This document shows, one piece after another, positions 1 to 64,000 of a stretch of DNA of 64,000 nt. Origin of the DNA: Pseudomonas sp. B21-028 (lineage in GTDB: Bacteria; Pseudomonadota; Gammaproteobacteria; Pseudomonadales; Pseudomonadaceae); contig NZ_CP087184.1 in the NCBI RefSeq assembly GCF_024749045.1, forward strand, positions 6,324,001 through 6,388,000. The letters are read 5' to 3'. The number at the start of each line of letters is the position of its first letter. Position 1 is the first letter of the stretch. The position numbers were made by a program, and so were the translations under genes. The notes beneath the pieces are model-generated. The model saw nothing but the letters and a program-made list of their open reading frames with translations, had not been told where the DNA came from and did not search any database.

Positions 1-1
1 G

Positions 2-1660
2 CCGCCGGTGGACGAAACCCTGACCCCGGTCTATCCGCTCACCGAAGGCCTGACCCAACAGCGCCTGCGCCAGCTCTGCCAGCAGACCCTGACCCTGTTG
101 GGCCCCAGCAGCCTGCCCGACTGGCTGCCCAAGGAGCTGGCCCGGGACTATCAACTGGCACCGCTGGCCGATGCGATCCGTTACCTGCACCATCCGCCGG
201 CCGATGCCGATGTCGAGGAGCTGGCCCTCGGTCATCACTGGGCCCAGCACCGGCTGGCCTTCGAAGAACTGCTGACCCATCAACTGTCGCAACAACGCCT
301 GCGTGAAAGCCTGCGTTCGCTGCGCGCCCCGGCCATGCCCAAGGCCCGGGATTTGCCGGCGCGCTACCTGGCCAACCTGGGCTTCACGCCCACCGGTGCC
401 CAGCAACGGGTCGGCAACGAAATCGCCTACGACCTGAGCCAACCCGAGCCGATGCTGCGGCTGATCCAGGGCGACGTGGGCGCGGGCAAGACCGTGGTCG
501 CCGCCCTCGCCGCGCTCCAGGCCCTGGAAGCTGGTTACCAGGTGGCGCTGATGGCGCCTACCGAGATCCTCGCCGAGCAGCATTTTATTACCTTCCAGCG
601 CTGGCTCGAACCGTTGGGCATCGAAGTCGCCTGGCTGGCCGGCAAGCTCAAGGGCAAGAACCGCACCGCCGCCCTGGCGCAGATCGCCGAAGGCGCGCCG
701 ATGGTGGTGGGCACCCATGCGCTGTTCCAGGACGAAGTGCAGTTCAAGAACCTGGCCCTGGTGATCATCGACGAACAGCACCGCTTCGGTGTGCAACAAC
801 GCTTGGCCCTGCGCCAGAAAGGCGTGGGCGGGCGCATGTGCCCGCATCAGTTGATCATGACCGCCACGCCGATTCCGCGGACCCTGGCCATGAGCGCCTA
901 CGCCGACCTCGACACCTCGATCCTCGACGAACTGCCCCCCGGGCGTACCCCAGTCAACACCGTGCTGGTCACCGACACCCGGCGGGTCGAGGTGATCGAA
1001 CGGGTGCGCAGCGCCTGCGCCGAGGGGCGGCAGGCCTACTGGGTGTGCACGTTGATCGAGGAATCCGAAGAGCTGACCTGTCAGGCCGCCGAAACCACGT
1101 ACGAAGACCTCACCGCCGCCCTCGGTGAGTTGAAGGTCGGGTTGATCCACGGCCGCATGAAACCCGTCGAGAAAGCCGCCGTTATGGCCGAATTCAAGGC
1201 CGGCGCTCTGCAATTGCTGGTCGCCACCACGGTGATCGAAGTCGGTGTGGACGTGCCCAATGCCAGCCTCATGATCATCGAAAACCCCGAGCGCCTGGGC
1301 CTCGCGCAGCTGCACCAGCTACGCGGCCGGGTTGGCCGGGGCAGCGCCGCCAGCCATTGCGTGCTGCTGTATCACCCGCCGCTGTCGCAGATCGGCCGTC
1401 AGCGCCTGGGCATCATGCGTGAAACCAATGACGGGTTCGTCATCGCTGAAAAAGACCTCGAATTGCGCGGCCCCGGTGAAATGCTCGGCACGCGCCAGAC
1501 CGGTCTGCTTCAATTCAAGGTAGCCGACCTGATGCGCGACGCCGACCTGCTCCCTGCGGTACGCGACGCCGCCCAGGCTCTGCTGGAACGCTGGCCCGAC
1601 CACGTCAGCCCGCTGCTGGACCGCTGGCTGCGCCACGGGCAGCAATACGGCCAAGTGTGA
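2..1660 (+). CDS. recG: ATP-dependent DNA helicase RecG, 3' part (gene starts before the window)
   Basis: RecG remodels stalled replication forks and Holliday junctions by ATP-driven branch migration. The visible 550-odd residues are about four fifths of the usual ~690. The wedge-domain end is followed by a DEAD-type helicase core with Walker A GDVGAGKT, a DEQH box (DExH), the motif III-like TATPIPRT, and the C-terminal helicase motifs ATTVIEVGVDVP and QLRGRVGRG. The reading frame is open to the window edge, so the first GTG in frame (position 8) is not the real start. The order recG then an HDOD gene is conserved in Pseudomonas. The TGA stop is followed 79 bp later by the HDOD gene. Confidence 0.97.
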   Translation, partial: PPVDETLTPVYPLTEGLTQQRLRQLCQQTLTLLGPSSLPDWLPKELARDYQLAPLADAIRYLHHPPADADVEELALGHHWAQHRLAFEELLTHQLSQQRLRESLRSLRAPAMPKARDLPARYLANLGFTPTGAQQRVGNEIAYDLSQPEPMLRLIQGDVGAGKTVVAALAALQALEAGYQVALMAPTEILAEQHFITFQRWLEPLGIEVAWLAGKLKGKNRTAALAQIAEGAPMVVGTHALFQDEVQFKNLALVIIDEQHRFGVQQRLALRQKGVGGRMCPHQLIMTATPIPRTLAMSAYADLDTSILDELPPGRTPVNTVLVTDTRRVEVIERVRSACAEGRQAYWVCTLIEESEELTCQAAETTYEDLTAALGELKVGLIHGRMKPVEKAAVMAEFKAGALQLLVATTVIEVGVDVPNASLMIIENPERLGLAQLHQLRGRVGRGSAASHCVLLYHPPLSQIGRQRLGIMRETNDGFVIAEKDLELRGPGEMLGTRQTGLLQFKVADLMRDADLLPAVRDAAQALLERWPDHVSPLLDRWLRHGQQYGQV

Positions 1661-1739
1661 GCACGCTCGCAGTTTCCGGGCGCATCTGCCTCGGCAAGCT
1701 GGTTATACTGCTGCACTTGTAGGAAAACGGATACAGACC

Positions 1740-3137
1740 ATGACTGAAGCTGCCCTCGCCCCCGAAATTCCGCACGCTCCGTCAGTGATTCGGCAGTTGC
1801 TCGAGAAATTAGGCATCGGCTTTGACGAAGTGATAGAACGACCGAGCCTGAACCCCGCCCGCAAGGTGCAGGCGGTTCTGCTGCACGATGCCGTCGGCGC
1901 GCTCATGGTGCTGTTTCCACAAAGCCAGCTCCTGGACCTCAACCGCCTGGCCGAACTCACCGGTCGCAAACTCACGGCGGTACCGACCGAACGCCTGGAG
2001 CGCATGCTCGGCAAACACAACCTGAGCCTGCTGCCCGGCCTGCCGGCCTTGACCAGCTCGCCGTGCCTGTATGAAGAAAGCCTGCTGCGCGAGCCGAAGC
2101 TGCTGATCCATTCGGGCGAGCCGGGGGTGTTGCTGGAAGTCACCAGCGAGGCCTTCAAGAGCATGCTCACCAAGGCCAGCGCCGCGACGTTCGGCGAGCC
2201 CGTGAGCAATATCACTCCCAACCTGGACCGCCCGCACGACGACCGCGCGGAAATCACCCAGGCTGTGCAGGCCTTCACCGCGCGCCGGATCCAGCAACGA
2301 CTGGAAGAAACCATCGAGATCCCGCCACTGGCGGAAACCGCGCAAAAAATCATCAAGCTGCGGGTCGACCCCGATGCCACCATCGATGACATCACCGGTG
2401 TCGTCGAAACCGACCCGGCCCTGGCCGCGCAGGTGGTGAGCTGGGCCGCGTCGCCCTACTACGCCTCGCCGGGCAAGATCCGTTCGGTGGAAGATGCCAT
2501 CGTCCGGGTGCTGGGTTTCGACCTGGTGATCAACCTGGCGCTGGGCCTGGCGCTGGGCAAGACCCTGAGCCTGCCCAAGGACCACCCGCAACACGCCACG
2601 CCGTACTGGCACCAGTCGATCTACACCGCTGCAGTCATCGAAGGCCTGACCCGTGCCATGCCTCGCGCCCAGCGCCCGGAAGGGGGGCTGACGTACCTCT
2701 CCGGCCTGCTGCACAATTTCGGCTACTTGCTGCTGGCCCACGTGTTCCCACCGCACTTCTCGTTGATCTGCCGCCACCTGGAGGTCAACCCGCACCTGTG
2801 TCACAGCTACGTGGAACAGCACCTGCTAGGCATCAGCCGCGAACAGATCGGCGCCTGGCTGATGCGCTACTGGGACATGCCCGACGAACTGGCCACCGCC
2901 CTGCGCTTCCAGCACGACCCGCACTACGACGGCGAATACGCCGCCTACCCGAACCTGGTCTGCCTGGCCGTGCGCCTGCTGCGGGCCCGTAGCGTCGGCT
3001 CCGGCCCGGACGAAGAAATCCCCGATGCGCTGCTCGAGCGTGTGGGTTTGACCCGGGAGAAGGCTAACGACGTGGTCAGCAAAGTGCTGGAAGCTGAAGT
3101 GTTGTTGCGGGAGTTGGCTTCGCAGTTCCATGGCTGA
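1740..3137 (+). CDS. YbaK-like aminoacyl-tRNA deacylase domain + HDOD signalling domain protein
   Basis: A 465-residue soluble protein with two parts. Residues ~15-150 look like the YbaK/ProX editing fold that hydrolyses mischarged tRNA. Residues ~190-400 form an HDOD domain (starting IPPLAETAQKII, with PALAAQVVSWA and VLGFDLVINLALG), the non-catalytic HD relative found in bacterial signalling proteins. HDOD proteins lack the metal-binding HD pair of true phosphohydrolases, so the role is probably regulatory; the function of this fusion is not established. The start is ATG 1740; no strong ribosome site lies directly before it, but a TTATACT -10-like element occurs at about 1703. It follows recG, as in other pseudomonads, and ends just before a family B repeat. 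Confidence 0.85.
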   Translation: MTEAALAPEIPHAPSVIRQLLEKLGIGFDEVIERPSLNPARKVQAVLLHDAVGALMVLFPQSQLLDLNRLAELTGRKLTAVPTERLERMLGKHNLSLLPGLPALTSSPCLYEESLLREPKLLIHSGEPGVLLEVTSEAFKSMLTKASAATFGEPVSNITPNLDRPHDDRAEITQAVQAFTARRIQQRLEETIEIPPLAETAQKIIKLRVDPDATIDDITGVVETDPALAAQVVSWAASPYYASPGKIRSVEDAIVRVLGFDLVINLALGLALGKTLSLPKDHPQHATPYWHQSIYTAAVIEGLTRAMPRAQRPEGGLTYLSGLLHNFGYLLLAHVFPPHFSLICRHLEVNPHLCHSYVEQHLLGISREQIGAWLMRYWDMPDELATALRFQHDPHYDGEYAAYPNLVCLAVRLLRARSVGSGPDEEIPDALLERVGLTREKANDVVSKVLEAEVLLRELASQFHG

Positions 3138-3168
3138 AGGCCACGCGGGTCACTGCATCACCGAGCCT

Positions 3169-3303
3169 TTGTGGCGAGGGGATTTATCCCCGCTGGGCTG
3201 CGAAGCAGCCCCAAAAGGTTGGATACAGTCAGCCTGGCACACCCCGCATGCAGATTTTTAGGGCCGCTTCGCAGCCCAGCGGGGATAAATCCCCTCGCCA
3301 CAA
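3169..3303. repeat. REP family B facing pair
   Basis: A left unit TTGTGGCGAGGGGATTTATC...CCCGCTGGGCTGCGAAGCAGCCCC faces its inverse ending CCCCTCGCCACAA, separated by about 50 unrelated bases. It sits between the converging HDOD and SCP2-like genes, where it could fold in RNA from either strand. Confidence 0.9.
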
Positions 3304-3312
3304 AGGCAATCA

Positions 3313-3690
3313 CTAGGCTTTCGTCTTCCTCGGCTTCAGATACCGCATCAACCCCTGGAACCAGATCACCAGCGCCGGGTTGCCCTTGATCTGGATCGCC
3401 TTGTCCTGAATCCCGTTCATGAACGCCAGTTGCTTGTTCTTGGCCTGCATCGTGGCGAAGCCGTAGGCGGCGTCCTTGAAGGCGATGGCGAAAGCCGGGG
3501 TTGGGTAGGTGCCGGAGTGGCTGGTGATGCGTTGGTTCTTCACGGTGAAATGCCGGGCGACCTTGCCGTCCAGGGTTTGCAGCTGGAACACCAGTTCCTT
3601 GTCGCCCAATTGTTGCTGGAACGCCGGGTTGGTCCGACTGGCCTTGCCCATCAGCAAGCCCAGCATCCACAACAGGAAACGAAATTTCAT
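3313..3690 (-). CDS. SCP2 sterol-transfer-like small protein
   Basis: A 125-residue protein with a hydrophobic N-terminus (MKFRFLLWMLGLLMGK) that may be a membrane anchor, followed by a compact alpha/beta region resembling the SCP-2 lipid-carrier fold (for example TPAFAIAFKDAAYGFATM and a C-terminal GNPALVIWFQGLM). A basic tail KPRKTKA ends it. The start chosen is ATG 3690; the frame is open further upstream, but those residues look unlike protein. The gene converges on the HDOD gene. The pathway is unknown, and some databases give relatives the doubtful label 'helicase'. Confidence 0.65.
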   Translation of the reverse strand: MKFRFLLWMLGLLMGKASRTNPAFQQQLGDKELVFQLQTLDGKVARHFTVKNQRITSHSGTYPTPAFAIAFKDAAYGFATMQAKNKQLAFMNGIQDKAIQIKGNPALVIWFQGLMRYLKPRKTKA

Positions 3691-4314
3691 GGGCAACGTC
3701 TCGAAGAAAGTTAATGGCTGGCGCAGTTTAGCGATTCTTCGGCCAAACGCCATCATCTGATCGCTTTAATGGGAGATGAATAGGTTTTCCTGCAAGATGA
3801 CTACCAAGTCACGTCTTACAGATAAACGCCTGGGCTTTCATTTTCGTCAGCCGCTTCAGATATTTCCTTCAAAACGTCGGGCTGTTCATGAACTAGGCAG
3901 TGGACCGAGGCACCGATAACCTTTATCCGTCATCGCAAAAAACGGTGACACGGACGTGCAAGTCCGAGTAAAACAGCCACCTCAAAATGCCTCCGTCGAT
4001 TCAAGGCGCGTTCGTGCCTGTGTTCTATGGCGGCTGTGTTCGGGAGACTCTTGAAGTCTGCCGGGGTTTGGTTGGCTTTACCCGGTCTTGCACACTCGCT
4101 CACAGCTGCCACCTTCAATCGCGTGCAAGCGGTCAGTTGCTGGTGGAACGGGCGCTGGATCGTCTGGAAGCGCAGGAGACGGCGGCGCTGGGAGGCAAGG
4201 GGTAAGTCAGCCAGCCTTGATGCAAGCCGGGCTTCCGCCATCGCGAGCAGGCTCGCTCCCACAATGGGATCGGGTACAGCCGCAAGAGACAGGTCAGCTA
4301 TAAGACCGCCGCGC

Positions 4315-4344
4315 TTTTGCTTTTGCTTTTGCTTTTGCTTTTGA
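4315..4344. repeat. TTTTGC hexamer microsatellite
   Basis: Four perfect tandem TTTTGC copies followed by an imperfect fifth (TTTTGA). Copy number could vary by slippage. It directly precedes the structured block at 4370-4645. Confidence 0.95.
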
Positions 4345-4369
4345 TCTTCAGGCCCCGTTAACCACGACG

Positions 4370-4645
4370 GCCGAACGCAGGCGTTGCGTAGTGGGCATTC
4401 CGGCATGGATGCCGGGATAGCCGCGCTGGGCCATGGATGGCCCTTCGCGGCGGGCCCACGGAGCAATGCCGGAGTGAGGGAACACCTCGCCTTGGCGAGG
4501 TGCCGAGTGGTGGGGCCAAGCCTTTTTGGTTACTTTTGGCTGGGCCGGCATTCCGGGCGTTTGCCAAAAGTAACCCGCTGTAAAAGCGGAACCATAAGTA
4601 GCCGTTACCGCGGCAATGGATATGCACCCGATCAACAAATCCCCG
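4370..4645. repeat. Structured intergenic repeat-like block
   Basis: A GC-rich block with nested inverted repeats: GGGCCATGGATGGCCC, CACCTCGCC...GGCGAGGTG, and a long-range pair GGTTACTTTTGGC (about 4529-4541) with GCCAAAAGTAACC (about 4562-4574). Blocks with these words are familiar to me from intergenic regions of many Pseudomonas genomes, so I take this as a dispersed repeat, but no copy elsewhere in this window confirms it. It may fold as RNA. Confidence 0.55.
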
Positions 4646-4792
4646 CCAACTGTCAGGCCGCCTTCGCGAGCAAGCCCGCTCCCACAAGGGAATCGGGGAT
4701 AACGCGGATTTTGCGACCACCACAAAACAACTGCGGGAGCGAGCCCGCTCGCGATGACGGAGGCTCAGTCGACATTGAAGCCAACTGAACCG

Positions 4793-4822
4793 ACGCCATC
4801 GCGAGCAGGCTCGCTCCCACAG
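4793..4822. repeat. REP family A unit (with others at 4238-4262, 4667-4688, 4733-4758)
   Basis: Each unit carries the core GCGAGCAGGCTCGCTCCCAC or a close variant. The units at 4733-4758 and 4793-4822 face each other like the pairs elsewhere in the window; 4238-4262 and 4667-4688 are single. They lie downstream of the tagQ stop. Confidence 0.85.
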
Positions 4823-4862
4823 GGTTTATGCAGTGATCAAATGATCAGCAGCAATCACTCAA

Positions 4863-5801
4863 TCAAACATTCGGGCAAGGAACCGGTGCCCAGTCGCCCA
4901 GGTCCGGGTTTTTGCACATGCTGTTGACCTGGGTGTTACCGGCGCTGGCGACTTGCTTGCTTTCATCCTGCTTGGCCTTGGCGGTCTGCAGGGTTTTCTC
5001 GGTGGTCACCGCTTCTTTCGGCACGGTTGGCAGTTCTTTCTTCTTCGCCGCGACTATCTTGGTCTTGCTCTTTGTCTTGGTCGAGGTCACGACCGGCGTA
5101 GTGTCGGCAGTTGCCACGGTGACCACGTCAGTGCGCTGCACACCTACTTGCTGCAGGTCTTTCTCGTAGGCCTGGGTGTAGTTGTTCAGGTCTTCGGAGG
5201 CTTTGCCGTTGACCGCGACGATCAGGTCGTTGGACTCTTTCAGGCCGGCGACGATTTCCGCCAGGCGCTTGCGGCCTTCGGTGTCGTTGACGGTCTTGGC
5301 CTTGCGGTCGGCGACCAGTTTGGTGAACGCGCTCTGGTAGCACTGCTGCGAAGCCTTGGCGTAGGCGGTGCTGCGGTCGATGTCGCCCACACGCTTGTTG
5401 ACGTCAGCGGCGTAGGAGGCGATGCGCTGGTTGTCATCGGCGATCTGCTTCTGGCGCTCGGTGTAGTAACCGGCTGCACCACCGGCCAGGGCGCCGCCCG
5501 CGGCACCGATGGCGGCGTTACGGCCACGGTTATCGGAGTCACCGGTCAAGGCACCCAGCAGTGCGCCACCCACCGCGCCGACAGCGGCGCCGGTGATAAC
5601 CGACTGGGTCATGTTGCCTTCGGTGGCGCGCAGGTGCTGCACCGGCTCGTAGCAGTTAGGGTAGTACTCGACCTTGGTGCTCGACGCGACCTTGGACGTC
5701 GGCGACGTCGCGCAACCGGTCAGTACGGTGCTGAAGCCGACGGCGACCATCAGCAAATGACGCTTGGAAACCGAAGCAAAAGGTTTACGGGAGAAAAGCA
5801 T
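4863..5801 (-). CDS. tagQ: T6SS-associated outer-membrane lipoprotein TagQ
   Basis: A 312-residue lipoprotein. The start is ATG 5801 (AAGAGA ribosome site). A signal peptide ends in a lipobox LTGC with Cys30, followed by a glycine-zipper stretch (residues ~75-125, repeated GAxGGAxxG) and a coiled-coil-like C-terminal half rich in Lys, Ala and Thr. In P. aeruginosa, TagQ holds TagR at the outer membrane, where the two act upstream of kinase PpkA to promote Fha phosphorylation and T6SS firing. This is the last gene of the leftward T6SS run, 84 bp after tagR, exactly as in HSI-I. Identity rests largely on context, because glycine-zipper lipoproteins are diverse. Confidence 0.8.
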   Translation of the reverse strand: MLFSRKPFASVSKRHLLMVAVGFSTVLTGCATSPTSKVASSTKVEYYPNCYEPVQHLRATEGNMTQSVITGAAVGAVGGALLGALTGDSDNRGRNAAIGAAGGALAGGAAGYYTERQKQIADDNQRIASYAADVNKRVGDIDRSTAYAKASQQCYQSAFTKLVADRKAKTVNDTEGRKRLAEIVAGLKESNDLIVAVNGKASEDLNNYTQAYEKDLQQVGVQRTDVVTVATADTTPVVTSTKTKSKTKIVAAKKKELPTVPKEAVTTEKTLQTAKAKQDESKQVASAGNTQVNSMCKNPDLGDWAPVPCPNV

Positions 5802-5885
5802 AGTTGTGTTCTCTTTTAAGTTTTGACCAACCCAGCACGGCCCGACGCCGCATGGGTTCCCTCCAAGCTTGCCAACAGTGAGCAC

Positions 5886-7631
5886 TCAAGACCGCAGGGC
5901 GCTCGTTGCCAGCAATTCCTTCAATATCGCCGCCGGGTCGGCTCGTTTTTGTTGACGATATTCCCCGACATGACGAACGAATAAGGTCGCGCGCGCCACC
6001 AGGCTCTTGCCCAGCACCGGCTTGCGCTCCATCTCCTCCTTGATGCGTTGAAACTGCGCCTGGATCACGGCATCGGTGTAACGCGTGCCGGTCGCCAGGT
6101 TGTCGATATAGATCGCCACCGCGCCATCCAGCGCGCTGCGGCCGTTGTCGATGGCCGTGGCGAACAGTTGCGCGCTGGCATCGTCCTTGGCGTCCACCGC
6201 CACCTGGTGGCTGCGCTGCAGATTGGTCAGGCGGATGTTGTAGTTGTTGACGGTCTCGGCCACCAGGGCCGCCGATTGGATCAGGTTGCCGGCCGCTTCC
6301 TCGCGTTGCTGGGCGATGAGCGAGACGTTGCGCTTGAGTTCTTCGTTGACCAGTCCCAGTTCGGCTTGCAGCCGCGGGTCGACGCTGGCAGCGATGATGC
6401 TGTCCAGGCGCTTGGTCGGATCCTGGGCGTCGTCGATGGCATCGGTCAGGGACGCGAGGCGACCTTCTTTCTGCCATTGGGCGAACAGTTCCTTGTAGCG
6501 CGAACGCGGTGCCGACAGCGCGCCGACAGCCACCCGGAAGCCCGTGGTTTCGTTGCTTTGCTCGGTGCCGTCGGCTGTGAACAAGGGGTATTCACGGCGC
6601 ATGCCGGTGAACAGCGTGCCCTCGCCTTCCAGGTAGTTGCCGCCCTTGACCACGAAACCACCGTAGGCGCCCTGGCGTCGTCCGGAATGCACCAGCTGGA
6701 AGGACTCCTGGACCATTTCGGCCGCGTTGCCGATCACGTCGAACAGGCCGACGGGGTTCGGCAACTTGGTGCCGATGGGCATCAGTCGCGCCGCCTGGCC
6801 CGTGCCGCCGGCCACTTGGTTGAACACCGCCCAATCGGCTAATGGTCCGTCGCTTTCACTGCCTTCCAGGCGCCGTGGGAACAGCCGTCCTTCCAGGTCC
6901 TGGCGGCTGACAGCCTGCCCGCCACGGGCGGCGAATTCCCACTCGACTTCGGTGGGCAGGCGCACGAAGCCCAGCCCGCCGTCTTCGGCGGAGGTGCCGC
7001 GACCGCTCACCGGCAGCAGGTCCTTGTGGTATTTCATCAGCCAGGCGCTGTACACCGCCGAGAAACGCTCGGCCTCGAACTTCGACAGTTTCACTTTGGG
7101 CAAGCGCCCGGCCATGCCCTGGGGCAGCTCGGCTTGCAGGGTCTCGCAGGCCGGTGCCGGCTCACCGCTGGCCAGGGACTGGGCCTGGGCCATGACCTGG
7201 GCGTATTGGCGCGCCGTGACTTCGTATTTGCCGATGAAGTACAGCATCGGCTTGAGCGGCGTCTGGGCGTCGGTCTTGGGCATCAACGGCGTGATGGTCT
7301 TGTTCCAGTCCTTGGGCAGATCCTTGAGGGTGAACTGGCCGTTGATGAAGTCGCGCCGGTAGCCGGAAATGAACGACTGCTGGTAACCGGCCTCGCCCTC
7401 GCTGAACGGGTAGCCCAGGCTGATCTCACGGTCGTCCAGGGTGCCCTGGGCGAGGATGTAGACGTAGCGGAACACCATCTGTCCGTCACACGGCAGCGGC
7501 AGGCTGACGTCATCGGGCAACGGCTTGGGGTTGTCCAGCTTGTCGCTGCCTTCATCGGCGCTGGCGATGTTGCTCAGAGCGGCCAGACTGGCCAGGCTCA
7601 GCGCCACGGCGGCGCCCAGTAACTTATACAT
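5886..7631 (-). CDS. tagR: Periplasmic T6SS regulator TagR (SUMF1/FGE-like domain)
   Basis: A 581-residue exported protein, to my knowledge the same length as P. aeruginosa TagR1. A Sec signal peptide (MYKLLGAAVALSLASLAALS...ASA) is followed by a formylglycine-generating-enzyme-like fold, recognisable by RLPTEVEWEFAARGG, NPVGLFDVIGNAAEMVQE and a final ETTGFRVAVG, then a long helical C-terminal region (~370-581). In the known system TagR promotes dimerisation and autophosphorylation of PpkA from the periplasmic side. The start is ATG 7631 with AAGGA upstream, overlapping the end of tagS by 8 bp, which indicates coupled translation. Confidence 0.92.
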   Translation of the reverse strand: MYKLLGAAVALSLASLAALSNIASADEGSDKLDNPKPLPDDVSLPLPCDGQMVFRYVYILAQGTLDDREISLGYPFSEGEAGYQQSFISGYRRDFINGQFTLKDLPKDWNKTITPLMPKTDAQTPLKPMLYFIGKYEVTARQYAQVMAQAQSLASGEPAPACETLQAELPQGMAGRLPKVKLSKFEAERFSAVYSAWLMKYHKDLLPVSGRGTSAEDGGLGFVRLPTEVEWEFAARGGQAVSRQDLEGRLFPRRLEGSESDGPLADWAVFNQVAGGTGQAARLMPIGTKLPNPVGLFDVIGNAAEMVQESFQLVHSGRRQGAYGGFVVKGGNYLEGEGTLFTGMRREYPLFTADGTEQSNETTGFRVAVGALSAPRSRYKELFAQWQKEGRLASLTDAIDDAQDPTKRLDSIIAASVDPRLQAELGLVNEELKRNVSLIAQQREEAAGNLIQSAALVAETVNNYNIRLTNLQRSHQVAVDAKDDASAQLFATAIDNGRSALDGAVAIYIDNLATGTRYTDAVIQAQFQRIKEEMERKPVLGKSLVARATLFVRHVGEYRQQKRADPAAILKELLATSALRS

Positions 7632-8820
7632 CACGGATTCCTTCAGAGGCCTGGATGCGCGCCACCCGCCAGCCGCCACAGGCCGCCGCCACGGCGCTGA
7701 CGCCGAGCACGGCCACCAGGGCCAGGGTGTAGTGACGCAGCAGCAGATGGCTGGCGTACTCGCCCGGCATCTGTGCAAATAAATGATTCAGGCCCGACTG
7801 CGCCAGGCCGTACAACCCGGCACTCAGCAGAGCCGCGAGGCTGGCGCTGTACAGCGCCTGCAACACCACGAACAGCAGCAGCGCGGCGGTGGACACCCCC
7901 AACAGGCGCAACACCGACAGCTCCCGCCGCTTGCGTTCGACCGCCGCCAGCGCTCCGGCAAAAATCGCCGCGAACGCCCCGGCCAACGCCAACCCGGCGA
8001 TGATCCAGAACACGATCGACAGGTTGCGGCTCAACGATTGCACTTGTGCGATGGTCTGGGCCTGGGTCGACACCAAAAGATTCTGCGCCACGAAATACTG
8101 CCGCAGCGGTTCCACATCGCCGAGGCTGCGGGCGTACAGACGAAACGCCGGATAGACGCGCTGCCCGGCAACACCCACCGCATCGCCCGGCCAGCCGAGC
8201 GCGGGCACCGCACGCCCGTCGCGGTAGTCCTCGGCCGCTTCCAGCAGGGCCAGCGGCGCGAACAATCCATCACGGGCAAAGGCTTCCAGCGGCAATACGT
8301 GCAGCACCCGGACCCGGGTCCGCTGCGCCTCACTGCGACCGGCCACCTGCCGGCCAAAACTGGCCTGCAACCAATCGCCAGCCTTGGCGCCAAGCTTCTC
8401 GGCAGCGGTCTGGCTGAGCACCACCTCGTCCAACCCTTGGGGCAACGGCAGGTGGTCGAGCAAGGGGTCGTTGGCGGCGGTGGGGATCATCTCGACGGTG
8501 ACGGCCGCCGTTGCGTTGTTCAGGTCCGCCGTCGCGGCGATCTGCCGGGTGCGCGGCAGGGCGAACGACACATCGCCGCGCCGGCCCAACTGTTCGATGA
8601 ACTCGGCGCTGAAGCGACCACCGCCCAGGGGAATGATCTCCCGGGTGGCCGGGTCGCTTTGCAGGCGCTCGGTCAGGCTGCTGACCAGGCCGAATTTCAG
8701 CCCGAACAGCACCAGCAACGGCGCCACCACCGCCACCAGCGCCAGCACCGAGCAGGCCGACAGCCAGGCGTCGTTGCGATAGTCCTGCCAGGCCAGGGAA
8801 GCCACCAGCGCGCCGCGCAT
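7624..8820 (-). CDS. tagS: T6SS ABC-type permease TagS
   Basis: A 398-residue inner-membrane protein with the FtsX-like layout: one N-terminal membrane helix (~18-42), a large periplasmic domain (~45-280) and three C-terminal helices (about FWIIAGLALAGAFAAIFAG, a LLLFVVLQALYSASLAALL segment and LALVAVLGVSAVAAACG). With TagT it forms an ABC complex similar to the LolCDE lipoprotein exporter and acts upstream of PpkA in the T6SS posttranslational switch. ATG 8820 overlaps the tagT stop (ATGA). Cytosolic ERKRRELSVLRLLG between the last helices is the usual FtsX/MacB coupling segment. Confidence 0.9.
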   Translation of the reverse strand: MRGALVASLAWQDYRNDAWLSACSVLALVAVVAPLLVLFGLKFGLVSSLTERLQSDPATREIIPLGGGRFSAEFIEQLGRRGDVSFALPRTRQIAATADLNNATAAVTVEMIPTAANDPLLDHLPLPQGLDEVVLSQTAAEKLGAKAGDWLQASFGRQVAGRSEAQRTRVRVLHVLPLEAFARDGLFAPLALLEAAEDYRDGRAVPALGWPGDAVGVAGQRVYPAFRLYARSLGDVEPLRQYFVAQNLLVSTQAQTIAQVQSLSRNLSIVFWIIAGLALAGAFAAIFAGALAAVERKRRELSVLRLLGVSTAALLLFVVLQALYSASLAALLSAGLYGLAQSGLNHLFAQMPGEYASHLLLRHYTLALVAVLGVSAVAAACGGWRVARIQASEGIRDV

Positions 8821-9539
8821 CAGCAAGCCTCCCCAAGGGTGGCGGTGACACCGCCGTCGACGTCGCGACGGCAACTGATGCGCCGCACCTGCAAGCCGCT
8901 GGCGCGGGCCAGGGCTTCATCGTGGGTGGCAACCACGCAGCACACGCCGCTGTCACGGGTCTGGGTCACCAGCAACTGCATGACCCGCTCGGCGTTCAAC
9001 GGGTCGAGGGCCGCCGTCGGCTCATCCGCCAGCAGCAGCCGCGGACCGTGGGCCAGGGCCCGGGCACAACTGACCCGCTGGCGCTGGCCGACGGACAGGT
9101 CCGCCGGTTTCTTGTCCAGTTGATCGGCAATATCCAGTTGCCCGGCCAGGCGCGCCACGCTGCCGTCATCCTTCAAGCCGAGCAGTTTGCGCGACAGCTC
9201 GATGTTGCCGCGCACAGTCAGGAACCCGAGCAAGCCGCCCGTTTGCAGCACATAACCCAGGTGCCGGCTGCGCAGCTGCGCCAGCGTATTTTGCCCGGTG
9301 CCACGCCACAGCCGGGCGATGTCCAGCGTCGTATCGGCAGGGGCAAAGTCGAACTGCGCGGCCTGATCCGGCGCCAACACCAGCGCCAGCATGTCCAGCA
9401 AAGTGCTCTTGCCGCAGCCGCTGGGGCCGACCAGCGCCAGTTGTTCACCGGCACGCAATTGCAGCCGTGGGATCACCAGGCTATAGCGCTGGCTGCCGGC
9501 GCCCCGGCTTTTGTGCACCGCACTCAGGCTCAGCATCAT
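8820..9539 (-). CDS. tagT: T6SS ABC-type ATPase TagT
   Basis: A 239-residue ATP-binding subunit: Walker [10 protein letters not shown] (~38-46), Q-loop LQTGGLLGFLTV, signature LSVGQRQRVS and Walker B LLLADEPTAALD, with the switch histidine in ATHDEALA. It pairs with TagS. Start is ATG 9539 or the next ATG at 9536; the ppkA stop codon overlaps this site, so the genes are translationally coupled. LolD-like ATPases are the closest general family, and the gene order assigns it to the T6SS. Confidence 0.92.
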   Translation of the reverse strand: MMLSLSAVHKSRGAGSQRYSLVIPRLQLRAGEQLALVGPSGCGKSTLLDMLALVLAPDQAAQFDFAPADTTLDIARLWRGTGQNTLAQLRSRHLGYVLQTGGLLGFLTVRGNIELSRKLLGLKDDGSVARLAGQLDIADQLDKKPADLSVGQRQRVSCARALAHGPRLLLADEPTAALDPLNAERVMQLLVTQTRDSGVCCVVATHDEALARASGLQVRRISCRRDVDGGVTATLGEAC

Positions 9540-12500
9540 GGCAAGGTCGACAACGGAACGCGGTACAGCGCATCGCCCGGCTCGGCGTCGCCGAAGCGCA
9601 CCCAGTTGGCGAGGTCGTTGTGGAAGGTTTCATAGAGGCGGATTTTCGAATCCAGCTCATCGATGAAGTCTTCCTGCTCGGCCACGCTCAAGGACAGCCA
9701 CAGGTCCTGGGTCATGCTCAGCGACTTGCTGCGGTACGGCAGCCCCTCCAGGTACTCGCCGAGGATGCCGCCGTCGGCGAGGTTGCCGCCCTTGCGCAAA
9801 GCCGAGGGGTCGCGGCTCATGTAGGCACTGGCACTGGCAATTTCCTGGAAAAAATCCTTGGGCGAGCTCTGGGTCTTGCGGGCCGCGTCGACGATCAGCT
9901 TCAGCGACTGTTGCAGGTCGTTGAGTTGCAGCTTGGTGAGCATCACGCAGACCTGGAACGCCGGCAGCGCCGGGTTGGTCAGGTCGCGGTCGGCGGTCCA
10001 GGCGCTGACCAGTTGCGGCGCCTGGCTGGCGGCCTTGCGCCCGAGGAAGTCCATGTGCATGGCATAACCGACCGCCGCCGACTTGTCAGCCAGACTCGGC
10101 GCGGCACTCAACTGCGGAACCGCCTGCACTTTGTTGCTGCGCACCTGATGCACGAGGTCGGCGAACACCGAACCGATCTCGTCCACCCGCTCGCCCAGCT
10201 TGTGCACATCCGCGCCGGCGACGGGAATGTACAAGTCACCGATCTGCGGGTTGGCATCGGCAGTCAGGGTGCGGTATTGGCTCTGGGCACCGGCGTGGGT
10301 TTTCTTGCCGGCGTCGCTGAGCAGGTGCAGGGCGTAGATCTTGATTTGCTTGCCCAGGGCGGCTTGACGCACTTCGGCTTCGTTCATCTGCGTCGCGGCA
10401 AAGGGATCGTTCTTGCGCAAGGCACCGGCGTCGGTAACGAGCAGGATCAGGCGCCCGCCATAGCCGGACCAGTCCATGCCCTCGACCGCTTCCATCACGC
10501 CGGCAAACGCATCCTCGTTGAAGGAATGGCTCGACACCGTGGACGCCTTGACCTGCCGTGCAAGGTCCAGGAAGCGTTGCGGGTCGCGGCCCTGTTCCAG
10601 GGTGATCAAGGTCTTGGCCACGTATTCCAGGCCTGGGGTTTTCTTGACACTGCTGCGGAAACCCACCATGCCGAAGCTGACGCTGTCCAACTCGCCACGC
10701 TCGGCGATCCGAGCCTGCAACTGGTGCACCACGTCGCGCACCTGATCGATGTAGGGCTGCATGGACACGGTGGTGTCCACCACCAGCACCACCGCAGTGC
10801 GGAACGCATCGGCATTGGCGGTCAGGATCGGCGTGTTGTTGGAGGCTGCCCGAGGGGTGTTGCCAGGGTCGATGGAGGCCACGTTGAGCAACTGCACCGG
10901 CTGACCATTCTCATCGAAGCTCTCGCGGGAGTCGAAGATCGGCAACAGGTAGAACTGGTTCTGCGGTACGGCGCTGGCGGCCGGCTCCAGGGCCAGCACC
11001 TGCTGGTTATCCTCGCGGTTCTGCTGGGCCTTGAGCAGCACGTTCTTGGCGTTCGACGGGTTGGCCAGCAGCTTTTCCACTTCGCCAGGCTGACGCAGGA
11101 ACATCACCGGCGCGCGGCCGGAACGTTCGGTGAACTTGAGCACCAGGCTCTGTTTCCAGTCGCTGACCTGGGCAGCCGGCAACCAGCCGTCGCTGCGCCC
11201 GTCCGTGGCGGCGCCGACCCGCACCCAGGCGCCGCCATTGACGTCTTTGCGCTGGTACACGTACAGCACCGAGAACGCCGGCAGCTCCTTGCCCGGCGCG
11301 GCGCCCGGTTCGGCGGCGAGCTTCGCCCCCGGTTTGCTCAGCACCCGCTGGAACAGGGTTTTCTTGCCGGCCATCAACAAAGGACGCTGGCCGCCATCGG
11401 CTTCCGTCGCCACGGGCGGATTGACTGGCGGCTTGACCGGTGGCGCCTCGGGGTTCTTCACCGGAGGCGTCTCAGGCACTTTTACCGGCGGTTTGCTGGA
11501 CGAGGTCGTGGATGCCACGGACTGCTTGCCGGTCTTGCCGCTGTCACCGGACAACCACCAATACCCCGCGCCACCCAAGGCCAACGCCACGGCCACCGCG
11601 ACGGCGGCAAGGGCGAACACCGGGGTCTTGCGCGGCTGCGTGGCGGCAGGGCGCTGGGGCGGGCTCACCGGTGGCGGGACTGGCGTCGGTTGTGGCTTCG
11701 GTTGCGATTGGGGCTGCGCGGGGCCGCTCGGGATGTCGATGGACATCGGCGTCAATCCCGCCAGGTCATCGCGGCTCGATGGCGGCGGCACGGGCAGCGG
11801 CAATGGCCGGATCAGGGTCGCCTCGGCCGAATCCGCCGGCAGGTTATCCAGGGCCCGCAACAGCGCTGCCGCATCCGGGAACCGTTCCGCCGGGTCCTTC
11901 GCCAACAGCTTGCGCAGCACATCCTGGTAGCGGCCGTGGTGCACCGGCAGTTCCGGCAGCGGTTCGGTCAGGTGGGCCAGGGCCGTGGACAGCGCATCGT
12001 TGCCGGTATACGGCAACTTGCCGACGAGGATTTCGTAGAGCACCACCCCCAGGGCATACAGGTCGGCACGGCCGTCGATGTCCTGCCCGCGAGCCTGTTC
12101 CGGACTCATGTAGCTGGGCGTGCCCACCGCGAAACCGGCCTGGGTGAATTGGGTGCGATCGTCCAGGGACTTGGCGATGCCGAAGTCCGAGAGCACCGCC
12201 GTGCCGTCGGCACGGAACAGGATGTTCGCCGGCTTGACGTCGCGGTGCACCAGGCCCAGTCCATGGGCGTAGCCCAGGGCCGAGGCGATCTGGCGAATGT
12301 AGGTCAGGCCCTGCTCCGGCGACAGGCCGGCGGCGATGCGTTCCTTGAGCGTGCCGTTGGGCAGGTACTCCATCGCCATGTAATACAGCTCACCGACATT
12401 GCCGATGTCATGGATGGTGACGGTGTGCGGGTGCGACAGGCGCGCCAGGGTCTTGCCTTCGCGCAGGAAGCGCTCGCAGAACGTCGGGTCGGCGGCCAGC

Positions 12501-12637
12501 GCGGCCGCCATGACCTTGAGCGCCACCTTGCGCTCCAATGAGCGCTGGGTCGCCAGGTAAACACTGGCCATCGCGCCTTCGCCGATCTCGCCGTCGATGT
12601 CGTAGCCGGGGATCTGGATGTTCAAAACGGAGTTCAT
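9536..12637 (-). CDS. ppkA: T6SS serine/threonine protein kinase PpkA with VWA domain
   Basis: A 1033-residue membrane kinase, about the length of P. aeruginosa PpkA. Residues 8-280 are a Hanks-type kinase: Gly loop GEGAMASV (19-26), Lys41, HRDVKPAN (131-138), DFG (151-153) and SPE (178-180). A Pro-rich linker (~290-365), one membrane helix (~375-400), a Pro/Lys-rich spacer and a periplasmic part with a von Willebrand A domain follow; the latter has a DTTVS MIDAS-like motif. The kinase phosphorylates Fha to trigger T6SS assembly and is reversed by PppA. The start is ATG 12637, which overlaps the pppA stop; the frame is open beyond it, but the kinase fold begins here. Confidence 0.95.
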
Positions 12638-13365
12638 GACGGCACCTTCACAACCACCACGGTGATGTTGTCCGGGGCGCCGCGCATCAGGCCCAGGGAG
12701 ACCAGGCTGCTGGCAATTTCGCCGGGTTCGTCGTGGCTCAGCACTTCGCGGATTTCTTCGTCTTCGACGGTCTTGGTCAGCCCGTCGCTGCACAACAGGT
12801 AGCTGTCGCCGGGCACCAGCAGCAGCTCGGTCATCGCCAGGTTCAACTGCGCCTCGACACCGATGGCGCGGGTGACGATATTGGCCCGGGGATGCACCCG
12901 GGCTTCGGCCTCGCTGAGCAGGCCGCTGTCCTGCAGGTCCTGGACGTAGCTGTGATCCCGGGAGATGCCTTCCAGCACGCCGTCGCGCAGGCGATACAAG
13001 CGGCTGTCGCCGGCCCACAGGCACATGCCGCGCAGGTCACGAACGGCGAGTACCACCACGGTGCTGCCCATCATGGTCACGCCACGGTTGGCGGTTTCTT
13101 CACGCACGGCGGCGTTGACCCGCTGCAGGTCGCTTTGCAGCGCCGCGATGTATTCGTCCAGCGAACGGCCCACGGCAATGTTGCGCAGGCTGTCGACGAT
13201 CAGGCTGCTGACGTAGTCGCCGGCCGCGTGCCCGCCCATGCCATCGGCGACCACCCAGAGGCCGTTTTCCGGCAGGTCCAGGCACGCATCTTCGTTAACC
13301 TGGCGGACCATGCCAACGTGGCTCTTGCTTGCAGATTTGCAGGCTTTCCCAGCACTTGGACGCAT
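12634..13365 (-). CDS. pppA: T6SS PP2C-type protein phosphatase PppA
   Basis: A 243-residue PPM/PP2C phosphatase with the metal-binding motifs VNEDA (~23-27), VADGMGGHAAG (~39-49), LWAGDSRLYR, CSDGLTKTV and GAPDNITVVVV. It removes the phosphate that PpkA puts on Fha, resetting T6SS activity and allowing the machine to be redeployed. It starts at ATG 13365 directly against the TAG stop of tagF (no spacer) and its stop overlaps ppkA, so tagF-pppA-ppkA are tightly packed. Confidence 0.95.
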   Translation of the reverse strand: MRPSAGKACKSASKSHVGMVRQVNEDACLDLPENGLWVVADGMGGHAAGDYVSSLIVDSLRNIAVGRSLDEYIAALQSDLQRVNAAVREETANRGVTMMGSTVVVLAVRDLRGMCLWAGDSRLYRLRDGVLEGISRDHSYVQDLQDSGLLSEAEARVHPRANIVTRAIGVEAQLNLAMTELLLVPGDSYLLCSDGLTKTVEDEEIREVLSHDEPGEIASSLVSLGLMRGAPDNITVVVVKVPS

Positions 13366-14019
13366 CTACACAACACCTTCTTGGCCGAGCAAAAATTGCG
13401 CAAAGTCAGCAGCGGCCGGCAGGCCCTGGCAGCGCATCAAACCGGGCGCGATGCGCTCCGAACCCTGCCCCCACCACAGGCTCGCGCCCTCACATGCCGA
13501 CTCGGCCAGGGCACTCATGCGCCGCTGCGGGTCGGTGGCATCGAAGCGATGCAGGCTGGCAAACCGGTTGCTGGGGATACGTGGCAGAAACATCGGGCTG
13601 CCAAGGTTTTCCAGTTCCGCGCCGAAGGCTTCGAACGTGGCCTCTACGCTCAATGTGCTCAGCAGCAGGTTCTCCACCCGCTCGAACCACTCATCCGCAC
13701 CGCCGACCACCGACGCCGGGTCCGCATCGGGCTCCAGCAACACCGCGACGGTCAGCGGAAAATAGCGACCGACCCGGTCGATGCTCGGCATCACCACCCC
13801 AACCGCAGCGTCCGGCCCGCACACGCCGGGGGCGACCATGAAGCGCCACAGCGGACTGACCAGATAGGCATCCAGCCATCGCTCGCCGAGGCAGGTCTGA
13901 CTGGCGAGCAAACCGGCCGCCAGCCACGAGTCCCACGGGCCAATAAAGCTCTGGGGCAAGCCACGGCTGACAAAATCCCCACGGCTGGCCAACTTTCCAT
14001 AGAAACCCGGTGTACTCAT
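13366..14019 (-). CDS. tagF: T6SS repressor TagF
   Basis: A 217-residue soluble protein of the TagF family (DUF2094), with the typical opening GFYGKLASRGDFVSRGLP and WDSWLAAGL, and an internal GRYFPLTVA. TagF blocks T6SS activation by a route separate from the phosphorylation switch. In some bacteria it is fused to a PppA-like phosphatase; here the two are adjacent separate genes. It overlaps the tssM stop by 4 bp (ATGA-type coupling). Confidence 0.93.
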   Translation of the reverse strand: MSTPGFYGKLASRGDFVSRGLPQSFIGPWDSWLAAGLLASQTCLGERWLDAYLVSPLWRFMVAPGVCGPDAAVGVVMPSIDRVGRYFPLTVAVLLEPDADPASVVGGADEWFERVENLLLSTLSVEATFEAFGAELENLGSPMFLPRIPSNRFASLHRFDATDPQRRMSALAESACEGASLWWGQGSERIAPGLMRCQGLPAAADFAQFLLGQEGVV

Positions 14020-17000
14020 AGCCGCTCCGGCAGGCTGAAGCCGCTGAGCACGCGGCTTTTGAACGGGTTGAAGGCACTGCTGGCCCGCAGCTCGTAGGAA
14101 GCGCTGGCGTTATCGACCCGCAGCCGCAGGTTGAAGCGGTCCGGCGAGTTGCCGGCGGTCAGGTCCGACTGCTCCAGCAGCCGGAACCAGGCCCACGGCC
14201 CATCCAGGGTGATACCGGAGCGACCGTTGGAGGACGGCGGCATGACCGAGATCCGCACCACGCCGATGCTGCCCGGGTTCGGCCACTGCATGGCGGTCGG
14301 GCGACTCGGGCCGTGGTCGTAGCTCAACTGCTGGCCATCGAGATCGAGCAGAAACTGGGTGATGGTCGAGTCCATCGCCACCGGCTTGAGCTCGAAGCGC
14401 ACCATCGGCTGGGTGCCGCCGGAACGGAAGAACGCGTCGCGAATGGCCGCCGCGCGCTGGAAGGTCTGCAGCACGCCAGGGGCGATGCCGAGTTTCTGCG
14501 CCGCACCCGGCTGCCAGCGCCAGGTCGGTGTGGAAGTATCGACGTAAGGTTGCAGGTACTTGCGGAAGTAGTTGTCCATCACCCCGCCGACGCCGAAGAA
14601 CTGGCCGAAGTCATCCAGGGTCGCGTCCCGGGCACTGCCCGGCGACATCGGATAACGCCCGGCCAGGGACTGGCGGTAGATGTTCACCACTTCGCTGGTC
14701 CAGGCGGCGTTCAGTTGATTGCGCACCCCGCCCATCATGCTGTTGGTGGTGGAGTTAACCACCGACTTGACCAACCCCTGCACCAACGGCGGCTGACGCT
14801 CGGCGTTGAGGCTGACCCGGGTGGCGGCCGCCGCGGCCTGGTTCTTGGCTTCGCCGAGCAAGGCATCGCCGCTGGCGCCGACCATGGCACTGACCTGCAC
14901 GTACAAGGCATTCATGTCGGCCAGCAAGCCATCGATGGCGGCCGGTTCACCTTCGTTTTTGCTGACGATGCTGTTGAGCTCGGCGAAGTGCGCCGTGATC
15001 GGGTCGTCGCTGGCCTGCGGTGCGCTTTGCGTCGCCTGCTCCTGGCCGAGCAAGCTGCCCAGGCGTTCCTTGAGCTTGTCCACCCCGCCCTCCACCGGCG
15101 CGCCCTTGGCGGCCAGCAGGCGTTCGTCCTGTTGCAGGTCGGTTTCCTTCGCCACCGCCACCAACAGTTTTTTCAACGGCGAGGTCGGCCCGGAAATCAC
15201 CCGTAGCACATCGGCGGCCTGGGCCACGCTGGTGATCGGTACGAAATCGATGTCGGCGAGCAAGGCATCCCATTGACGCTGATAGTCCTGGAAGTACAGC
15301 CGGCGCACATCGGCGGCCAGGCTGGCAACGTTCTGCTGATCGGCCTCTTCATGGCCCAGCACCCATTGCTCTTCGGCCAGGGTGCCGGTCTGGCTCAGGC
15401 TGGTGAGCAAGAAGCCCTGGCGGTAGCCCTTGACGGTGAAGAACCCGCTCAACGGCTCGCCCAGCGGCTTGCCGCTCTTGCGGCTGAACACCAGCGCGGC
15501 GTCACGCCCGGCGGCTTCGTTGATGCGGAAGTCCGGGATGCCCTCGGGCAGTTTCTGCCGCTTGATCCGGTCGTAGACGCGTTGGGCCACGGGCAGCTGT
15601 TGCAACTGCCGGCGCAGGTCTTCGATCAGCCGAGGGTCCAGCCGTGCGGTGGGCGGGTGACGTTCGAACAGCGCTTGCAGATGCTCGCTCAGGGCCAGCC
15701 GCTGTTCGGCCGGCAGGTCACGGGGCAGGCTGCGATCCCAGTCCAGGGCAATCCAGGCCTTGATGAAGTCGGCGTCGTAATGCTCGTTGTCGGCGAGCAT
15801 CAGGTAGGCCTTCAAGCCTTCGTAGAGGAAATCCGAATTGCCGCCGCTGTGCAGTTGCTCTTCGATGCGCGTCAGCAGGCGCGGCGCGAACACCGCGATC
15901 AGCAACTTGCGATAGACGCTGCCGGACTCGGCTTCCAGCATGTCGCCCTGGTACAGACCCAGGCCCTCGGCCCAATCCGGCGCATCACCCGCCAGGTGTT
16001 TAACGGCGTTGAGCAACGGCAGCACCGCGAGCACATCGCGCTGTGCCGGGCTGAGGTTCTGCACGGTCTGGCCCAGCGGCGCGACCTTCTGGTCGACCTG
16101 GGCGATGTAGGCCTGGTTGGCCCGATAACTGACCCACCACAACGTGCTGACCACCAGCACCACTAGCACGGTGGAGGCCAATACGCCCCGGGCGATCCAT
16201 TTGCGCCGACGCTCGACTTTCGGGTCGACGCCCACCAGCCCACGCTCGGCGAAGGCAACAGCGGTGAAGAGTTTTTCGATGAAGTAGCTGCGCCCAGTGC
16301 CGGTCTGGCGCGCCAGGTGCTGGCGGTCCAGGTTCATGCTTTGGGCCATGGAGCCGATCAGGCGGTCGATCGGGCTGCCTTCCTGGGTGCCGCTGGTGAA
16401 ATACACACCGCGCAGCAGCACGCGCTCTTCGAAGGCGTTGGGCTTGAACACGCCGTCGAGGAAGCTTTGCAGGCAATCCTTCAAGGCACCGAACTGCTGC
16501 GGGAAACCGTAGATCAGATCACGCCGCGCCGGGTCGCGTTCCTGTTGCAGGCGCTCCACCAGCCGGTCGTTGAGGCGCTGTTCCAGGCCGGTGAATTCGC
16601 TTTGCAGGTGCGCCAGCGGACTGTCGTTGCTCTTGCCATCGTCGAGGGCGAAGGTCATGCCCCAGACCTGCGCGCGCTCTTCCTTGCTCAGGGTGTCGAA
16701 GTACTCCATGAACCCGGGCACGAGGTCGAGCTTGGTCAGCATCAGGTAGACCGGGAAGCGCACGCCCAGTTGGGTGTACAACTCCTGGATACGCAGGCGG
16801 ATCGCGGCGGCATGGGCAGCGCGCTCGGCGTCGCTGCCCAGCAGCAGGTCGGACAGGCTGATGGCGATGAACGCGCCGTCAATCGGACGCCGGGCCCGTT
16901 GCTTTTTCAGCAGCCCCAGGAAGCCCAGCCAGGCAGCCTTGTCGATGGCCGCGTCGCTGTCCTGGGTGGTGTAGCGCCCGGCGGTGTCGAGCAGGACGGC

Positions 17001-17516
17001 CTGGTCGGTGAACCACCAATCGCAGTTGCGGGTACCGCCGACGCCGCGCACCGCACCGGCGCCCAACTGGGCCGCCAACGGGAAGTGCAGCCCGGAGTTG
17101 ACCAGCGCGGTGGTCTTGCCCGACCCCGGCGGGCCGATGATCACGTACCACGGCAGTTCGTAGAGGTTACGACGCTCGTCACCGCCCAGCTTGGCCTTCT
17201 TCAACAGCGCCAGGGCTTCGTCCATGCGCTGGCGAAGGGTTTCGAGTTCTTCGGCGGTGGCGATGCTGGTGGGGTCGGGCGGCGTCTGCTCGGCCAGGCT
17301 GCGCATGACTTCGGCGGCCTGACGACGGGCCTGGATGATGCGGAACACGCGGTAGGCGATCCACACCGCGAACACCAGGATGATCAACGCCCAGCGCCGC
17401 CCTTCGGGCACCAGCCAGTCCAGCAGCGGGCCGACGAACCAGATGATCAGACTCAGGGCAATCAGCCCCAGCAACGGGATGACCCAGCGGATCATGAAAC
17501 TGAAAAACGCCTTCAC
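14016..17516 (-). CDS. tssM: T6SS inner-membrane core protein TssM (IcmF-like)
   Basis: A 1166-residue protein forming the T6SS trans-envelope complex with TssL and TssJ. Two N-terminal membrane helices (~10-30 and ~42-58) are followed by a cytoplasmic NTPase-like domain with intact Walker A GPPGSGKTT (~128-136), the IcmF-type region (LMLTKLDLVPGFMEYF), a third helix (~435-455) and a large periplasmic part containing the IcmF C-terminal and DUF1215-type regions. The gene overlaps tssL (ATGA). In the family the Walker A motif is needed in some species and absent in others; here it is complete. Its periplasmic C-terminus should bind TssJ, whose gene is frameshifted in this sequence. Confidence 0.95.
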   Translation of the reverse strand: MKAFFSFMIRWVIPLLGLIALSLIIWFVGPLLDWLVPEGRRWALIILVFAVWIAYRVFRIIQARRQAAEVMRSLAEQTPPDPTSIATAEELETLRQRMDEALALLKKAKLGGDERRNLYELPWYVIIGPPGSGKTTALVNSGLHFPLAAQLGAGAVRGVGGTRNCDWWFTDQAVLLDTAGRYTTQDSDAAIDKAAWLGFLGLLKKQRARRPIDGAFIAISLSDLLLGSDAERAAHAAAIRLRIQELYTQLGVRFPVYLMLTKLDLVPGFMEYFDTLSKEERAQVWGMTFALDDGKSNDSPLAHLQSEFTGLEQRLNDRLVERLQQERDPARRDLIYGFPQQFGALKDCLQSFLDGVFKPNAFEERVLLRGVYFTSGTQEGSPIDRLIGSMAQSMNLDRQHLARQTGTGRSYFIEKLFTAVAFAERGLVGVDPKVERRRKWIARGVLASTVLVVLVVSTLWWVSYRANQAYIAQVDQKVAPLGQTVQNLSPAQRDVLAVLPLLNAVKHLAGDAPDWAEGLGLYQGDMLEAESGSVYRKLLIAVFAPRLLTRIEEQLHSGGNSDFLYEGLKAYLMLADNEHYDADFIKAWIALDWDRSLPRDLPAEQRLALSEHLQALFERHPPTARLDPRLIEDLRRQLQQLPVAQRVYDRIKRQKLPEGIPDFRINEAAGRDAALVFSRKSGKPLGEPLSGFFTVKGYRQGFLLTSLSQTGTLAEEQWVLGHEEADQQNVASLAADVRRLYFQDYQRQWDALLADIDFVPITSVAQAADVLRVISGPTSPLKKLLVAVAKETDLQQDERLLAAKGAPVEGGVDKLKERLGSLLGQEQATQSAPQASDDPITAHFAELNSIVSKNEGEPAAIDGLLADMNALYVQVSAMVGASGDALLGEAKNQAAAAATRVSLNAERQPPLVQGLVKSVVNSTTNSMMGGVRNQLNAAWTSEVVNIYRQSLAGRYPMSPGSARDATLDDFGQFFGVGGVMDNYFRKYLQPYVDTSTPTWRWQPGAAQKLGIAPGVLQTFQRAAAIRDAFFRSGGTQPMVRFELKPVAMDSTITQFLLDLDGQQLSYDHGPSRPTAMQWPNPGSIGVVRISVMPPSSNGRSGITLDGPWAWFRLLEQSDLTAGNSPDRFNLRLRVDNASASYELRASSAFNPFKSRVLSGFSLPERL

Positions 17517-18817
17517 TCGACTCCCTCCGCCAATACGGTGATTTCAACCCGACGGTTGCGTGCACGCCCTTCCGTGGTGGCGTTGGACGCCAGTGGTTCG
17601 GTGTCGCTGCGGCCTTCGGCGCTGAAGCGCTCGGGCTGGCCGGTCTTGGCCGACAGAATCTGCAGCACCGACTGCGCCCGCGCTTCGGACAACGCCCAGT
17701 TGGACGGGAAGCGCAACGTGGCAATCGGACGATTGTCGCTGTGGCCGGTCACCAGGACCTGGCCCTTGACCTTGCGCACCGCATCGGCGATGCGCAGCAT
17801 CAACGGCTCGAAATCGTCCTTGATGCTGGCGCTGCCCGAGGCGAACAGTTCGTCGCCACGGATGGTCACCACCGAACGGTCGACGGCGTCTTCCACCGCG
17901 ATCCGATTGGCTCGGATTTCATCGGCCAGGAAACCGGCCAGGCGGGGACGCTCGACCACTTTCGGCTGCACCACAGGGCGGTCGATGGTCTGCACCGGGA
18001 TCTCGCCGAGGAAGTGAATGTTCTTGAACACCGGTTCGGCATCGGAGGCGAGTTTCATGCGCAGACCGAACAGCAGCGCCAGCAGCAAGGCCGCGCCGAT
18101 GGCCACGGTGATCCATGGCGGCATGAATTGCGCCAGGCGGTCGCGGGCCACGGTGACGCCGCGCCAGTGTGGCGACAACTCGCGTTCGTAGTCGCCACGG
18201 GCACTGCGGATCACCGCACTGGTGCGTTCGCGCAACGCTTCGAGTTGGCTGCGACCGTCGTTCATCACCCGATAGCGCCCTTCGAAACCGAGGCACATGC
18301 ACAGGTACAACAGCTCCAGCAAGTACAAGCGTTCCCGTGGGCTTTGCAGGCAATGTTCCAACAGCTGGAAGACTTTCTCGCCACCCCAGGCTTCGTTGTG
18401 CACGGTGATCAACAGGCTCTGCTTGCCCCAGTCGCTGGTGCCGCCCCAGGGAGTGCTCAATACCGCTTCATCCAGCGCGGTGCACAAGGCATAGCGGGCC
18501 AGCAGCACGTCGTTGCGCACCACCCCGGCAGCCTCGGCGCGCTCTTCGAACTGGCGCAGGTAGGCCAGCAGTTGTGCGCGCAGGCTGGCCGGGGCCGGGT
18601 GCGCGATGGTACTGCGCAGGCGCGTCAGCAGGGCCAGCAGCGGCCCGGCGGCGCTTTCCAGCGGGTTAAGGCCCTGGGCCTTGCCGGTCAGCACCGGCGC
18701 GGCCGGCATCGACAGCGGCGCGGGTGCGGGCTGAGGGCGACCGGCATCCGGGCGGAACGGATCGGCGCCACGGCCGCCGGGCGTTGGCATGAACTGGGTA
18801 CGATCGTCGTTGCTCAT
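17513..18817 (-). CDS. tssL: T6SS inner-membrane protein TssL with OmpA-like C-terminal domain
   Basis: A 434-residue extended TssL (DotU/IcmH type). Residues 1-45 are a Pro-rich disordered tail; ~50-225 the cytoplasmic hook-shaped DotU domain (DEAVLSTPWG, LELLYLCMCLGFEGRYR); ~234-252 the single membrane helix; and ~305-430 an OmpA/MotB-like peptidoglycan-binding domain with VTGHSDNRP and GRARNRRVEI. The extra domain lets TssL grip the cell wall itself, replacing a separate TagL-type anchor. It lies 6 bp after tssK. Confidence 0.95.
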   Translation of the reverse strand: MSNDDRTQFMPTPGGRGADPFRPDAGRPQPAPAPLSMPAAPVLTGKAQGLNPLESAAGPLLALLTRLRSTIAHPAPASLRAQLLAYLRQFEERAEAAGVVRNDVLLARYALCTALDEAVLSTPWGGTSDWGKQSLLITVHNEAWGGEKVFQLLEHCLQSPRERLYLLELLYLCMCLGFEGRYRVMNDGRSQLEALRERTSAVIRSARGDYERELSPHWRGVTVARDRLAQFMPPWITVAIGAALLLALLFGLRMKLASDAEPVFKNIHFLGEIPVQTIDRPVVQPKVVERPRLAGFLADEIRANRIAVEDAVDRSVVTIRGDELFASGSASIKDDFEPLMLRIADAVRKVKGQVLVTGHSDNRPIATLRFPSNWALSEARAQSVLQILSAKTGQPERFSAEGRSDTEPLASNATTEGRARNRRVEITVLAEGVE

Positions 18818-18823
18818 CGCGAA

Positions 18824-20158
18824 TTATCCTCGGATCGCCCAGAACGCCAGGTTCAGCCCTGGGAACTGGCCGGCGATGTGGAACGCAAAACCGCCGGAGT
18901 TGCTCAGTTGCTGCCAGTGGTCGCTGCCCCGGTCGAGTTCGTAGTAGGTGGAACCGGCGTGGTACGGAAGCTGACGGGGCGCCACCGGCAACGGCAGCAG
19001 ACCGATGCCCGGCAGTTGCAGGTTGACCAGGTCGCGGATGTGCTCCACCGAACCGACCTTGCTCTGCTGGCCGAAACGGCTGCGCAGGGTTTCGGCGGGG
19101 ACGTCGGCGCGCACCACCAGGATGAAACTGGCGCTGTCGAGCAGGGTCTTGTCGGCCAGCATTGCCACGTGGATACCGTAGGCTTTCTCGACAATCGGAA
19201 TCGGTGTGGCCTTGCTGTCGATCAGCATCGACAAGGCCTCGCGCAGCGCCTGCATCACCGGCGTGAAGCTCAGCACCAGGTCGTCATGCTGGTAGGGCGG
19301 GTATTCCTGCGGTCGTCGCCCGGACGCGGTGAAGGTGGAGAACTCTCCGGCCAATGCCACCAGTTCGCTGTAGAAGCGCTCGGGGTGCAGCGGGCTCAGC
19401 TGGCTCAGGTGCTGGACCAGCGGCTGGGCACGGTTGACCAGTTGCAGCAGCATGAAGTCGGCGATCTCCGAAGCGCCACCGGCACCGGATGCCACCACCC
19501 GTCCGGCGAGGGCTTCGCCGCGTTGATGGAGCAGGCCCAGCAGCTCACTGCGAAACGCCGCCAGCGGCTTGGAGGCGACCACATCCAGCAGCGGCGGGAT
19601 GTAGGTGTCGTCGAGCACAAGGGCGCGGTCGGCGCGCTTCTCCTTGATGCGCACCACGCCGACGGCGGCGTAGTCGCCAATGCCGTCCTGGCTGGTCAAC
19701 AGGCGCAATGCCCGGGAGCCGAGGGCCACCGGGGCGCGGTTTTCAAACGGTGCGTTGTCGTCGCGCACTTCACTGACCTGGCTGACATAGCGCGCTGCGC
19801 CCAGGGGCTCGCCTTCATCCACGGTGTCACGAGCGCCAGCACGCTTGAGCGGCAGGGCCAGGTAGACCAGGCCGTCGCGCAGGTTGTCGTCGATGTTCAG
19901 CGGGGTCGGCGCCACGTCATCCTGGGGAATATTGAAGGGCGTGCCGTCCGGCAACAGGCCCCGCGCCGAGATGATCGCCAGCTTGCCCTGGACCAGCAGG
20001 CCCTGGTCGATGAGCAATTCGGAAAAGCCCCAGGCGCCGGCCGACAAAGGCCGGCTGCGTGCGTCGATGAGGTTTTCCAGGTAACGGTCGTGCTGTTGGA
20101 AGTGCTGCGTTCCGATGAACATGCCTTCCGACCAGACCACGCGATTGTTCCAGGACAT
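18824..20158 (-). CDS. tssK: T6SS baseplate protein TssK
   Basis: A 444-residue cytoplasmic protein (VasE/ImpJ family) that ties the T6SS baseplate wedge (TssEFG) to the TssLM membrane complex. It opens with the characteristic NRVVWSEGMFIGTQHFQQHD. Length fits the family. Start ATG 20158; it follows the tssJ stop by 15 bp. No membrane segment is seen. Confidence 0.95.
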   Translation of the reverse strand: MSWNNRVVWSEGMFIGTQHFQQHDRYLENLIDARSRPLSAGAWGFSELLIDQGLLVQGKLAIISARGLLPDGTPFNIPQDDVAPTPLNIDDNLRDGLVYLALPLKRAGARDTVDEGEPLGAARYVSQVSEVRDDNAPFENRAPVALGSRALRLLTSQDGIGDYAAVGVVRIKEKRADRALVLDDTYIPPLLDVVASKPLAAFRSELLGLLHQRGEALAGRVVASGAGGASEIADFMLLQLVNRAQPLVQHLSQLSPLHPERFYSELVALAGEFSTFTASGRRPQEYPPYQHDDLVLSFTPVMQALREALSMLIDSKATPIPIVEKAYGIHVAMLADKTLLDSASFILVVRADVPAETLRSRFGQQSKVGSVEHIRDLVNLQLPGIGLLPLPVAPRQLPYHAGSTYYELDRGSDHWQQLSNSGGFAFHIAGQFPGLNLAFWAIRG

Positions 20159-20173
20159 GGGGGCTCCGATTGC

Positions 20174-20673
20174 TTATTGGGCAGGGCTGGATGGGGGAAC
20201 GACGACGTCGCTGCGCACGGCGCGCACATCGAGGCTGATCTGGTATTCGGTGTACTCACGCGGCGGCACATTCAACACCGTGCGCCACAACGACTGATCC
20301 AGTTCGCGGTAGCCCACCAGGATGCCGATGTGGCGGGTCGACGGGTCGAGGTCGCGCTGCAGGCTCAGCTGCTGGCCGGGCTGGATCAGCACTTCGTCCT
20401 GATCGATCAGATCGGCGCCCAGGGTCGCCTGGGCCCGTTCGGCCAGGGCGAAATAATCGGAGCGGCCGAAGGTCGCCGCATTTTTCAATTCGAAGATCCG
20501 CACCCGCACCGGGGCCGGCTGGCCGGTGGCACCGGGGTTGAGACCGTTGATGGCGTGGAAGTGCAGCTCGACGGCGGCGGTATCAGCCTCTTCGGACTGG
20601 GGTTGGCCGCATCCTTGGCACACGCCGTCAACAGAAGCGCGGCGGCAACTGCGAGTAAAAACCTGGAAATCAT
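20174..20673 (-). pseudogene. tssJ: T6SS outer-membrane lipoprotein TssJ, split by a frameshift
   Basis: Two frames must be joined to give a normal TssJ. The 5' frame, from ATG 20673 with a good GAGGA ribosome site, encodes a lipoprotein signal (MISRFLLAVAAALLLTAC, lipobox LTAC, then AKDAANP). The 3' frame, ending at 20174, encodes the TssJ beta-sandwich (AAVELHFHAINGLNPG, VRVRIFELKN, VGYRELDQSLWR). Adding one base to the C run at 20599-20602 (GGGG on the + strand) joins them into ~166 residues reading ...DAANPQSEEADTAAVEL. TssJ anchors TssM to the outer membrane and is normally essential. The 3' frame is open to an ATG at 20743, but that version has no signal peptide and overlaps the fha stop. 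This is either a true loss or a sequence error. Confidence 0.85.
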
Positions 20674-20739
20674 CCTGCGTCCTCAATGACGTTTGAGCTA
20701 TCCGTTGTTTGTCCTGTGAAGGGTTATGGACAGCGACGC

Positions 20740-22287
20740 TCAACGGCGTCGCTGTCGGGTACTGTGTTCTTCGTAGGCACGACTGAATTCACGACCGAAC
20801 AGGTCCTGGAAATCCTCCTGGGCTTCCCGGGAAATATTGCTGTAGAGCTCGGTAAACTGCTGCCAATACTGGGCCTGCCGCGAACCGCTGAAAATCCCCG
20901 ACAGCCCGCCAGGCTTGCCCATGCGTTCTTCCAGTTGCGCCGGTTCGAAGCGCGCCAGCAAATGTTTGATCGCCGCTTCCACACCGGCCATGACCGCCAG
21001 TTGATGGGCCCGTAGGTCATCGAAGCTGTCACGCACGGCCGCGTCCGGCGCCATGAACGCCTGGTTGCCGTGGCGCAACAGCAGCAACAGGGCTTCATCG
21101 ACGTTAGGGGCGAATTTCAGCGGGTTGTTTTCCACTGGCTGGATCATCGTCTGCTGGATACGGAACTCGCCCTTGAGGCTGCTACGGGCACGCAAAACGT
21201 CGATCAGACCTTCGACCATCAACCGATAGCTGCGCCCGATGCTTTCCATCTGCGCCTCGGCCTGGGCCTTGTCCAGGCGCAACTGATCCAGACCTGCACC
21301 GCGCAGGAAGGCTTGCAGCAGGTCGGGCTGGGCGGCGTCTACCGGAACAGCAGGCGTAACGGGCATAACCGGCGCGACTGGAGCGACCGGCGGCTCGACA
21401 CGGGCCACTGGCGGTTCGGGCAGCGGCGCAGGTTCGGTCGGTATGCGAACATCCGCCAGGTTGAACTCGGCGACACTCGTCTCAGGCGCAAAGATGTCCG
21501 GCACCGGGATCGCTGGCTCGGGTATCTGAGGCACGGCTACCGCGACCGGCTCGACCGTCGGCACTTGTGCGACCGGCGGCGGGGCGACGGCCACCGGGGC
21601 AACGGGCACGGGCGCCGGCTTGTCGCTGAACGGGTCCCAATCCTCCGGGATCACCGAGGCAGAACCCATCGTCACCGGCTCGACCACAGGCGGTGGGCTG
21701 GGACGGGGAATCGGCGTTGGCGGGCGGAAATCGTGCTGCTGGGCCGGCACATGATCCGGCTGGGTGGCCGGCGGCACGCTGGGCGGCGCGAGGAAATCAA
21801 ACAGGTCCGGCATCGTGTCCATGGCTGACACGCCCTGGAACTGCGCCGGCGGAACCATGGGGATCGGCGCGGGGGTATTCACGGGCGCGGCCGCCTGGCG
21901 GCCCATCAACGCTTCGAAGCTGCTGGGCGACTCGGCAAAGGGATTGCTGTCGGTGACCGGCAGGTTGAAGTCGACACGCGCCTGGATTTCATAATCACCG
22001 ATGCGGATGATCTCGCCGTCCTGCAAGGGTTCACTGTTGCCTTTGCGCAGGCGAACACCGGCCTTGACCAGTTCCACGCCATTGGTGCTGTTATCGGTTA
22101 AATAATACCGGCCGTCTTTGTATTGAATAACGCAATGTTTACCGGATACCAACCGTTCAGGATCCGGCAATACCCAGTCATTATCGGAACTACGGCCAAT
22201 TGCCATCACTCCCTGGTCCATGGACTTTTCAGAACACTGACCGGGGGTAATCTTGTGATAACTAGTGATAGTCAAACACAGCGGCAT
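20740..22287 (-). CDS. fha1: T6SS forkhead-associated protein Fha (TagH)
   Basis: A 515-residue cytoplasmic scaffold. The N-terminal FHA domain (~1-105) shows AIGRSSDND, VSGKHCVI and STNGVELV, the phosphothreonine-binding loops. A Pro/Val/Ala-rich linker (~160-350) connects it to a conserved T6SS C-terminal domain (~370-515). When PpkA phosphorylates Fha it promotes T6SS assembly; PppA reverses this. The start is ATG 22287 because a full AAGGAGG ribosome site lies 4 bases before it; the frame is open further upstream without such support. It is the first gene of the leftward run and diverges from tssA. Confidence 0.93.
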   Translation of the reverse strand: MPLCLTITSYHKITPGQCSEKSMDQGVMAIGRSSDNDWVLPDPERLVSGKHCVIQYKDGRYYLTDNSTNGVELVKAGVRLRKGNSEPLQDGEIIRIGDYEIQARVDFNLPVTDSNPFAESPSSFEALMGRQAAAPVNTPAPIPMVPPAQFQGVSAMDTMPDLFDFLAPPSVPPATQPDHVPAQQHDFRPPTPIPRPSPPPVVEPVTMGSASVIPEDWDPFSDKPAPVPVAPVAVAPPPVAQVPTVEPVAVAVPQIPEPAIPVPDIFAPETSVAEFNLADVRIPTEPAPLPEPPVARVEPPVAPVAPVMPVTPAVPVDAAQPDLLQAFLRGAGLDQLRLDKAQAEAQMESIGRSYRLMVEGLIDVLRARSSLKGEFRIQQTMIQPVENNPLKFAPNVDEALLLLLRHGNQAFMAPDAAVRDSFDDLRAHQLAVMAGVEAAIKHLLARFEPAQLEERMGKPGGLSGIFSGSRQAQYWQQFTELYSNISREAQEDFQDLFGREFSRAYEEHSTRQRRR

Positions 22288-22706
22288 CTCGCCTCCTTGC
22301 CAAATACTTTCACACGCCTGCGCGCGGGTGAGTCGAGGGGAAAATTCGCCCTGCTGGCTCACCGGAAAACCTTGCAAACAACCGCAAAACGGCTTTTTGC
22401 CAGCATGAAGGCTGATATTAACCGGCCTGCATGACAAAAAACCGCTCTCAGTACCTTCCTCGACCTGTCAGTCGCACGGGTTGTTAAGCGCCTCACAACT
22501 GTAACAGAGTGGAAATAGCTTACCTTGACAAGCGATAAGTACTACACCAAAAATGCACAACTTCTTGAATATCAATGATGGCACTTTAAGATCATATAGC
22601 ATCTAACGGGCCATTACCGTCAAGGGACACGGGAAGTTCCATCCGGAACTTGCGTGTGAACTGCCCCGACTTCATTGTTCAGCGGGCGATAGGGAGATCG
22701 ATCCAA
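22288..22706. promoter_or_regulatory. Divergent T6SS control region between fha and tssA
   Basis: A 419-bp gene-free stretch, AT-rich at 22500-22615 in contrast to its surroundings. For tssA, a sigma70-like promoter TTGAAT (22564-22569) - 17 bp - TAAGAT (22587-22592) is possible. The tssA leader has GGA motifs at 22625, 22632, 22645 and 22693 and a short hairpin AAGTTCC/GGAACTT (22634-22651). On the fha side, CAAGGAGG (22292-22299, complement) is both the ribosome site and a fit to the RsmA/CsrA consensus CANGGANG. RsmA control of HSI-I is known in P. aeruginosa; its action here is inferred. Confidence 0.55.
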
Positions 22707-23744
22707 GTGGATGTGCCTTTGTTGCTCGCCGCCGTTTCCGCGAACTCGCCTTGTGGCGAAGACCTGGAATATGACGCGGATTTCCTGCGCCTGGAGCGTG
22801 ATTCCCGAGGCCAACCCGAGCGCAGCATGGGCGACTCGATATTGCCCGCCGAACCTCCCGAGTGGCGCAGCATCCAGCAACAGAGCCTGGACTTGCTGCA
22901 ACGCAGCAAAGACCTGCGCATCACCCATTTCCTGTTGCAGAGCTCCCTGGCCCTCGAAGGTCTCCCGGGCCTGGCCCGCGTATTGACGCTGATCAGCGAA
23001 TTGCTCAAGCAATACTGGGCCGACCTGCACCCGCGCCTGGATGCCGATGACGACAACGATCCCACCGTGCGCATCAACGCCCTCGCCGGGCTGACGTCCG
23101 ATATCACCATCCGCCTGCTGCGTGAGAGCATCCTGGCCCGCTCGCGTGCGTTCGGCCCCGTCAGCCTGCGCGCCGCCGCCAACGCCAGCGGCCTGCAAAG
23201 TTTCGCCGACGAAAGTCTTGGTGCCGAACAGCTTGCCGGCGCGTTGCTCGACTGCGACCCCGAACAGCTGGAACTCACCCGTGCGGCGCTGCTAGAAGCC
23301 CGCGCCGCCGCCGAAGCCATCGAACAGCAGGTCAGCGATCAGGTCGGTTCCGCCCAGGGTGTGGACCTCGGCCCGCTGAAGCAGCCACTGAAGATGGCCT
23401 TGCAGATTCTTGGTCAGTTCGCGCCGCAGAGCGGCGACAGCGCCCCTTCGGACACGGTCGCCGACGACAGCGCTGCGCCAGCCGAATACACCAGCGCGCC
23501 GAGCACGCCGCGCAACACCGGCATGAGCACGATCAGCGGTGAAATCAACAACCGCGACGACGTGCTGCGCAGCCTGGACCGGATTCTCGCTTACTACACT
23601 CGTCACGAGCCCTCCAGCCCCCTGCCGGTGCTGTTGAATCGGGCGAAGAATCTGGTGCACGCCGATTTCGCGGCCATCGTGCGCAACCTGATTCCCGACG
23701 GCATGAGTCAATTTGAAAACCTGCGCGGCCCGGACAGCGAATAA
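22707..23744 (+). CDS. tssA: T6SS protein TssA
   Basis: A 345-residue ImpA-family protein. The N-terminal domain is recognisable from SPCGEDLEYDADF and PEWRSIQQQSLDLL, and a variable middle leads to a C-terminal region with SGEINNRDDVLRSLDRILAYY. TssA primes baseplate and sheath-tube assembly and can cap the distal end. The GTG start at 22707 is chosen because relatives begin at xDVPxLLxxVS; the ribosome site (GGGAG, about 10 bases before) is a little distant. An alternative ATG start at 22650 would add 19 unlikely residues. It is the first gene of the rightward run. Confidence 0.9.
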   Translation: MDVPLLLAAVSANSPCGEDLEYDADFLRLERDSRGQPERSMGDSILPAEPPEWRSIQQQSLDLLQRSKDLRITHFLLQSSLALEGLPGLARVLTLISELLKQYWADLHPRLDADDDNDPTVRINALAGLTSDITIRLLRESILARSRAFGPVSLRAAANASGLQSFADESLGAEQLAGALLDCDPEQLELTRAALLEARAAAEAIEQQVSDQVGSAQGVDLGPLKQPLKMALQILGQFAPQSGDSAPSDTVADDSAAPAEYTSAPSTPRNTGMSTISGEINNRDDVLRSLDRILAYYTRHEPSSPLPVLLNRAKNLVHADFAAIVRNLIPDGMSQFENLRGPDSE

Positions 23745-23825
23745 CAGCGAGCGGATCACGCAGTCACGTCACCGGCCCCACCGGATGACGCCAACACCGT
23801 CGCTCAAGCGACCAGGAGCAGCAAC

Positions 23826-24332
23826 GTGGCGAAGCAAAGTTCTCAGAAATTCATCGCGCGCAACCGCGCGCCTCGAGTGCAGATCGAGTACGACGTCGAG
23901 CTCTACGGCGCCGAGAAAAAGGTCCAGTTGCCCTTCGTCATGGGCGTAATGGCCGACCTCGCCGGCAAGCCCGCCGAGCCTCTGGCACCCGTGGCCGACC
24001 GCAAGTTCCTTGAAATCGATGTCGACAATTTCGACTCGCGCCTCAAGGCCATGCAACCACGCGTAGCGTTCCATGTGCCCAACGAACTGACCGGCGAAGG
24101 CAACCTGAGCCTGGACCTGACCTTCGAAAGCATGGACGACTTCAGCCCGGCGGCCGTGGCCCGCAAGGTCGACTCGCTGAACAAGTTGCTCGAAGCACGC
24201 ACCCAATTGGCCAACCTGCTGACCTACATGGACGGCAAGACCGGCGCTGAAGAAATCATCATGAAGGCGATCAAGGACCCAGCGCTGTTGCAGGCCCTGG
24301 CGAGCGCGCCGAAGCCAGCACAGGATCAATGA
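23826..24332 (+). CDS. tssB: T6SS contractile sheath small subunit TssB
   Basis: A 168-residue VipA-type sheath protein, with RVQIEYDVELYGAEKKVQLPFV and LTFESMDDFSPAAVA. TssB and TssC form the contractile sheath around the Hcp tube. The start is GTG 23826, preceded by AGGAG. Its stop overlaps the tssC start, which supports equimolar production of the two sheath proteins. Confidence 0.97.
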   Translation: MAKQSSQKFIARNRAPRVQIEYDVELYGAEKKVQLPFVMGVMADLAGKPAEPLAPVADRKFLEIDVDNFDSRLKAMQPRVAFHVPNELTGEGNLSLDLTFESMDDFSPAAVARKVDSLNKLLEARTQLANLLTYMDGKTGAEEIIMKAIKDPALLQALASAPKPAQDQ

Positions 24333-25831
24333 TCATGACCGACAATACCGTCCGCGAAGGCGCACAGAACCTGGGCGCGACTGAAGAAACCAGCGAATTC
24401 GCGTCCCTGTTGCTGCAAGAATTCAAGCCCAAGACCGAGCGTGCCCGCGAAGCGGTCGAGACCGCCGTGCGTACCCTGGCCGAGCAGGCCCTGGCGCAGA
24501 CCGACCTGGTGTCCAACGACGCCATCAAGTCGATCGAATCGATCATCGCCGCCATCGACGCCAAGCTCACCGCGCAGGTCAACCAGGTCATCCACCACCC
24601 GGACTTCCAGCAGCTGGAAAGCGCCTGGCGTGGCCTGCACTACCTGGTCAACAACACCGAGACCGATGAGCAACTGAAGATCCGCGTGCTCAACATCTCC
24701 AAGCCGGACCTGCACAAGACCCTGAAGAAATTCAAGGGCACGGCGTGGGACCAGAGCCCGCTCTTCAAGAAGATGTACGAAGAAGAATACGGCCAGTTCG
24801 GCGGCGAGCCTTACGGCTGCCTGGTGGGCGACTACTACTTCGACCAGTCGCCACCGGACGTGGAGCTGTTGGGCGAACTGTCGAAAGTCTGCGCGGCGAT
24901 GCACGCACCGTTCATTTCCGCCGCCTCGCCGACCGTGATGGGCATGGGCTCCTGGCAGGAGCTGTCGAACCCGCGCGACCTGACCAAGATCTTCACCACG
25001 CCAGAATACGCCGGCTGGCGCTCGCTGCGTGAATCGGAAGACTCGCGCTACATCGGCCTGACCATGCCGCGCTTCCTGGCGCGCCTGCCGTACGGCGCCA
25101 AGACCGACCCGGTGGAAGCCTTCGCCTTCGAAGAAAACACCGACGGCGCCGACAGCTCGAAATACACCTGGGCCAACGCCGCTTACGCAATGGCGGTGAA
25201 CATCAACCGTTCGTTCAAACACTTCGGCTGGTGCTCGCGCATCCGTGGCGTGGAGTCCGGCGGTGAAGTGGAAAACCTGCCGGCCCACACGTTCCCCACC
25301 GATGACGGTGGCGTGGACATGAAGTGCCCGACCGAGATCGCCATTTCGGACCGCCGTGAAGCGGAACTGGCGAAGAACGGTTTCATGCCGCTGCTGCACA
25401 AGAAAAACACCGACTTCGCCGCGTTCATCGGCGCCCAGTCGCTGCAGAAACCGGCCGAGTACGATGACCCGGACGCCACCGCCAACGCCAACCTGGCCGC
25501 GCGCCTGCCGTACCTGTTCGCCACTTGCCGTTTCGCCCACTACCTGAAGTGCATCGTGCGCGACAAGATCGGTTCCTTCAAAGAGAAGGACGAGATGCAG
25601 CGCTGGTTGCAGGACTGGATCCTCAACTACGTCGACGGCGACCCGGCGCACTCCACCGAAACCACCAAGGCCCAGCACCCACTGGCTGCGGCCGAAGTGA
25701 TCGTCGAAGAAGTCGAAGGCAACCCGGGGTACTACAACTCCAAGTTCTACCTGCGCCCGCACTATCAGCTCGAAGGGCTGACCGTGTCGCTGCGCCTGGT
25801 GTCGAAACTGCCTTCGGCCAAGGGCGCGTAA
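24329..25831 (+). CDS. tssC: T6SS contractile sheath large subunit TssC
   Basis: A 500-residue VipB-type sheath protein: FQQLESAWRGLHYLV, LVGDYYFDQSP, FISAASPTVMGM and PRFLARLPYG are typical. Start ATG 24329 (or ATG 24335), overlapping tssB. The N-terminal segment should bind ClpV for sheath recycling. A facing pair of family A repeats separates it from hcp. Confidence 0.97.
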   Translation: MIMTDNTVREGAQNLGATEETSEFASLLLQEFKPKTERAREAVETAVRTLAEQALAQTDLVSNDAIKSIESIIAAIDAKLTAQVNQVIHHPDFQQLESAWRGLHYLVNNTETDEQLKIRVLNISKPDLHKTLKKFKGTAWDQSPLFKKMYEEEYGQFGGEPYGCLVGDYYFDQSPPDVELLGELSKVCAAMHAPFISAASPTVMGMGSWQELSNPRDLTKIFTTPEYAGWRSLRESEDSRYIGLTMPRFLARLPYGAKTDPVEAFAFEENTDGADSSKYTWANAAYAMAVNINRSFKHFGWCSRIRGVESGGEVENLPAHTFPTDDGGVDMKCPTEIAISDRREAELAKNGFMPLLHKKNTDFAAFIGAQSLQKPAEYDDPDATANANLAARLPYLFATCRFAHYLKCIVRDKIGSFKEKDEMQRWLQDWILNYVDGDPAHSTETTKAQHPLAAAEVIVEEVEGNPGYYNSKFYLRPHYQLEGLTVSLRLVSKLPSAKGA

Positions 25832-25860
25832 CAACCAGCTGAACGGTACGCGGTAGAAAT

Positions 25861-25949
25861 GTGGGAGCGAGCCTGCTCGCGATGGCGGTGGATCAGTCAC
25901 CCGTTGTATCGCCTGACACGCCGTCATCGCGAGCAGGCTCGCTCCCACA
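25861..25949. repeat. REP family A facing pair between tssC and hcp
   Basis: GTGGGAGCGAGCCTGCTCGC and its inverse lie 33-36 bases apart. In RNA this can form a long hairpin. Its place inside the operon suggests a role in separating the level of hcp mRNA from that of the sheath genes. Confidence 0.92.
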
Positions 25950-26045
25950 GGGATCTTCGTTGAGTTGAAGATCCCTGTTGAACACAGAATTCGCAGGTCG
26001 GCGTCAAACCAAACAATGTGGTTAGAAACCACACAGGGAGAAAAC

Positions 26046-26534
26046 ATGGCTGTTGATATTTTCATCAAGATCGGCGACATCAAGGGCGAGTCCATGGACA
26101 AGGCCCACAAGGACGAGATCGACGTCCTGAACTGGAGCTGGGGCATGTCCCAGTCCGGCAACATGCACACCGGCAGTGGCGGTGGCGCCGGCAAGGTGAA
26201 CATCCAGGACCTGTCGCTGACCAAATACGTCGACAAGGCTTCGCCGAACCTGATGATGCACTGCGCCAGCGGCAAGCACATCGACAAGGTCAAGCTGACC
26301 GTGCGCAAGGCCGGCGGTGAGAGCCAGGTCGAGTACATGATCATCAACCTGGAAGAAGTGCTGATCACCTCTCTGAGCACCGGCGGCTCGGGCAGCGATG
26401 ATCGCCTGACCGAAAACGTCACCCTGAACTTCGCCAAGGTGCTGGTGGACTACCAGCCGCAGAAAGCCGACGGCAGCAAGGAAGGCGGTCCGGTCAAGTT
26501 CGGCTGGAACGTGCGTCAGAACGTCAAGGTGTAA
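26046..26534 (+). CDS. hcp: T6SS tube protein Hcp
   Basis: A 162-residue Hcp1-like protein that stacks as hexamers into the tube carrying small effectors. Conserved words are VDIFIKIGDIKGES, LNWSWGMSQ and VTLNFAKVLVDYQPQ. The start is ATG 26046 with GGGAG 5 bases before. No C-terminal effector extension is present. It is followed by a strong hairpin, then the Tae4 pair. Confidence 0.97.
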   Translation: MAVDIFIKIGDIKGESMDKAHKDEIDVLNWSWGMSQSGNMHTGSGGGAGKVNIQDLSLTKYVDKASPNLMMHCASGKHIDKVKLTVRKAGGESQVEYMIINLEEVLITSLSTGGSGSDDRLTENVTLNFAKVLVDYQPQKADGSKEGGPVKFGWNVRQNVKV

Positions 26535-26539
26535 TCGAA

Positions 26540-26572
26540 CACGCCCCCGGTGCCACGCGCCGGGGGTGTTTG
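26540..26572 (+). terminator. Hairpin after hcp, partial terminator
   Basis: Stem CACGCCCCCGG / CCGGGGGTGT with a 9-base loop, followed by only a weak T run (TTTGGTG). Probably an attenuator or 3' stabiliser that favours hcp mRNA over the downstream genes. Confidence 0.6.
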
Positions 26573-26614
26573 GTGCTTGCTCTCATCCAATCCTTTGCGC
26601 GCGGTATCTGAGTC

Positions 26615-27073
26615 ATGGCCAAGCCTTCGTTTATCAATTTGTGGAAAGCCTATTCCGATCTGCTTGTGACCTACCCCGACGCGAAACCCTGCGATGGGCC
26701 GTGGGCAAACCAGTGCGCCATTCGCATGAGCATCACGCTGAATGCAGAACTGACCATCAAGGTCAACAAATCCACCTACACCGAACCCAAGTGTGCCCAT
26801 GAACACGCCCGAGGCGCCGAATCGCTGGCGAACTGGTTGTGGAAGCATCATCTGGGGCGCCCGATGATTCTCGGCGGCAGCGCAGAAGAGCGCCGCAAGC
26901 TGATGGACAAACGGGGGCTCATTTTCTTCAAGGATTGTTTTCAACAACTGGGCGAGTCATCAGATAGCCGCACTGGCGATCATATTGATCTTTGGAACCG
27001 TGGCCTTACCGCTAGCCGGTATGACGACCCCTCCTATCGATCAAGGGCGATCTGGTTCTGGGAGCTCTTATGA
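26615..27073 (+). CDS. tae4: T6SS amidase effector of the Tae4 family
   Basis: A 152-residue peptidoglycan amidase of the NlpC/P60-like Tae4 family, predicted to cut peptide stems in the periplasm of rival cells. The recognisable family signatures are NQCAIRMSITLN with the catalytic cysteine (Cys34), RGLIFFKD, and GDHIDLWN with the catalytic histidine (His123). No signal peptide is present, as expected for cargo carried inside Hcp. It directly follows hcp, and its stop overlaps the next gene. Base composition drops visibly in its 3' half compared with the flanking T6SS genes, suggesting it was added as a cassette. In P. aeruginosa HSI-I this position between hcp1 and tssE1 holds tagJ instead. 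Confidence 0.85.
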   Translation: MAKPSFINLWKAYSDLLVTYPDAKPCDGPWANQCAIRMSITLNAELTIKVNKSTYTEPKCAHEHARGAESLANWLWKHHLGRPMILGGSAEERRKLMDKRGLIFFKDCFQQLGESSDSRTGDHIDLWNRGLTASRYDDPSYRSRAIWFWELL

Positions 27074-27507
27074 TCAAGGCTCACTGCGCAATATTGGTTG
27101 GAGGCTTGTTATCGAGCTTGACTGCCTGCGCTCAGCAGTTGGCAATGCCATCAGCAACGGGGGGACAACAAGTCGTCATGATGGGCGGACAACAGGTGAC
27201 GCTGGAGAACAACCAACAGCGCTGTGTGTTACGTAAACCGGACCAGACCCTACCACTCGACTTGTCATGGCCTTGCCAGTTCACTGTTGACCGACATGGA
27301 AAACCGCACGTCGAGACCTTCGGCGAAGTGCCCATTGTTATCGTTATGCATATGGTGGCAGACGCTGAGAACCACGAATGTCGTTCGGCGTACCGCGCCA
27401 TCCGCCTGATTAATGGGCAACTTGAGCCTTCAATCATCGCTAATACCGCCAGTTGCATGAGCGGCGCAGGTGACCAGAAGAATTACACAGGCCTGTTCAC
27501 TTGGTAA
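27070..27507 (+). CDS. Candidate periplasmic immunity lipoprotein for Tae4
   Basis: A 145-residue protein with a lipoprotein signal ending LTAC (Cys20), placing it in the periplasm where the amidase would act. The mature part has several cysteines and short beta-like segments ([27 protein letters not shown]). Start ATG 27070 overlaps the tae4 stop by 4 bases, and its own end overlaps tssE. I infer immunity from position, localisation and low-GC character shared with tae4; I cannot confirm that it is a Tai4 homologue from sequence alone. Confidence 0.65.
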
Positions 27508-28013
27508 CCGAAATTGCCACCCGCGATCGCCTGCAACCTTCCCTGCTGGACCGGTTGACCGATGACGATCCGACCAACCCCAAGGAAAGCGCCGACAAGC
27601 GCGTCCTGTCGCTCACCCAGTTGAAAGCCTCGGTGCTGCGTGACCTGGCGTGGCTGCTCAACACCACTTCGTTGCTCGACGCCGATGCCACGCTGCACAC
27701 CCCGGCGGGCACCTCAGTGGTGAATTTCGGGCTGCCGGCGCTGGCCGGCAACAGCGCCTCGAACGTCGATCTTTCGGCGCTGGAAGCCCTGATCCACCAA
27801 GCCATCGCCACTTTCGAGCCGCGTATCCTGCGCCATACCTTGCGCGTGCGGGCCCGGGCGACGGCCGAGATGAACCACAACGCCTTGAGCTTCGAGATCG
27901 AAGGCGACCTCTGGGCGCAGCCGGTGCCGCTGCGCCTGATGCTGCAAACCGACCTGGACCTGGAAACCGGCCATGTGCGCGTGGTCAACGCCGATCAGCG
28001 GAGACGCTCATGA
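27501..28013 (+). CDS. tssE: T6SS baseplate protein TssE (gp25-like)
   Basis: A 170-residue gp25-like baseplate protein that nucleates sheath assembly. ERLQP-type opening (here [17 protein letters not shown]), [23 protein letters not shown] and [12 protein letters not shown] are typical. The only suitable start before RLQP is TTG 27501, which lies inside the last codons of the upstream immunity gene; no separate ribosome site is evident, so translation is probably coupled to that gene. The stop overlaps tssF (ATGA). Confidence 0.92.
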
Positions 28014-29869
28014 ACCCGCGCCTGCTGGAGCTGTACAATCAGGAACTGCATCACGTGCGCGAAAGCGCGGCGGAGTTCGCCAAGGAATACCCCAAGATCG
28101 CCAGTCGGCTGACGTTGTCCGGCATGGACTGCGCCGACCCGTATGTCGAGCGGCTGCTGGAAGGTTTCGCCTACCTGACGGCGCGGGTCCAACTCAAGCT
28201 CGACGCCGAGTACCCGACCTTCACCCACAACCTGCTGGAAATCGCCTACCCCCATTATCTGGCGCCGACGCCGTCGATGACCGTGGTACAGATGCAGGCC
28301 GACCCGGACGAAGGGTCGTTGAGCAGCGGCTTCGAGCTGCCCCGGGACAGCGTCCTGCGCGCCGCCCTGGGGCGTGAAACCCAGACCTGCTGCGAATACC
28401 GCACCGCCCACTCGGTGACGCTGTGGCCGTTGCAGGTCAGCCAGGCCGAGTACTTCGGCAACCCGTCCACGGTGCTCGGACGCCTGGCCGCCAGTGAGCC
28501 GAAAGCCAAGGCCGGCTTGCGCCTGACCCTGCGCACCGGCGCCGAATTGCCGTTCAACAGCCTGGCCCTGGACAATCTGCCGCTGTACCTCAGTGGCGCC
28601 GATGAACAACCGTTCCGCCTGTACGAACAACTGCTGGGCAGCGCCTGCGCGGTGTTCGCCCGCCAACCCGGCGGCAATTGGGTCGAACGGCTGCCCCAGG
28701 ATGCACTGCGCTCGCGCGGCTTCGATGACGTCGACGCGGCGCTGCCGGTGGTGCCGCGAGCGTTCCAGGGCTATCGCCTGCTGCAGGAATACTTCGCCCT
28801 GCCCCAGCGCTTCCTGTTCGTCGACTTCACCCAACTGAGCCGGGCAGTCAAACGTTGCGATGGCCAGGAGCTGGAGTTGATCGTGCTGTTCGACCGCCAC
28901 GACCCGAGCCTGGAAGGCAGCGTCGGTGCCGCGCAGTTCCTGCCGTTCTGCACCCCGGCCGTCAATCTGTTCCCCAAGCGCCTGGACCGCATCCACCTGT
29001 CGGACCGGGTCAACGAGCATCACGTGATCGCCGACCGCACCCGGCCGATGGATTTCGAAGTGCATTCGCTGACCGGCCTCACCGGCCACGGCACCGGGCC
29101 GGAGCAGCCGTTCCTGCCGTTCTATGCCGTGCGCGACCCGTCCCGCTATGGCCGCGACCAGGCCTATTACACGGTGCGCCGTGAACCGCGGGTGTTGTCC
29201 AGCGATCAGCGACGCAACGGCCCGCGTTCGACCTACATCGGCAGCGAAACCTTTGTCAGCCTGGTGGACAGTCACCAGGCGCCCTACCGCCATGACCTGC
29301 GCCAACTGGGCGTGACCGCGCTGTGCACCAACCGCGACCTGCCGTTGTTCATGAGCGTGGGCAACGGCAAGACCGACTTCACCCTGGCCGACAGTGCGCC
29401 GGTCGGCGCCGTGCGCTGCGTCGCCGGGCCGAGTCGGCCGCGGGCCAGCCATGCCCACGACGCCAAGGCCTGGCGGCTGATCAGCCAGTTGTCGCTGAAT
29501 TACCTGTCCCTCAGTGAACAAGGCCAGGGCGCCGCCGCCCTGCGCGAACTGTTGCGCCTGTACGGCGACAGCAACGACGCGGCGCTGCAATTGCAGATCG
29601 AAGGCCTGCGGGACGTCAGCAGCAAGGCCTGCACGCGACGCTTGCCGATGCCCGGCCCGATTGTGTTCGGCCGGGGCCTGGAGATCACTCTGGAATTCGA
29701 TGAAAACGCGTTTCGCGGCACCGGGGTGTTTCTGCTCGGTGCGGTGTTCGAACGTTTCCTGGCACGCTACGTGTCGATCAACAGTTTTACCGAGACGGTG
29801 ATCCGTACCACCGAACGCGGCGAGATCATGCGATGGAAAGCCAAGCCCGGACGTCGTCCGACCCTGTGA
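28010..29869 (+). CDS. tssF: T6SS baseplate protein TssF
   Basis: A 619-residue wedge component (VasA/ImpG family). It begins [18 protein letters not shown], with EYPKIASRL and [19 protein letters not shown], all typical. TssF pairs with TssG and TssE in the baseplate around VgrG. ATG 28010 overlaps the tssE stop. The frame is open about 360 bases upstream, but that part is a shadow of tssE. Confidence 0.95.
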
Positions 29870-30885
29870 GTACCCTGGACGCGATGCACCAGGAACCCTG
29901 GGAATACGACTTCTTCCAGGCGTTGCGGCGCATCGAGTGCGAAACCCCCGAGCTGCCGCGCCTGGGCCATTCCCTGCGCCTGGCCGATGACCCGCTGCGC
30001 CTCGGGCAACAGGCCGACTGCACCTTTGCCCCGGCCACCCTCGCCTCGGTGCAGCCGGGTGTCGACGGTGCGCCGGCGCGGCTGGAACAGTTCTTCTTCG
30101 GCCTCGGCGGCCCCAACGGTCCGATGCCATTGCACATGACCGAATACGTGCGCGAGCGTCAGCGCAACAACGCCGACAGCACCAGCAAGCGCTTTCTCGA
30201 TGTGTTCCACCATCGCCTGCTCAGCCTGTTCTATCGGGCCTGGGCCGAAGCACGGCCAACGGTCAGTCACGACCGCCCGGACGACGACTACTGGTCGGCA
30301 CGGCTGGCGGCACTCAGCGGCCGGGGCATGCCGAGTCTGCTCAAGCAGGGGCTGATCCCCGACACGGCGAAGCTGCATTACAGCGGTCACCTGGCGGCGC
30401 AAACCCGCTACCCGGACGGCTTGAAGGCTATCCTCAGCGAGTACTTCGGCCTGCCGGTGGAGATCGAGGAATACGTCGGCCAATGGCTGGAGTTGCCGGA
30501 GCGCAGCCGCGTCGGCGTCAGCGCCCATCAACTGGGCGTGGACTTCTGCCTGGGCCGCTACGTGTGGGATCGCCAACACAAATTCCGCATTCGCCTCGGG
30601 CCGCTCAAGCTCGTCGACTACATGGGCATGCTGCCCGGTGGTGAGCCGTTCAATGAGCTGGTGGCCTGGGTCGCCGAGTACCTGGGCCATGAACTGGACT
30701 GGGACCTGAACCTGGTCCTGGAACAGCCCGAGGTGCCGGCGCTGCAACTCAACGGCCGCTTCCGCCTGGGGTTCAATACCTGGCTGGGGCAGCCCGAAAC
30801 CGATGCCAACGATCTAATACTGGCCCGGCATTACGCCGAACAGGCCAACACCTCACAGACCTCAAGGAGCCATGAGCATGGGTGA
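29833..30885 (+). CDS. tssG: T6SS baseplate protein TssG
   Basis: A 350-residue wedge component (VasB/ImpH family). EPWEYDFFQALRRIE near the start, FFGLGGPNGPMPLHMTEYV and FLDVFHHRLLSLFYRAW are the family signatures. It overlaps tssF by 37 bp and clpV by 14 bp. Start ATG 29833; a downstream ATG at 29884 (MHQEPWEYD) is also possible. Confidence 0.95.
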   Translation: MESQARTSSDPVSTLDAMHQEPWEYDFFQALRRIECETPELPRLGHSLRLADDPLRLGQQADCTFAPATLASVQPGVDGAPARLEQFFFGLGGPNGPMPLHMTEYVRERQRNNADSTSKRFLDVFHHRLLSLFYRAWAEARPTVSHDRPDDDYWSARLAALSGRGMPSLLKQGLIPDTAKLHYSGHLAAQTRYPDGLKAILSEYFGLPVEIEEYVGQWLELPERSRVGVSAHQLGVDFCLGRYVWDRQHKFRIRLGPLKLVDYMGMLPGGEPFNELVAWVAEYLGHELDWDLNLVLEQPEVPALQLNGRFRLGFNTWLGQPETDANDLILARHYAEQANTSQTSRSHEHG

Positions 30886-33568
30886 AATCAGTCGCGCCGC
30901 GTTGTTCGGCAAACTCAACAGCGTGGCCTACAAAGCCATCGAAGCCGCCACCGTGTTCTGCAAATTGCGCGGTAACCCCTATGTGGAACTGGCCCACTGG
31001 TTTCACCAGTTGCTGCAACTGCAGGACTCGGACCTGCACCGCATCATCCGCCAGTTCAATGTCGAGCCGGCGCGCCTGGCCCGGGACCTGACCGACGCGT
31101 TGGACCGCCTGCCACGGGGCTCGACCTCGATCACCGACCTGTCCTCCCACGTCGAGGAGGCCGTGGAGCGCGGCTGGGTCTACGGCAGCCTGATGTTCGG
31201 CGAAAGCCAGGTGCGCACCGGTTACCTGGTGCTGGGCATCCTCAAGACCCCGAGCCTGCGCCATGCCCTGCTGGGCCTGTCGTCGGAGTTCGACAAGGTC
31301 AAGGCCGAAGCCCTGAGCGAGCGCTTTGACGAGTACGTCGGCGACTCCCCGGAAAACGCCCTGACCGCCAGCGATGGCTTCAACGCCGGCAGTGTGCCGG
31401 GCGAAGCCAGCGGTGCCATGGCCCCCAGCGCCATGGGCAAGCAGGAAGCCCTCAAGCGCTTTACCGTCGACCTCACCGAGCAGGCCCGCAGCGGCAAACT
31501 CGACCCGATCGTCGGCCGTGACGAAGAGATCCGCCAACTGGTGGACATCCTCATGCGCCGCCGGCAGAACAACCCGATCCTCACCGGTGAAGCCGGCGTG
31601 GGCAAGACCGCCGTGGTCGAAGGCTTTGCCCTGCGCATCGTTGCCGGTGACGTGCCGCCGTCCCTCAAGGACGTGGAGCTGCGCAGCCTCGACGTCGGTC
31701 TGTTGCAGGCCGGCGCGAGCATGAAGGGCGAGTTCGAACAGCGTCTGCGCCAGGTCATCGAAGACGTCCAGGCCTCGCCGAAGCCGATCATCCTGTTCAT
31801 CGACGAAGCCCACACCCTGGTGGGTGCCGGTGGCGCCGCCGGTACCGGTGACGCAGCCAACCTGCTCAAGCCGGCCCTGGCCCGCGGCACCCTGCGCACC
31901 GTGGCCGCCACGACCTGGGCCGAGTACAAGAAACACATCGAGAAAGACCCGGCCCTGACCCGTCGTTTCCAGGTGGTGCAAGTGGCCGAGCCGTCGGAAG
32001 ACAAGGCCCTGCTGATGATGCGTGGGGTGGCTTCGACCATGGAGCAGCACCACCAGGTGCAGATCCTCGACGAAGCCCTGGAAGCCTCGGTCAAGCTGTC
32101 CCACCGCTACATTCCCGCGCGCCAGTTGCCGGACAAGTCCGTGAGCCTGCTGGACACCGCCTGCGCCCGCGTCGCCATCAGCCTGCACGCGGTGCCGGCC
32201 GAAGTCGATGACAGCCGTCGGCGCATCGAAGCGCTGGAAACCGAGCTGCAGATCATCGCCCGCGAGCACGCGATTGGCGTGGTCATCGGCACACGCCAGA
32301 CCCAGACCGAAAGCCTGCTGAGCGCCGAGCGCGAACGCCTTGCCGAGCTGGAAAGCCGCTGGGCCGAAGAAAAAACCCTGGTGGACGAACTGCTCGCCAC
32401 CCGCGCCACCCTGCGCGAGCGCGTCGGCGTGGTGGACAGCGAGGACGCCAGCGAAGCTTCCGACAACGAAAGCCACGCCCTGCGGGAAAAACTGGTGGAC
32501 CTGCAACAGCGCCTGACCGCCCTGCAAGGCGAAACCCCGCTGATCCTGCCGACCGTGGATTACCAGGCCGTGGCCTCGGTGGTCGCCGACTGGACCGGTA
32601 TCCCGGTGGGCCGCATGGCCCGCAACGAACTGGAAACCGTGCTCAACCTCGACCAGCACCTGAAGAAACGCATCATCGGCCAGGACCATGCCCTGCAGAT
32701 GATCGCCAAGCGCATCCAAACCTCCCGCGCCGGCCTCGACAACCCGAGCAAGCCCATCGGCGTGTTCATGCTCGCCGGTACCTCCGGCGTGGGCAAGACC
32801 GAAACCGCCCTGGCCCTGGCCGAAGCCATGTACGGCGGCGAACAGAACGTCATCACCATCAACATGAGCGAGTTCCAGGAAGCCCACACCGTATCCACCC
32901 TCAAGGGCGCGCCACCGGGCTACATCGGCTACGGCGAAGGCGGCGTGCTGACCGAAGCCGTGCGGCGCAAACCGTACAGCGTGGTGTTGCTGGATGAGGT
33001 GGAGAAAGCCCACCCGGACGTGCACGAAATCTTCTTCCAGGTGTTCGACAAAGGCGTGATGGAGGATGGCGAAGGCCGGGTGATTGATTTCAAGAACACC
33101 CTGATCCTGCTGACCACCAACGCCGGCACCGAGCTGATTGCCGAGGTCTGCAAGAACCCGCAGGACGTGCCCGAACCCGAGGAAATCGCCAAGGCCCTGC
33201 GCCAGCCGCTGCTGGAGATTTTCCCGCCGGCCCTGCTCGGCCGCCTGGTGACGATCCCGTACTACCCGCTCAGCGACGAGATGCTCAAGGCCATCACCCG
33301 CCTGCAACTCAACCGCATCAAGAAGCGCGTGGAGAGCACCCACAAGGTCGCGTTCGACTACGACGACGCGGTGATCGACCTGATCGTCTCGCGCTGCACC
33401 GAAACCGAAAGCGGCGGCCGCATGATCGACACCATCCTGACCAACAGCCTGCTACCGGACATGAGCCGCGAGTTCCTGACCCGCATGCTCGAAGGCAAGG
33501 CCATGGCCGGCGTGCGGATCAGCGCGGTGGATAACGAATTGCAATACGATTTCAGCGACGCGGTCTGA
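30872..33568 (+). CDS. clpV: T6SS sheath-recycling AAA+ ATPase ClpV (TssH)
   Basis: An 898-residue ClpB-like unfoldase that dismantles contracted TssBC sheaths. It has an N-terminal substrate domain (~1-160), a first AAA+ module with GEAGVGKTAVVEG and ILFIDEAHTLVGAG, a coiled-coil middle segment (~430-530), and a second module with GTSGVGKTETALALAE and VVLLDEVEKAH. Start is ATG 30872 or ATG 30878; AAGGAGCC lies just before. The last gene of the fixed core set before vgrG. Confidence 0.97.
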   Translation: MSMGEISRAALFGKLNSVAYKAIEAATVFCKLRGNPYVELAHWFHQLLQLQDSDLHRIIRQFNVEPARLARDLTDALDRLPRGSTSITDLSSHVEEAVERGWVYGSLMFGESQVRTGYLVLGILKTPSLRHALLGLSSEFDKVKAEALSERFDEYVGDSPENALTASDGFNAGSVPGEASGAMAPSAMGKQEALKRFTVDLTEQARSGKLDPIVGRDEEIRQLVDILMRRRQNNPILTGEAGVGKTAVVEGFALRIVAGDVPPSLKDVELRSLDVGLLQAGASMKGEFEQRLRQVIEDVQASPKPIILFIDEAHTLVGAGGAAGTGDAANLLKPALARGTLRTVAATTWAEYKKHIEKDPALTRRFQVVQVAEPSEDKALLMMRGVASTMEQHHQVQILDEALEASVKLSHRYIPARQLPDKSVSLLDTACARVAISLHAVPAEVDDSRRRIEALETELQIIAREHAIGVVIGTRQTQTESLLSAERERLAELESRWAEEKTLVDELLATRATLRERVGVVDSEDASEASDNESHALREKLVDLQQRLTALQGETPLILPTVDYQAVASVVADWTGIPVGRMARNELETVLNLDQHLKKRIIGQDHALQMIAKRIQTSRAGLDNPSKPIGVFMLAGTSGVGKTETALALAEAMYGGEQNVITINMSEFQEAHTVSTLKGAPPGYIGYGEGGVLTEAVRRKPYSVVLLDEVEKAHPDVHEIFFQVFDKGVMEDGEGRVIDFKNTLILLTTNAGTELIAEVCKNPQDVPEPEEIAKALRQPLLEIFPPALLGRLVTIPYYPLSDEMLKAITRLQLNRIKKRVESTHKVAFDYDDAVIDLIVSRCTETESGGRMIDTILTNSLLPDMSREFLTRMLEGKAMAGVRISAVDNELQYDFSDAV

Positions 33569-33591
33569 CCTGACAGGAACACAGAAAGCCC

Positions 33592-33680
33592 TGTGGGAGC
33601 GAGCCTGCTCGCGATAGCGGAGTTACATTCAACCCAGTGTTGACTGATACACCGCCATCGCGAGCAGGCTCGCTCCCAAA
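33592..33680. repeat. REP family A facing pair between clpV and vgrG
   Basis: GTGGGAGCGAGCCTGCTCGC and its inverse, 40 bases apart, in the 158-bp gap before vgrG. Confidence 0.92.
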
Positions 33681-33726
33681 GTGGGTTGCGTTCCTTCAGC
33701 CAAACACAATTTGCACGGGACACTCG

Positions 33727-35658
33727 ATGTTATTCAACCAAGCCACACGCCTGGCCAAAATCACCAGCCCGCTGGGGCCCGAGGTGCTGCTGCTCAAGGA
33801 CATGGGCGGCGGCGAAGAGCTGGGAAGGCTGTTCAACTATGAGTTGCAGCTGCACTCGCTGGACAACGCCATCGACCTCCATCAGGTGCTCGGTAAACCG
33901 ATGTGCGTGAGCATGCAGCTGGACGGCGGTGGTGAGCGGCATTTCCACGGCATCGTGGCCCGCTTCAGCCAGAACGTCGACCAAGGCCAGTTCGCCAGTT
34001 ACCAGGCCACGCTACGGCCCTGGCTGTGGCTGCTGACGCGCACCTCCGATTGCCGGATTTTCCAGAACCTGACCATCCCGCAAATCATCAAGCAGGTGTT
34101 CCGCGACCTGGGTTTCTCCGATTTCGAAGACGCCTTGAGCCGCCCCTACCGCGAGTGGGAATACTGCGTGCAGTACCGCGAGACCAGCTTCGATTTCGTC
34201 AGCCGCCTGATGGAACAGGAAGGGATCTACTACTTCTTCCGCCATGAACAGGGCCGTCACGTGCTGGTGCTGGCCGATGCCTACGGGGCGCACACCAGCG
34301 CGCCCGGCTACGCCTCGGTGCCCTACTACCCGAAGAACGAACAGCAACGCGAGCGTGACCACATTCACGACTGGCACCTGGCCCAGGAGGTTCAGCCGGG
34401 CTCGCTGGAGCTCAACGACTATGACTTCCAGCGTCCCAGTGCACGCATCGACGTACGTTCGGCGATGCCCCGTCCCCATGCCGCCGGTGACTATCCGCTG
34501 TACGACTACCCCGGCACCTACGTGCAAAGCGAAGACGGCGAACACTACGCACGCACCCGCATCGAAGCCTTGCAGACCCTGCACGAACAGGTCGAGCTGG
34601 CCGGTAATGCGCGGGGCCTGGGCTCGGGTCATCTGTTCAGCCTGATCGGCTTCACCCGCCAGGACCAGAACCGCGAGTACCTGATCGTCGGGGCCCGTTA
34701 CTACCTGTCCCAGGAAAGCGGCGAAACCAGTGGCGGCGCCCCTTCGGCACAGTTCGAAAGCAGCCTGACCTGCATCGACGCCCAGCAGAGCTACCGCCCA
34801 CTGCCCCACACCCACCGGCCCATCGTCAAAGGCCCGCAGACCGCCCTGGTGGTCGGCCCCAAAGGCGAGGAAATCTGGACCGACCAGTTCGGCCGGGTGA
34901 AGGTGCACTTCTACTGGGACCGTCACGACCAGTCCAACGAGAACAGCTCGTGCTGGATCCGCGTGTCGCAATCCTGGGCCGGCAAGAACTGGGGCTCGAT
35001 GCAGATCCCGCGCATCGGCCAGGAAGTGATCGTCAGCTTCCTCGAAGGCGACCCCGACCGGCCGATCATCACCGGTCGCGTCTACAACGCCGAGCAGACC
35101 GTGCCTTACGACTTGCCCGACAACGCCACCCAGAGCGGCATGAAGAGCCGCTCGAGCAAGGGCGGCACGCCGGCGAACTTCAATGAAATCCGCATGGAGG
35201 ACAAGAAAGGCGCCGAGCAGTTGTACATCCATGCCGAGCGCAACCAGGACATCGTGGTCGAGATGGACGAAAGTCATTCGGTGGGCCATGACCGCAACAA
35301 GAGCATCGGCCATGACGAGACAGTGACCATCGGCAACAACCGCCTGCGCATCGTCAAACAGGAAGACATCCTCTCGGTGGGCCTGCGCAAGACCGACAGC
35401 ATCAGCCAGAGCTACGTCATTGAAGTGGGCGAGAACCTGCGGCTGGTGTGCGGTGAAAGCATTTTGGAGCTCAATGCCAGCGGCCAGATCAACCTGACCG
35501 GCGTGCAGATCAGCTTCTATGCCAAGGGCGATGCCGAATTCAACACCGGCGGCGTCCTGCACCTGAACAATGGCGGCGGCCCTGGTGCCACCCCTGACGG
35601 CCAAGGCGTCAAGGCCAGCATCGACGCCAACGTCAAAGCCGCGTTCCCCAAGGGTTAA
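33727..35658 (+). CDS. vgrG: T6SS spike protein VgrG
   Basis: A 643-residue spike trimer protein, to my recollection the size of P. aeruginosa VgrG1a. Gp27-like region (~1-370), OB-fold (EEIWTDQFGRVKVHFYWDR), the gp5-like stretch SCWIRVSQSWAGKNWGSMQIPR, and a C-terminal beta-helix. There is no added catalytic domain: it ends within the usual needle, so cargo must bind by PAAR or adaptor. Start ATG 33727. The Eag adaptor follows 18 bp later. Confidence 0.96.
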   Translation: MLFNQATRLAKITSPLGPEVLLLKDMGGGEELGRLFNYELQLHSLDNAIDLHQVLGKPMCVSMQLDGGGERHFHGIVARFSQNVDQGQFASYQATLRPWLWLLTRTSDCRIFQNLTIPQIIKQVFRDLGFSDFEDALSRPYREWEYCVQYRETSFDFVSRLMEQEGIYYFFRHEQGRHVLVLADAYGAHTSAPGYASVPYYPKNEQQRERDHIHDWHLAQEVQPGSLELNDYDFQRPSARIDVRSAMPRPHAAGDYPLYDYPGTYVQSEDGEHYARTRIEALQTLHEQVELAGNARGLGSGHLFSLIGFTRQDQNREYLIVGARYYLSQESGETSGGAPSAQFESSLTCIDAQQSYRPLPHTHRPIVKGPQTALVVGPKGEEIWTDQFGRVKVHFYWDRHDQSNENSSCWIRVSQSWAGKNWGSMQIPRIGQEVIVSFLEGDPDRPIITGRVYNAEQTVPYDLPDNATQSGMKSRSSKGGTPANFNEIRMEDKKGAEQLYIHAERNQDIVVEMDESHSVGHDRNKSIGHDETVTIGNNRLRIVKQEDILSVGLRKTDSISQSYVIEVGENLRLVCGESILELNASGQINLTGVQISFYAKGDAEFNTGGVLHLNNGGGPGATPDGQGVKASIDANVKAAFPKG

Positions 35659-35676
35659 TCCAGAGATTCAGGCGCC

Positions 35677-36111
35677 ATGACTTACCGCATCAATGAGTTC
35701 CAGTTTCAATTGCCGCCCAGCGAATTGCTGGACGCGACGATCAACATCCTCAAGTTCCCCGAACTGGGCACGTCCTTGATCGTCAGTCGCAGCCTGCTGG
35801 CCGACGGCGAAACCCTGCAAAGCAACCTCGACGACCAGCTCAAGCGCCTGGAAAAACAGGTACAGGAACTGCGCTGCCAACCGGGCGCCACGGTACACCT
35901 GGGCGCCAACCAGGAAGTCGAAGGCATCGAGCTGCGCAGCCAGTTCAGCAAGGGCAACGAAAAAGTCTTCCAGTACCAGTTGGCCCTCGTGCTGCCCGGC
36001 ACTCGCAAGATGTTTGCCCTGAGCTACGTCAAGGCCGAGCCACTCGGCGATGCCGAGGCCGCGCATTGGGCAACGATCAAGGGTTCGCTGTTGTTCGACG
36101 TGCCGGCCTGA
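35677..36111 (+). CDS. Eag-type (DUF1795/DcrB-like) T6SS effector adaptor
   Basis: A 144-residue DUF1795 protein: MTYRINEFQFQLP, DATINILKFPELG, SLIVSRSLLADGETL and MFALSYVKAEPL fit the Eag chaperones that shield the membrane helices of prePAAR effectors and load them onto VgrG. It starts 18 bp after vgrG and is probably co-transcribed. The usual partner, a PAAR/Rhs-type effector, is not beside it; the nearest is on the opposite strand 2.8 kb away and has its own Eag gene. Confidence 0.85.
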   Translation: MTYRINEFQFQLPPSELLDATINILKFPELGTSLIVSRSLLADGETLQSNLDDQLKRLEKQVQELRCQPGATVHLGANQEVEGIELRSQFSKGNEKVFQYQLALVLPGTRKMFALSYVKAEPLGDAEAAHWATIKGSLLFDVPA

Positions 36112-36154
36112 TCAATGGGCGGCTGCGACTTGATCGCCTTTGCAGGTTGTTGAA

Positions 36155-36433
36155 ATGGGCCTGGAAGACGAATACGTCGGTGACACCGAATGGCAAACTT
36201 TCGTGCGCCGGTACGAAGAAGACTACCTCGACGACAGCGCCCGGACGCTCGCCAAGTCCATGGACGACAACCTCGATATGGCCGTCGTGCTGTATGGAAA
36301 ACGGGGGCTCAAAGAGGGCTTGTGGTGGATGGAACAGGTCGTGCCCGCCTTGGGTAACATACGGCCGGTCGATTGTCTCAAGGGTCCGAAACTGATCAAG
36401 CGCCTGAGAATGGCACTGATGAGCATGCCGTAA
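36155..36433 (+). CDS. Small MbcA/ParS/Xre-like protein downstream of the Eag gene
   Basis: A 92-residue protein from ATG 36155 (AGG 8 bases before; an in-frame TTG at 36140 is an alternative). The acidic first half is unrecognised. The second half, GLWWMEQVVPALGNIRPVDC followed by a short basic helix, resembles the C-terminal toxin-binding domain of MbcA/ParS/Xre antitoxins, but the DNA-binding HTH half is missing. Such proteins partner RES-domain NAD-degrading toxins. It could be an immunity or antitoxin-like protein left from a lost effector. Assignment is tentative. Confidence 0.5.
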   Translation: MGLEDEYVGDTEWQTFVRRYEEDYLDDSARTLAKSMDDNLDMAVVLYGKRGLKEGLWWMEQVVPALGNIRPVDCLKGPKLIKRLRMALMSMP

Positions 36434-36483
36434 CCAACGGAAAAAGATGCAATGGAAATCGAGGCTTACCAAGAACACAATCC

Positions 36484-36617
36484 TGTGGCGAGGGGATTTA
36501 TCCCCGCTCGGCTGCGCAGCAGCCATAGTCAGGTTCATGCGGTCTTCCAGCAGCCCCCTCAGTGCATGGTTGTTGGGGCTGCAGCGCAGCCCAGCGGGGA
36601 TAAATCCCCTCGCCACG
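36484..36617. repeat. REP family B facing pair
   Basis: TGTGGCGAGGGGATTTATCC and its inverse, about 50 bases apart, just after the stop of the small MbcA-like gene. Confidence 0.92.
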
Positions 36618-36733
36618 GATTGCGGGCTACTTTCAGAGCATGCCTACAGCATGCCTACCCGCTCGGCCAGGCTACGTAACCTGTCCCCCCAAGAGAGAAG
36701 AGGGGGTTTAGCACGACCTGACTGCCGCCTCCC

Positions 36734-38249
36734 TCAGTCGAACCCCAGCACCTCGCCACCCTTGGCTTCAAGCATTTCGCTGAACACCGGCAACCTGGCA
36801 ACGAAATCCGCTTCGAACGCCAGGTAGCGGTCCTGGGCCGGCAGGTAACGCACCTGCGGCTTGATACGCCGGATATCCTGGCTGGACAGTTTGAGCACCC
36901 TGATTATCGAGCTGATTCCAGAACCAGGCCAGGGTGTACGAGCCGAACGTGTTGGTGGCGTAGTTCCAGACCCACCAGTCACCGTGTCCCCGGCTGACAT
37001 GAACACGCCCGTGGAACGTCCGTAATGTGATGAGGTTCTTTGGCTCTGTGACGAGCAGGCGGGTGTCCTGGCGTACCTCGCTGCCAAAACCATCGAGCAG
37101 CGCCTTCGTTGCGGCGCCCGTGACCACGTTGAAGCGCCACGCCAGCAGTACGGTCTCGTGGTAGCGCGGGTCTTCGAGGTTCTTTCGCTTGTCTTCGCTG
37201 AACAGCAGGATCTCATCGCCCCCCAGATAGGCGGTCGAGGCCCTGAGGTGGTAGCCGTCCACCGCCGGCATCGGCTTGGCGGCGATGGCCTGGTGCGGTG
37301 GGTCGAGGCTCCAGATCCAGCACAGTGGGCCGTTGTGCTGCATGAACAGCAGGCGACGGGGACCGAAGGGCAATATCGTCAGTTCATCCGGGTGTTCGAA
37401 AACGACGTCGCTGGCCTGCGCCGTGATCCGCCAGATACGCGTCACCGGCACCGGTTCGTAGATGCGCTGGCGTTCGAATACCTCGGCATCCACCACGACG
37501 CCGGGTTGTTCAAACCCGGGCCACTCCACTTGGGCAGGGCCGAAATCCTGGATGTCGTCGCCTTGGCGAACTTCGTACTTATAGCGGTCGTCCGAGCTGT
37601 AGTCGCCCCTCCTGACTCGGCGCCGCCACAGGCTGCGCTGGGCATTGGCGTCGATGAGTTGCAGATCGGCGCCGTCGAGCCCATCGGTGCGATGCTCAAG
37701 CATGTCGTGCTCTTCAGGTGGCCACTGGTTGTAGTCAATCAGGAAGCACAGCCACTGCTCATCGTCCTGCTCGGTAATGCCGGCCCAGCCGTTGTGGTAG
37801 TTGTCGTCATGGACATAAGTGGGGCCGGGATAGTCATGCACTTCCTGCAGCCAGTTCAACTTGCTGCGCTTGGACTTGGCCGGCTTGCGTGCGGCCTTTC
37901 CCTCAGCGGCAACGGGCTTCTCGGGCTCGATCAGGCTCGGTGTAAAGTCCTCCTGGTCTTGCCAGTGCCTGGCAAATGCCTCGCGCTGATCGGCCGCGAC
38001 AATGACCGGGCGGTAATCATCACCGCAGGCGTCCAGGTTCCACAGGTCGTAGCCGCGTTCGGCCAGGGCGTTCGCCAGCGCCTGGAAGCAGATCTCGGGC
38101 ATTTCATTGGAGAGTTCATCCAGCAACGCCTCGAATGGCTGGCCGGTAAACAGGTCGATATCGGGGTAGTAATGCTGGAGCAACCCAAGGAGTTCGCCGC
38201 CGGGTGTTTTCCAGTCGATATGCACCAGCGGATCAAAACGAGATTGCAT
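36734..38249 (-). pseudogene. Unrecognised ~505-residue protein, frameshifted near its 3' end
   Basis: From ATG 38249 (AAGGAAGG ribosome site 8 bases before) a frame runs without break to about 36900. It has an acidic domain (~1-105, with GYDLWNLDACGDDYRP), a Lys-rich linker (~118-135), and a C-terminal half with repeated Trp/Phe-rich beta segments (WRITAQASDVVFEH, LLFMQHNGPLCWIWS, ILLFSEDKRKN) suggesting a beta-propeller. Removing one base from the run at 36899-36901 (CCC on the + strand) continues it into VLKLSSQDIRRIKPQVRYLP and a coherent end at 36734. Unfixed, it runs on into Pro/Gly-rich nonsense. No signal peptide. Its place among T6SS cargo genes suggests an accessory or immunity role, but I do not recognise the family. 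Confidence 0.6.
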
Positions 38250-38287
38250 CACGCCTGCCTTCCTTGAAATCCCAGTCAGTTAAGCCC

Positions 38288-38379
38288 GTGGGAGCAAAGC
38301 TTGCTCGCGATAGCGGTAAGTCAGTCACCAATAATGTTGACCGGCCTGCCGCTATCGCGAGCAAGCTTCGCTTCCACAG
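38288..38379. repeat. REP family A facing pair (variant)
   Basis: GTGGGAGCAAAGCTTGCTCG with its inverse ending GCTTCGCTTCCAC, a variant of the common unit, between the immunity gene stop and the unrecognised gene. Confidence 0.88.
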
Positions 38380-38429
38380 GTTTTTGCACCGTTTGATTCC
38401 CTCACTGACTGGCATTAGGACCAGCCCCG

Positions 38430-38963
38430 TCAGATATTGGCCGGTACGAAATCCGGACCGCCCAGTTTGTCGCGTACCGTCACCGCCGAGCGCATCAACG
38501 GCGTCCACATGCCGTCCGGGCTGTTCCACGCCGCGCCCGCCCAGCGGGTATCGGCCACCAGTTCGGCCTTGTGCCGCTCCAGCAGGCGCTTGAGGGCGAC
38601 GGCAACACTGCCCATGTCCACGTCAAACAGATCGCCATAAGGGCCTTGCGGCTGCTTGCGCTGTTTGTCCTGGCAGAAACGGTAGTACCAGACCCAGTCA
38701 TGAGCGATGTAGATCGCCCGCGTGCGGTCCGGGTACGTCGCCAGCATCGTCAGCAGTGCCGAGACGAAGCGCATGGGGAAGCTGGCGTCGTGGGTCTGGC
38801 GCCAGTACGGCATGATCAACTGGTCGAACGCGGCCACCACGTTCTGCGGTTCGTCGTTATCGCTCTTGGCTTCGAGAAAGTAGAACGGCTCGCCCACCAG
38901 GAACTTGTCCAGATCGTTATTGGCCAACGCCAGCAGCAGCACGTTGTCGCTTGGATTACTCAT
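38430..38963 (-). CDS. Candidate immunity protein of the PAAR toxin
   Basis: A 177-residue soluble protein without signal peptide, consistent with neutralising a cytosol-acting toxin. Start ATG 38963 overlaps the toxin stop (ATGA), the usual arrangement of effector-immunity pairs. It opens MSNPSDNVLLLALANNDLDK and contains Trp-rich segments (IYIAHDWVWYYRFCQD, TRWAGAAWNSPDGMW). It does not look like P. aeruginosa Tsi6, which is about half as long, so it is either an unrelated inhibitor or belongs to a diverged toxin. Confidence 0.7.
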   Translation of the reverse strand: MSNPSDNVLLLALANNDLDKFLVGEPFYFLEAKSDNDEPQNVVAAFDQLIMPYWRQTHDASFPMRFVSALLTMLATYPDRTRAIYIAHDWVWYYRFCQDKQRKQPQGPYGDLFDVDMGSVAVALKRLLERHKAELVADTRWAGAAWNSPDGMWTPLMRSAVTVRDKLGGPDFVPANI

Positions 38964-40255
38964 TGGATTCTCACTACGTCTCGGGTGGTCATCAACGCGT
39001 TGATGTCGTTGCCGTGGGCGATGGGCACGTTGTCCAGCACCGCCTCGCGCATGCCGCCCGGATGGGTCAGACCGCCCGGCCGCCATAGCGAGTTCACCCC
39101 GCCTTCGTTACCGGTGGGCATCAGCACCTTGGGGTTGTCCAGGTTCATCATGTAGATGTCTTTGCCCACCAGCGATCCCGGATCGTAACCCAGGGCCGAT
39201 TCCAGTACCGAGACGTCGCCGGTTTTCTTGTACTCGGCAACCACCGCGTTCAGGTCGGATTTTGCCATGACGAACTTGTTCGGGTTGAACGAACCGTATT
39301 TGGGGTTGGCGATATCGTCTGAGGTGAACAGGAAACTCCCGCCCTCCTCCTCGAAGGTCTTGAGGTGCTTATCGACATACGGGCCTTCCAGATAATCCCG
39401 CGGCGGCGGTCGGCTGCCCTTGGGAATCGCCATGATATCGGCTTCGGTCACGCCCGCCTTGTAGGCCGCCGCGCGGGGTGTAGAGGCCGCGCCGAGGCGG
39501 GCCATTTTCGGCCCCAGGCCCAGCAGCGCCATGCCGGCGATGCCCTGGAGCAAGTCGCGATAGCCGGGGCCGAGGCGGTCGCCCAACTGACCCAACAGCG
39601 CCATGCCCCCCATCATCGCGCCACCGATCACCACGAACCCGGCAAAGGCCGCCGCACCAGCCATGGCCGCCAGTACCGCGGCGGCGCCCATGGCGACCAT
39701 GCCCAGGGCTTCCAGCCCCGTATGCAGCCAGCCTTCGATATCGAGGACGAAGGCGACCGCAACCGTCGGCCCGCCAATGAACGTATTGGGGCTGCCGCTC
39801 TTGATGTGCGCGCCGCAGACCATCTTGCTCTGCAACCGCGCCGCCGGCCTGCCGTTGATGAAAACCGTTGCGCTACCCTCGGCGATCAGTACCGGGAATG
39901 GCCAGATCGGGTGATTCATCGGCAGGCCCGAACAGGTGGACGACACGTCTGCGCCCGCACGCATCGCGTTGCGGTTGTTGATCTGGACGTTGAAGCTGCC
40001 CATGATCAACACCCCCGTGGTCGGCTCGGGCAGGTTGAAGATGGTGTTCAGGCCCTTGATGATCTGAAACATCGACAAGCCGCCCGCCGCGATCGAACCG
40101 GCCATGATCGCCAGCGCCACGCCGCCAGTCGCCACGGTGGCGGCGACCACCGCTGCACCGATCAAGGCACCGGCAACGGCCCCCGCCACCATCGCGGCAA
40201 CACCAAAACCGTGGGCAATTTCATCGCCAAGGCGCGCAGCAGCCAGCATATCCAT
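38960..40255 (-). CDS. prePAAR-PAAR T6SS effector with Tse6-like C-terminal toxin
   Basis: A 431-residue specialised effector. The prePAAR motif AARLGDEIAH (6-15) opens it; membrane helices follow at ~18-62 (Ala/Gly/Val rich); the PAAR spike-tip domain spans ~78-170 (PTTGVLIMGSFNV, MVCGAHIKSGS, FIGGPT); a second hydrophobic pair lies at ~180-248; and a toxin domain at ~285-431. The toxin contains NKFVMAKSDLNAVV, LMPTGNEGGVN and LWRPGGLTHPGGMREAV. Layout and length match P. aeruginosa Tse6, whose toxin is an NAD(P)+ glycohydrolase, and the first 250 residues are very Tse6-like. The NADase assignment for the toxin part is from memory of the fold and is less sure. It lies between its Eag adaptor and candidate immunity gene. 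Confidence 0.82.
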   Translation of the reverse strand: MDMLAAARLGDEIAHGFGVAAMVAGAVAGALIGAAVVAATVATGGVALAIMAGSIAAGGLSMFQIIKGLNTIFNLPEPTTGVLIMGSFNVQINNRNAMRAGADVSSTCSGLPMNHPIWPFPVLIAEGSATVFINGRPAARLQSKMVCGAHIKSGSPNTFIGGPTVAVAFVLDIEGWLHTGLEALGMVAMGAAAVLAAMAGAAAFAGFVVIGGAMMGGMALLGQLGDRLGPGYRDLLQGIAGMALLGLGPKMARLGAASTPRAAAYKAGVTEADIMAIPKGSRPPPRDYLEGPYVDKHLKTFEEEGGSFLFTSDDIANPKYGSFNPNKFVMAKSDLNAVVAEYKKTGDVSVLESALGYDPGSLVGKDIYMMNLDNPKVLMPTGNEGGVNSLWRPGGLTHPGGMREAVLDNVPIAHGNDINALMTTRDVVRIQ

Positions 40256-40282
40256 TGGAGTTATCGTCTTCGCGCAGGGTAA

Positions 40283-40717
40283 TCAGGCAGTCTGTGGACG
40301 CAACTTGAGCGAGTGCATGGCCATCTTCCAGGCCGGCTCGTGGTGCACGAGATCGTTCGGGGTGGTGGTCAGTGTCGTGATCAACCCCACGGGCTGGCGG
40401 TCGATGAACACCTGGCGCAGCATCAGCTCCCGCCCTTCGCGCTGCCAGCTGTAATCGAGCAACACCGCCCCATGGCCATGGAGCGCGAAATCCCAGCGTT
40501 TGATCAGGTTGAATCCGGGTAACTGCTGTTCGGCGCTTGCCAGTTGCGCGGCAACGTAGTCGTCGAACGGCGTATCGCCCCGGCCCGGGTCGCGGCTGAT
40601 GACGAAACTGGCCTCCCTGGCCGGTCCGACGGCGGGCAACTTGAAGATGTTGATGCTCTGGTCATGCCAATTGTCGGGAATGTCGAGATCGGCTTCTTGG
40701 AGGCGATAGAGCGGCAT
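40283..40717 (-). CDS. Eag-type adaptor of the PAAR toxin (EagT6-like)
   Basis: A 144-residue DUF1795 protein, divergent from the adaptor at 35677 but with the same plan (DNWHDQSINIFKLP, SFVISRDPGRGDTPFDDYV, MLRQVFIDRQPVGLITTL). It is the first gene of the leftward three-gene operon with the PAAR toxin and candidate immunity, 27 bp before the toxin start, the order known for eagT6-tse6-tsi6. Its job would be to hold the toxin's membrane helices and deliver it to VgrG. Confidence 0.88.
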   Translation of the reverse strand: MPLYRLQEADLDIPDNWHDQSINIFKLPAVGPAREASFVISRDPGRGDTPFDDYVAAQLASAEQQLPGFNLIKRWDFALHGHGAVLLDYSWQREGRELMLRQVFIDRQPVGLITTLTTTPNDLVHHEPAWKMAMHSLKLRPQTA

Positions 40718-40941
40718 GATTCGGGTTGTTTCCAGGCAAGGAGAGTGGCGGAGTCAGCGGCAGATCTTCAAGCAATAGATGGTAACAATCAAGGCACGGA
40801 GAAGGGTCGTTTACGGGCCCATGACAGCCGTCTCATTTTCTCTCGCCAGCAGCCTGCCTGGTCACCCGTTTGCGACTCCATTCGGAATTGCGTCCGGCGC
40901 CAGGTAAGCTTCCTTCCAGTCCCCATCCGAGTGGCACAATC

Positions 40942-41319
40942 ATGAACAACCAGGCAATGTGCCGCGCGCTATTGGCCTTGACCCTTCCGATCCTGTGCGC
41001 GCCGGTACACGCGGCAACGTGGCAAATCTGCCGTATGGATCTGCGCATCGTCGAGGTATTGAAGCAGCCGTATCCGCAGCTACAGGCCCAGGTCCTGAAA
41101 GTGAGTCGCAAATCCCCCGCGACCGAATGTCCGGAGGAAGGAACGAGCCTCACGTTCACACCGGAAACACCCGACTACCAAACCACACTGCCCCGCAAGC
41201 GATGGCCTGGGAAAGGGCAGTCGGTGCGCGTCGACTACCGGTACCTGGATGGCATCTGCAAGGGGGATGGCAATGATTATGCGTGCCGCATCAGGCACTA
41301 CCCGGTGGTGGGTCGATAG
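40942..41319 (+). CDS. Small secreted protein of unknown function
   Basis: A 125-residue protein with a Sec signal (MCRALLALTLPILCAPVHAA) and a mature part with four cysteines (WQICRMDLR, ATECPEEG, DGICKGDGNDYACRIR) that could form two disulphides in the periplasm. Start ATG 40942; a longer frame upstream lacks protein-like sequence. No family is recognised. It lies at the edge between the T6SS cargo genes and hupA. Confidence 0.7.
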   Translation: MNNQAMCRALLALTLPILCAPVHAATWQICRMDLRIVEVLKQPYPQLQAQVLKVSRKSPATECPEEGTSLTFTPETPDYQTTLPRKRWPGKGQSVRVDYRYLDGICKGDGNDYACRIRHYPVVGR

Positions 41320-41325
41320 ACCGCT

Positions 41326-41350
41326 ATCGCGAGCAGGCTCGCTCCCACAA
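41326..41350. repeat. Single REP family A unit
   Basis: ATCGCGAGCAGGCTCGCTCC and CAC, without a facing partner, 6 bases after the secreted-protein stop. Confidence 0.85.
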
Positions 41351-41409
41351 TGGATTGGGGTCGTTCGCAGATCCCTCGGCTACCAGGCACAGACCACTGA
41401 AAAAAAGCC

Positions 41410-41450
41410 ATAAAAAAGGGCACCCGACTCCCTCGTCATGCCCTTTTTCG
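41410..41450. terminator. Bidirectional terminator between the secreted-protein gene and hupA
   Basis: Stem AAAAAAGGGCA / TGCCCTTTTT around a 16-base loop, with A and T tracts on both sides, so it can end both converging transcripts. Confidence 0.85.
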
Positions 41451-41489
41451 TTGCTGCTTTATCTCCTCTGCCCGAGGAGCCCGTAGCAA

Positions 41490-41765
41490 TTACGGGTTAA
41501 CGCTGTCCTTCAACATCTTGCCCGGTTTGAAAGCAACGGTGTTGCTGGCCTTGATTTTCACTGGCTCACCGGTTTGTGGGTTCTTGCCGGTGCGGGCACC
41601 GCGGTGGCGTTGCAGGAAGGTGCCGAAGCCAACCAGGGTGACGCTGTCCTTGCGGTGCAGGGCGCCGGTGATTTCTTCCAGGACGGCGTTGAGGACGCGG
41701 TTGGCTTGTTCTTTGGTGAGGTCCGCTTTTTCCGCGATGGCGGCAGCGAGTTCTGGTTTACGCAT
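41490..41765 (-). CDS. hupA: HU-type histone-like DNA-binding protein
   Basis: A 91-residue HU/IHF-family protein: MRKPELAAAIAEKADLTKEQ, VTLVGFGTFLQRHRGARTGKNPQTGEPVKI (split here: the GFGTF turn and the RTGKNPQTGE arm), and ending FKPGKMLKDSVNP. It bends DNA and helps compact the nucleoid. Strong AAGGGGC ribosome site. Ortholog position matches PA5348, downstream of recG in P. aeruginosa; here 36 kb of T6SS DNA lies between. Confidence 0.95.
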   Translation of the reverse strand: MRKPELAAAIAEKADLTKEQANRVLNAVLEEITGALHRKDSVTLVGFGTFLQRHRGARTGKNPQTGEPVKIKASNTVAFKPGKMLKDSVNP

Positions 41766-41957
41766 GAATGAAGCCCCTTTGACGGTTTTTTTGTTGTTAT
41801 GTCTGGACTGTTCTCTCGGGAAACAGCCTCTAAGGCACCGCAGGCTCTACTCTGCGGCAGACGGGAGTGAGGATGGCACGGGGCCGGACACGACGCCAGT
41901 GTCAGGGCGACCTTTGTGGCATCAAAAGCATGGCTTTTACGACAGAACCCCCAGTAT

Positions 41958-43106
41958 TTACGCCAGCAGGGGCGGAAGTTCCTTGTTCAGGGCCAGTTTT
42001 TCCATCACCGCCGCGCCTGTCAGGGCATAGCCCAGCAGGTTGCCTTCGGCGTCGCGGCACAGCGCCTTGATGTCGGAGCCCTGCCCTTCGACGCTCCAGA
42101 CACCTTCGCGGCCCCGTGGGGGTGGCGATACGACCAACGGGCATACCGGCGTCTTCACGGTAATCGGCATCGGGCCATAACCGACGGTGGTCGGATTTCC
42201 GGCCAGGGTCTGGGCCAGGGCGCGGGCGCAACTCATTAGCGGCATCACGTAGAGCAGGTTCAAACCATCGACCTCAGCGCAGTCGCCCAGGGCGTAGATG
42301 TTGGCGTGGGATGTTTTCAGGTGTCGGTCGACCACGACACCCCGGTTGACCACCAGGCCGGCGGCGGCCGCCAGGTCGATACGAGGACGCAGGCCGATGG
42401 CCGAGACCACCAGGTCGCAGGCGATCACCTGACCGTCGGACAGGTGCGCCTCCAACCCGTCGGCACCCCGTTGCAGGCGGTTGAGTACCGGCCCCAGGTG
42501 AAAGCGCGCACCCAGGCTTTCCAGGCCAGCCTGCACCGCGGCGGCAGCAGCCGGGTGCAGCAGCGTCGGCATGACCTGCTCGCAGGGCGCTACCAGTTGC
42601 ACTTCGTAGCCGCCGAGGATCAGGTCGTTGGCGAATTCACAGCCGATCAGGCCGGCGCCCAGCAACAGCACCCGGCGCTTGCCGGCGGCCGCGGCGCGAA
42701 AACGTGCGTAGTCTTCCAGATCATTGATGGGGAAGATCAGGTCCGCCGCATCGCCTTGCACCGGCACGCGCACGGTTTCGGCCCCCCAGGCCAGGATCAG
42801 GTCGCGGTAGTTCAGCGCTTCTTCGCCGATCCACACGCGCTTGTGGCCCGGATCGATGCCGCTGATGCGGGTATGGGTGCGCACTTCGGCCTTCAGTTGC
42901 TCGGCCATGGCCCCAGGTTCGGCCATGCCAAGGCCATCGGCGTCCTTGTTCTTGCCAAAGCCGGTGGACAGCATCGGTTTGGAGTAGGAGCGACCGTCAT
43001 CCGCGGTGATCAGCAGCAACGGGGTTTCGCTATCGAGTTTGCGAAACTCCCGGGCCAGATTGTAACCGGCCAGACCGGTACCGACGATGACGACAGGTGC
43101 GCTCAT
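41958..43106 (-). CDS. rubB: Rubredoxin-NAD(+) reductase
   Basis: A 382-residue FAD flavoprotein that passes electrons from NADH to rubredoxin. N-terminal FAD site [16 protein letters not shown], central NAD site [21 protein letters not shown] (GxGxxG within), and the second FAD motif [13 protein letters not shown]. Start ATG 43106 is chosen for its GGAGAG ribosome site; four residues more are possible. It sits 34 bp after the rubredoxin gene, an evident operon linked to alkane oxidation or oxidative-stress electron transfer. Confidence 0.93.
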
Positions 43107-43140
43107 GTTGCTCTCCATGGGGCTTTTACGTGAAGGATGA

Positions 43141-43308
43141 TCAGTTGATTTCGATCATTTCGAAGTCCATTTTGCCGACACCGCAGTCCGGGCAAAGCCA
43201 ATCGTCTGGCACGTCCTCCCAGCGGGTACCAGGCGCGATGCCATCGTCAGGCCAGCCGTCAGCTTCGTTGTAGATCAGGCCACAGACGATACATTGCCAC
43301 TTCTTCAT
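43141..43308 (-). CDS. rubA: Rubredoxin
   Basis: A 55-residue iron-binding electron carrier: [19 protein letters not shown] near the start gives the first CxxCG knuckle, and [13 protein letters not shown] the second CxxCG; the four cysteines bind one Fe. GAGGAAG lies 7 bases before ATG 43308. It is upstream of its reductase rubB on the same strand. P. aeruginosa has two rubredoxin genes at this site (rubA1, rubA2); only one is seen here. Confidence 0.95.
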
Positions 43309-43484
43309 TCCAATTCTTCCTCAAGATGTCAGGGCCTTGGCCGGTATTTTCCGGCTCAGGGCCGTTTTGTACTGATCGCTCGCGGCAGATGCAAGCACGA
43401 TCGGCCGGCTGCAGGCCGGGCCAGTCAAAACCAGCGTCCGACATGGTAAGCTCGCGGCCTCATTTGCTGCCATTCAAGACCTCT

Positions 43485-44048
43485 GTGCCGCATACAAATT
43501 CGATATTTCCTACACTTCAATGGTTACCCCAGCACCTGCTGTCGCCCCGTCCCGATGCAGGTGTACTCGACTGGCTGTTCGACGAAGGCTCCCTGACCCG
43601 GCGCCTTACACGCCTGTCGGACGGCCATTTCAACGTGACACCATTGTTCGAAGGCTGGCAGCCATTGCGCCCCGACGAATGTGTCGCGCTGGACCTGGCC
43701 GAGGGCAGCGAGGGTTGGGTACGCGAAGTGTATCTGCGCGGCCGCGACCAACCATGGGTGTTCGCCCGCAGTGTGGCGGCGCGCAGCGCCTTGCAAGGTG
43801 ACGGATTACAGATGGACGCGTTGGGCAGCCGCTCCCTCGGCGAACTGCTGTTTTGCGACCAGGCGTTCCAGCGCCGGGCCATCGAGGTTTGCCATTACCC
43901 CGAGGCCGGATTGCCGGAAGACGTACGCGCCAGCGGCCTGTGGGGTCGCCGTTCACGTTTCGATCGCGGGACGTTGAGCGTGCTGGTCGCGGAAATCTTC
44001 CTGCCCCGCTTATGGACCGTCGCCCGTGCCTATTCGGAGAATTGCTGA
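43485..44048 (+). CDS. ubiC: Chorismate--pyruvate lyase UbiC
   Basis: A 187-residue enzyme that cuts chorismate to 4-hydroxybenzoate and pyruvate, the first step of ubiquinone synthesis. [50 protein letters not shown] and LGELLFCD are the family motifs. GTG 43485 is chosen because it gives the usual N-terminus (VPHTN... then LQWLPQ); the frame is open to 43326 and an ATG at 43443 is a weaker choice. The stop overlaps the ubiA start. Confidence 0.92.
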
Positions 44049-44938
44049 TGTACGTGCAACTGCTCAAATCCTTGAATCGCCTGAACCCACGGGCGTGGGA
44101 TTTCGTGCAACTGACCCGCATGGACAAGCCCATCGGCATTTATCTGCTGCTGTGGCCGACATTATGGGCGCTGTGGATTGCCGGTGACGGCTCGCCGTCG
44201 CTGTCCAACGTCGTGATTTTCGTCCTCGGCGTGACGCTGACCCGCGCCGGTGGCTGCGTGATCAACGATTGGGCCGACCGCAAGGTGGACGGCCACGTCA
44301 AGCGCACCGCACAGCGTCCGCTGGCCAGCGGCAAGATCAGTTCGAAGGAAGCCCTGGTGTTCTTCGCCGTACTGATGGCCGTGAGTTTCCTGCTGGTGCT
44401 GTGCACCAACACGCCGACGATCCTGCTGTCCTTCGGCGGGCTGGCGCTGGCCCTCACCTACCCGTTCATGAAGCGCTACACCTATTATCCGCAAGTGGTG
44501 CTGGGCGCGGCGTTCTCCTGGGGCATGCCGATGGCGTTCACCGCCGAAACCGGCCATTTGCCAGCGGCCGCGTGGCTACTGTACATCGCCAACCTGCTGT
44601 GGACCGTGGCCTATGACACTTACTACGCCATGACCGACCGGGACGATGACTTGCGGATTGGCGTGAAGTCCACGGCGATTCTGTTTGGCGATGCCGACCG
44701 GGTGATCAATCTGACGCTGCAGGGCCTGGCCCTGGGCTGCCTGTTGCTGGCCGGTTCGCAGTTCAAGCTGGGCGGCTGGTTCCACCTGGGACTGCTGGTC
44801 GCCGCCGGATGTTTTGCCTGGGAATTCTGGTACACCCGTGGCCGCGACCGGATGCGCTGTTTCCAGGCGTTCCTGCACAACCACTGGGCCGGGCTGGCGA
44901 TTTTCGTGGGGATTGTGCTGGATTACGCGTTGCGCTGA
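44048..44938 (+). CDS. ubiA: 4-hydroxybenzoate octaprenyltransferase UbiA
   Basis: A 296-residue integral membrane prenyltransferase of ubiquinone synthesis that acts on the UbiC product. Two Asp-rich motifs bind Mg and the prenyl diphosphate: [15 protein letters not shown] and [16 protein letters not shown]. Around eight or nine membrane helices. ATG 44048 overlaps the ubiC TGA, so ubiC-ubiA are coupled. Confidence 0.96.
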
Positions 44939-44961
44939 GACTCATTGCTGAACAGCAATCC

Positions 44962-45113
44962 TGTGGCGAGAGGATTTATCCCCGCTGGGTTGCGCAGCAG
45001 CCCCCCATACAGCCGACTCAATCCATCTGAGGCACCGAGTTGCCTGGTTCTAGGGCTGCTGCGCAGCCCAGCGGGGATAAATCCCCTCGCCACAGATAGA
45101 TCCCCTCGCCACA
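44962..45113. repeat. REP family B facing pair plus an extra half unit
   Basis: TGTGGCGAGAGGATTTATCC and its inverse, followed at 45093-45113 by a second copy of the last arm (AGATAGATCCCCTCGCCACA). It lies between the converging ubiA and secreted-protein genes. Confidence 0.92.
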
Positions 45114-45135
45114 ATAGTCTTCCGCCAGACTTGGG

Positions 45136-45519
45136 TCAGTCAGGCTTGGCGATCTGCCAGGCACCGTCCATCTTGTCCTCGCCGGTCTTGTCTCCCGCTT
45201 TTTTGTCCATCACGAAGGTATACAACGGCTTGCCATCGTAAGCCCACTGCATCGAGCCATCGTCTCGCTTGATCACGGTCCATTTGCCCATGGATTTTGC
45301 ATCGCTATCAGCCTTCAGCGGTGGCCAGTTGGCGGCGCATTTGTCATTGCACATCGACTTGCCGGCCGCGTCCTTGGCAAACGTGTACAGCGTCATGCCC
45401 TTGTGGTCCGTCAGCATGCCCTCCTTTTCCATCGCCGGCTCAGCCGCGAAGGCCAACGACGGTAACGCCAGGGCAGCCGTTACCGCTAACGCCTTGAGGG
45501 ATTGCGTGAAATAAGTCAT
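45136..45519 (-). CDS. Secreted repeat protein of the COG4315 type
   Basis: A 127-residue exported protein: signal peptide to SLAFAAEP, then two copies of the COG4315 beta-repeat, LTDHKGMTLYTFAKDAAGKS with CNDKCAANWPPL, and MQWAYDGKPLYTFVMDKKAGD. Such proteins are predicted periplasmic or surface proteins of unknown role. It diverges from phoB with a 152-bp gap. Confidence 0.85.
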   Translation of the reverse strand: MTYFTQSLKALAVTAALALPSLAFAAEPAMEKEGMLTDHKGMTLYTFAKDAAGKSMCNDKCAANWPPLKADSDAKSMGKWTVIKRDDGSMQWAYDGKPLYTFVMDKKAGDKTGEDKMDGAWQIAKPD

Positions 45520-45600
45520 GGAAACCTTCTTTGGTGGTTGTCAGGATTCGGACTGAAAAGCGTAGTCCAGAATCCTCTCCGCCGTTGGCCATCGAAACAA

Positions 45601-45618
45601 CTGTCACACGACTGCAAT
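45601..45618 (+). promoter_or_regulatory. Pho box upstream of phoB
   Basis: CTGTCAC-ACGA-CTGCAAT: two 7-base half sites spaced by 4, close to the PhoB consensus, 54 bp before phoB. It indicates autoregulation of phoB under phosphate starvation. Confidence 0.75.
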
Positions 45619-45671
45619 AATTCCGTTATCTAATGCGGCGCAAGACAGTTAAATGACAAGAGGATTACCCC

Positions 45672-46361
45672 ATGGTTGGCAGGAGCATTCTGATCGTCGA
45701 CGACGAGGCGCCCATCCGCGAGATGATTGCCGTTGCGTTGGAGATGGCCGGCTATGACTGCATGGAAGCAGAGAACTCCCAACAGGCCCACGCCATCATC
45801 GTCGACCGCAAGCCCGACCTGATCCTGCTGGACTGGATGCTGCCCGGCACGTCCGGCATCGAGCTGGCGCGCCGTCTCAAGCGCGATGAGCTGACCGGGG
45901 ACATCCCGATCATCATGCTCACCGCCAAGGGCGAGGAAGACAACAAGATCCAGGGCCTGGAAGTGGGTGCGGACGACTACATCACCAAGCCGTTTTCCCC
46001 ACGGGAGTTGGTGGCGCGCCTGAAAGCCGTGTTGCGTCGCGCCGGGCCGACCGATGGCGAAGCGCCGATTGAAGTCGGCGGCCTGCTGCTGGACCCCATC
46101 AGCCACCGCGTAACCATCGACGGCAAACCCGCCGAGATGGGCCCGACCGAATATCGCCTGCTGCAATTCTTCATGACTCACCAGGAACGCGCCTACACCC
46201 GCGGGCAACTGCTGGATCAAGTCTGGGGCGGCAACGTCTATGTCGAGGAACGCACCGTGGATGTGCACATCCGTCGCCTGCGCAAAGCCCTCGGTGACGC
46301 CTACGAGAATCTGGTACAAACCGTACGCGGCACCGGTTATCGTTTTTCTACCAAGGCATGA
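45672..46361 (+). CDS. phoB: Phosphate regulon response regulator PhoB
   Basis: A 229-residue OmpR-family regulator. Receiver domain ~1-120 with Asp10/11 acid pocket, phospho-acceptor Asp54 ([10 protein letters not shown]) and Lys105 (TKPFSPREL); winged-helix DNA-binding domain ~130-229 ([31 protein letters not shown]). It activates pst, phoB and other phosphate genes by binding Pho boxes, two of which lie before pstS and pstC in this window. Confidence 0.97.
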
Positions 46362-46365
46362 GAAA

Positions 46366-46460
46366 AGCAGCTGCGAGTTTCAAGCTACAAGCTGCAAGCA
46401 AAAGCCACTACCGACCCGCTTCAAACTTGCAGCTTGAAGCTTGCAGCTTTCAGCTGCTTC
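46366..46460. repeat. Repeat family C between phoB and phoR
   Basis: Imperfect inverted repeat built from the words AGCTACAAGCTGCAAGC and GCTTGAAGCTTGCAGC with flanking CAGCTGC. It occupies nearly the entire phoB-phoR gap and could form a hairpin in the shared mRNA. Confidence 0.85.
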
Positions 46461-46473
46461 CAAAGGAAGCCCC

Positions 46474-47796
46474 GTGAATCAAAACTGGCATGGCACCCTG
46501 ATTCGCCACATGTTGTTGCTGGTGACCGGCTGTTTGCTGATCGGCCTGATCAGCGGCTATTACGGCTGGAGTCTGGCCGCGGGCCTGGGGCTTTACCTGG
46601 CCTGGACCCTCAAGCAACTGCTGCGCCTGCATGAATGGCTGCGCCTGCACAAGCCCGACGAAGCGCCACCCGACGGCTATGGCCTGTGGGGCGAGGTGTT
46701 CGACAGCATCTATCACCTGCAACGGCGCGACCAGCGCGTGCGCGGCCGCCTGCAGGCGGTGATCGACCGGGTCCAGGAATCCACCGCCGCGCTGAAAGAC
46801 GCGGTGATCATGCTCGACAGCGACGGCAATTTGGAGTGGTGGAACCGCGCCGCCGAGACCCTGCTGGGCCTCAAGACGCCCCAGGACAGCGGGCAACCGG
46901 TGACCAACCTGGTGCGTCATCCGCGCTTCAAGGAATATTTCGAGCAGGACAACTACGCCGAGCCGCTGGAGATTCCCTCGCCGACCAACGACCGGTTGCG
47001 CATCCAGTTGTACATCACCCGCTACGGCAACAATGAGCACTTGATGCTGGTGCGCGATGTCACGCGTATCCATCAGCTGGAACAGATGCGCAAGGATTTC
47101 ATCGCCAACGTGTCCCACGAACTGCGCACGCCGCTGACGGTGATCTGCGGCTACCTGGAGACTTTGCTCGACAACGTCGATGAGGTGAATCCGCGCTGGA
47201 GTCGGGCCTTGCAGCAGATGCAGCAACAGGGCGGGCGCATGCAGACCCTGCTCAACGATTTGTTGTTGCTGGCGAAACTGGAGGCCACCGATTACCCGTC
47301 GGACAACCAGCCGGTGCCCGTCGACGACCTGCTGCAGATCATCAGCGAGGACGCCCAGGAGCTGTCCGGTCCCAAGCAGCAGACCATTACCCTGGAAGTC
47401 GACCCCGCGGTGCAGCTCAAGGGCAGCGAGGCGGAACTGCGTAGCGCGTTTTCCAACCTGGTGTTCAACGCGGTCAAGTACACGCCGGAGCAAGGCCGGA
47501 TCCACATCCGTTGGTGGGGCGATGTGCAAGGTGCCCACCTGAGCGTGCAGGACTCGGGCATCGGCATCGACAGCAAGCACCTGCCACGCCTGACCGAGCG
47601 CTTCTACCGCGTCGACTCCAGCCGCAACTCCAACACGGGAGGCACCGGGTTGGGCCTGGCGATCGTCAAACACGTCTTGCTGCGCCATCGCGCACGCATG
47701 GAAATCAGCAGCGTACCCGGCCATGGCAGCACGTTTACCTGCCATTTCGCCCCGGCACAGGTGGTTCGCGCGCGCCTCGCCAACCCTGCCGATTGA
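46474..47796 (+). CDS. phoR: Phosphate regulon sensor kinase PhoR
   Basis: A 440-residue membrane histidine kinase: N-terminal hydrophobic pair (~8-45), a PAS domain (~95-190), HisKA with the phospho-acceptor His in FIANVSHELRTPLTV, and HATPase with N box (LVFNAVKYTPEQ), G1 (DSGIGID) and G2 (GTGLGLAIVKHV). Together with the Pst transporter and PhoU it senses low phosphate and phosphorylates PhoB. GTG 46474 is chosen for the AAGGAA just before. Confidence 0.95.
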   Translation: MNQNWHGTLIRHMLLLVTGCLLIGLISGYYGWSLAAGLGLYLAWTLKQLLRLHEWLRLHKPDEAPPDGYGLWGEVFDSIYHLQRRDQRVRGRLQAVIDRVQESTAALKDAVIMLDSDGNLEWWNRAAETLLGLKTPQDSGQPVTNLVRHPRFKEYFEQDNYAEPLEIPSPTNDRLRIQLYITRYGNNEHLMLVRDVTRIHQLEQMRKDFIANVSHELRTPLTVICGYLETLLDNVDEVNPRWSRALQQMQQQGGRMQTLLNDLLLLAKLEATDYPSDNQPVPVDDLLQIISEDAQELSGPKQQTITLEVDPAVQLKGSEAELRSAFSNLVFNAVKYTPEQGRIHIRWWGDVQGAHLSVQDSGIGIDSKHLPRLTERFYRVDSSRNSNTGGTGLGLAIVKHVLLRHRARMEISSVPGHGSTFTCHFAPAQVVRARLANPAD

Positions 47797-47920
47797 CGCC
47801 GGTCGGCACTACCCCCTAGGCAATCGCTGAGTCAGCCGCTACATTGGCTGACTTCTGCCTGCTTTTTCAGGCCCTCATTTTTAACCTCTACAGCTATTAC
47901 GGAACCTGCAAAACTCCATC

Positions 47921-49261
47921 ATGGACCCTTCCCCTGGCTTGTCCCTCGTTACACTCTTCACCGAATTCGGCATGATTCTTTTTGCTCTGATCCTGGTTCT
48001 GCTCAACGGTTTTTTCGTTGCGGCCGAATTTGCCATGGTCAAGCTGCGCTCGACCCGGGTCGAAGCCATCGCCGACCAGAACGGTTGGCGCGGGCACATC
48101 CTGCGCACCGTTCACAGTCAGCTCGACGCCTACCTGTCCGCCTGCCAGTTGGGTATCACCCTCGCCTCCCTGGGCCTGGGCTGGGTCGGCGAGCCGGCGT
48201 TCGCCCACATCCTTGAACCGTTGCTGGACCTGGTAGGCGTTCAGTCGCCGGAGTTGATCAAGGGCATTTCGTTCTTCACCGCGTTCTTCATCATTTCGTA
48301 CCTGCACATCGTGGTCGGTGAGCTGGCGCCCAAATCCTGGGCGATCCGCAAACCCGAGCTGCTGTCGCTGTGGACCGCCGTGCCGCTGTACCTGTTCTAC
48401 TGGGCCATGTACCCGGCGATCTACCTGCTCAATGCCAGCGCCAACGCCATCCTGCGCATCGCCGGCCAAGGCGAGCCCGGCCCCCATCACGAGCACCATT
48501 ACAGCCGTGAAGAACTGAAGCTGATCCTGCACTCCAGCCGTGGCCAGGACCCGAGCGACCAGGGCATGCGCGTCCTGGCGTCGGCCGTGGAGATGGGCGA
48601 GCTGGAAGTGGTGGACTGGGCCAACTCCCGGGAAGACCTGGTGACGCTGGAATTCAACGCGCCGCTCAAGGAAATCCTGGCGCTGTTCCGTCGCCACAAA
48701 TTCAGCCGCTATCCGGTGTACGACAGCGAGCGCCAGGAGTTCGTCGGCCTGCTGCACATCAAGGACCTGCTGTTGGAGCTGGCGGCCCTGGACCACATTC
48801 CCGAGTCGTTCAACCTGGCCGAACTGACCCGCCCCCTGGAGCGCGTGTCGCGGCACATGCCGTTGTCGCAATTGCTGGAGCAGTTCCGCAAGGGCGGCTC
48901 GCACTTCGCCGTTGTCGAGGAAGCCGATGGCAACATCATCGGCTACCTGACCATGGAAGACGTGCTGGAAGTGCTGGTGGGCGATATCCAGGACGAACAC
49001 CGCAAGGCCGAGCGCGGCATCCTGGCCTATCAGCCGGGCAAGCTGTTGGTACGCGGCGACACACCTTTGTTCAAGGTCGAGCGTCTGCTGGGCATTGACC
49101 TGGACCATATCGAAGCCGAGACGCTTGCCGGGCTGGTCTACGAAACCCTCAAGCGGGTGCCGGAAGAGGAAGAAGTGCTGGAAGTCGAAGGTCTGCGGAT
49201 CATCATCAAGAAGATGAAAGGACCGAAGATCATTCTGGCGAAGGTGTTGATGCTCGATTGA
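47921..49261 (+). CDS. CNNM/DUF21 and CBS domain membrane protein (CorC/HlyC type)
   Basis: A 446-residue protein: DUF21/CNNM membrane domain with four helices (~10-190, with LNGFFVAAEFAMVKLR and GITLASLGLGWVGEP), a CBS pair (~215-340), and a CorC_HlyC domain (~355-440). Relatives are linked to Mg/Co export; the old 'hemolysin' name is misleading. Start ATG 47921. PA5362 ortholog by position. Confidence 0.88.
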   Translation: MDPSPGLSLVTLFTEFGMILFALILVLLNGFFVAAEFAMVKLRSTRVEAIADQNGWRGHILRTVHSQLDAYLSACQLGITLASLGLGWVGEPAFAHILEPLLDLVGVQSPELIKGISFFTAFFIISYLHIVVGELAPKSWAIRKPELLSLWTAVPLYLFYWAMYPAIYLLNASANAILRIAGQGEPGPHHEHHYSREELKLILHSSRGQDPSDQGMRVLASAVEMGELEVVDWANSREDLVTLEFNAPLKEILALFRRHKFSRYPVYDSERQEFVGLLHIKDLLLELAALDHIPESFNLAELTRPLERVSRHMPLSQLLEQFRKGGSHFAVVEEADGNIIGYLTMEDVLEVLVGDIQDEHRKAERGILAYQPGKLLVRGDTPLFKVERLLGIDLDHIEAETLAGLVYETLKRVPEEEEVLEVEGLRIIIKKMKGPKIILAKVLMLD

Positions 49262-49268
49262 GCATCAC

Positions 49269-49421
49269 TGTGGCGAGGGGATTTATCCCCGCTGGGTCGC
49301 GAAGCGGCCCTGAAACCAGGCAGCGCGGTGCCTCAGGCGGATTGAGTTGGCTGTATTGGGGGCTGCTGCGCAGCCCAGCGGGGATAAATCCCCTCGCCAC
49401 AGATAAATCCCCTCGCCACAA
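49269..49421. repeat. REP family B facing pair plus an extra half unit
   Basis: TGTGGCGAGGGGATTTATCC and its inverse, followed at 49401-49421 by a further copy of the last arm, the same arrangement as at 44962-45113. It fills the gap between two converging genes. Confidence 0.92.
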
Positions 49422-49445
49422 AAACTCCCTTGGCACATCTCCAGC

Positions 49446-50342
49446 CTATTGCTTGCCCACCGCAAAGTTGGGCAGCTCCCCCACCGGTTGATCGAACTGG
49501 TAGGGAATCGACACCAGCCCCAACCCGGTATTGCGTTGCACCACGAAGTGCAGGTGCGGCCCGGAGCTGTTGCCGGTGTTGCCCGATAACGCCAATGGCG
49601 TGCCCACCGCCACCCGCTGCCCTTCCCGAACACTCACCGAACCTTTCTGCAAGTGCAAGTAGACACCCATGGTGCCGTCATCGTGCAGCACCCGCACGAA
49701 GTTGCCCGAAGGGTCATCGCCACGACCGGTCTGCTCATTTTCGGTCTTGATCACCACGCCGCCCCGCGCCGCAATGATCGGCGTGCCTACGGGCATGGCA
49801 ATGTCCATGGCGTAGCGGCTCTTCGGACCGTAGTGGCTGTACTGGCCGTTAGCGCCCTGGCTCAACCGGAACGGCCCGCCGCGCCATGGCAACGGGTAGC
49901 GATAGGCCTGTGTCGCGTCTGCCGGGTCACCCAGGGAATATTCGAACCTGGGGGTGTACATCAACGGCTTTCCGGGCTGGATGGCCGTGAGCAGCGCCAG
50001 GCGCAGGTTGCTGCGCGCCGGCAGGACCCGCCGAATCGGCCGGCTCGGTGCCCCGCTCACATTGTCCAGCCCGGCGAAACTCAACTCGATCTCCACCGGT
50101 GCATACAGGTCATTGCGCACGAACACCGCATCCGCGCCCTTCTGCTTCTTGATATCGAGAAATACCTGGCGTTCCAGGTGTTCGACCATGCGGTCGCGAA
50201 ACACGAACACCTGAGCGCCTCGGCTGGGGCGGTCGCTGTAGGACACCACACCGTTGGCATCCGTGGATTTGTAGATCGTCATGGCCATGGCCGACGTGGA
50301 GGCCAGGACAAGACCGCAAGCGAACAGCAGGGGCGCGAGCAT
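49446..50342 (-). CDS. Secreted M23-family peptidase (LytM-like)
   Basis: A 298-residue exported protein. Signal peptide to STSAMAM, then a DUF4124-like segment (IYKSTDANGVVSYSDRP) and a C-terminal M23 zinc peptidase (~165-285) with the metal ligands in SHYGPKSRYAMDIAMPVG (His and Asp) and GPHLHFVV (HxH). All zinc-binding residues are present, so it is probably an active endopeptidase of cell-wall peptides rather than a regulatory LytM. PA5363 ortholog by position. Confidence 0.88.
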   Translation of the reverse strand: MLAPLLFACGLVLASTSAMAMTIYKSTDANGVVSYSDRPSRGAQVFVFRDRMVEHLERQVFLDIKKQKGADAVFVRNDLYAPVEIELSFAGLDNVSGAPSRPIRRVLPARSNLRLALLTAIQPGKPLMYTPRFEYSLGDPADATQAYRYPLPWRGGPFRLSQGANGQYSHYGPKSRYAMDIAMPVGTPIIAARGGVVIKTENEQTGRGDDPSGNFVRVLHDDGTMGVYLHLQKGSVSVREGQRVAVGTPLALSGNTGNSSGPHLHFVVQRNTGLGLVSIPYQFDQPVGELPNFAVGKQ

Positions 50343-50460
50343 GGGCGAAAGTTCTGTCGAGAAATGGAGGCCTGTCCAGCAGCCTAGCAGCTGGGGTGGA
50401 CATGCGTAATCGACGGATGTTGCAAAATTGGATCAGAGAGTGATGTTGAATTTGAAGGCC

Positions 50461-50484
50461 CCATCGCGAGCAGGCTCGCGATGG
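50461..50484. repeat. Perfect 10-bp inverted repeat from family A
   Basis: CCATCGCGAG-CAGG-CTCGCGATGG: both arms pair fully. It lies 23-46 bases after the response regulator stop and may end or stabilise that transcript. Confidence 0.85.
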
Positions 50485-50506
50485 CTGACCAATAAGCGCC
50501 GCCGGA

Positions 50507-51460
50507 TCAGGCGCCCGGTACGAAGTGCTTCTGCGCGGTGCCGCGGGCGATCAGGCGGGAGATGTAGTCGAGTTTCTGCGGGTCTTTGTCGACGAAGCGG
50601 AAGGTCAGTTGCAGCCACTCGCTGTCCGGCGTCTGTTCGTGGGCGACGATGGCGTGCAGGTAGCCGTTCAGACGCGCGGTTTCGGCGTTGTCGCCCTGCT
50701 CCATGTCCAGCACCGAACTCTCGAGCACTTGCGGCAGGGTATCGGAGCGTTTGACCAGCAGCAGCGCTTCCTTGAGGCTCAGGGCCTTGATCACGCATTG
50801 CTGGGTGCCGCTGGCCAGGCGCAACTGGCCCTGACCGCGGTTGGCGCCGGCAGAAGCGGATGCTGCGGGTGCCTTGACCGGCGGGCTGTTGAGCAGGCCA
50901 CGGGCCGGCGCAGCGGCAGGGGCGGCAGGCGCCGCAGCGGCTGGCCTGGTGGGCGCAGGCGCAGGTGCAGTAGCCGCGACGACTGGCGCCGCCTTGCCAC
51001 CCGTCAGGGCACTGAGGGAATCATTGCCGAACGCCGAGTTCATCTTGGTCGGCGCGCTGTTCATCAGGGTGTCGAGCTTGCCGACCTTGTGCAGGGCCTG
51101 CTTGACCTTGGTCAGCAACTGTTCGTTGGTGAAGGGCTTGCTGACATAGCCGGAAACGCCGGCCTGGATAGCCTGGACCACGTTTTCCTTGTCGCCACGG
51201 CTGGTGACCATGACGAACGGCATGCCCTTGAGGTTGTCTTGCTGGCGGCACCAGGTCAACAACTCCAGGCCGGACATTTCCGGCATTTCCCAGTCGCATA
51301 GCACCAGGTCGAACGCCTCGCGGGCCAGCAGGGCCTGGGCTTTTCTGCCGTTCACTGCGTCTTCGATACGGATGCCCGGGAAGTAATTGCGCAGGCACTT
51401 CTTCACCAGGTCACGAATGAACGAAGCATCGTCCACGACCAACACACTGACCTTACTCAT
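50507..51460 (-). CDS. Response regulator with unusual C-terminal domain
   Basis: A 317-residue protein: receiver domain ~1-125 with acid pocket Asp10/11, phospho-acceptor Asp56 (VLCDWEMPEMSG) and Lys in SKPFTNEQL; an Ala/Pro-rich linker (~150-200); and a C-terminal domain ~205-317 (QCVIKALSLKEALLLVK, FRFVDKDPQKLDYISRLIAR) that looks PilZ-like, so it may bind c-di-GMP, though the usual RxxxR site is not clear. No partner kinase is adjacent. PA5364 ortholog by position, next to phoU on the same strand. Confidence 0.78.
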   Translation of the reverse strand: MSKVSVLVVDDASFIRDLVKKCLRNYFPGIRIEDAVNGRKAQALLAREAFDLVLCDWEMPEMSGLELLTWCRQQDNLKGMPFVMVTSRGDKENVVQAIQAGVSGYVSKPFTNEQLLTKVKQALHKVGKLDTLMNSAPTKMNSAFGNDSLSALTGGKAAPVVAATAPAPAPTRPAAAAPAAPAAAPARGLLNSPPVKAPAASASAGANRGQGQLRLASGTQQCVIKALSLKEALLLVKRSDTLPQVLESSVLDMEQGDNAETARLNGYLHAIVAHEQTPDSEWLQLTFRFVDKDPQKLDYISRLIARGTAQKHFVPGA

Positions 51461-51584
51461 CCAGATACACCTCTAAAAAATCCCGGCAAGCATACCGCTT
51501 TTACTGATGGCACATCGCCAAAAACCTTCAGTCACGCCGGGACTTTTCGTTCACGGGGTGCTGCTGTCGATAAAAAAAATGGCA

Positions 51585-51618
51585 AAAAAAAGCCCGACCA
51601 GAAGGCCGGGCGCTTTTC
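51585..51618 (-). terminator. Terminator of the pst-phoU run
   Basis: On the - strand, GCCCGGCC-TTCTGG-TCGGGC followed by TTTTTTTT, just after the phoU stop: a classic factor-independent terminator. Confidence 0.85.
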
Positions 51619-51627
51619 TTGGCAATC

Positions 51628-52389
51628 CTACTTATCGTCAGTTTCGCCCGGAACATTAGTGGTTTCGGACGGGGTGCCCTCAACTTCTTCCTTCATTCGC
51701 TTGAGCCCCATGTGCCGTACGTCGGTACCGCGCACCAGGTAGATCACAAGTTCGGAGATGTTGCGCGCATGATCGCCGATACGCTCCAGGGAACGCAGCA
51801 CCCAGATGATGCTCAGCACCCGGGAGATCGAGCGCGGGTCTTCCATCATGTAGGTGGCCAGTTCACGCAGGGCGGTCTTGTATTCGCGGTCGATGATCTT
51901 GTCGTACTGGGCCACCGACAGCGCCAGGTCGGCGTCGAAGCGGGCGAAGGCGTCCAGGGCATCACGCACCATGTTGCGCACCTGGTCGCCGATATGACGC
52001 ACTTCGACATAGCCCCGTGGCGCCTCGCCTTCTTCGCACAACTGGATGGCGCGACGGGCGATCTTGGTGGCTTCGTCGCCGATCCGCTCAAGATCGATCA
52101 CCGACTTGGAGATGCTGATGATCAGCCGCAGGTCGGAAGCGGCCGGCTGGCGACGGGCCAGGATGCGCAGGCATTCTTCGTCGATGTTGCGTTCCATCTG
52201 ATTGATCTGGTCGTCGATCTCACGCACCTGCTGGGCCAGGCCGGAGTCAGCCTCGATCAGCGCAGTCACCGCGTCGTTGACCTGTTTCTCCACCAGCCCG
52301 CCCATGGCCAGCAGGTGGCTGCGCACCTCCTCCAGCTCGGCGTTGAACTGGGCGGAAATGTGGTGAGTAAGGCCTTCCTTCGAAATCAT
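51628..52389 (-). CDS. phoU: Phosphate signalling protein PhoU
   Basis: A 253-residue all-helical protein with two PhoU repeats (each with a DxxxExxxD-like metal patch, for example EADSGLAQQVREIDDQINQ and RIGDHARNISELVIYL). It links the state of the Pst transporter to PhoR and damps the Pho response. Start ATG 52389 with GGAG 8 bases before. It is the last gene of pstC-pstA-pstB-phoU. Confidence 0.96.
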   Translation of the reverse strand: MISKEGLTHHISAQFNAELEEVRSHLLAMGGLVEKQVNDAVTALIEADSGLAQQVREIDDQINQMERNIDEECLRILARRQPAASDLRLIISISKSVIDLERIGDEATKIARRAIQLCEEGEAPRGYVEVRHIGDQVRNMVRDALDAFARFDADLALSVAQYDKIIDREYKTALRELATYMMEDPRSISRVLSIIWVLRSLERIGDHARNISELVIYLVRGTDVRHMGLKRMKEEVEGTPSETTNVPGETDDK

Positions 52390-52401
52390 GGTTTTGCTCC
52401 G

Positions 52402-52500
52402 CAAAAGCTGTGAGCTGCAAGCTTCAAGCTGCAAGCTGATTTGTGTCGTTACGCTGAACTGCTTTTACTTGCCGCCTGAAGCTTACGGCTCGCAGCTGCC
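52402..52500. repeat. Repeat family C between pstB and phoU
   Basis: AGCTGTGAGCTGCAAGCTTC, AAGCTGCAAGCTG and the distant inverse GCTTACGGCTCGCAGCTGCC. Same family as the phoB-phoR repeat. It fills the pstB-phoU gap. Confidence 0.82.
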
Positions 52501-52501
52501 G

Positions 52502-53335
52502 CTAGCCGTAGCGACCGGTGATGTAGTCTTCGGTCTGCTTCTTGGCCGGATTGGTAAACAAGGTGTCGGTATCGCCGAATTCCACCAGCTTGCCCATGTA
52601 CATGAAGGCCGTATAGTCGGAAACCCGCGCCGCCTGCTGCATGTTGTGGGTCACGATGACGATGGTGAACTTGGACTTGAGCTCGTAGATCAACTCTTCG
52701 ACCTTCAACGTCGAGATCGGGTCCAGGGCCGAGCAGGGTTCGTCGAGCAGCAGCACTTCCGGTTCCACGGCGATGGTGCGGGCAATCACCAGGCGTTGCT
52801 GCTGACCACCGGACAGGCCCAGGGCCGAGTCATGCAGACGGTCCTTGACCTCATCCCACAGGGCCGCGCCCTTGAGCGCCCATTCCACGGCTTCATCGAG
52901 AATGCGCTTCTTGTTGATGCCCTGGATGCGCAGGCCGTAGACCACGTTCTCGTAGATGGTCTTCGGGAACGGGTTGGGCTTCTGGAACACCATGCCCACG
53001 CGACGGCGCAACTCGGCAACGTCTTCGCCCTTGCGGTAGATGTTGTTGCCGTAGAGGTTGATTTCACCCTCGACGCGGCAATCGTCCACCAGGTCGTTCA
53101 TGCGATTGAAGGTGCGCAGCAGGGTCGACTTGCCGCAGCCCGACGGACCGATGAATGCGGTCACGCGTTGTTTCGGGATGTTCAGGCTGACGTCGTATAA
53201 GGCCTGCTTCTGGCCGTAGAACAGGCTCAGGCCAGGCACTTCGATGGCGACGGTTTCATCGGCCAGGTTCAGGCTCTGCTTGTTGCGACCCAGGGCCGAC
53301 ATGTTGATGCCGCGTGTATGTGCTTCGTGTTGCAT
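52502..53335 (-). CDS. pstB: Phosphate ABC transporter ATPase PstB
   Basis: A 277-residue ATPase: Walker [11 protein letters not shown]-loop [15 protein letters not shown], signature LSGGQQQR, Walker [14 protein letters not shown], switch His in VTHNMQQA. It powers phosphate import through PstA-PstC. The full length to ATG 53335 matches relatives (starting [13 protein letters not shown]); GGGAG lies 6 bases before. Confidence 0.97.
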
Positions 53336-53371
53336 GGGAGGCTCCCTGTGCTAACAAATTCGGTTCGGTTG

Positions 53372-53457
53372 TGTGGGAGCGAGCCTGCTCGCGATCCAGG
53401 CGACTCGGTTTGGCTTTGCACCGAAGTGATGCCATCGCGAGCAGGCTCGCTCCCACA
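53372..53457. repeat. REP family A facing pair between pstA and pstB
   Basis: GTGGGAGCGAGCCTGCTCGC and its inverse, in the 138-bp gap inside the pst operon, which could lower pstB-phoU mRNA relative to pstCA. Confidence 0.92.
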
Positions 53458-53473
53458 GAAAATCAGTGTGAAA

Positions 53474-55144
53474 TCAGCTATCCAGTGCTTTGTATTTCTC
53501 GCGCAGGTGGTTACGGATCCATACGGCCGACAGGTTCAACGTGGCGATCACCAACACCAGCAGCAGCGCCGTGGCGTAGACCAGGGGCCGCGCCGCTTCG
53601 ACGTTCGGGCTCTGGAAGCCCACGTCATAGATATGGAAGCCCAGGTGCATGATCTTCTGGTCCAGGTGCACGTAGGGGTAGTTGCCGTCCAGGGGCAGCG
53701 ACGGCGCCAGTTTCACCACGCCCACCAGCATCAGCGGCGCCACTTCACCGGCGGCGCGGGCCACCGCGAGGATCATGCCGGTCATCATCGCCGGGCTCGC
53801 CATCGGCAGGACGATCTTCCACAGGGTCTCGGCCTTGGTTGCGCCGAGGGCCAGGGAGCCTTCACGCACGGTACGCGGGATCCGCGCCAGGCCTTCTTCG
53901 GTCGCCACGATCACCACTGGGACTGCCAGCAGGGCCAGGGTCAGAGAGGCCCAGAGCAGGCCCGGGGTGCCGAAGGTCGGCGCCGGCAGCGCTTCGGGGA
54001 AGAACAGACGGTCAACCGAGCCACCCAGCACATAGACGAAGAAGCCCAGGCCGAACACGCCATAAACGATGGCCGGTACGCCCGCCAGGTTGTTCACCGC
54101 AATACGGATCAGGCGGGTCATCGGGCCCTGTCGGGCGTATTCGCGCAGGTAGACCGCCGCCAGCACGCCGAACGGCGTCACGATCATCGCCATGATCAGG
54201 GTCATCATCACCGTGCCGAAAATCGCCGGGAAGATCCCGCCTTCGGTGTTGGCTTCACGGGGGTCGTCGCTGAGGAACTCCCAGACCTTGCTGAAATAGA
54301 ATCCGAGCTTGGTAAAGGTGCCCATGCCGTTCGGCTGGTAAGCGCGCACCACCTTGCCGATGCCGATTTCCACTTCCTTGCCGTTGGCATCGCGGGCGGT
54401 CAGGCTGTCGCGGTTGAACTGGGCGTGCAGATCGGTCAGGCGCGCTTCAATTTCCTTGTAGCGCGCATCGAGCTCGGCACGTTCGCTGGCCATATCGGCT
54501 TGGGCCGCGGCATCGAGCTTGCCCTCCAGCTCCAGCTTGCGACCGTGCAGGCGGATACGCTCCAGGCCGGCGTTGATCGCGCCGATATCGGATTTTTCCA
54601 GGGTCTTGAGCTCGGCGGCGAGCTGGTTGACCCGCGCAATGCGAGCCTGCAACTGCGGCCAGGCAGCCTCGCCCTCGGCGACGACCTTGCCTTCTTCCTT
54701 GACGTTGACCAGGTAGCCGTAGAAGTTGCCCCACTCACGGCGCTCGATGGCCATCAGCTCCGGCGGCGTGGTCTGGTCGTTCAGCCAGTCGCCGACGATC
54801 CAGGTGAAGTCGGTGCCGTTCAGGTCCCGGTTGCCGACCTTGATCAGCTCGCGGGTCATGAACTCGGGGCCTTCGTCCGGCACTGGCAGGCCGGCACTCT
54901 TCAGGCGCTCACGGGGCACTTCTTCCTTCTGCACCACTTCGCCGACCACCAGGTGCGCGGGCATGCCCGGCACGTTGTAGTTGGCGTGGATCAGGTCCGC
55001 CGGCCAGAAATGACCCAGGCCACGCACGGCGATCACCGCCAGCAAGCCAATGGTCATGATAACCGCGATGGACACCGCGCCACCGCTGATCCAGACGCCG
55101 GGGGCGCCGCTCTTGAACCATCCTTTCAGGGAGTTCTGTTTCAC
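53474..55144 (-). CDS. pstA: Phosphate ABC transporter permease PstA
   Basis: A 556-residue permease, much longer than E. coli PstA (~300). The N-terminal helix (~22-40) is followed by a large periplasmic insert with coiled-coil character (~45-270) and then the permease domain with its EAA-type loop (EGLARIPRTVREGSLALGAT). The long form is usual in Pseudomonas. It lies 15 bp after pstC. Confidence 0.95.
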   Translation of the reverse strand: MKQNSLKGWFKSGAPGVWISGGAVSIAVIMTIGLLAVIAVRGLGHFWPADLIHANYNVPGMPAHLVVGEVVQKEEVPRERLKSAGLPVPDEGPEFMTRELIKVGNRDLNGTDFTWIVGDWLNDQTTPPELMAIERREWGNFYGYLVNVKEEGKVVAEGEAAWPQLQARIARVNQLAAELKTLEKSDIGAINAGLERIRLHGRKLELEGKLDAAAQADMASERAELDARYKEIEARLTDLHAQFNRDSLTARDANGKEVEIGIGKVVRAYQPNGMGTFTKLGFYFSKVWEFLSDDPREANTEGGIFPAIFGTVMMTLIMAMIVTPFGVLAAVYLREYARQGPMTRLIRIAVNNLAGVPAIVYGVFGLGFFVYVLGGSVDRLFFPEALPAPTFGTPGLLWASLTLALLAVPVVIVATEEGLARIPRTVREGSLALGATKAETLWKIVLPMASPAMMTGMILAVARAAGEVAPLMLVGVVKLAPSLPLDGNYPYVHLDQKIMHLGFHIYDVGFQSPNVEAARPLVYATALLLVLVIATLNLSAVWIRNHLREKYKALDS

Positions 55145-55159
55145 AGACTTCTACCTTTC

Positions 55160-57445
55160 TTAAAGCGACGAATATTTCTTGCGCAGACGCTGACGGATCA
55201 GCTCGGCGACGGTGTTCATGATGAACGTGAACAACAGCAACACCAGCGCCGAGAGGAACAGCACGCGGTAATGGCTGCCGCCGACTTCCGATTCGGGCAT
55301 TTCCACCGCCACGTTGGCCGCCAGGGTCCGCAGGCCTTCGAACAGGTTCATTTCCATGACTGGAGTGTTGCCGGTGGCCATCAAGACGATCATGGTTTCG
55401 CCCACCGCGCGGCCCATGCCGATCATCAGCGCCGAGAAGATGCCCGGGCTGGCGGTGAGGATTACCACCCGGGTCATGGTCTGCCAAGGCGTGGCGCCCA
55501 GGGCCAGGGAGCCCAGGGTCAGGCCGCGAGGCACGCTGAACACGGCGTCCTCGGCGATGGAGTAGATGTTCGGGATCACCGCGAAGCCCATCGCCAGCCC
55601 CACCACCAGGGCGTTGCGCTGGTCGTAGGTGATGCCCAGGTCATGGGAGATCCACATGCGCATGTCGCCGCCGAAGAACCAGGCTTCCATGTACGGGCTC
55701 ATGTACAACGAGAGCCAGCCCACGAACAGGATCACCGGGATCAGCAGCGCACTTTCCCAGCCGTCCGGCACCCTCAGGCGAATAGACTCCGGCAGGCGGC
55801 TGAAGACAAAACCGGCCACCAGGATGCCAATCGGCAACAGCATCAGCAGACTGAAGATGCCCGGCAGGTGCCCTTCGACATAGGGCGCCAGGAACAGGCC
55901 GGCGAAGAAGCCGAGGATCACCGTCGGCATGGCTTCCATCAGTTCGATCACCGGCTTGACCTTGCGGCGCATGCCGGGGGCCATGAAGTACGCGGTGTAG
56001 ATGGCGGCGGCCACCGCCAGGGGAGCCGCCAGCAACATGGCGTAGAACGCGGCTTTCAGCGTACCGAAGGTCAGCGGCGACAGGCTCAGCTTGGGTTCGA
56101 AGTCGGTGTTGGCGGCGGTCGATTGCCAGACGTATTTTGGCTCATCGTAGTTCTCGTACCAGACCTTGCTCCACAACGCGCTCCAGGAAACTTCCGGGTG
56201 CGGGTTGTCCAGCGACAGCGGCTGCAGCTTGCCGCCCTGCTCCACGATCAGCCGGTTGGCCCGGGGCGACATGCCGAATATGCCCTGTCCGTCGACCACC
56301 TGGTCCACCAGCAATGTACGGTGGGCGGTGCTGTGGAACACACCCAGCTTGCCGGCGGCGTCGAGGGCGACGAAGCCTTTGCGGCGCTCTTCGGCAGTGA
56401 TCTCGACGATGGGCGCGGTGCCCATCTGGAAGGTGCGGATCTGCTTCAGGCGTTGCTCGCCGTCAGGATCCCGGGCCATGAACCACTGGGACAGACCGCC
56501 CTTGGAGTCGCCGACGATCAACGAGATCCCGCCCACCAGTTGGGTCGCAGTGGTCACCTGGGCGTCGGCGTTTTCCAGCAATTTGTAGCGCCCGTTGAGG
56601 CTCTTGTCCCGCAGGCTGAACACGTCGGCCTGGGCCCGGCCGTTGACCACATAGAGCCACTGCTGGCGCGGGTCGACAAAGATGTTCTTCACCGGCTCGG
56701 TCATCTGCGGCAGATCGATCCGCGTCTGCTCGCTGGTAACTTCACCGGTCATCATGTTTTCTTCGCTGGTGATCGACAGCACCTGCAACTGGGCGCCGCT
56801 GGAACCGGCGATCAGCAGGGTCGAATCGGTGGCGTTGAGGCTGACATGCTCCAGCGGCGCGCCCTGTTCATTCAGGGCGATAGGCGTTTCGCCATAAGGG
56901 TATTCGACGGCCGGACTGATGGTCTTCTTGCCGTCCGGGTAGCTGACCTTATACGTGTGACGGAACACCAGGGCCTGGCCATTGGACAGACCGATGGCCA
57001 CCAGCGGGCTGCCGGGCTGGTCTTCGCCAATGGATGTTACGCGGACACCGGCGGGCACCGGCAGGTCGACACGGCGCAACTCGGCACCGCTGTCGATGTT
57101 GTAGAACAACGCCTGGCCCTTGTCGGAAACCCGCATGACGACCTGGTTCTGTTCTTCGATGGCGATCATCAGCGGCTTGCCGGCATCCTGCATCCAGGCC
57201 GGGGTGATCGAGTCCTTGGCCGTCAGTTCCGCGCCCTGGAACAGGGGCAGCACCACGTAGGCGAGGAAAAAGAAGATCAAGGTAATGGCAGCCAGGACGG
57301 CAAGGCCGCCGACCAGAACGTACCAGCGGGTCAGGCGGTCCTTGAGCGCGCGGATACGGCGCTTGCGTTGCAGCTCAGGCGTATTGAAATCAATGCGCTT
57401 GGGAGGGGAAGTCGTAGTCATTGTGGAATTGGCCAGATCATTCAT
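55160..57445 (-). CDS. pstC: Phosphate ABC transporter permease PstC
   Basis: A 761-residue permease with an N-terminal helix (~38-65), a large periplasmic domain with beta-propeller-like repeats (~70-420) and a permease domain at the C-terminus (MAPGMRRKVKPVIELMEAMP, EDAVFSVPRGLTLGSLALG). The start is ambiguous: ATG 57445 has AGGG 7 bases before, but a Pho box ends only 22 bp upstream, so a promoter built on it would start transcription almost at this codon; ATG 57421 is the alternative. Confidence 0.92.
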   Translation of the reverse strand: MNDLANSTMTTTSPPKRIDFNTPELQRKRRIRALKDRLTRWYVLVGGLAVLAAITLIFFFLAYVVLPLFQGAELTAKDSITPAWMQDAGKPLMIAIEEQNQVVMRVSDKGQALFYNIDSGAELRRVDLPVPAGVRVTSIGEDQPGSPLVAIGLSNGQALVFRHTYKVSYPDGKKTISPAVEYPYGETPIALNEQGAPLEHVSLNATDSTLLIAGSSGAQLQVLSITSEENMMTGEVTSEQTRIDLPQMTEPVKNIFVDPRQQWLYVVNGRAQADVFSLRDKSLNGRYKLLENADAQVTTATQLVGGISLIVGDSKGGLSQWFMARDPDGEQRLKQIRTFQMGTAPIVEITAEERRKGFVALDAAGKLGVFHSTAHRTLLVDQVVDGQGIFGMSPRANRLIVEQGGKLQPLSLDNPHPEVSWSALWSKVWYENYDEPKYVWQSTAANTDFEPKLSLSPLTFGTLKAAFYAMLLAAPLAVAAAIYTAYFMAPGMRRKVKPVIELMEAMPTVILGFFAGLFLAPYVEGHLPGIFSLLMLLPIGILVAGFVFSRLPESIRLRVPDGWESALLIPVILFVGWLSLYMSPYMEAWFFGGDMRMWISHDLGITYDQRNALVVGLAMGFAVIPNIYSIAEDAVFSVPRGLTLGSLALGATPWQTMTRVVILTASPGIFSALMIGMGRAVGETMIVLMATGNTPVMEMNLFEGLRTLAANVAVEMPESEVGGSHYRVLFLSALVLLLFTFIMNTVAELIRQRLRKKYSSL

Positions 57446-57467
57446 GCGCACACCCTAGCGATCCTGT

Positions 57468-57485
57468 ATGACAGAAAGATGACAA
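57468..57485 (-). promoter_or_regulatory. Pho box upstream of pstC
   Basis: On the - strand TTGTCAT-CTTT-CTGTCAT, two 7-base half sites with a 4-base spacer, very close to the PhoB consensus. Confidence 0.82.
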
Positions 57486-57544
57486 TGCAGTGACGCAACA
57501 AATCCGCCACCCGTGGAAACTGGCAGCGGAGAGGAAATTAGTGT

Positions 57545-57633
57545 CTGTGGGAGCGGGCTTGCTCGCGAAGGGACCAGCATTCAACATCGATGCCGACTGA
57601 TCCACCGCATTCGCGAGCAAGCCCGCTCCCACA
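57545..57633. repeat. REP family A facing pair between pstS and pstC
   Basis: CTGTGGGAGCGGGCTTGCTC and its inverse, just after the pstS stop. It fits a role in ending or protecting the abundant pstS mRNA, separate from the pstC promoter. Confidence 0.92.
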
Positions 57634-57663
57634 AAGAGCCGGGCGTTGGCCCGGGCTCAGGTG

Positions 57664-58662
57664 TTACTGCTTGGCGACGTTGCCGCCTTCCGACAGACCC
57701 AGGTCAGCCAGCGCCTTGGCGGCTACTTTGGCTGGCAATGGGATGTAGCCATCCTTGACCACGACTTCCTGGCCTTGCTTGGACAGGACCAGCTTCACGA
57801 ACTCGGCTTCCAGCGGGGCCAGAGGCTTGTTCGGTGCCTTGTTGACGTACACGTAGAGGAAACGCGACAGCGGGTATTTGCCGTTCAGTGCGTTTTCTTC
57901 GGTGTCTTCGATGAACTCGGTGCCGCCTTTCTTGGCCAGGGCGACGGTTTTCACGCTGGCGGTCTTGTAGCCGATACCCGAGTAACCCACGCCGTTCAGC
58001 GAGGAGCTGATCGACTGCACGACCGAAGCCGAGCCAGGCTGTTCGTTGACGTTTGGCTTGTAGTCACCTTTGCACAGGGCTTCTTCCTTGAAGTAGCCAT
58101 AGGTGCCGGATACCGAGTTGCGACCGAACAGTTGGACCGGCTTGTTGGCCAGGTCACCGGTCACGCCCAGGTCGCCCCAGGTCTTGACGTCAGCCTTGGC
58201 GCCGCACAGGCGGGTGGACGAGAAGATCGCGTCGACCTGTTCCATGGTCAGGTGCTGGATCGGGTTGTCCTTGTGCACGAATACAGCCAGGGCGTCCACG
58301 GCAACCGGGATAGCGGTTGGCTTGTAGCCGTACTTCTGCTCGAAGGCCTGCAGTTCGTTGTCCTTCATCTTGCGGCTCATCGGGCCCAGGTTGGAGGTGC
58401 CCTCGGTGAGCGCGGGCGGCGCGGTGGAGGAACCGGCGGCCTGGATCTGGATGTTTACGTTCGGGTATTCCTTCTTGTAGTTCTCGGCCCACAAGGTCAT
58501 CAGGTTTGCCAGGGTATCGGAGCCGACGCTGGACAGGTTGCCCGACACACCAGTGGTCTTGGTGTAGCTCGGGATCGCAGGGTCAACAGCGGCAACCGCG
58601 TTGGCAGTCGCAACGCCAGCAGCGACAAAAGTCATTGCCGCCATCAAACGCTTCAGTTTCAT
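57664..58662 (-). CDS. pstS: Periplasmic phosphate-binding protein PstS
   Basis: A 332-residue type 2 binding protein that delivers phosphate to PstCA. A Sec signal peptide ([18 protein letters not shown]...) ends around ANAVAAV; phosphate-binding regions include [22 protein letters not shown] and [13 protein letters not shown]. Strong AGGAG before ATG 58662. It is separate from pstCAB-phoU, with its own Pho box. Confidence 0.96.
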
Positions 58663-58738
58663 GCCTTACTCCTAGCAGATAGGGTGTGTTAAGTCGGCCA
58701 AGTATCGGTAAGCCGTGTGAACACTCTATGGCTGAAAT

Positions 58739-58756
58739 ATGACAATTGGATGAAAG
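58739..58756 (-). promoter_or_regulatory. Pho box upstream of pstS
   Basis: On the - strand CTTTCAT-CCAA-TTGTCAT, half sites spaced by 4, about 76 bp before pstS, with a TAGAGT -10-like element about 13 bp further. Confidence 0.75.
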
Positions 58757-58796
58757 GCCAGCATTGAGTTTTACAGGATGATTCGCAGAGTCCTCT

Positions 58797-58871
58797 ATCG
58801 CGAGCAGGCTAGCTCCCACAGGGTTTACGCGATGGCGCAGAACCATTGTGGGAGCGAGCCTGCTCGCGATG
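58797..58871. repeat. Two REP family A units, back-to-back order
   Basis: ATCGCGAGCAGGCTAGCTCC (58797-58820) and GTGGGAGCGAGCCTGCTCGC (from 58847). They face away from each other, unlike the other pairs, and lie between the MFS gene stop and the pstS Pho box. Confidence 0.85.
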
Positions 58872-58901
58872 AGGCCAGTAAAGTCGATGAAAAACGAACG
58901 G

Positions 58902-60200
58902 CTAGCGCCCCTTCTTCCACAGATAGCCACCCACCACCATCCCGACCCCACACAACACCGCCACATAATAAGCCGGCCCCATCGGGCTTTCCTTGAGCAG
59001 CAGGCTGACGATCATCGGCGTCAGGCCGCCGAAAACCGCGTAGGCCACGTTGTAGGAGAATGACAGGCCGCTGAAGCGCACCACCGGCGGGAAGGCCTTG
59101 ACCATGACGTAGGGCACCGCACCGATGGTGCCCACCAGCAGGCCGGTGAGGGCATACATCGGGAACAGCCACTGCGGATGGTCGGCCAGGTTGTGGTAGA
59201 AGGTCCAGGCACTGACCAGCAATGCGGCGCAACCGAAAACGAAGACCCGCCCCGCACCGAAGCGGTCCGCCAGGGCCCCTGCCAGGATGCAGCCGATGCT
59301 CAGCATCACGATCGCCACGCTGTTGGATTGCAAGGCAGTGGTCGGCGCGAAATGGTAGACCGTCTGCAAGACCGTCGGGGTCATCAGGATCAGCACCACG
59401 ATGGCGGCGGACAACAGCCAGGTCAGCAGCATGGAGATAACAATGGCACCGCGATGATCGCGCAGCACCGCGCGCAGCGGCACTTCTTCAGCCAGGGCCT
59501 TGCGCAGTTGCAGCTCGGCGAACACCGGGGTTTCGTGGAGCCACTGGCGCAGGTACACCGAAAAAAGGCCGAACACACCGCCCAGCAGAAACGGAATGCG
59601 CCAGGCGTAATCCGCCACTTCCACCGGCGTATAGAGGCTGTTGATCACGGTGGCCACCAAGGAACCCAGCAGGATCCCCGCCGTCAGGCCCGAGGTGAGC
59701 GTGCCGCAGGCATAACCGATGTGGCGCCCCGGAACGTGTTCGGAGACGAACACCCAGGCCCCCGGCACTTCACCGCCAATGGCCGCACCCTGGATCACCC
59801 GCATCAGCAACAGCAGGATCGGCGCCCACATGCCGATCTGCGCGTAGGTGGGCAACAGGCCCATGATCAGGGTGGGTACGGCCATCATGAAGATGCTCAG
59901 GGTGAACATCTTCTTGCGCCCCAGCAGGTCGCCGAAGTGCGCCATGACGATCCCGCCCAGGGGCCGGGCCAGGTAGCCGGCGGCAAAGATGCCGAACGTC
60001 TGCATCAGGCGCAGCCACTCGGGCATGTCGGCGGGGAAGAACAATTTGCCGACCACGGTGGCGAAGAACACGAAAATGATGAAATCGTAGAACTCCAGGG
60101 CGCCGCCCAGGGCGGACAGCGACAGGGTCTTGTAGTCGTTGCGGGTCAGCGGACGGGCGGGTTGCGCAGGGGCTGCCGTGCTCGAAGGCGCAGTGGTCAT
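58902..60200 (-). CDS. MFS transporter, metabolite:H+ symporter type
   Basis: A 432-residue membrane protein with twelve predicted helices. ALGGALEFYDFIIFVFFA in helix 1, the loop GDLLGRKKMF after helix 2, RVIQGAAIGGEVPGA in helix 4 and YACGTLTSGLTAGIL identify the MHS/ProP branch that imports organic acids or osmolytes. Start ATG 60200 (AGAGAAG before); upstream codons look non-coding. The substrate is unknown. PA5370 ortholog by position. Confidence 0.9.
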   Translation of the reverse strand: MTTAPSSTAAPAQPARPLTRNDYKTLSLSALGGALEFYDFIIFVFFATVVGKLFFPADMPEWLRLMQTFGIFAAGYLARPLGGIVMAHFGDLLGRKKMFTLSIFMMAVPTLIMGLLPTYAQIGMWAPILLLLMRVIQGAAIGGEVPGAWVFVSEHVPGRHIGYACGTLTSGLTAGILLGSLVATVINSLYTPVEVADYAWRIPFLLGGVFGLFSVYLRQWLHETPVFAELQLRKALAEEVPLRAVLRDHRGAIVISMLLTWLLSAAIVVLILMTPTVLQTVYHFAPTTALQSNSVAIVMLSIGCILAGALADRFGAGRVFVFGCAALLVSAWTFYHNLADHPQWLFPMYALTGLLVGTIGAVPYVMVKAFPPVVRFSGLSFSYNVAYAVFGGLTPMIVSLLLKESPMGPAYYVAVLCGVGMVVGGYLWKKGR

Positions 60201-60584
60201 GGCGAAGGCTTCTCTTATAGTCGGTTCTGCAACCCGCAAATCGGGGTTGAAGCAGTTCGGCACGATAGCAAATTGTTGGAAAAAGCACAGGGAGGCGCGT
60301 GATTCTCGGTCGAAATCAGAACCGGGTGGTCGTCTCGACGGCTATCGCCCGATATACTCGCTAGCTTGCGACACTCTGTAAGGGGTTGCTGTGCGAAAAC
60401 GTCGTTGGTGGTGCAGGGTTTGTAGGAGAAAACACCAGGGCCAGCCGGTTTCGCAGAGTCTCCCTTTAGCGCGCCTTTACGAAAAACGTGACGAACGCAC
60501 TGTGTTCGGGCTGAATCGTTTTTTACAAAGACGGCTATTCACCTGAAGTACAAGACAGCGTTACGGGTCAGAGGCACCCCCGGC
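60201..60584. other. 384-bp gap between the MFS and thioesterase genes
   Basis: Contains a TATACT -10-like element at 60353-60358 and a short reading frame at 60391-60546 described separately. No other structure seen. Confidence 0.6.
60391..60546 (+). CDS. Candidate 51-residue arginine-rich small protein
   Basis: A frame from GTG 60391 to TGA 60546, preceded by AAGGGG 5 bases before and by a TATACT element 33 bases before. The peptide starts MRKRRWWCRVCRRKHQGQPV and ends GLNRFLQRRLFT, with two Cys, many Arg/Lys and no known fold. It ends 38 bp before the thioesterase start, so it could be a leader peptide or independent small protein. Chance is possible in GC-rich DNA; coding is not proven. 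Confidence 0.35.
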   Translation: MRKRRWWCRVCRRKHQGQPVSQSLPLARLYEKRDERTVFGLNRFLQRRLFT

Positions 60585-60989
60585 ATGATAGAGCTCGAAC
60601 AAGAAGATCCAATCCCGCAAGGCGACCTTGCCTTGCAAATCACTGCGCTTCCCCGCGACACCAACGGTTTCGGCGATATCTTCGGTGGCTGGCTGGTGTC
60701 CCAGATGGACCTCGCCGGCACGGCAATGGCCAGCCGGGTAGCCGGCGGGCGCGTGGCGACCGTGGCGATCGATCGCATGGCGTTCCTGGTGCCAGTGGCC
60801 GTGGGCGCACAGCTGTCGTTCTACACCCAGACCCTGGAAATCGGCCGCAGCTCGATCCAGATGATGGTCGAGGTCTGGAGCGACGACCCGCTGTCCAGTG
60901 AGTGGCGCAAGGTGACCGAGGCGGTGTTCGTCTTCGTCGCCATCGACGGCAGTGGCCGCACCCGTTCGGTTCCGCCGCGCGCTCGTTAA
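60585..60989 (+). CDS. Acyl-CoA thioesterase (YciA-like hotdog fold)
   Basis: A 134-residue hotdog-fold thioesterase that hydrolyses acyl-CoA. TNGFGDIFGGWLVSQMDLAG carries the catalytic Asp, and the RVATVAIDRMAFLVPVAVGA segment is typical of YciA. Start ATG 60585. PA5371 ortholog by position. The mutarotase gene follows after 57 bp. Confidence 0.92.
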   Translation: MIELEQEDPIPQGDLALQITALPRDTNGFGDIFGGWLVSQMDLAGTAMASRVAGGRVATVAIDRMAFLVPVAVGAQLSFYTQTLEIGRSSIQMMVEVWSDDPLSSEWRKVTEAVFVFVAIDGSGRTRSVPPRAR

Positions 60990-61046
60990 ACGCGACGACC
61001 GTTTTGTGGTCCATTGCGGTTCCTGTTCCTGAACGAGGTTTGCAGT

Positions 61047-61946
61047 ATGCCCACGCCCAATGTCGAAGCCGTCAAACTGGATGAACTCAATGGCTGGCGT
61101 ATCCGTCACGGTCAAGCCGAGTTGCTGGTGGCCCAGCAAGGCGCGCATATCCTCAGCTATCAAGTGAATGGCCAACCGCCGCTGATCTGGCTCAACGACC
61201 AGGCGACCTTCAAGGCCGGCAAGAGCATCCGCGCCGGTGTGCCGGTGTGCTGGCCATGGTTCGGCAACCTGACCCGCAACCCCGACAGCGTCCAGGCCAT
61301 GCGCGTGAGCAACGAGCCGGCCACCGCCCATGGCCTGGTGCGGGCGATGGATTGGGAATTGAAAGGCATCGAGGCCGAGGGCGAAGGCCTGAAAATCGAG
61401 TTCGTACTGCCCTACCCCGAAAACGGCCTGGCGGGCTGGCCTCATCAGGTCGATCTGACGCTGACCATCGTGATGGACGCGCAACTGCACATCAGTCTCA
61501 CCAGCCATAACCGCGGCAGCGAAACCGTCAGCCTCAGCCAGGCGCTGCACAGCTATTTCGCCGTGAGCGACGTGCGCAACGTGCACGTCGAAGGCGTGGC
61601 CGGCTTGAACTACATCGAAACCCTGGACGACTGGAAAACCGCCATCCAGGCCGGCGACCTGCACTTTGCCGGCGAGACCGACCGTGTCTATCTCGATACC
61701 CCGGCGACACTGAGCATCGTCGACCCACATTGGGAACGACGGATCGAACTGACCAGCAGCGGCTCACGCTCGGCGGTGATCTGGAACCCCTGGACCGAAC
61801 GCGCCAAGGCCTTCAGCGACATGGCCGACGATGGCTGGCAGCGCATGCTGTGTATCGAGACGGCGAACGTGATGGACGATGTGGTGACGCTGTTGCCCGA
61901 GGCCAGTCATACCCTGGGCGTGAGCATCAGGAGCAAACCGCTCTAA
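61047..61946 (+). CDS. D-hexose-6-phosphate mutarotase (YeaD-like)
   Basis: A 299-residue aldose 1-epimerase-family enzyme that interconverts anomers of hexose 6-phosphates. HGQAELLVAQQGAHILSYQ at the start, AGVPVCWPWFG, and AHGLVRAMDWEL with the catalytic His are typical; LSQALHSYFAVSDVRNV follows. Start ATG 61047 with GAGG upstream; an upstream ATG would add 11 residues. Confidence 0.9.
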   Translation: MPTPNVEAVKLDELNGWRIRHGQAELLVAQQGAHILSYQVNGQPPLIWLNDQATFKAGKSIRAGVPVCWPWFGNLTRNPDSVQAMRVSNEPATAHGLVRAMDWELKGIEAEGEGLKIEFVLPYPENGLAGWPHQVDLTLTIVMDAQLHISLTSHNRGSETVSLSQALHSYFAVSDVRNVHVEGVAGLNYIETLDDWKTAIQAGDLHFAGETDRVYLDTPATLSIVDPHWERRIELTSSGSRSAVIWNPWTERAKAFSDMADDGWQRMLCIETANVMDDVVTLLPEASHTLGVSIRSKPL

Positions 61947-61962
61947 GCCCCATCACATCCCT

Positions 61963-62053
61963 CTGTGGGAGCGAGCCTGCTCGCGATAGCGATCTGTCAG
62001 CCACCATTACCTTGACTGATCCACCGCTATCGCGAGCAGGCTCGCTCCCACAA
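61963..62053. repeat. REP family A facing pair
   Basis: TGTGGGAGCGAGCCTGCTCG and its inverse between the converging mutarotase and DUF3299 genes. Confidence 0.92.
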
Positions 62054-62078
62054 GGGATCTGCGTCACGTCGATTTAAG

Positions 62079-62615
62079 CTACAAATCCGATTCCTGCACC
62101 ACCCTCACCTTCTCCGCATCCAGCGCATACGCCGCGCTCGCCAGGTCGTTGTCGACCTTTTCGATCTTCAGCGTGCCGGTCACCCACAGCGGCGTGTAGA
62201 TGTCGTCCAGCTTCAGGCCCTTGGGGTAGCGTACCAGCACCAGTTGGTTAGGCGGCGGTGGCGGGACGTGGATGCAGGCGCCGGGGTATGGCACCAGGAA
62301 GAACAACGTACCGCGGCCCTTGGCGTCGGTTTCCAGCGGCACCGGGTAGCCGCCGATGCGGATGTGCTTGTCGTTCATCGAGGCCACGGTCTTGGTCGAA
62401 TACATCACCGCCGGCAAGCCTTTGCTTTGCTTCAGGCCACCCTTGTTGGTGAAGGTGCCATTGGCTTCGGGGGAATTGTGGTCGATCTCGGGCATGGCCT
62501 CGAGGGCTTTCTGGTCCGACTTGGGCATCAGTTCGAGCCAGTCGGTTTCCGGCAGCTCGGCAGCATGGGCCAGGCCACTGCCCAGCAGAAGAAGGGTCAA
62601 CACTAGACGGCGCAT
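62079..62615 (-). CDS. DUF3299 periplasmic protein
   Basis: A 178-residue exported protein: signal peptide MRRLVLTLLLLGSGLAHA, then a DUF3299 domain with WLELMPKSDQKALEAMP, HIRIGGYPVPLE, FFLVPYPGACIHVPPPPPNQ and PLWVTGTLKIEK. Its role is unknown; relatives often lie near ABC-type export genes. ATG 62615 is chosen at the signal peptide; five residues more from TTG 62630 are possible. Confidence 0.85.
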   Translation of the reverse strand: MRRLVLTLLLLGSGLAHAAELPETDWLELMPKSDQKALEAMPEIDHNSPEANGTFTNKGGLKQSKGLPAVMYSTKTVASMNDKHIRIGGYPVPLETDAKGRGTLFFLVPYPGACIHVPPPPPNQLVLVRYPKGLKLDDIYTPLWVTGTLKIEKVDNDLASAAYALDAEKVRVVQESDL

Positions 62616-62703
62616 GAAAGGGCTCGGCAATGAGTGATGGATGGAACGCCGGGCATTCTAGCCCCCTGCGCGCGCCATGCGCAGAGGGCTTTGTCGCATT
62701 GAC

Positions 62704-62949
62704 TCAGTTTCTTTTGATCAGGCCGTAGATCACCAGCAACACGATCGCGCCGACCAGGGCGCCAATGAAACCGGCGCCTTGCCCGGCCTGGTAGATACCC
62801 AGGGCCTGGCCGCCATAGGTGGCTGCCAGCGAACCGCCGATACCGAGCAGGATGGTCATGATCCAGCCCATGCTGTCATCGCCCGGTTTCAGGAAGCGTG
62901 CCAGCAGGCCAACGATCAAGCCGATGAAGATGGTTCCGATGATTCCCAT
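62704..62949 (-). CDS. GlsB/YeaQ/YmgE family small membrane protein
   Basis: An 81-residue hydrophobic protein with three membrane helices (MGIIGTIFIGLIVGLLARFL, MGWIMTILLGIGGSLAATYG and FIGALVGAIVLLVIYGLI). Known as transglycosylase-associated or stress-related membrane proteins without a settled function. AAGGGGA 7 bases before ATG 62949. Confidence 0.9.
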   Translation of the reverse strand: MGIIGTIFIGLIVGLLARFLKPGDDSMGWIMTILLGIGGSLAATYGGQALGIYQAGQGAGFIGALVGAIVLLVIYGLIKRN

Positions 62950-63049
62950 GGCAATTCCCCTTTTAAGTGAGATAGCCAAAGCCTAGTCAGACTTTGGCAC
63001 CTTGCCATGAGAGAATCCGGCCGACGAATGGTTCCAATCGTGTTGCAGA

Positions 63050-64000
63050 TTATTGCTCGGCGATCAGCGTCTCGACCTTGATGATCTGCTGGGCCAGCGT
63101 GGCCCGGTCAGCGCAACGCAGATTGGCGTGACCGACCTTGCGCCCGACTTTGAACGCCTTGCCATAGTGATGCAGATGGCAATCGGCAATCGCCAGGACC
63201 TTTTCGGTGTCCGGTACCTTGCCGATGAAGTTCAGCATCGCGCTTTCGCCGACCTTGGCGGTCGAGCCCAGCGGCAGCCCGGCGACCGCCCGCAGGTGGT
63301 TTTCGAACTGGCTGCACTCGGCGCCTTCGGTGGTCCAGTGCCCGGAGTTGTGCACCCGCGGCGCGATTTCGTTGGCCTTGAGACCGCCGTCCACTTCGAA
63401 GAACTCGAACGCCATCACGCCGACGTAGTCGAGCTGCTTGAGCACCCGGCTGGAATAATCTTCGGCCAGGGCCTGCAGCGGATGGTCGGTGCTGGCCACG
63501 GAGAGCTTGAGAATGCCGTCCTTGTGGGTGTTGTGTACTAACGGGTAGAAACGGATTTCACCGTCGCGGGCGCGCACGGCAATCAGCGAGACTTCACCGG
63601 TGAACGGCACGAAACCTTCCAGCAGGCAGCCCACGCTGCCCAGCTCGGCGAACGTACCGGCGACGTCTTCAGGGTTGCGCAGGACCTTCTGGCCCTTGCC
63701 GTCATAACCCAGGGTACGGGTCTTGAGCACGGCCGGCAGGCCGATGGCAGCGACGGCGGCTTCCAGGTCGGTCTGGGATTGAATGTCGGCGAAGGCCGGG
63801 GTGGGAATGCCCAGGTCCTTGAACATGTTCTTCTCGAACCAGCGGTCACGGGCGATGCGCAAGGCTTCGGCGCTCGGGTAGACCGGGACGAACTGGGACA
63901 GGAAGGCAACGGTCTCGGCCGGGACGCTCTCGAACTCGAAGGTCACCAGATCGACTTCATCGGCCAGTTGGCGCAAGTGATCCTGGTCGCCGTAGTCGGC
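63050..64000 (-). CDS. purK: N5-carboxyaminoimidazole ribonucleotide synthase PurK, 3' part (gene starts beyond the window)
   Basis: PurK uses ATP and bicarbonate to carboxylate AIR in purine synthesis. The visible ~316 residues include the ATP-grasp fold: VTFEFESVPAE, RDRWFEKNMFKDLGIPTP, VLKTRTLGYDGKGQ with the ATP-binding Lys, and AFEFFEVDGGLKANEIAPRVHNSGHW with metal ligands. The frame is open to the window edge. It normally pairs with purE, which would be outside this window. Confidence 0.97.
   Translation of the reverse strand, partial: ADYGDQDHLRQLADEVDLVTFEFESVPAETVAFLSQFVPVYPSAEALRIARDRWFEKNMFKDLGIPTPAFADIQSQTDLEAAVAAIGLPAVLKTRTLGYDGKGQKVLRNPEDVAGTFAELGSVGCLLEGFVPFTGEVSLIAVRARDGEIRFYPLVHNTHKDGILKLSVASTDHPLQALAEDYSSRVLKQLDYVGVMAFEFFEVDGGLKANEIAPRVHNSGHWTTEGAECSQFENHLRAVAGLPLGSTAKVGESAMLNFIGKVPDTEKVLAIADCHLHHYGKAFKVGRKVGHANLRCADRATLAQQIIKVETLIAEQ

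What the first reader, a model, noticed from the sequence alone, without database searches (positions are those of the whole stretch)
20174..20673. tssJ is split by an apparent one-base deletion in a C run
The lipoprotein signal (ATG 20673, GAGGA site, lipobox LTAC) and the TssJ fold lie in different frames. Adding one base to the four-base run at 20599-20602 restores one continuous protein. TssJ is normally essential for the envelope complex, while every other core gene appears intact. If real, the machine is recently disabled or phase-variable at a homopolymer; if not, it marks a base-calling error.
Basis: partly seen in the sequence, partly recalled or inferred. Interest (0 to 1): 0.75.

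Follow-up and report, generated by a model that had tools for sequence, protein, structure and literature searches.

The report
Split tssJ: probably a sequencing error
A gene for one part of a bacterial weapon looks broken in this genome sequence, but several unrelated housekeeping genes in the same assembly are broken in the same small way, so the break is most likely a sequencing slip and not biology.

Summary
In a complete type VI secretion cluster of a Pseudomonas near P. corrugata, the TssJ lipoprotein signal (from 20673, minus strand) and the TssJ domain (PF12790) lie in different frames; the sequence is one base shorter near 20,600 than in its relatives. In 109 of 109 related loci examined (93 distinct ORFs) signal and domain share one frame. 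The mature tssJ piece shows no decay (dN/dS 0.12-0.14), and the other 12 core genes are recognisable and open.

The cause is most likely a base-calling or assembly error. Among 536 genes (585 kb) compared with two relatives, I read 5 as having internal one-base breaks here only: pdxA (twice; the only pdxA found), ksgA, rsmE, a gene at 36734-38252, and tssJ. Five of six events are deletions in or beside C/G runs. I found no clear private one-base break in either relative (550 and 547 genes). Raw flag counts were alike (16, 15, 14), so this rests on reading each row. mutS and mutL are open.

Phase variation and programmed frameshifting are not supported. A real, recent mutation remains possible; reads would decide.

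The parts
20485..20673 (-). tssJ, first piece: lipoprotein signal with lipobox LTAC; leaves the TssJ frame after about 24 codons and runs on to a stop at 20485
20174..20743 (-). tssJ, second piece: ORF holding the TssJ domain (about 20228-20575), without a signal peptide in its own frame
20596..20604 (-). place of the frame change: one base fewer than in the relatives, beside a four-C run
20740..22437 (-). FHA-domain protein TagH/Fha (ORF from its leftmost start)
18824..20158 (-). tssK
17513..18817 (-). tssL (DotU + OmpA-like)
14016..17516 (-). tssM (IcmF)
13366..14019 (-). tagF
12634..13365 (-). PP2C-type phosphatase, pppA-like (NF033484 match below its curated cut-off)
22650..23744 (+). tssA (ImpA_N)
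23826..24332 (+). tssB
24329..25831 (+). tssC
25965..26534 (+). hcp (ORF from leftmost start; the real start is probably further in)
27501..28013 (+). tssE
27650..29869 (+). tssF (ORF from leftmost start; domain begins at residue 121)
29833..30885 (+). tssG
30872..33568 (+). tssH / clpV
33637..35658 (+). vgrG
36734..38252 (-). second frame break in the window: the conserved C-terminus of this gene (weak DUF6630 match) lies in another frame; one base more than in two relatives

Best explanation
The split is most likely an error of the assembly: a single base lost in base calling beside a short C run. In the living strain tssJ would then be an ordinary, continuous gene for the outer-membrane lipoprotein that binds TssM, inside a complete T6SS-I. 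Shown here: the split, its absence from relatives, and other one-base breaks in conserved genes of the same assembly. Inferred: that these breaks share one technical cause, and that tssJ is one of them. No reads were available.
For: (1) In 109 of 109 related loci the gene is continuous. (2) In the same assembly I read 5 of 536 genes (585,276 bp) as carrying internal one-base breaks: pdxA (two), ksgA, rsmE, the gene at window 36734-38252, tssJ; 5 of the 6 events are one-base deletions in or beside C/G runs of about four to six. (3) pdxA is found in three pieces in three frames that together cover its family profile (2-205, 205-251, 247-320) and is the only pdxA match in the genome, while both relatives have one open copy; ksgA next to it is in two pieces (1-173, 162-255). 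Three such lesions within about 1 kb of a housekeeping operon fit a poor patch of sequence better than biology. (4) Reading the control rows the same way, I found no clear private one-base break in G238 (550 genes) or G172 (547 genes). (5) An RND transporter gene at genome 255.7 kb is in two frames (905 and 202 aa) where three relatives have one open frame of 1059 aa; another RND match has a 513-aa open frame where similarly scoring matches in the relatives have 1052 (orthology not tested). (6) mutS and mutL are open, so these breaks are not explained by loss of either. (7) No decay in the mature tssJ piece (dN/dS 0.117 and 0.135). (8) Long-read assembly errors of this kind, deletions mostly after runs of four to five, are described for Pseudomonas syringae assemblies (PMC12007338, passages).
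Against: No reads, sequencing method or second isolate of the species were available. The raw flag counts were alike in the three genomes (16 of 536, 15 of 550, 14 of 547); the difference rests on my reading of the rows, most of which are over-extended starts, shadow ORFs or mirror images of breaks in the window's genome. The ab initio scan likewise flagged 11, 10, 10 and 10 switches in its four sequences; it recovered the pdxA, ksgA and 36.7-kb breaks but missed tssJ and rsmE. rsmE has a conserved ATG downstream of its break, so its reading is less sure. One of six events is an insertion. Isoleucyl-, valyl- and leucyl-tRNA synthetase-type genes are all open, so no strictly essential gene was caught broken. 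In PMC12007338 A/T runs gave about twice as many errors as G/C runs, whereas the events here are at C/G. A true mutation in tssJ could sit in an imperfect assembly.
Confidence: 0.75

Rival explanations
1. A real, recent one-base deletion has inactivated tssJ. The signal and the TssJ domain are no longer joined, TssM loses its outer-membrane partner and T6SS-I is silent or weak, while a neighbouring second T6SS with its own TssJ may still work.
For: The split is in the only sequence available. The genome has two further T6SS clusters (TssC at 6.30 and 4.02 Mb), one with its own lipobox-bearing TssJ, so loss could be tolerated. Natural T6SS-debilitating mutations are known in other bacteria (PMC8578542, abstract).
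Against: None of 109 related loci is broken. No relaxation in the mature tssJ piece or in the other T6SS-I genes compared (TssE was not in that comparison; hcp gave 0.35-0.52, but its ORF includes upstream sequence that is probably not coding). The lesion is of the same kind as others in this assembly.
Confidence: 0.2
2. The locus is phase-variable: the run changes length at high frequency and switches T6SS-I on and off.
For: The frame change lies beside a homopolymer. A six-base unit a few codons further on varies in number between species.
Against: The run is only four bases. Among 73 distinct intact copies with a recognisable site 61 have a longest C run of four or fewer and none exceeds five. 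No other split copy among 109. The six-base unit is in frame and cannot switch the gene.
Confidence: 0.02
3. The split is read through by programmed ribosomal frameshifting or by RNA-polymerase slippage, as at the tssM1 gene of Citrobacter rodentium.
For: Precedent in another T6SS membrane-complex gene, C. rodentium tssM1, with 20-25% frameshifting at a run of 11 A (PMC4256274, passages). Here a single backward slip of one base on the C run would change to the TssJ frame (from the sequence).
Against: No long A or T run; four C only. The RNA around the site folds no better than shuffles (z +1.58; 189 of 200 shuffles fold at least as well). The split is not conserved: 0 of 109.
Confidence: 0.02

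Closest known systems
TssJ / SciN / VasD outer-membrane lipoprotein of T6SS (PF12790, TIGR03352)
   Same: Domain, position between fha and tssK in a cluster with tssL and tssM, and a signal with lipobox at the right distance upstream
   Different: As assembled, signal and domain are in different frames; in the relatives examined they are not
Gene-fragmenting indel errors of long-read assemblies (PMC12007338, passages seen)
   Same: One-base indels, mostly deletions, at short homopolymers, breaking conserved genes
   Different: In that study A/T runs predominated; here the events are at C/G runs, and the sequencing method is not known
Citrobacter rodentium tssM1, rescued by transcriptional slippage (PMC4256274, passages seen)
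   Same: A core gene of the T6SS membrane complex interrupted by a frame change
   Different: There an 11-A tract and measured slippage; here four C, no conserved split
T6SS-debilitating mutations of classical Vibrio cholerae (PMC8578542, abstract seen)
   Same: Would be the precedent if the tssJ lesion is real
   Different: There followed through several strains and tested; here one sequence only

Membership tests
TssJ (PF12790 / TIGR03352) | TssJ domain over the curated cut-off | tested here: met
   122.9 bits against a cut-off of 27; 137 bits against 31.6
TssJ (PF12790 / TIGR03352) | Lipoprotein signal with lipobox in the same frame as the domain | tested here: not met
   Different frames in this assembly; met in 109 of 109 related loci
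TssJ (PF12790 / TIGR03352) | Set in a cluster with tssK, tssL and tssM | tested here: met
TssJ (PF12790 / TIGR03352) | Acylated, in the outer membrane, binding TssM | not testable with these tools
   known for E. coli TssJ (PMC3213119, passages)
Assembly indel error | Other private one-base breaks in conserved genes of the same assembly | tested here: met
   5 of 536 genes by my reading
Assembly indel error | Reads do not support the written base count | not testable with these tools
   no reads available
Decaying pseudogene | Relaxed selection or further lesions in the gene or its cluster | tested here: not met
   dN/dS 0.117 and 0.135 in the mature piece; no other lesion seen in the T6SS-I core genes
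Phase-variable homopolymer locus | Long tract, kept in relatives | tested here: not met
   four C here; 61 of 73 distinct intact copies have four or fewer, 12 have five
Programmed frameshifting or transcriptional slippage | Slippery tract with stimulatory structure, and a conserved split | tested here: not met

The most novel reading that the evidence does not exclude
tssJ really is split in this strain and T6SS-I still fires, either by low-level recoding at the short C run or by borrowing the TssJ of the neighbouring second T6SS (34% identical, own lipobox, about 33 kb away).
Probability: 0.03. Interest if true: 0.6.

Novelty: not a real feature. Interest (0 to 1): 0.1.

Why it matters
If it is an error, as I think likely, it matters as a warning: this one-contig assembly carries about one gene-breaking indel per 100 kb of coding sequence by my reading (6 events in 585 kb), so claims of lost functions, including tssJ, pdxA and ksgA, should not be made from it without reads. 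If it were real, it would be one more example of a T6SS lost by a single recent mutation.

Tried and rejected
Phase variation and programmed frameshifting: rejected on run length, RNA folding and lack of conservation. Mutator strain: mutS and mutL are open; other repair genes were not looked at. A long-standing pseudogene: rejected on dN/dS. A signal peptide in the domain's own frame: none seen in the translation.

Plasmid collection: no match. Protein search with the mature piece: 267 hits, the best 120 listed, all with PF12790 and 160-208 aa long; no copy identical to this strain's, and clustering at 90% hides close relatives, so this did not settle whether other isolates of the species are intact. 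Literature; no paper on this split was found (one search held no paper with five of its six terms).

First frame-break scans were too noisy because ORFs were taken from their leftmost start; I replaced them. In those first scans I set aside the row at window 36734-38252 as a C-terminal variant; some searches showed that it is a frame break. Rows flagged in the controls and not followed further include possible in-frame stops in G238 (window-genome ORF 587076) and in G172 (ORF 62125), and one short ORF (680-1037) in which the window's genome differs from both. Labels were provisional: its rows 'tssE 26615' and '27070' are the Tae4-like effector and its neighbour; the real tssE (27501-28013) was not in that comparison.

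Full report
What is there. The window is part of a one-contig Pseudomonas genome (6,493,931 bases; the window is 6,324,001-6,388,000). At the tssJ region its nearest relatives by DNA identity are Pseudomonas sp. PSB18 and ICMP22404 and P. corrugata DSM 7228 (94-95%); the species itself is not named by any search. The region 9.5-35.7 kb holds a complete T6SS cluster. All 13 core components, TssA to TssM, are recognised, with TagF, an FHA protein and a PP2C-type phosphatase and a kinase. From its gene order I take it to be the H1-type T6SS-I described for P. corrugata and P. mediterranea as related to HSI-I of P. aeruginosa (PMC4528175, passages); I made no tree.

The split. The 62-aa ORF 20485-20673 begins with a lipoprotein signal and lipobox. 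The ORF 20174-20743 carries the TssJ domain. They are in different frames. In alignments the window is one base shorter than its relatives beside a four-C run near 20,600; a separate six-base in-frame unit varies in copy number between species and has no bearing on the frame. In 109 of 109 related loci (29, 80; 93 distinct ORFs) the lipobox and the domain share one frame. Intact copies therefore exist in every relative that I examined.

Is the gene decaying? No. The mature piece has dN/dS 0.117 against G238 and 0.135 against G172, and most other T6SS-I genes compared are lower (for instance tssM 0.012 and 0.021, clpV 0.007 and 0.004). tssA (0.11) is similar; hcp gave 0.35 and 0.52, but its ORF was taken from a start that is probably too early. 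So the lesion is either very recent or not real.

Is the assembly trustworthy? In the window's genome 16 of 536 genes (585,276 bp) were flagged. After reading each row I take five genes as internally broken by one base: pdxA (twice), ksgA, rsmE, the gene at window 36734-38252, and tssJ. The others lie upstream of a conserved start, in shadow ORFs, or close to an end. In the reciprocal controls 15 of 550 and 14 of 547 genes were flagged; several of these rows are the mirror image of breaks in the window's genome, and I found no clear private one-base break, though a possible in-frame stop in each was not followed. A second, semi-automatic pass gave the same picture. The similarity of the raw counts means that the result depends on the reading, and I give it as such.

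The housekeeping cases carry the weight. pdxA matches its family profile only in three pieces in three frames (2-205, 205-251, 247-320), and no other pdxA was found in the genome, while G238 and G172 each have one open copy. From general knowledge, PdxA is needed for making vitamin B6. ksgA next to it is in two pieces. rsmE has its first residues in another frame, with the reservation that a conserved ATG follows. A further RND match in the genome has an open frame of 513 aa against 1052 in similarly scoring matches of the relatives. Against this, the three large tRNA-synthetase genes are open, and so are mutS and mutL.

Weighing. Leaving tssJ out, 5 events in 585 kb give roughly a 0.4% chance that a gene of this size carries such an error; among 93 distinct related ORFs no real break was seen, and a real loss could take many other forms than a one-base deletion beside a C run. 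I put error at 0.75 and a real recent mutation at 0.2. Phase variation and recoding share the small rest: the run is four bases, the RNA folds no better than shuffled sequence (189 of 200 shuffles at least as stable), and the split is not conserved. The known recoding case, C. rodentium tssM1, uses 11 A (PMC4256274, passages).

What it would do. If intact in the living strain, TssJ is the acylated outer-membrane partner of TssM (PMC3213119, passages) in an ordinary T6SS-I. If truly split, the domain would lack export and anchoring, and T6SS-I would be expected to fail, although some T6SSs manage without TssJ (recalled for Acinetobacter). The genome has two further T6SS clusters (TssC and TssK matches near 6.30 and 4.02 Mb); PF12790 finds a second TssJ only in the one at 6.31 Mb, with its own lipobox.

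Verdict. It is a useful marker of the quality of this assembly.

Noticed in passing
window 36734-38252 (-): A second frame break in the window: the conserved C-terminus of a gene with a weak DUF6630 match (below the curated cut-off) lies in another frame, with one base more than in two relatives.
   Followed up: partly
L180:14932-16733 (genome 5,868,863-5,870,664): pdxA in three pieces and ksgA in two pieces within a conserved housekeeping neighbourhood (surA-like gene before, apaG-like gene after, by eye), each with one-base breaks not present in two relatives.
   Followed up: yes
L189:12038-12835 (genome 6.046 Mb): rsmE with its first residues in another frame; a conserved ATG follows, so a later start is not excluded.
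   Followed up: partly
L243:13159-16319 (genome about 253-256 kb), and genome 1,554,118-1,554,702: Two RND transporter genes with shorter open frames than in three relatives (905+202 against 1059 aa; 513 against 1052 aa). Described only.
   Followed up: partly
window 26615-27507 (+): A Tae4-like effector (PF14113) and the small gene after it, by position perhaps its immunity protein, sit between hcp and tssE and are far more diverged from G238/G172 (78% and 37% aa identity; dS above 1) than the core genes on both sides (mostly 96-100%): probably an exchanged cassette.
   Followed up: no
genome 6.28-6.32 Mb, upstream of the window (L122, L123): A second T6SS with its own TssJ (lipobox LAGC) lies about 33 kb from tssJ in a stretch of about 36 kb that has no match over 2 kb at that place in G238. 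A third cluster near 4.02 Mb has TssC and TssK matches but no PF12790 match.
   Followed up: partly
window about 20565-20580: A six-base in-frame unit in the linker of tssJ is present 0, 1 or 2 times in different species.
   Followed up: no
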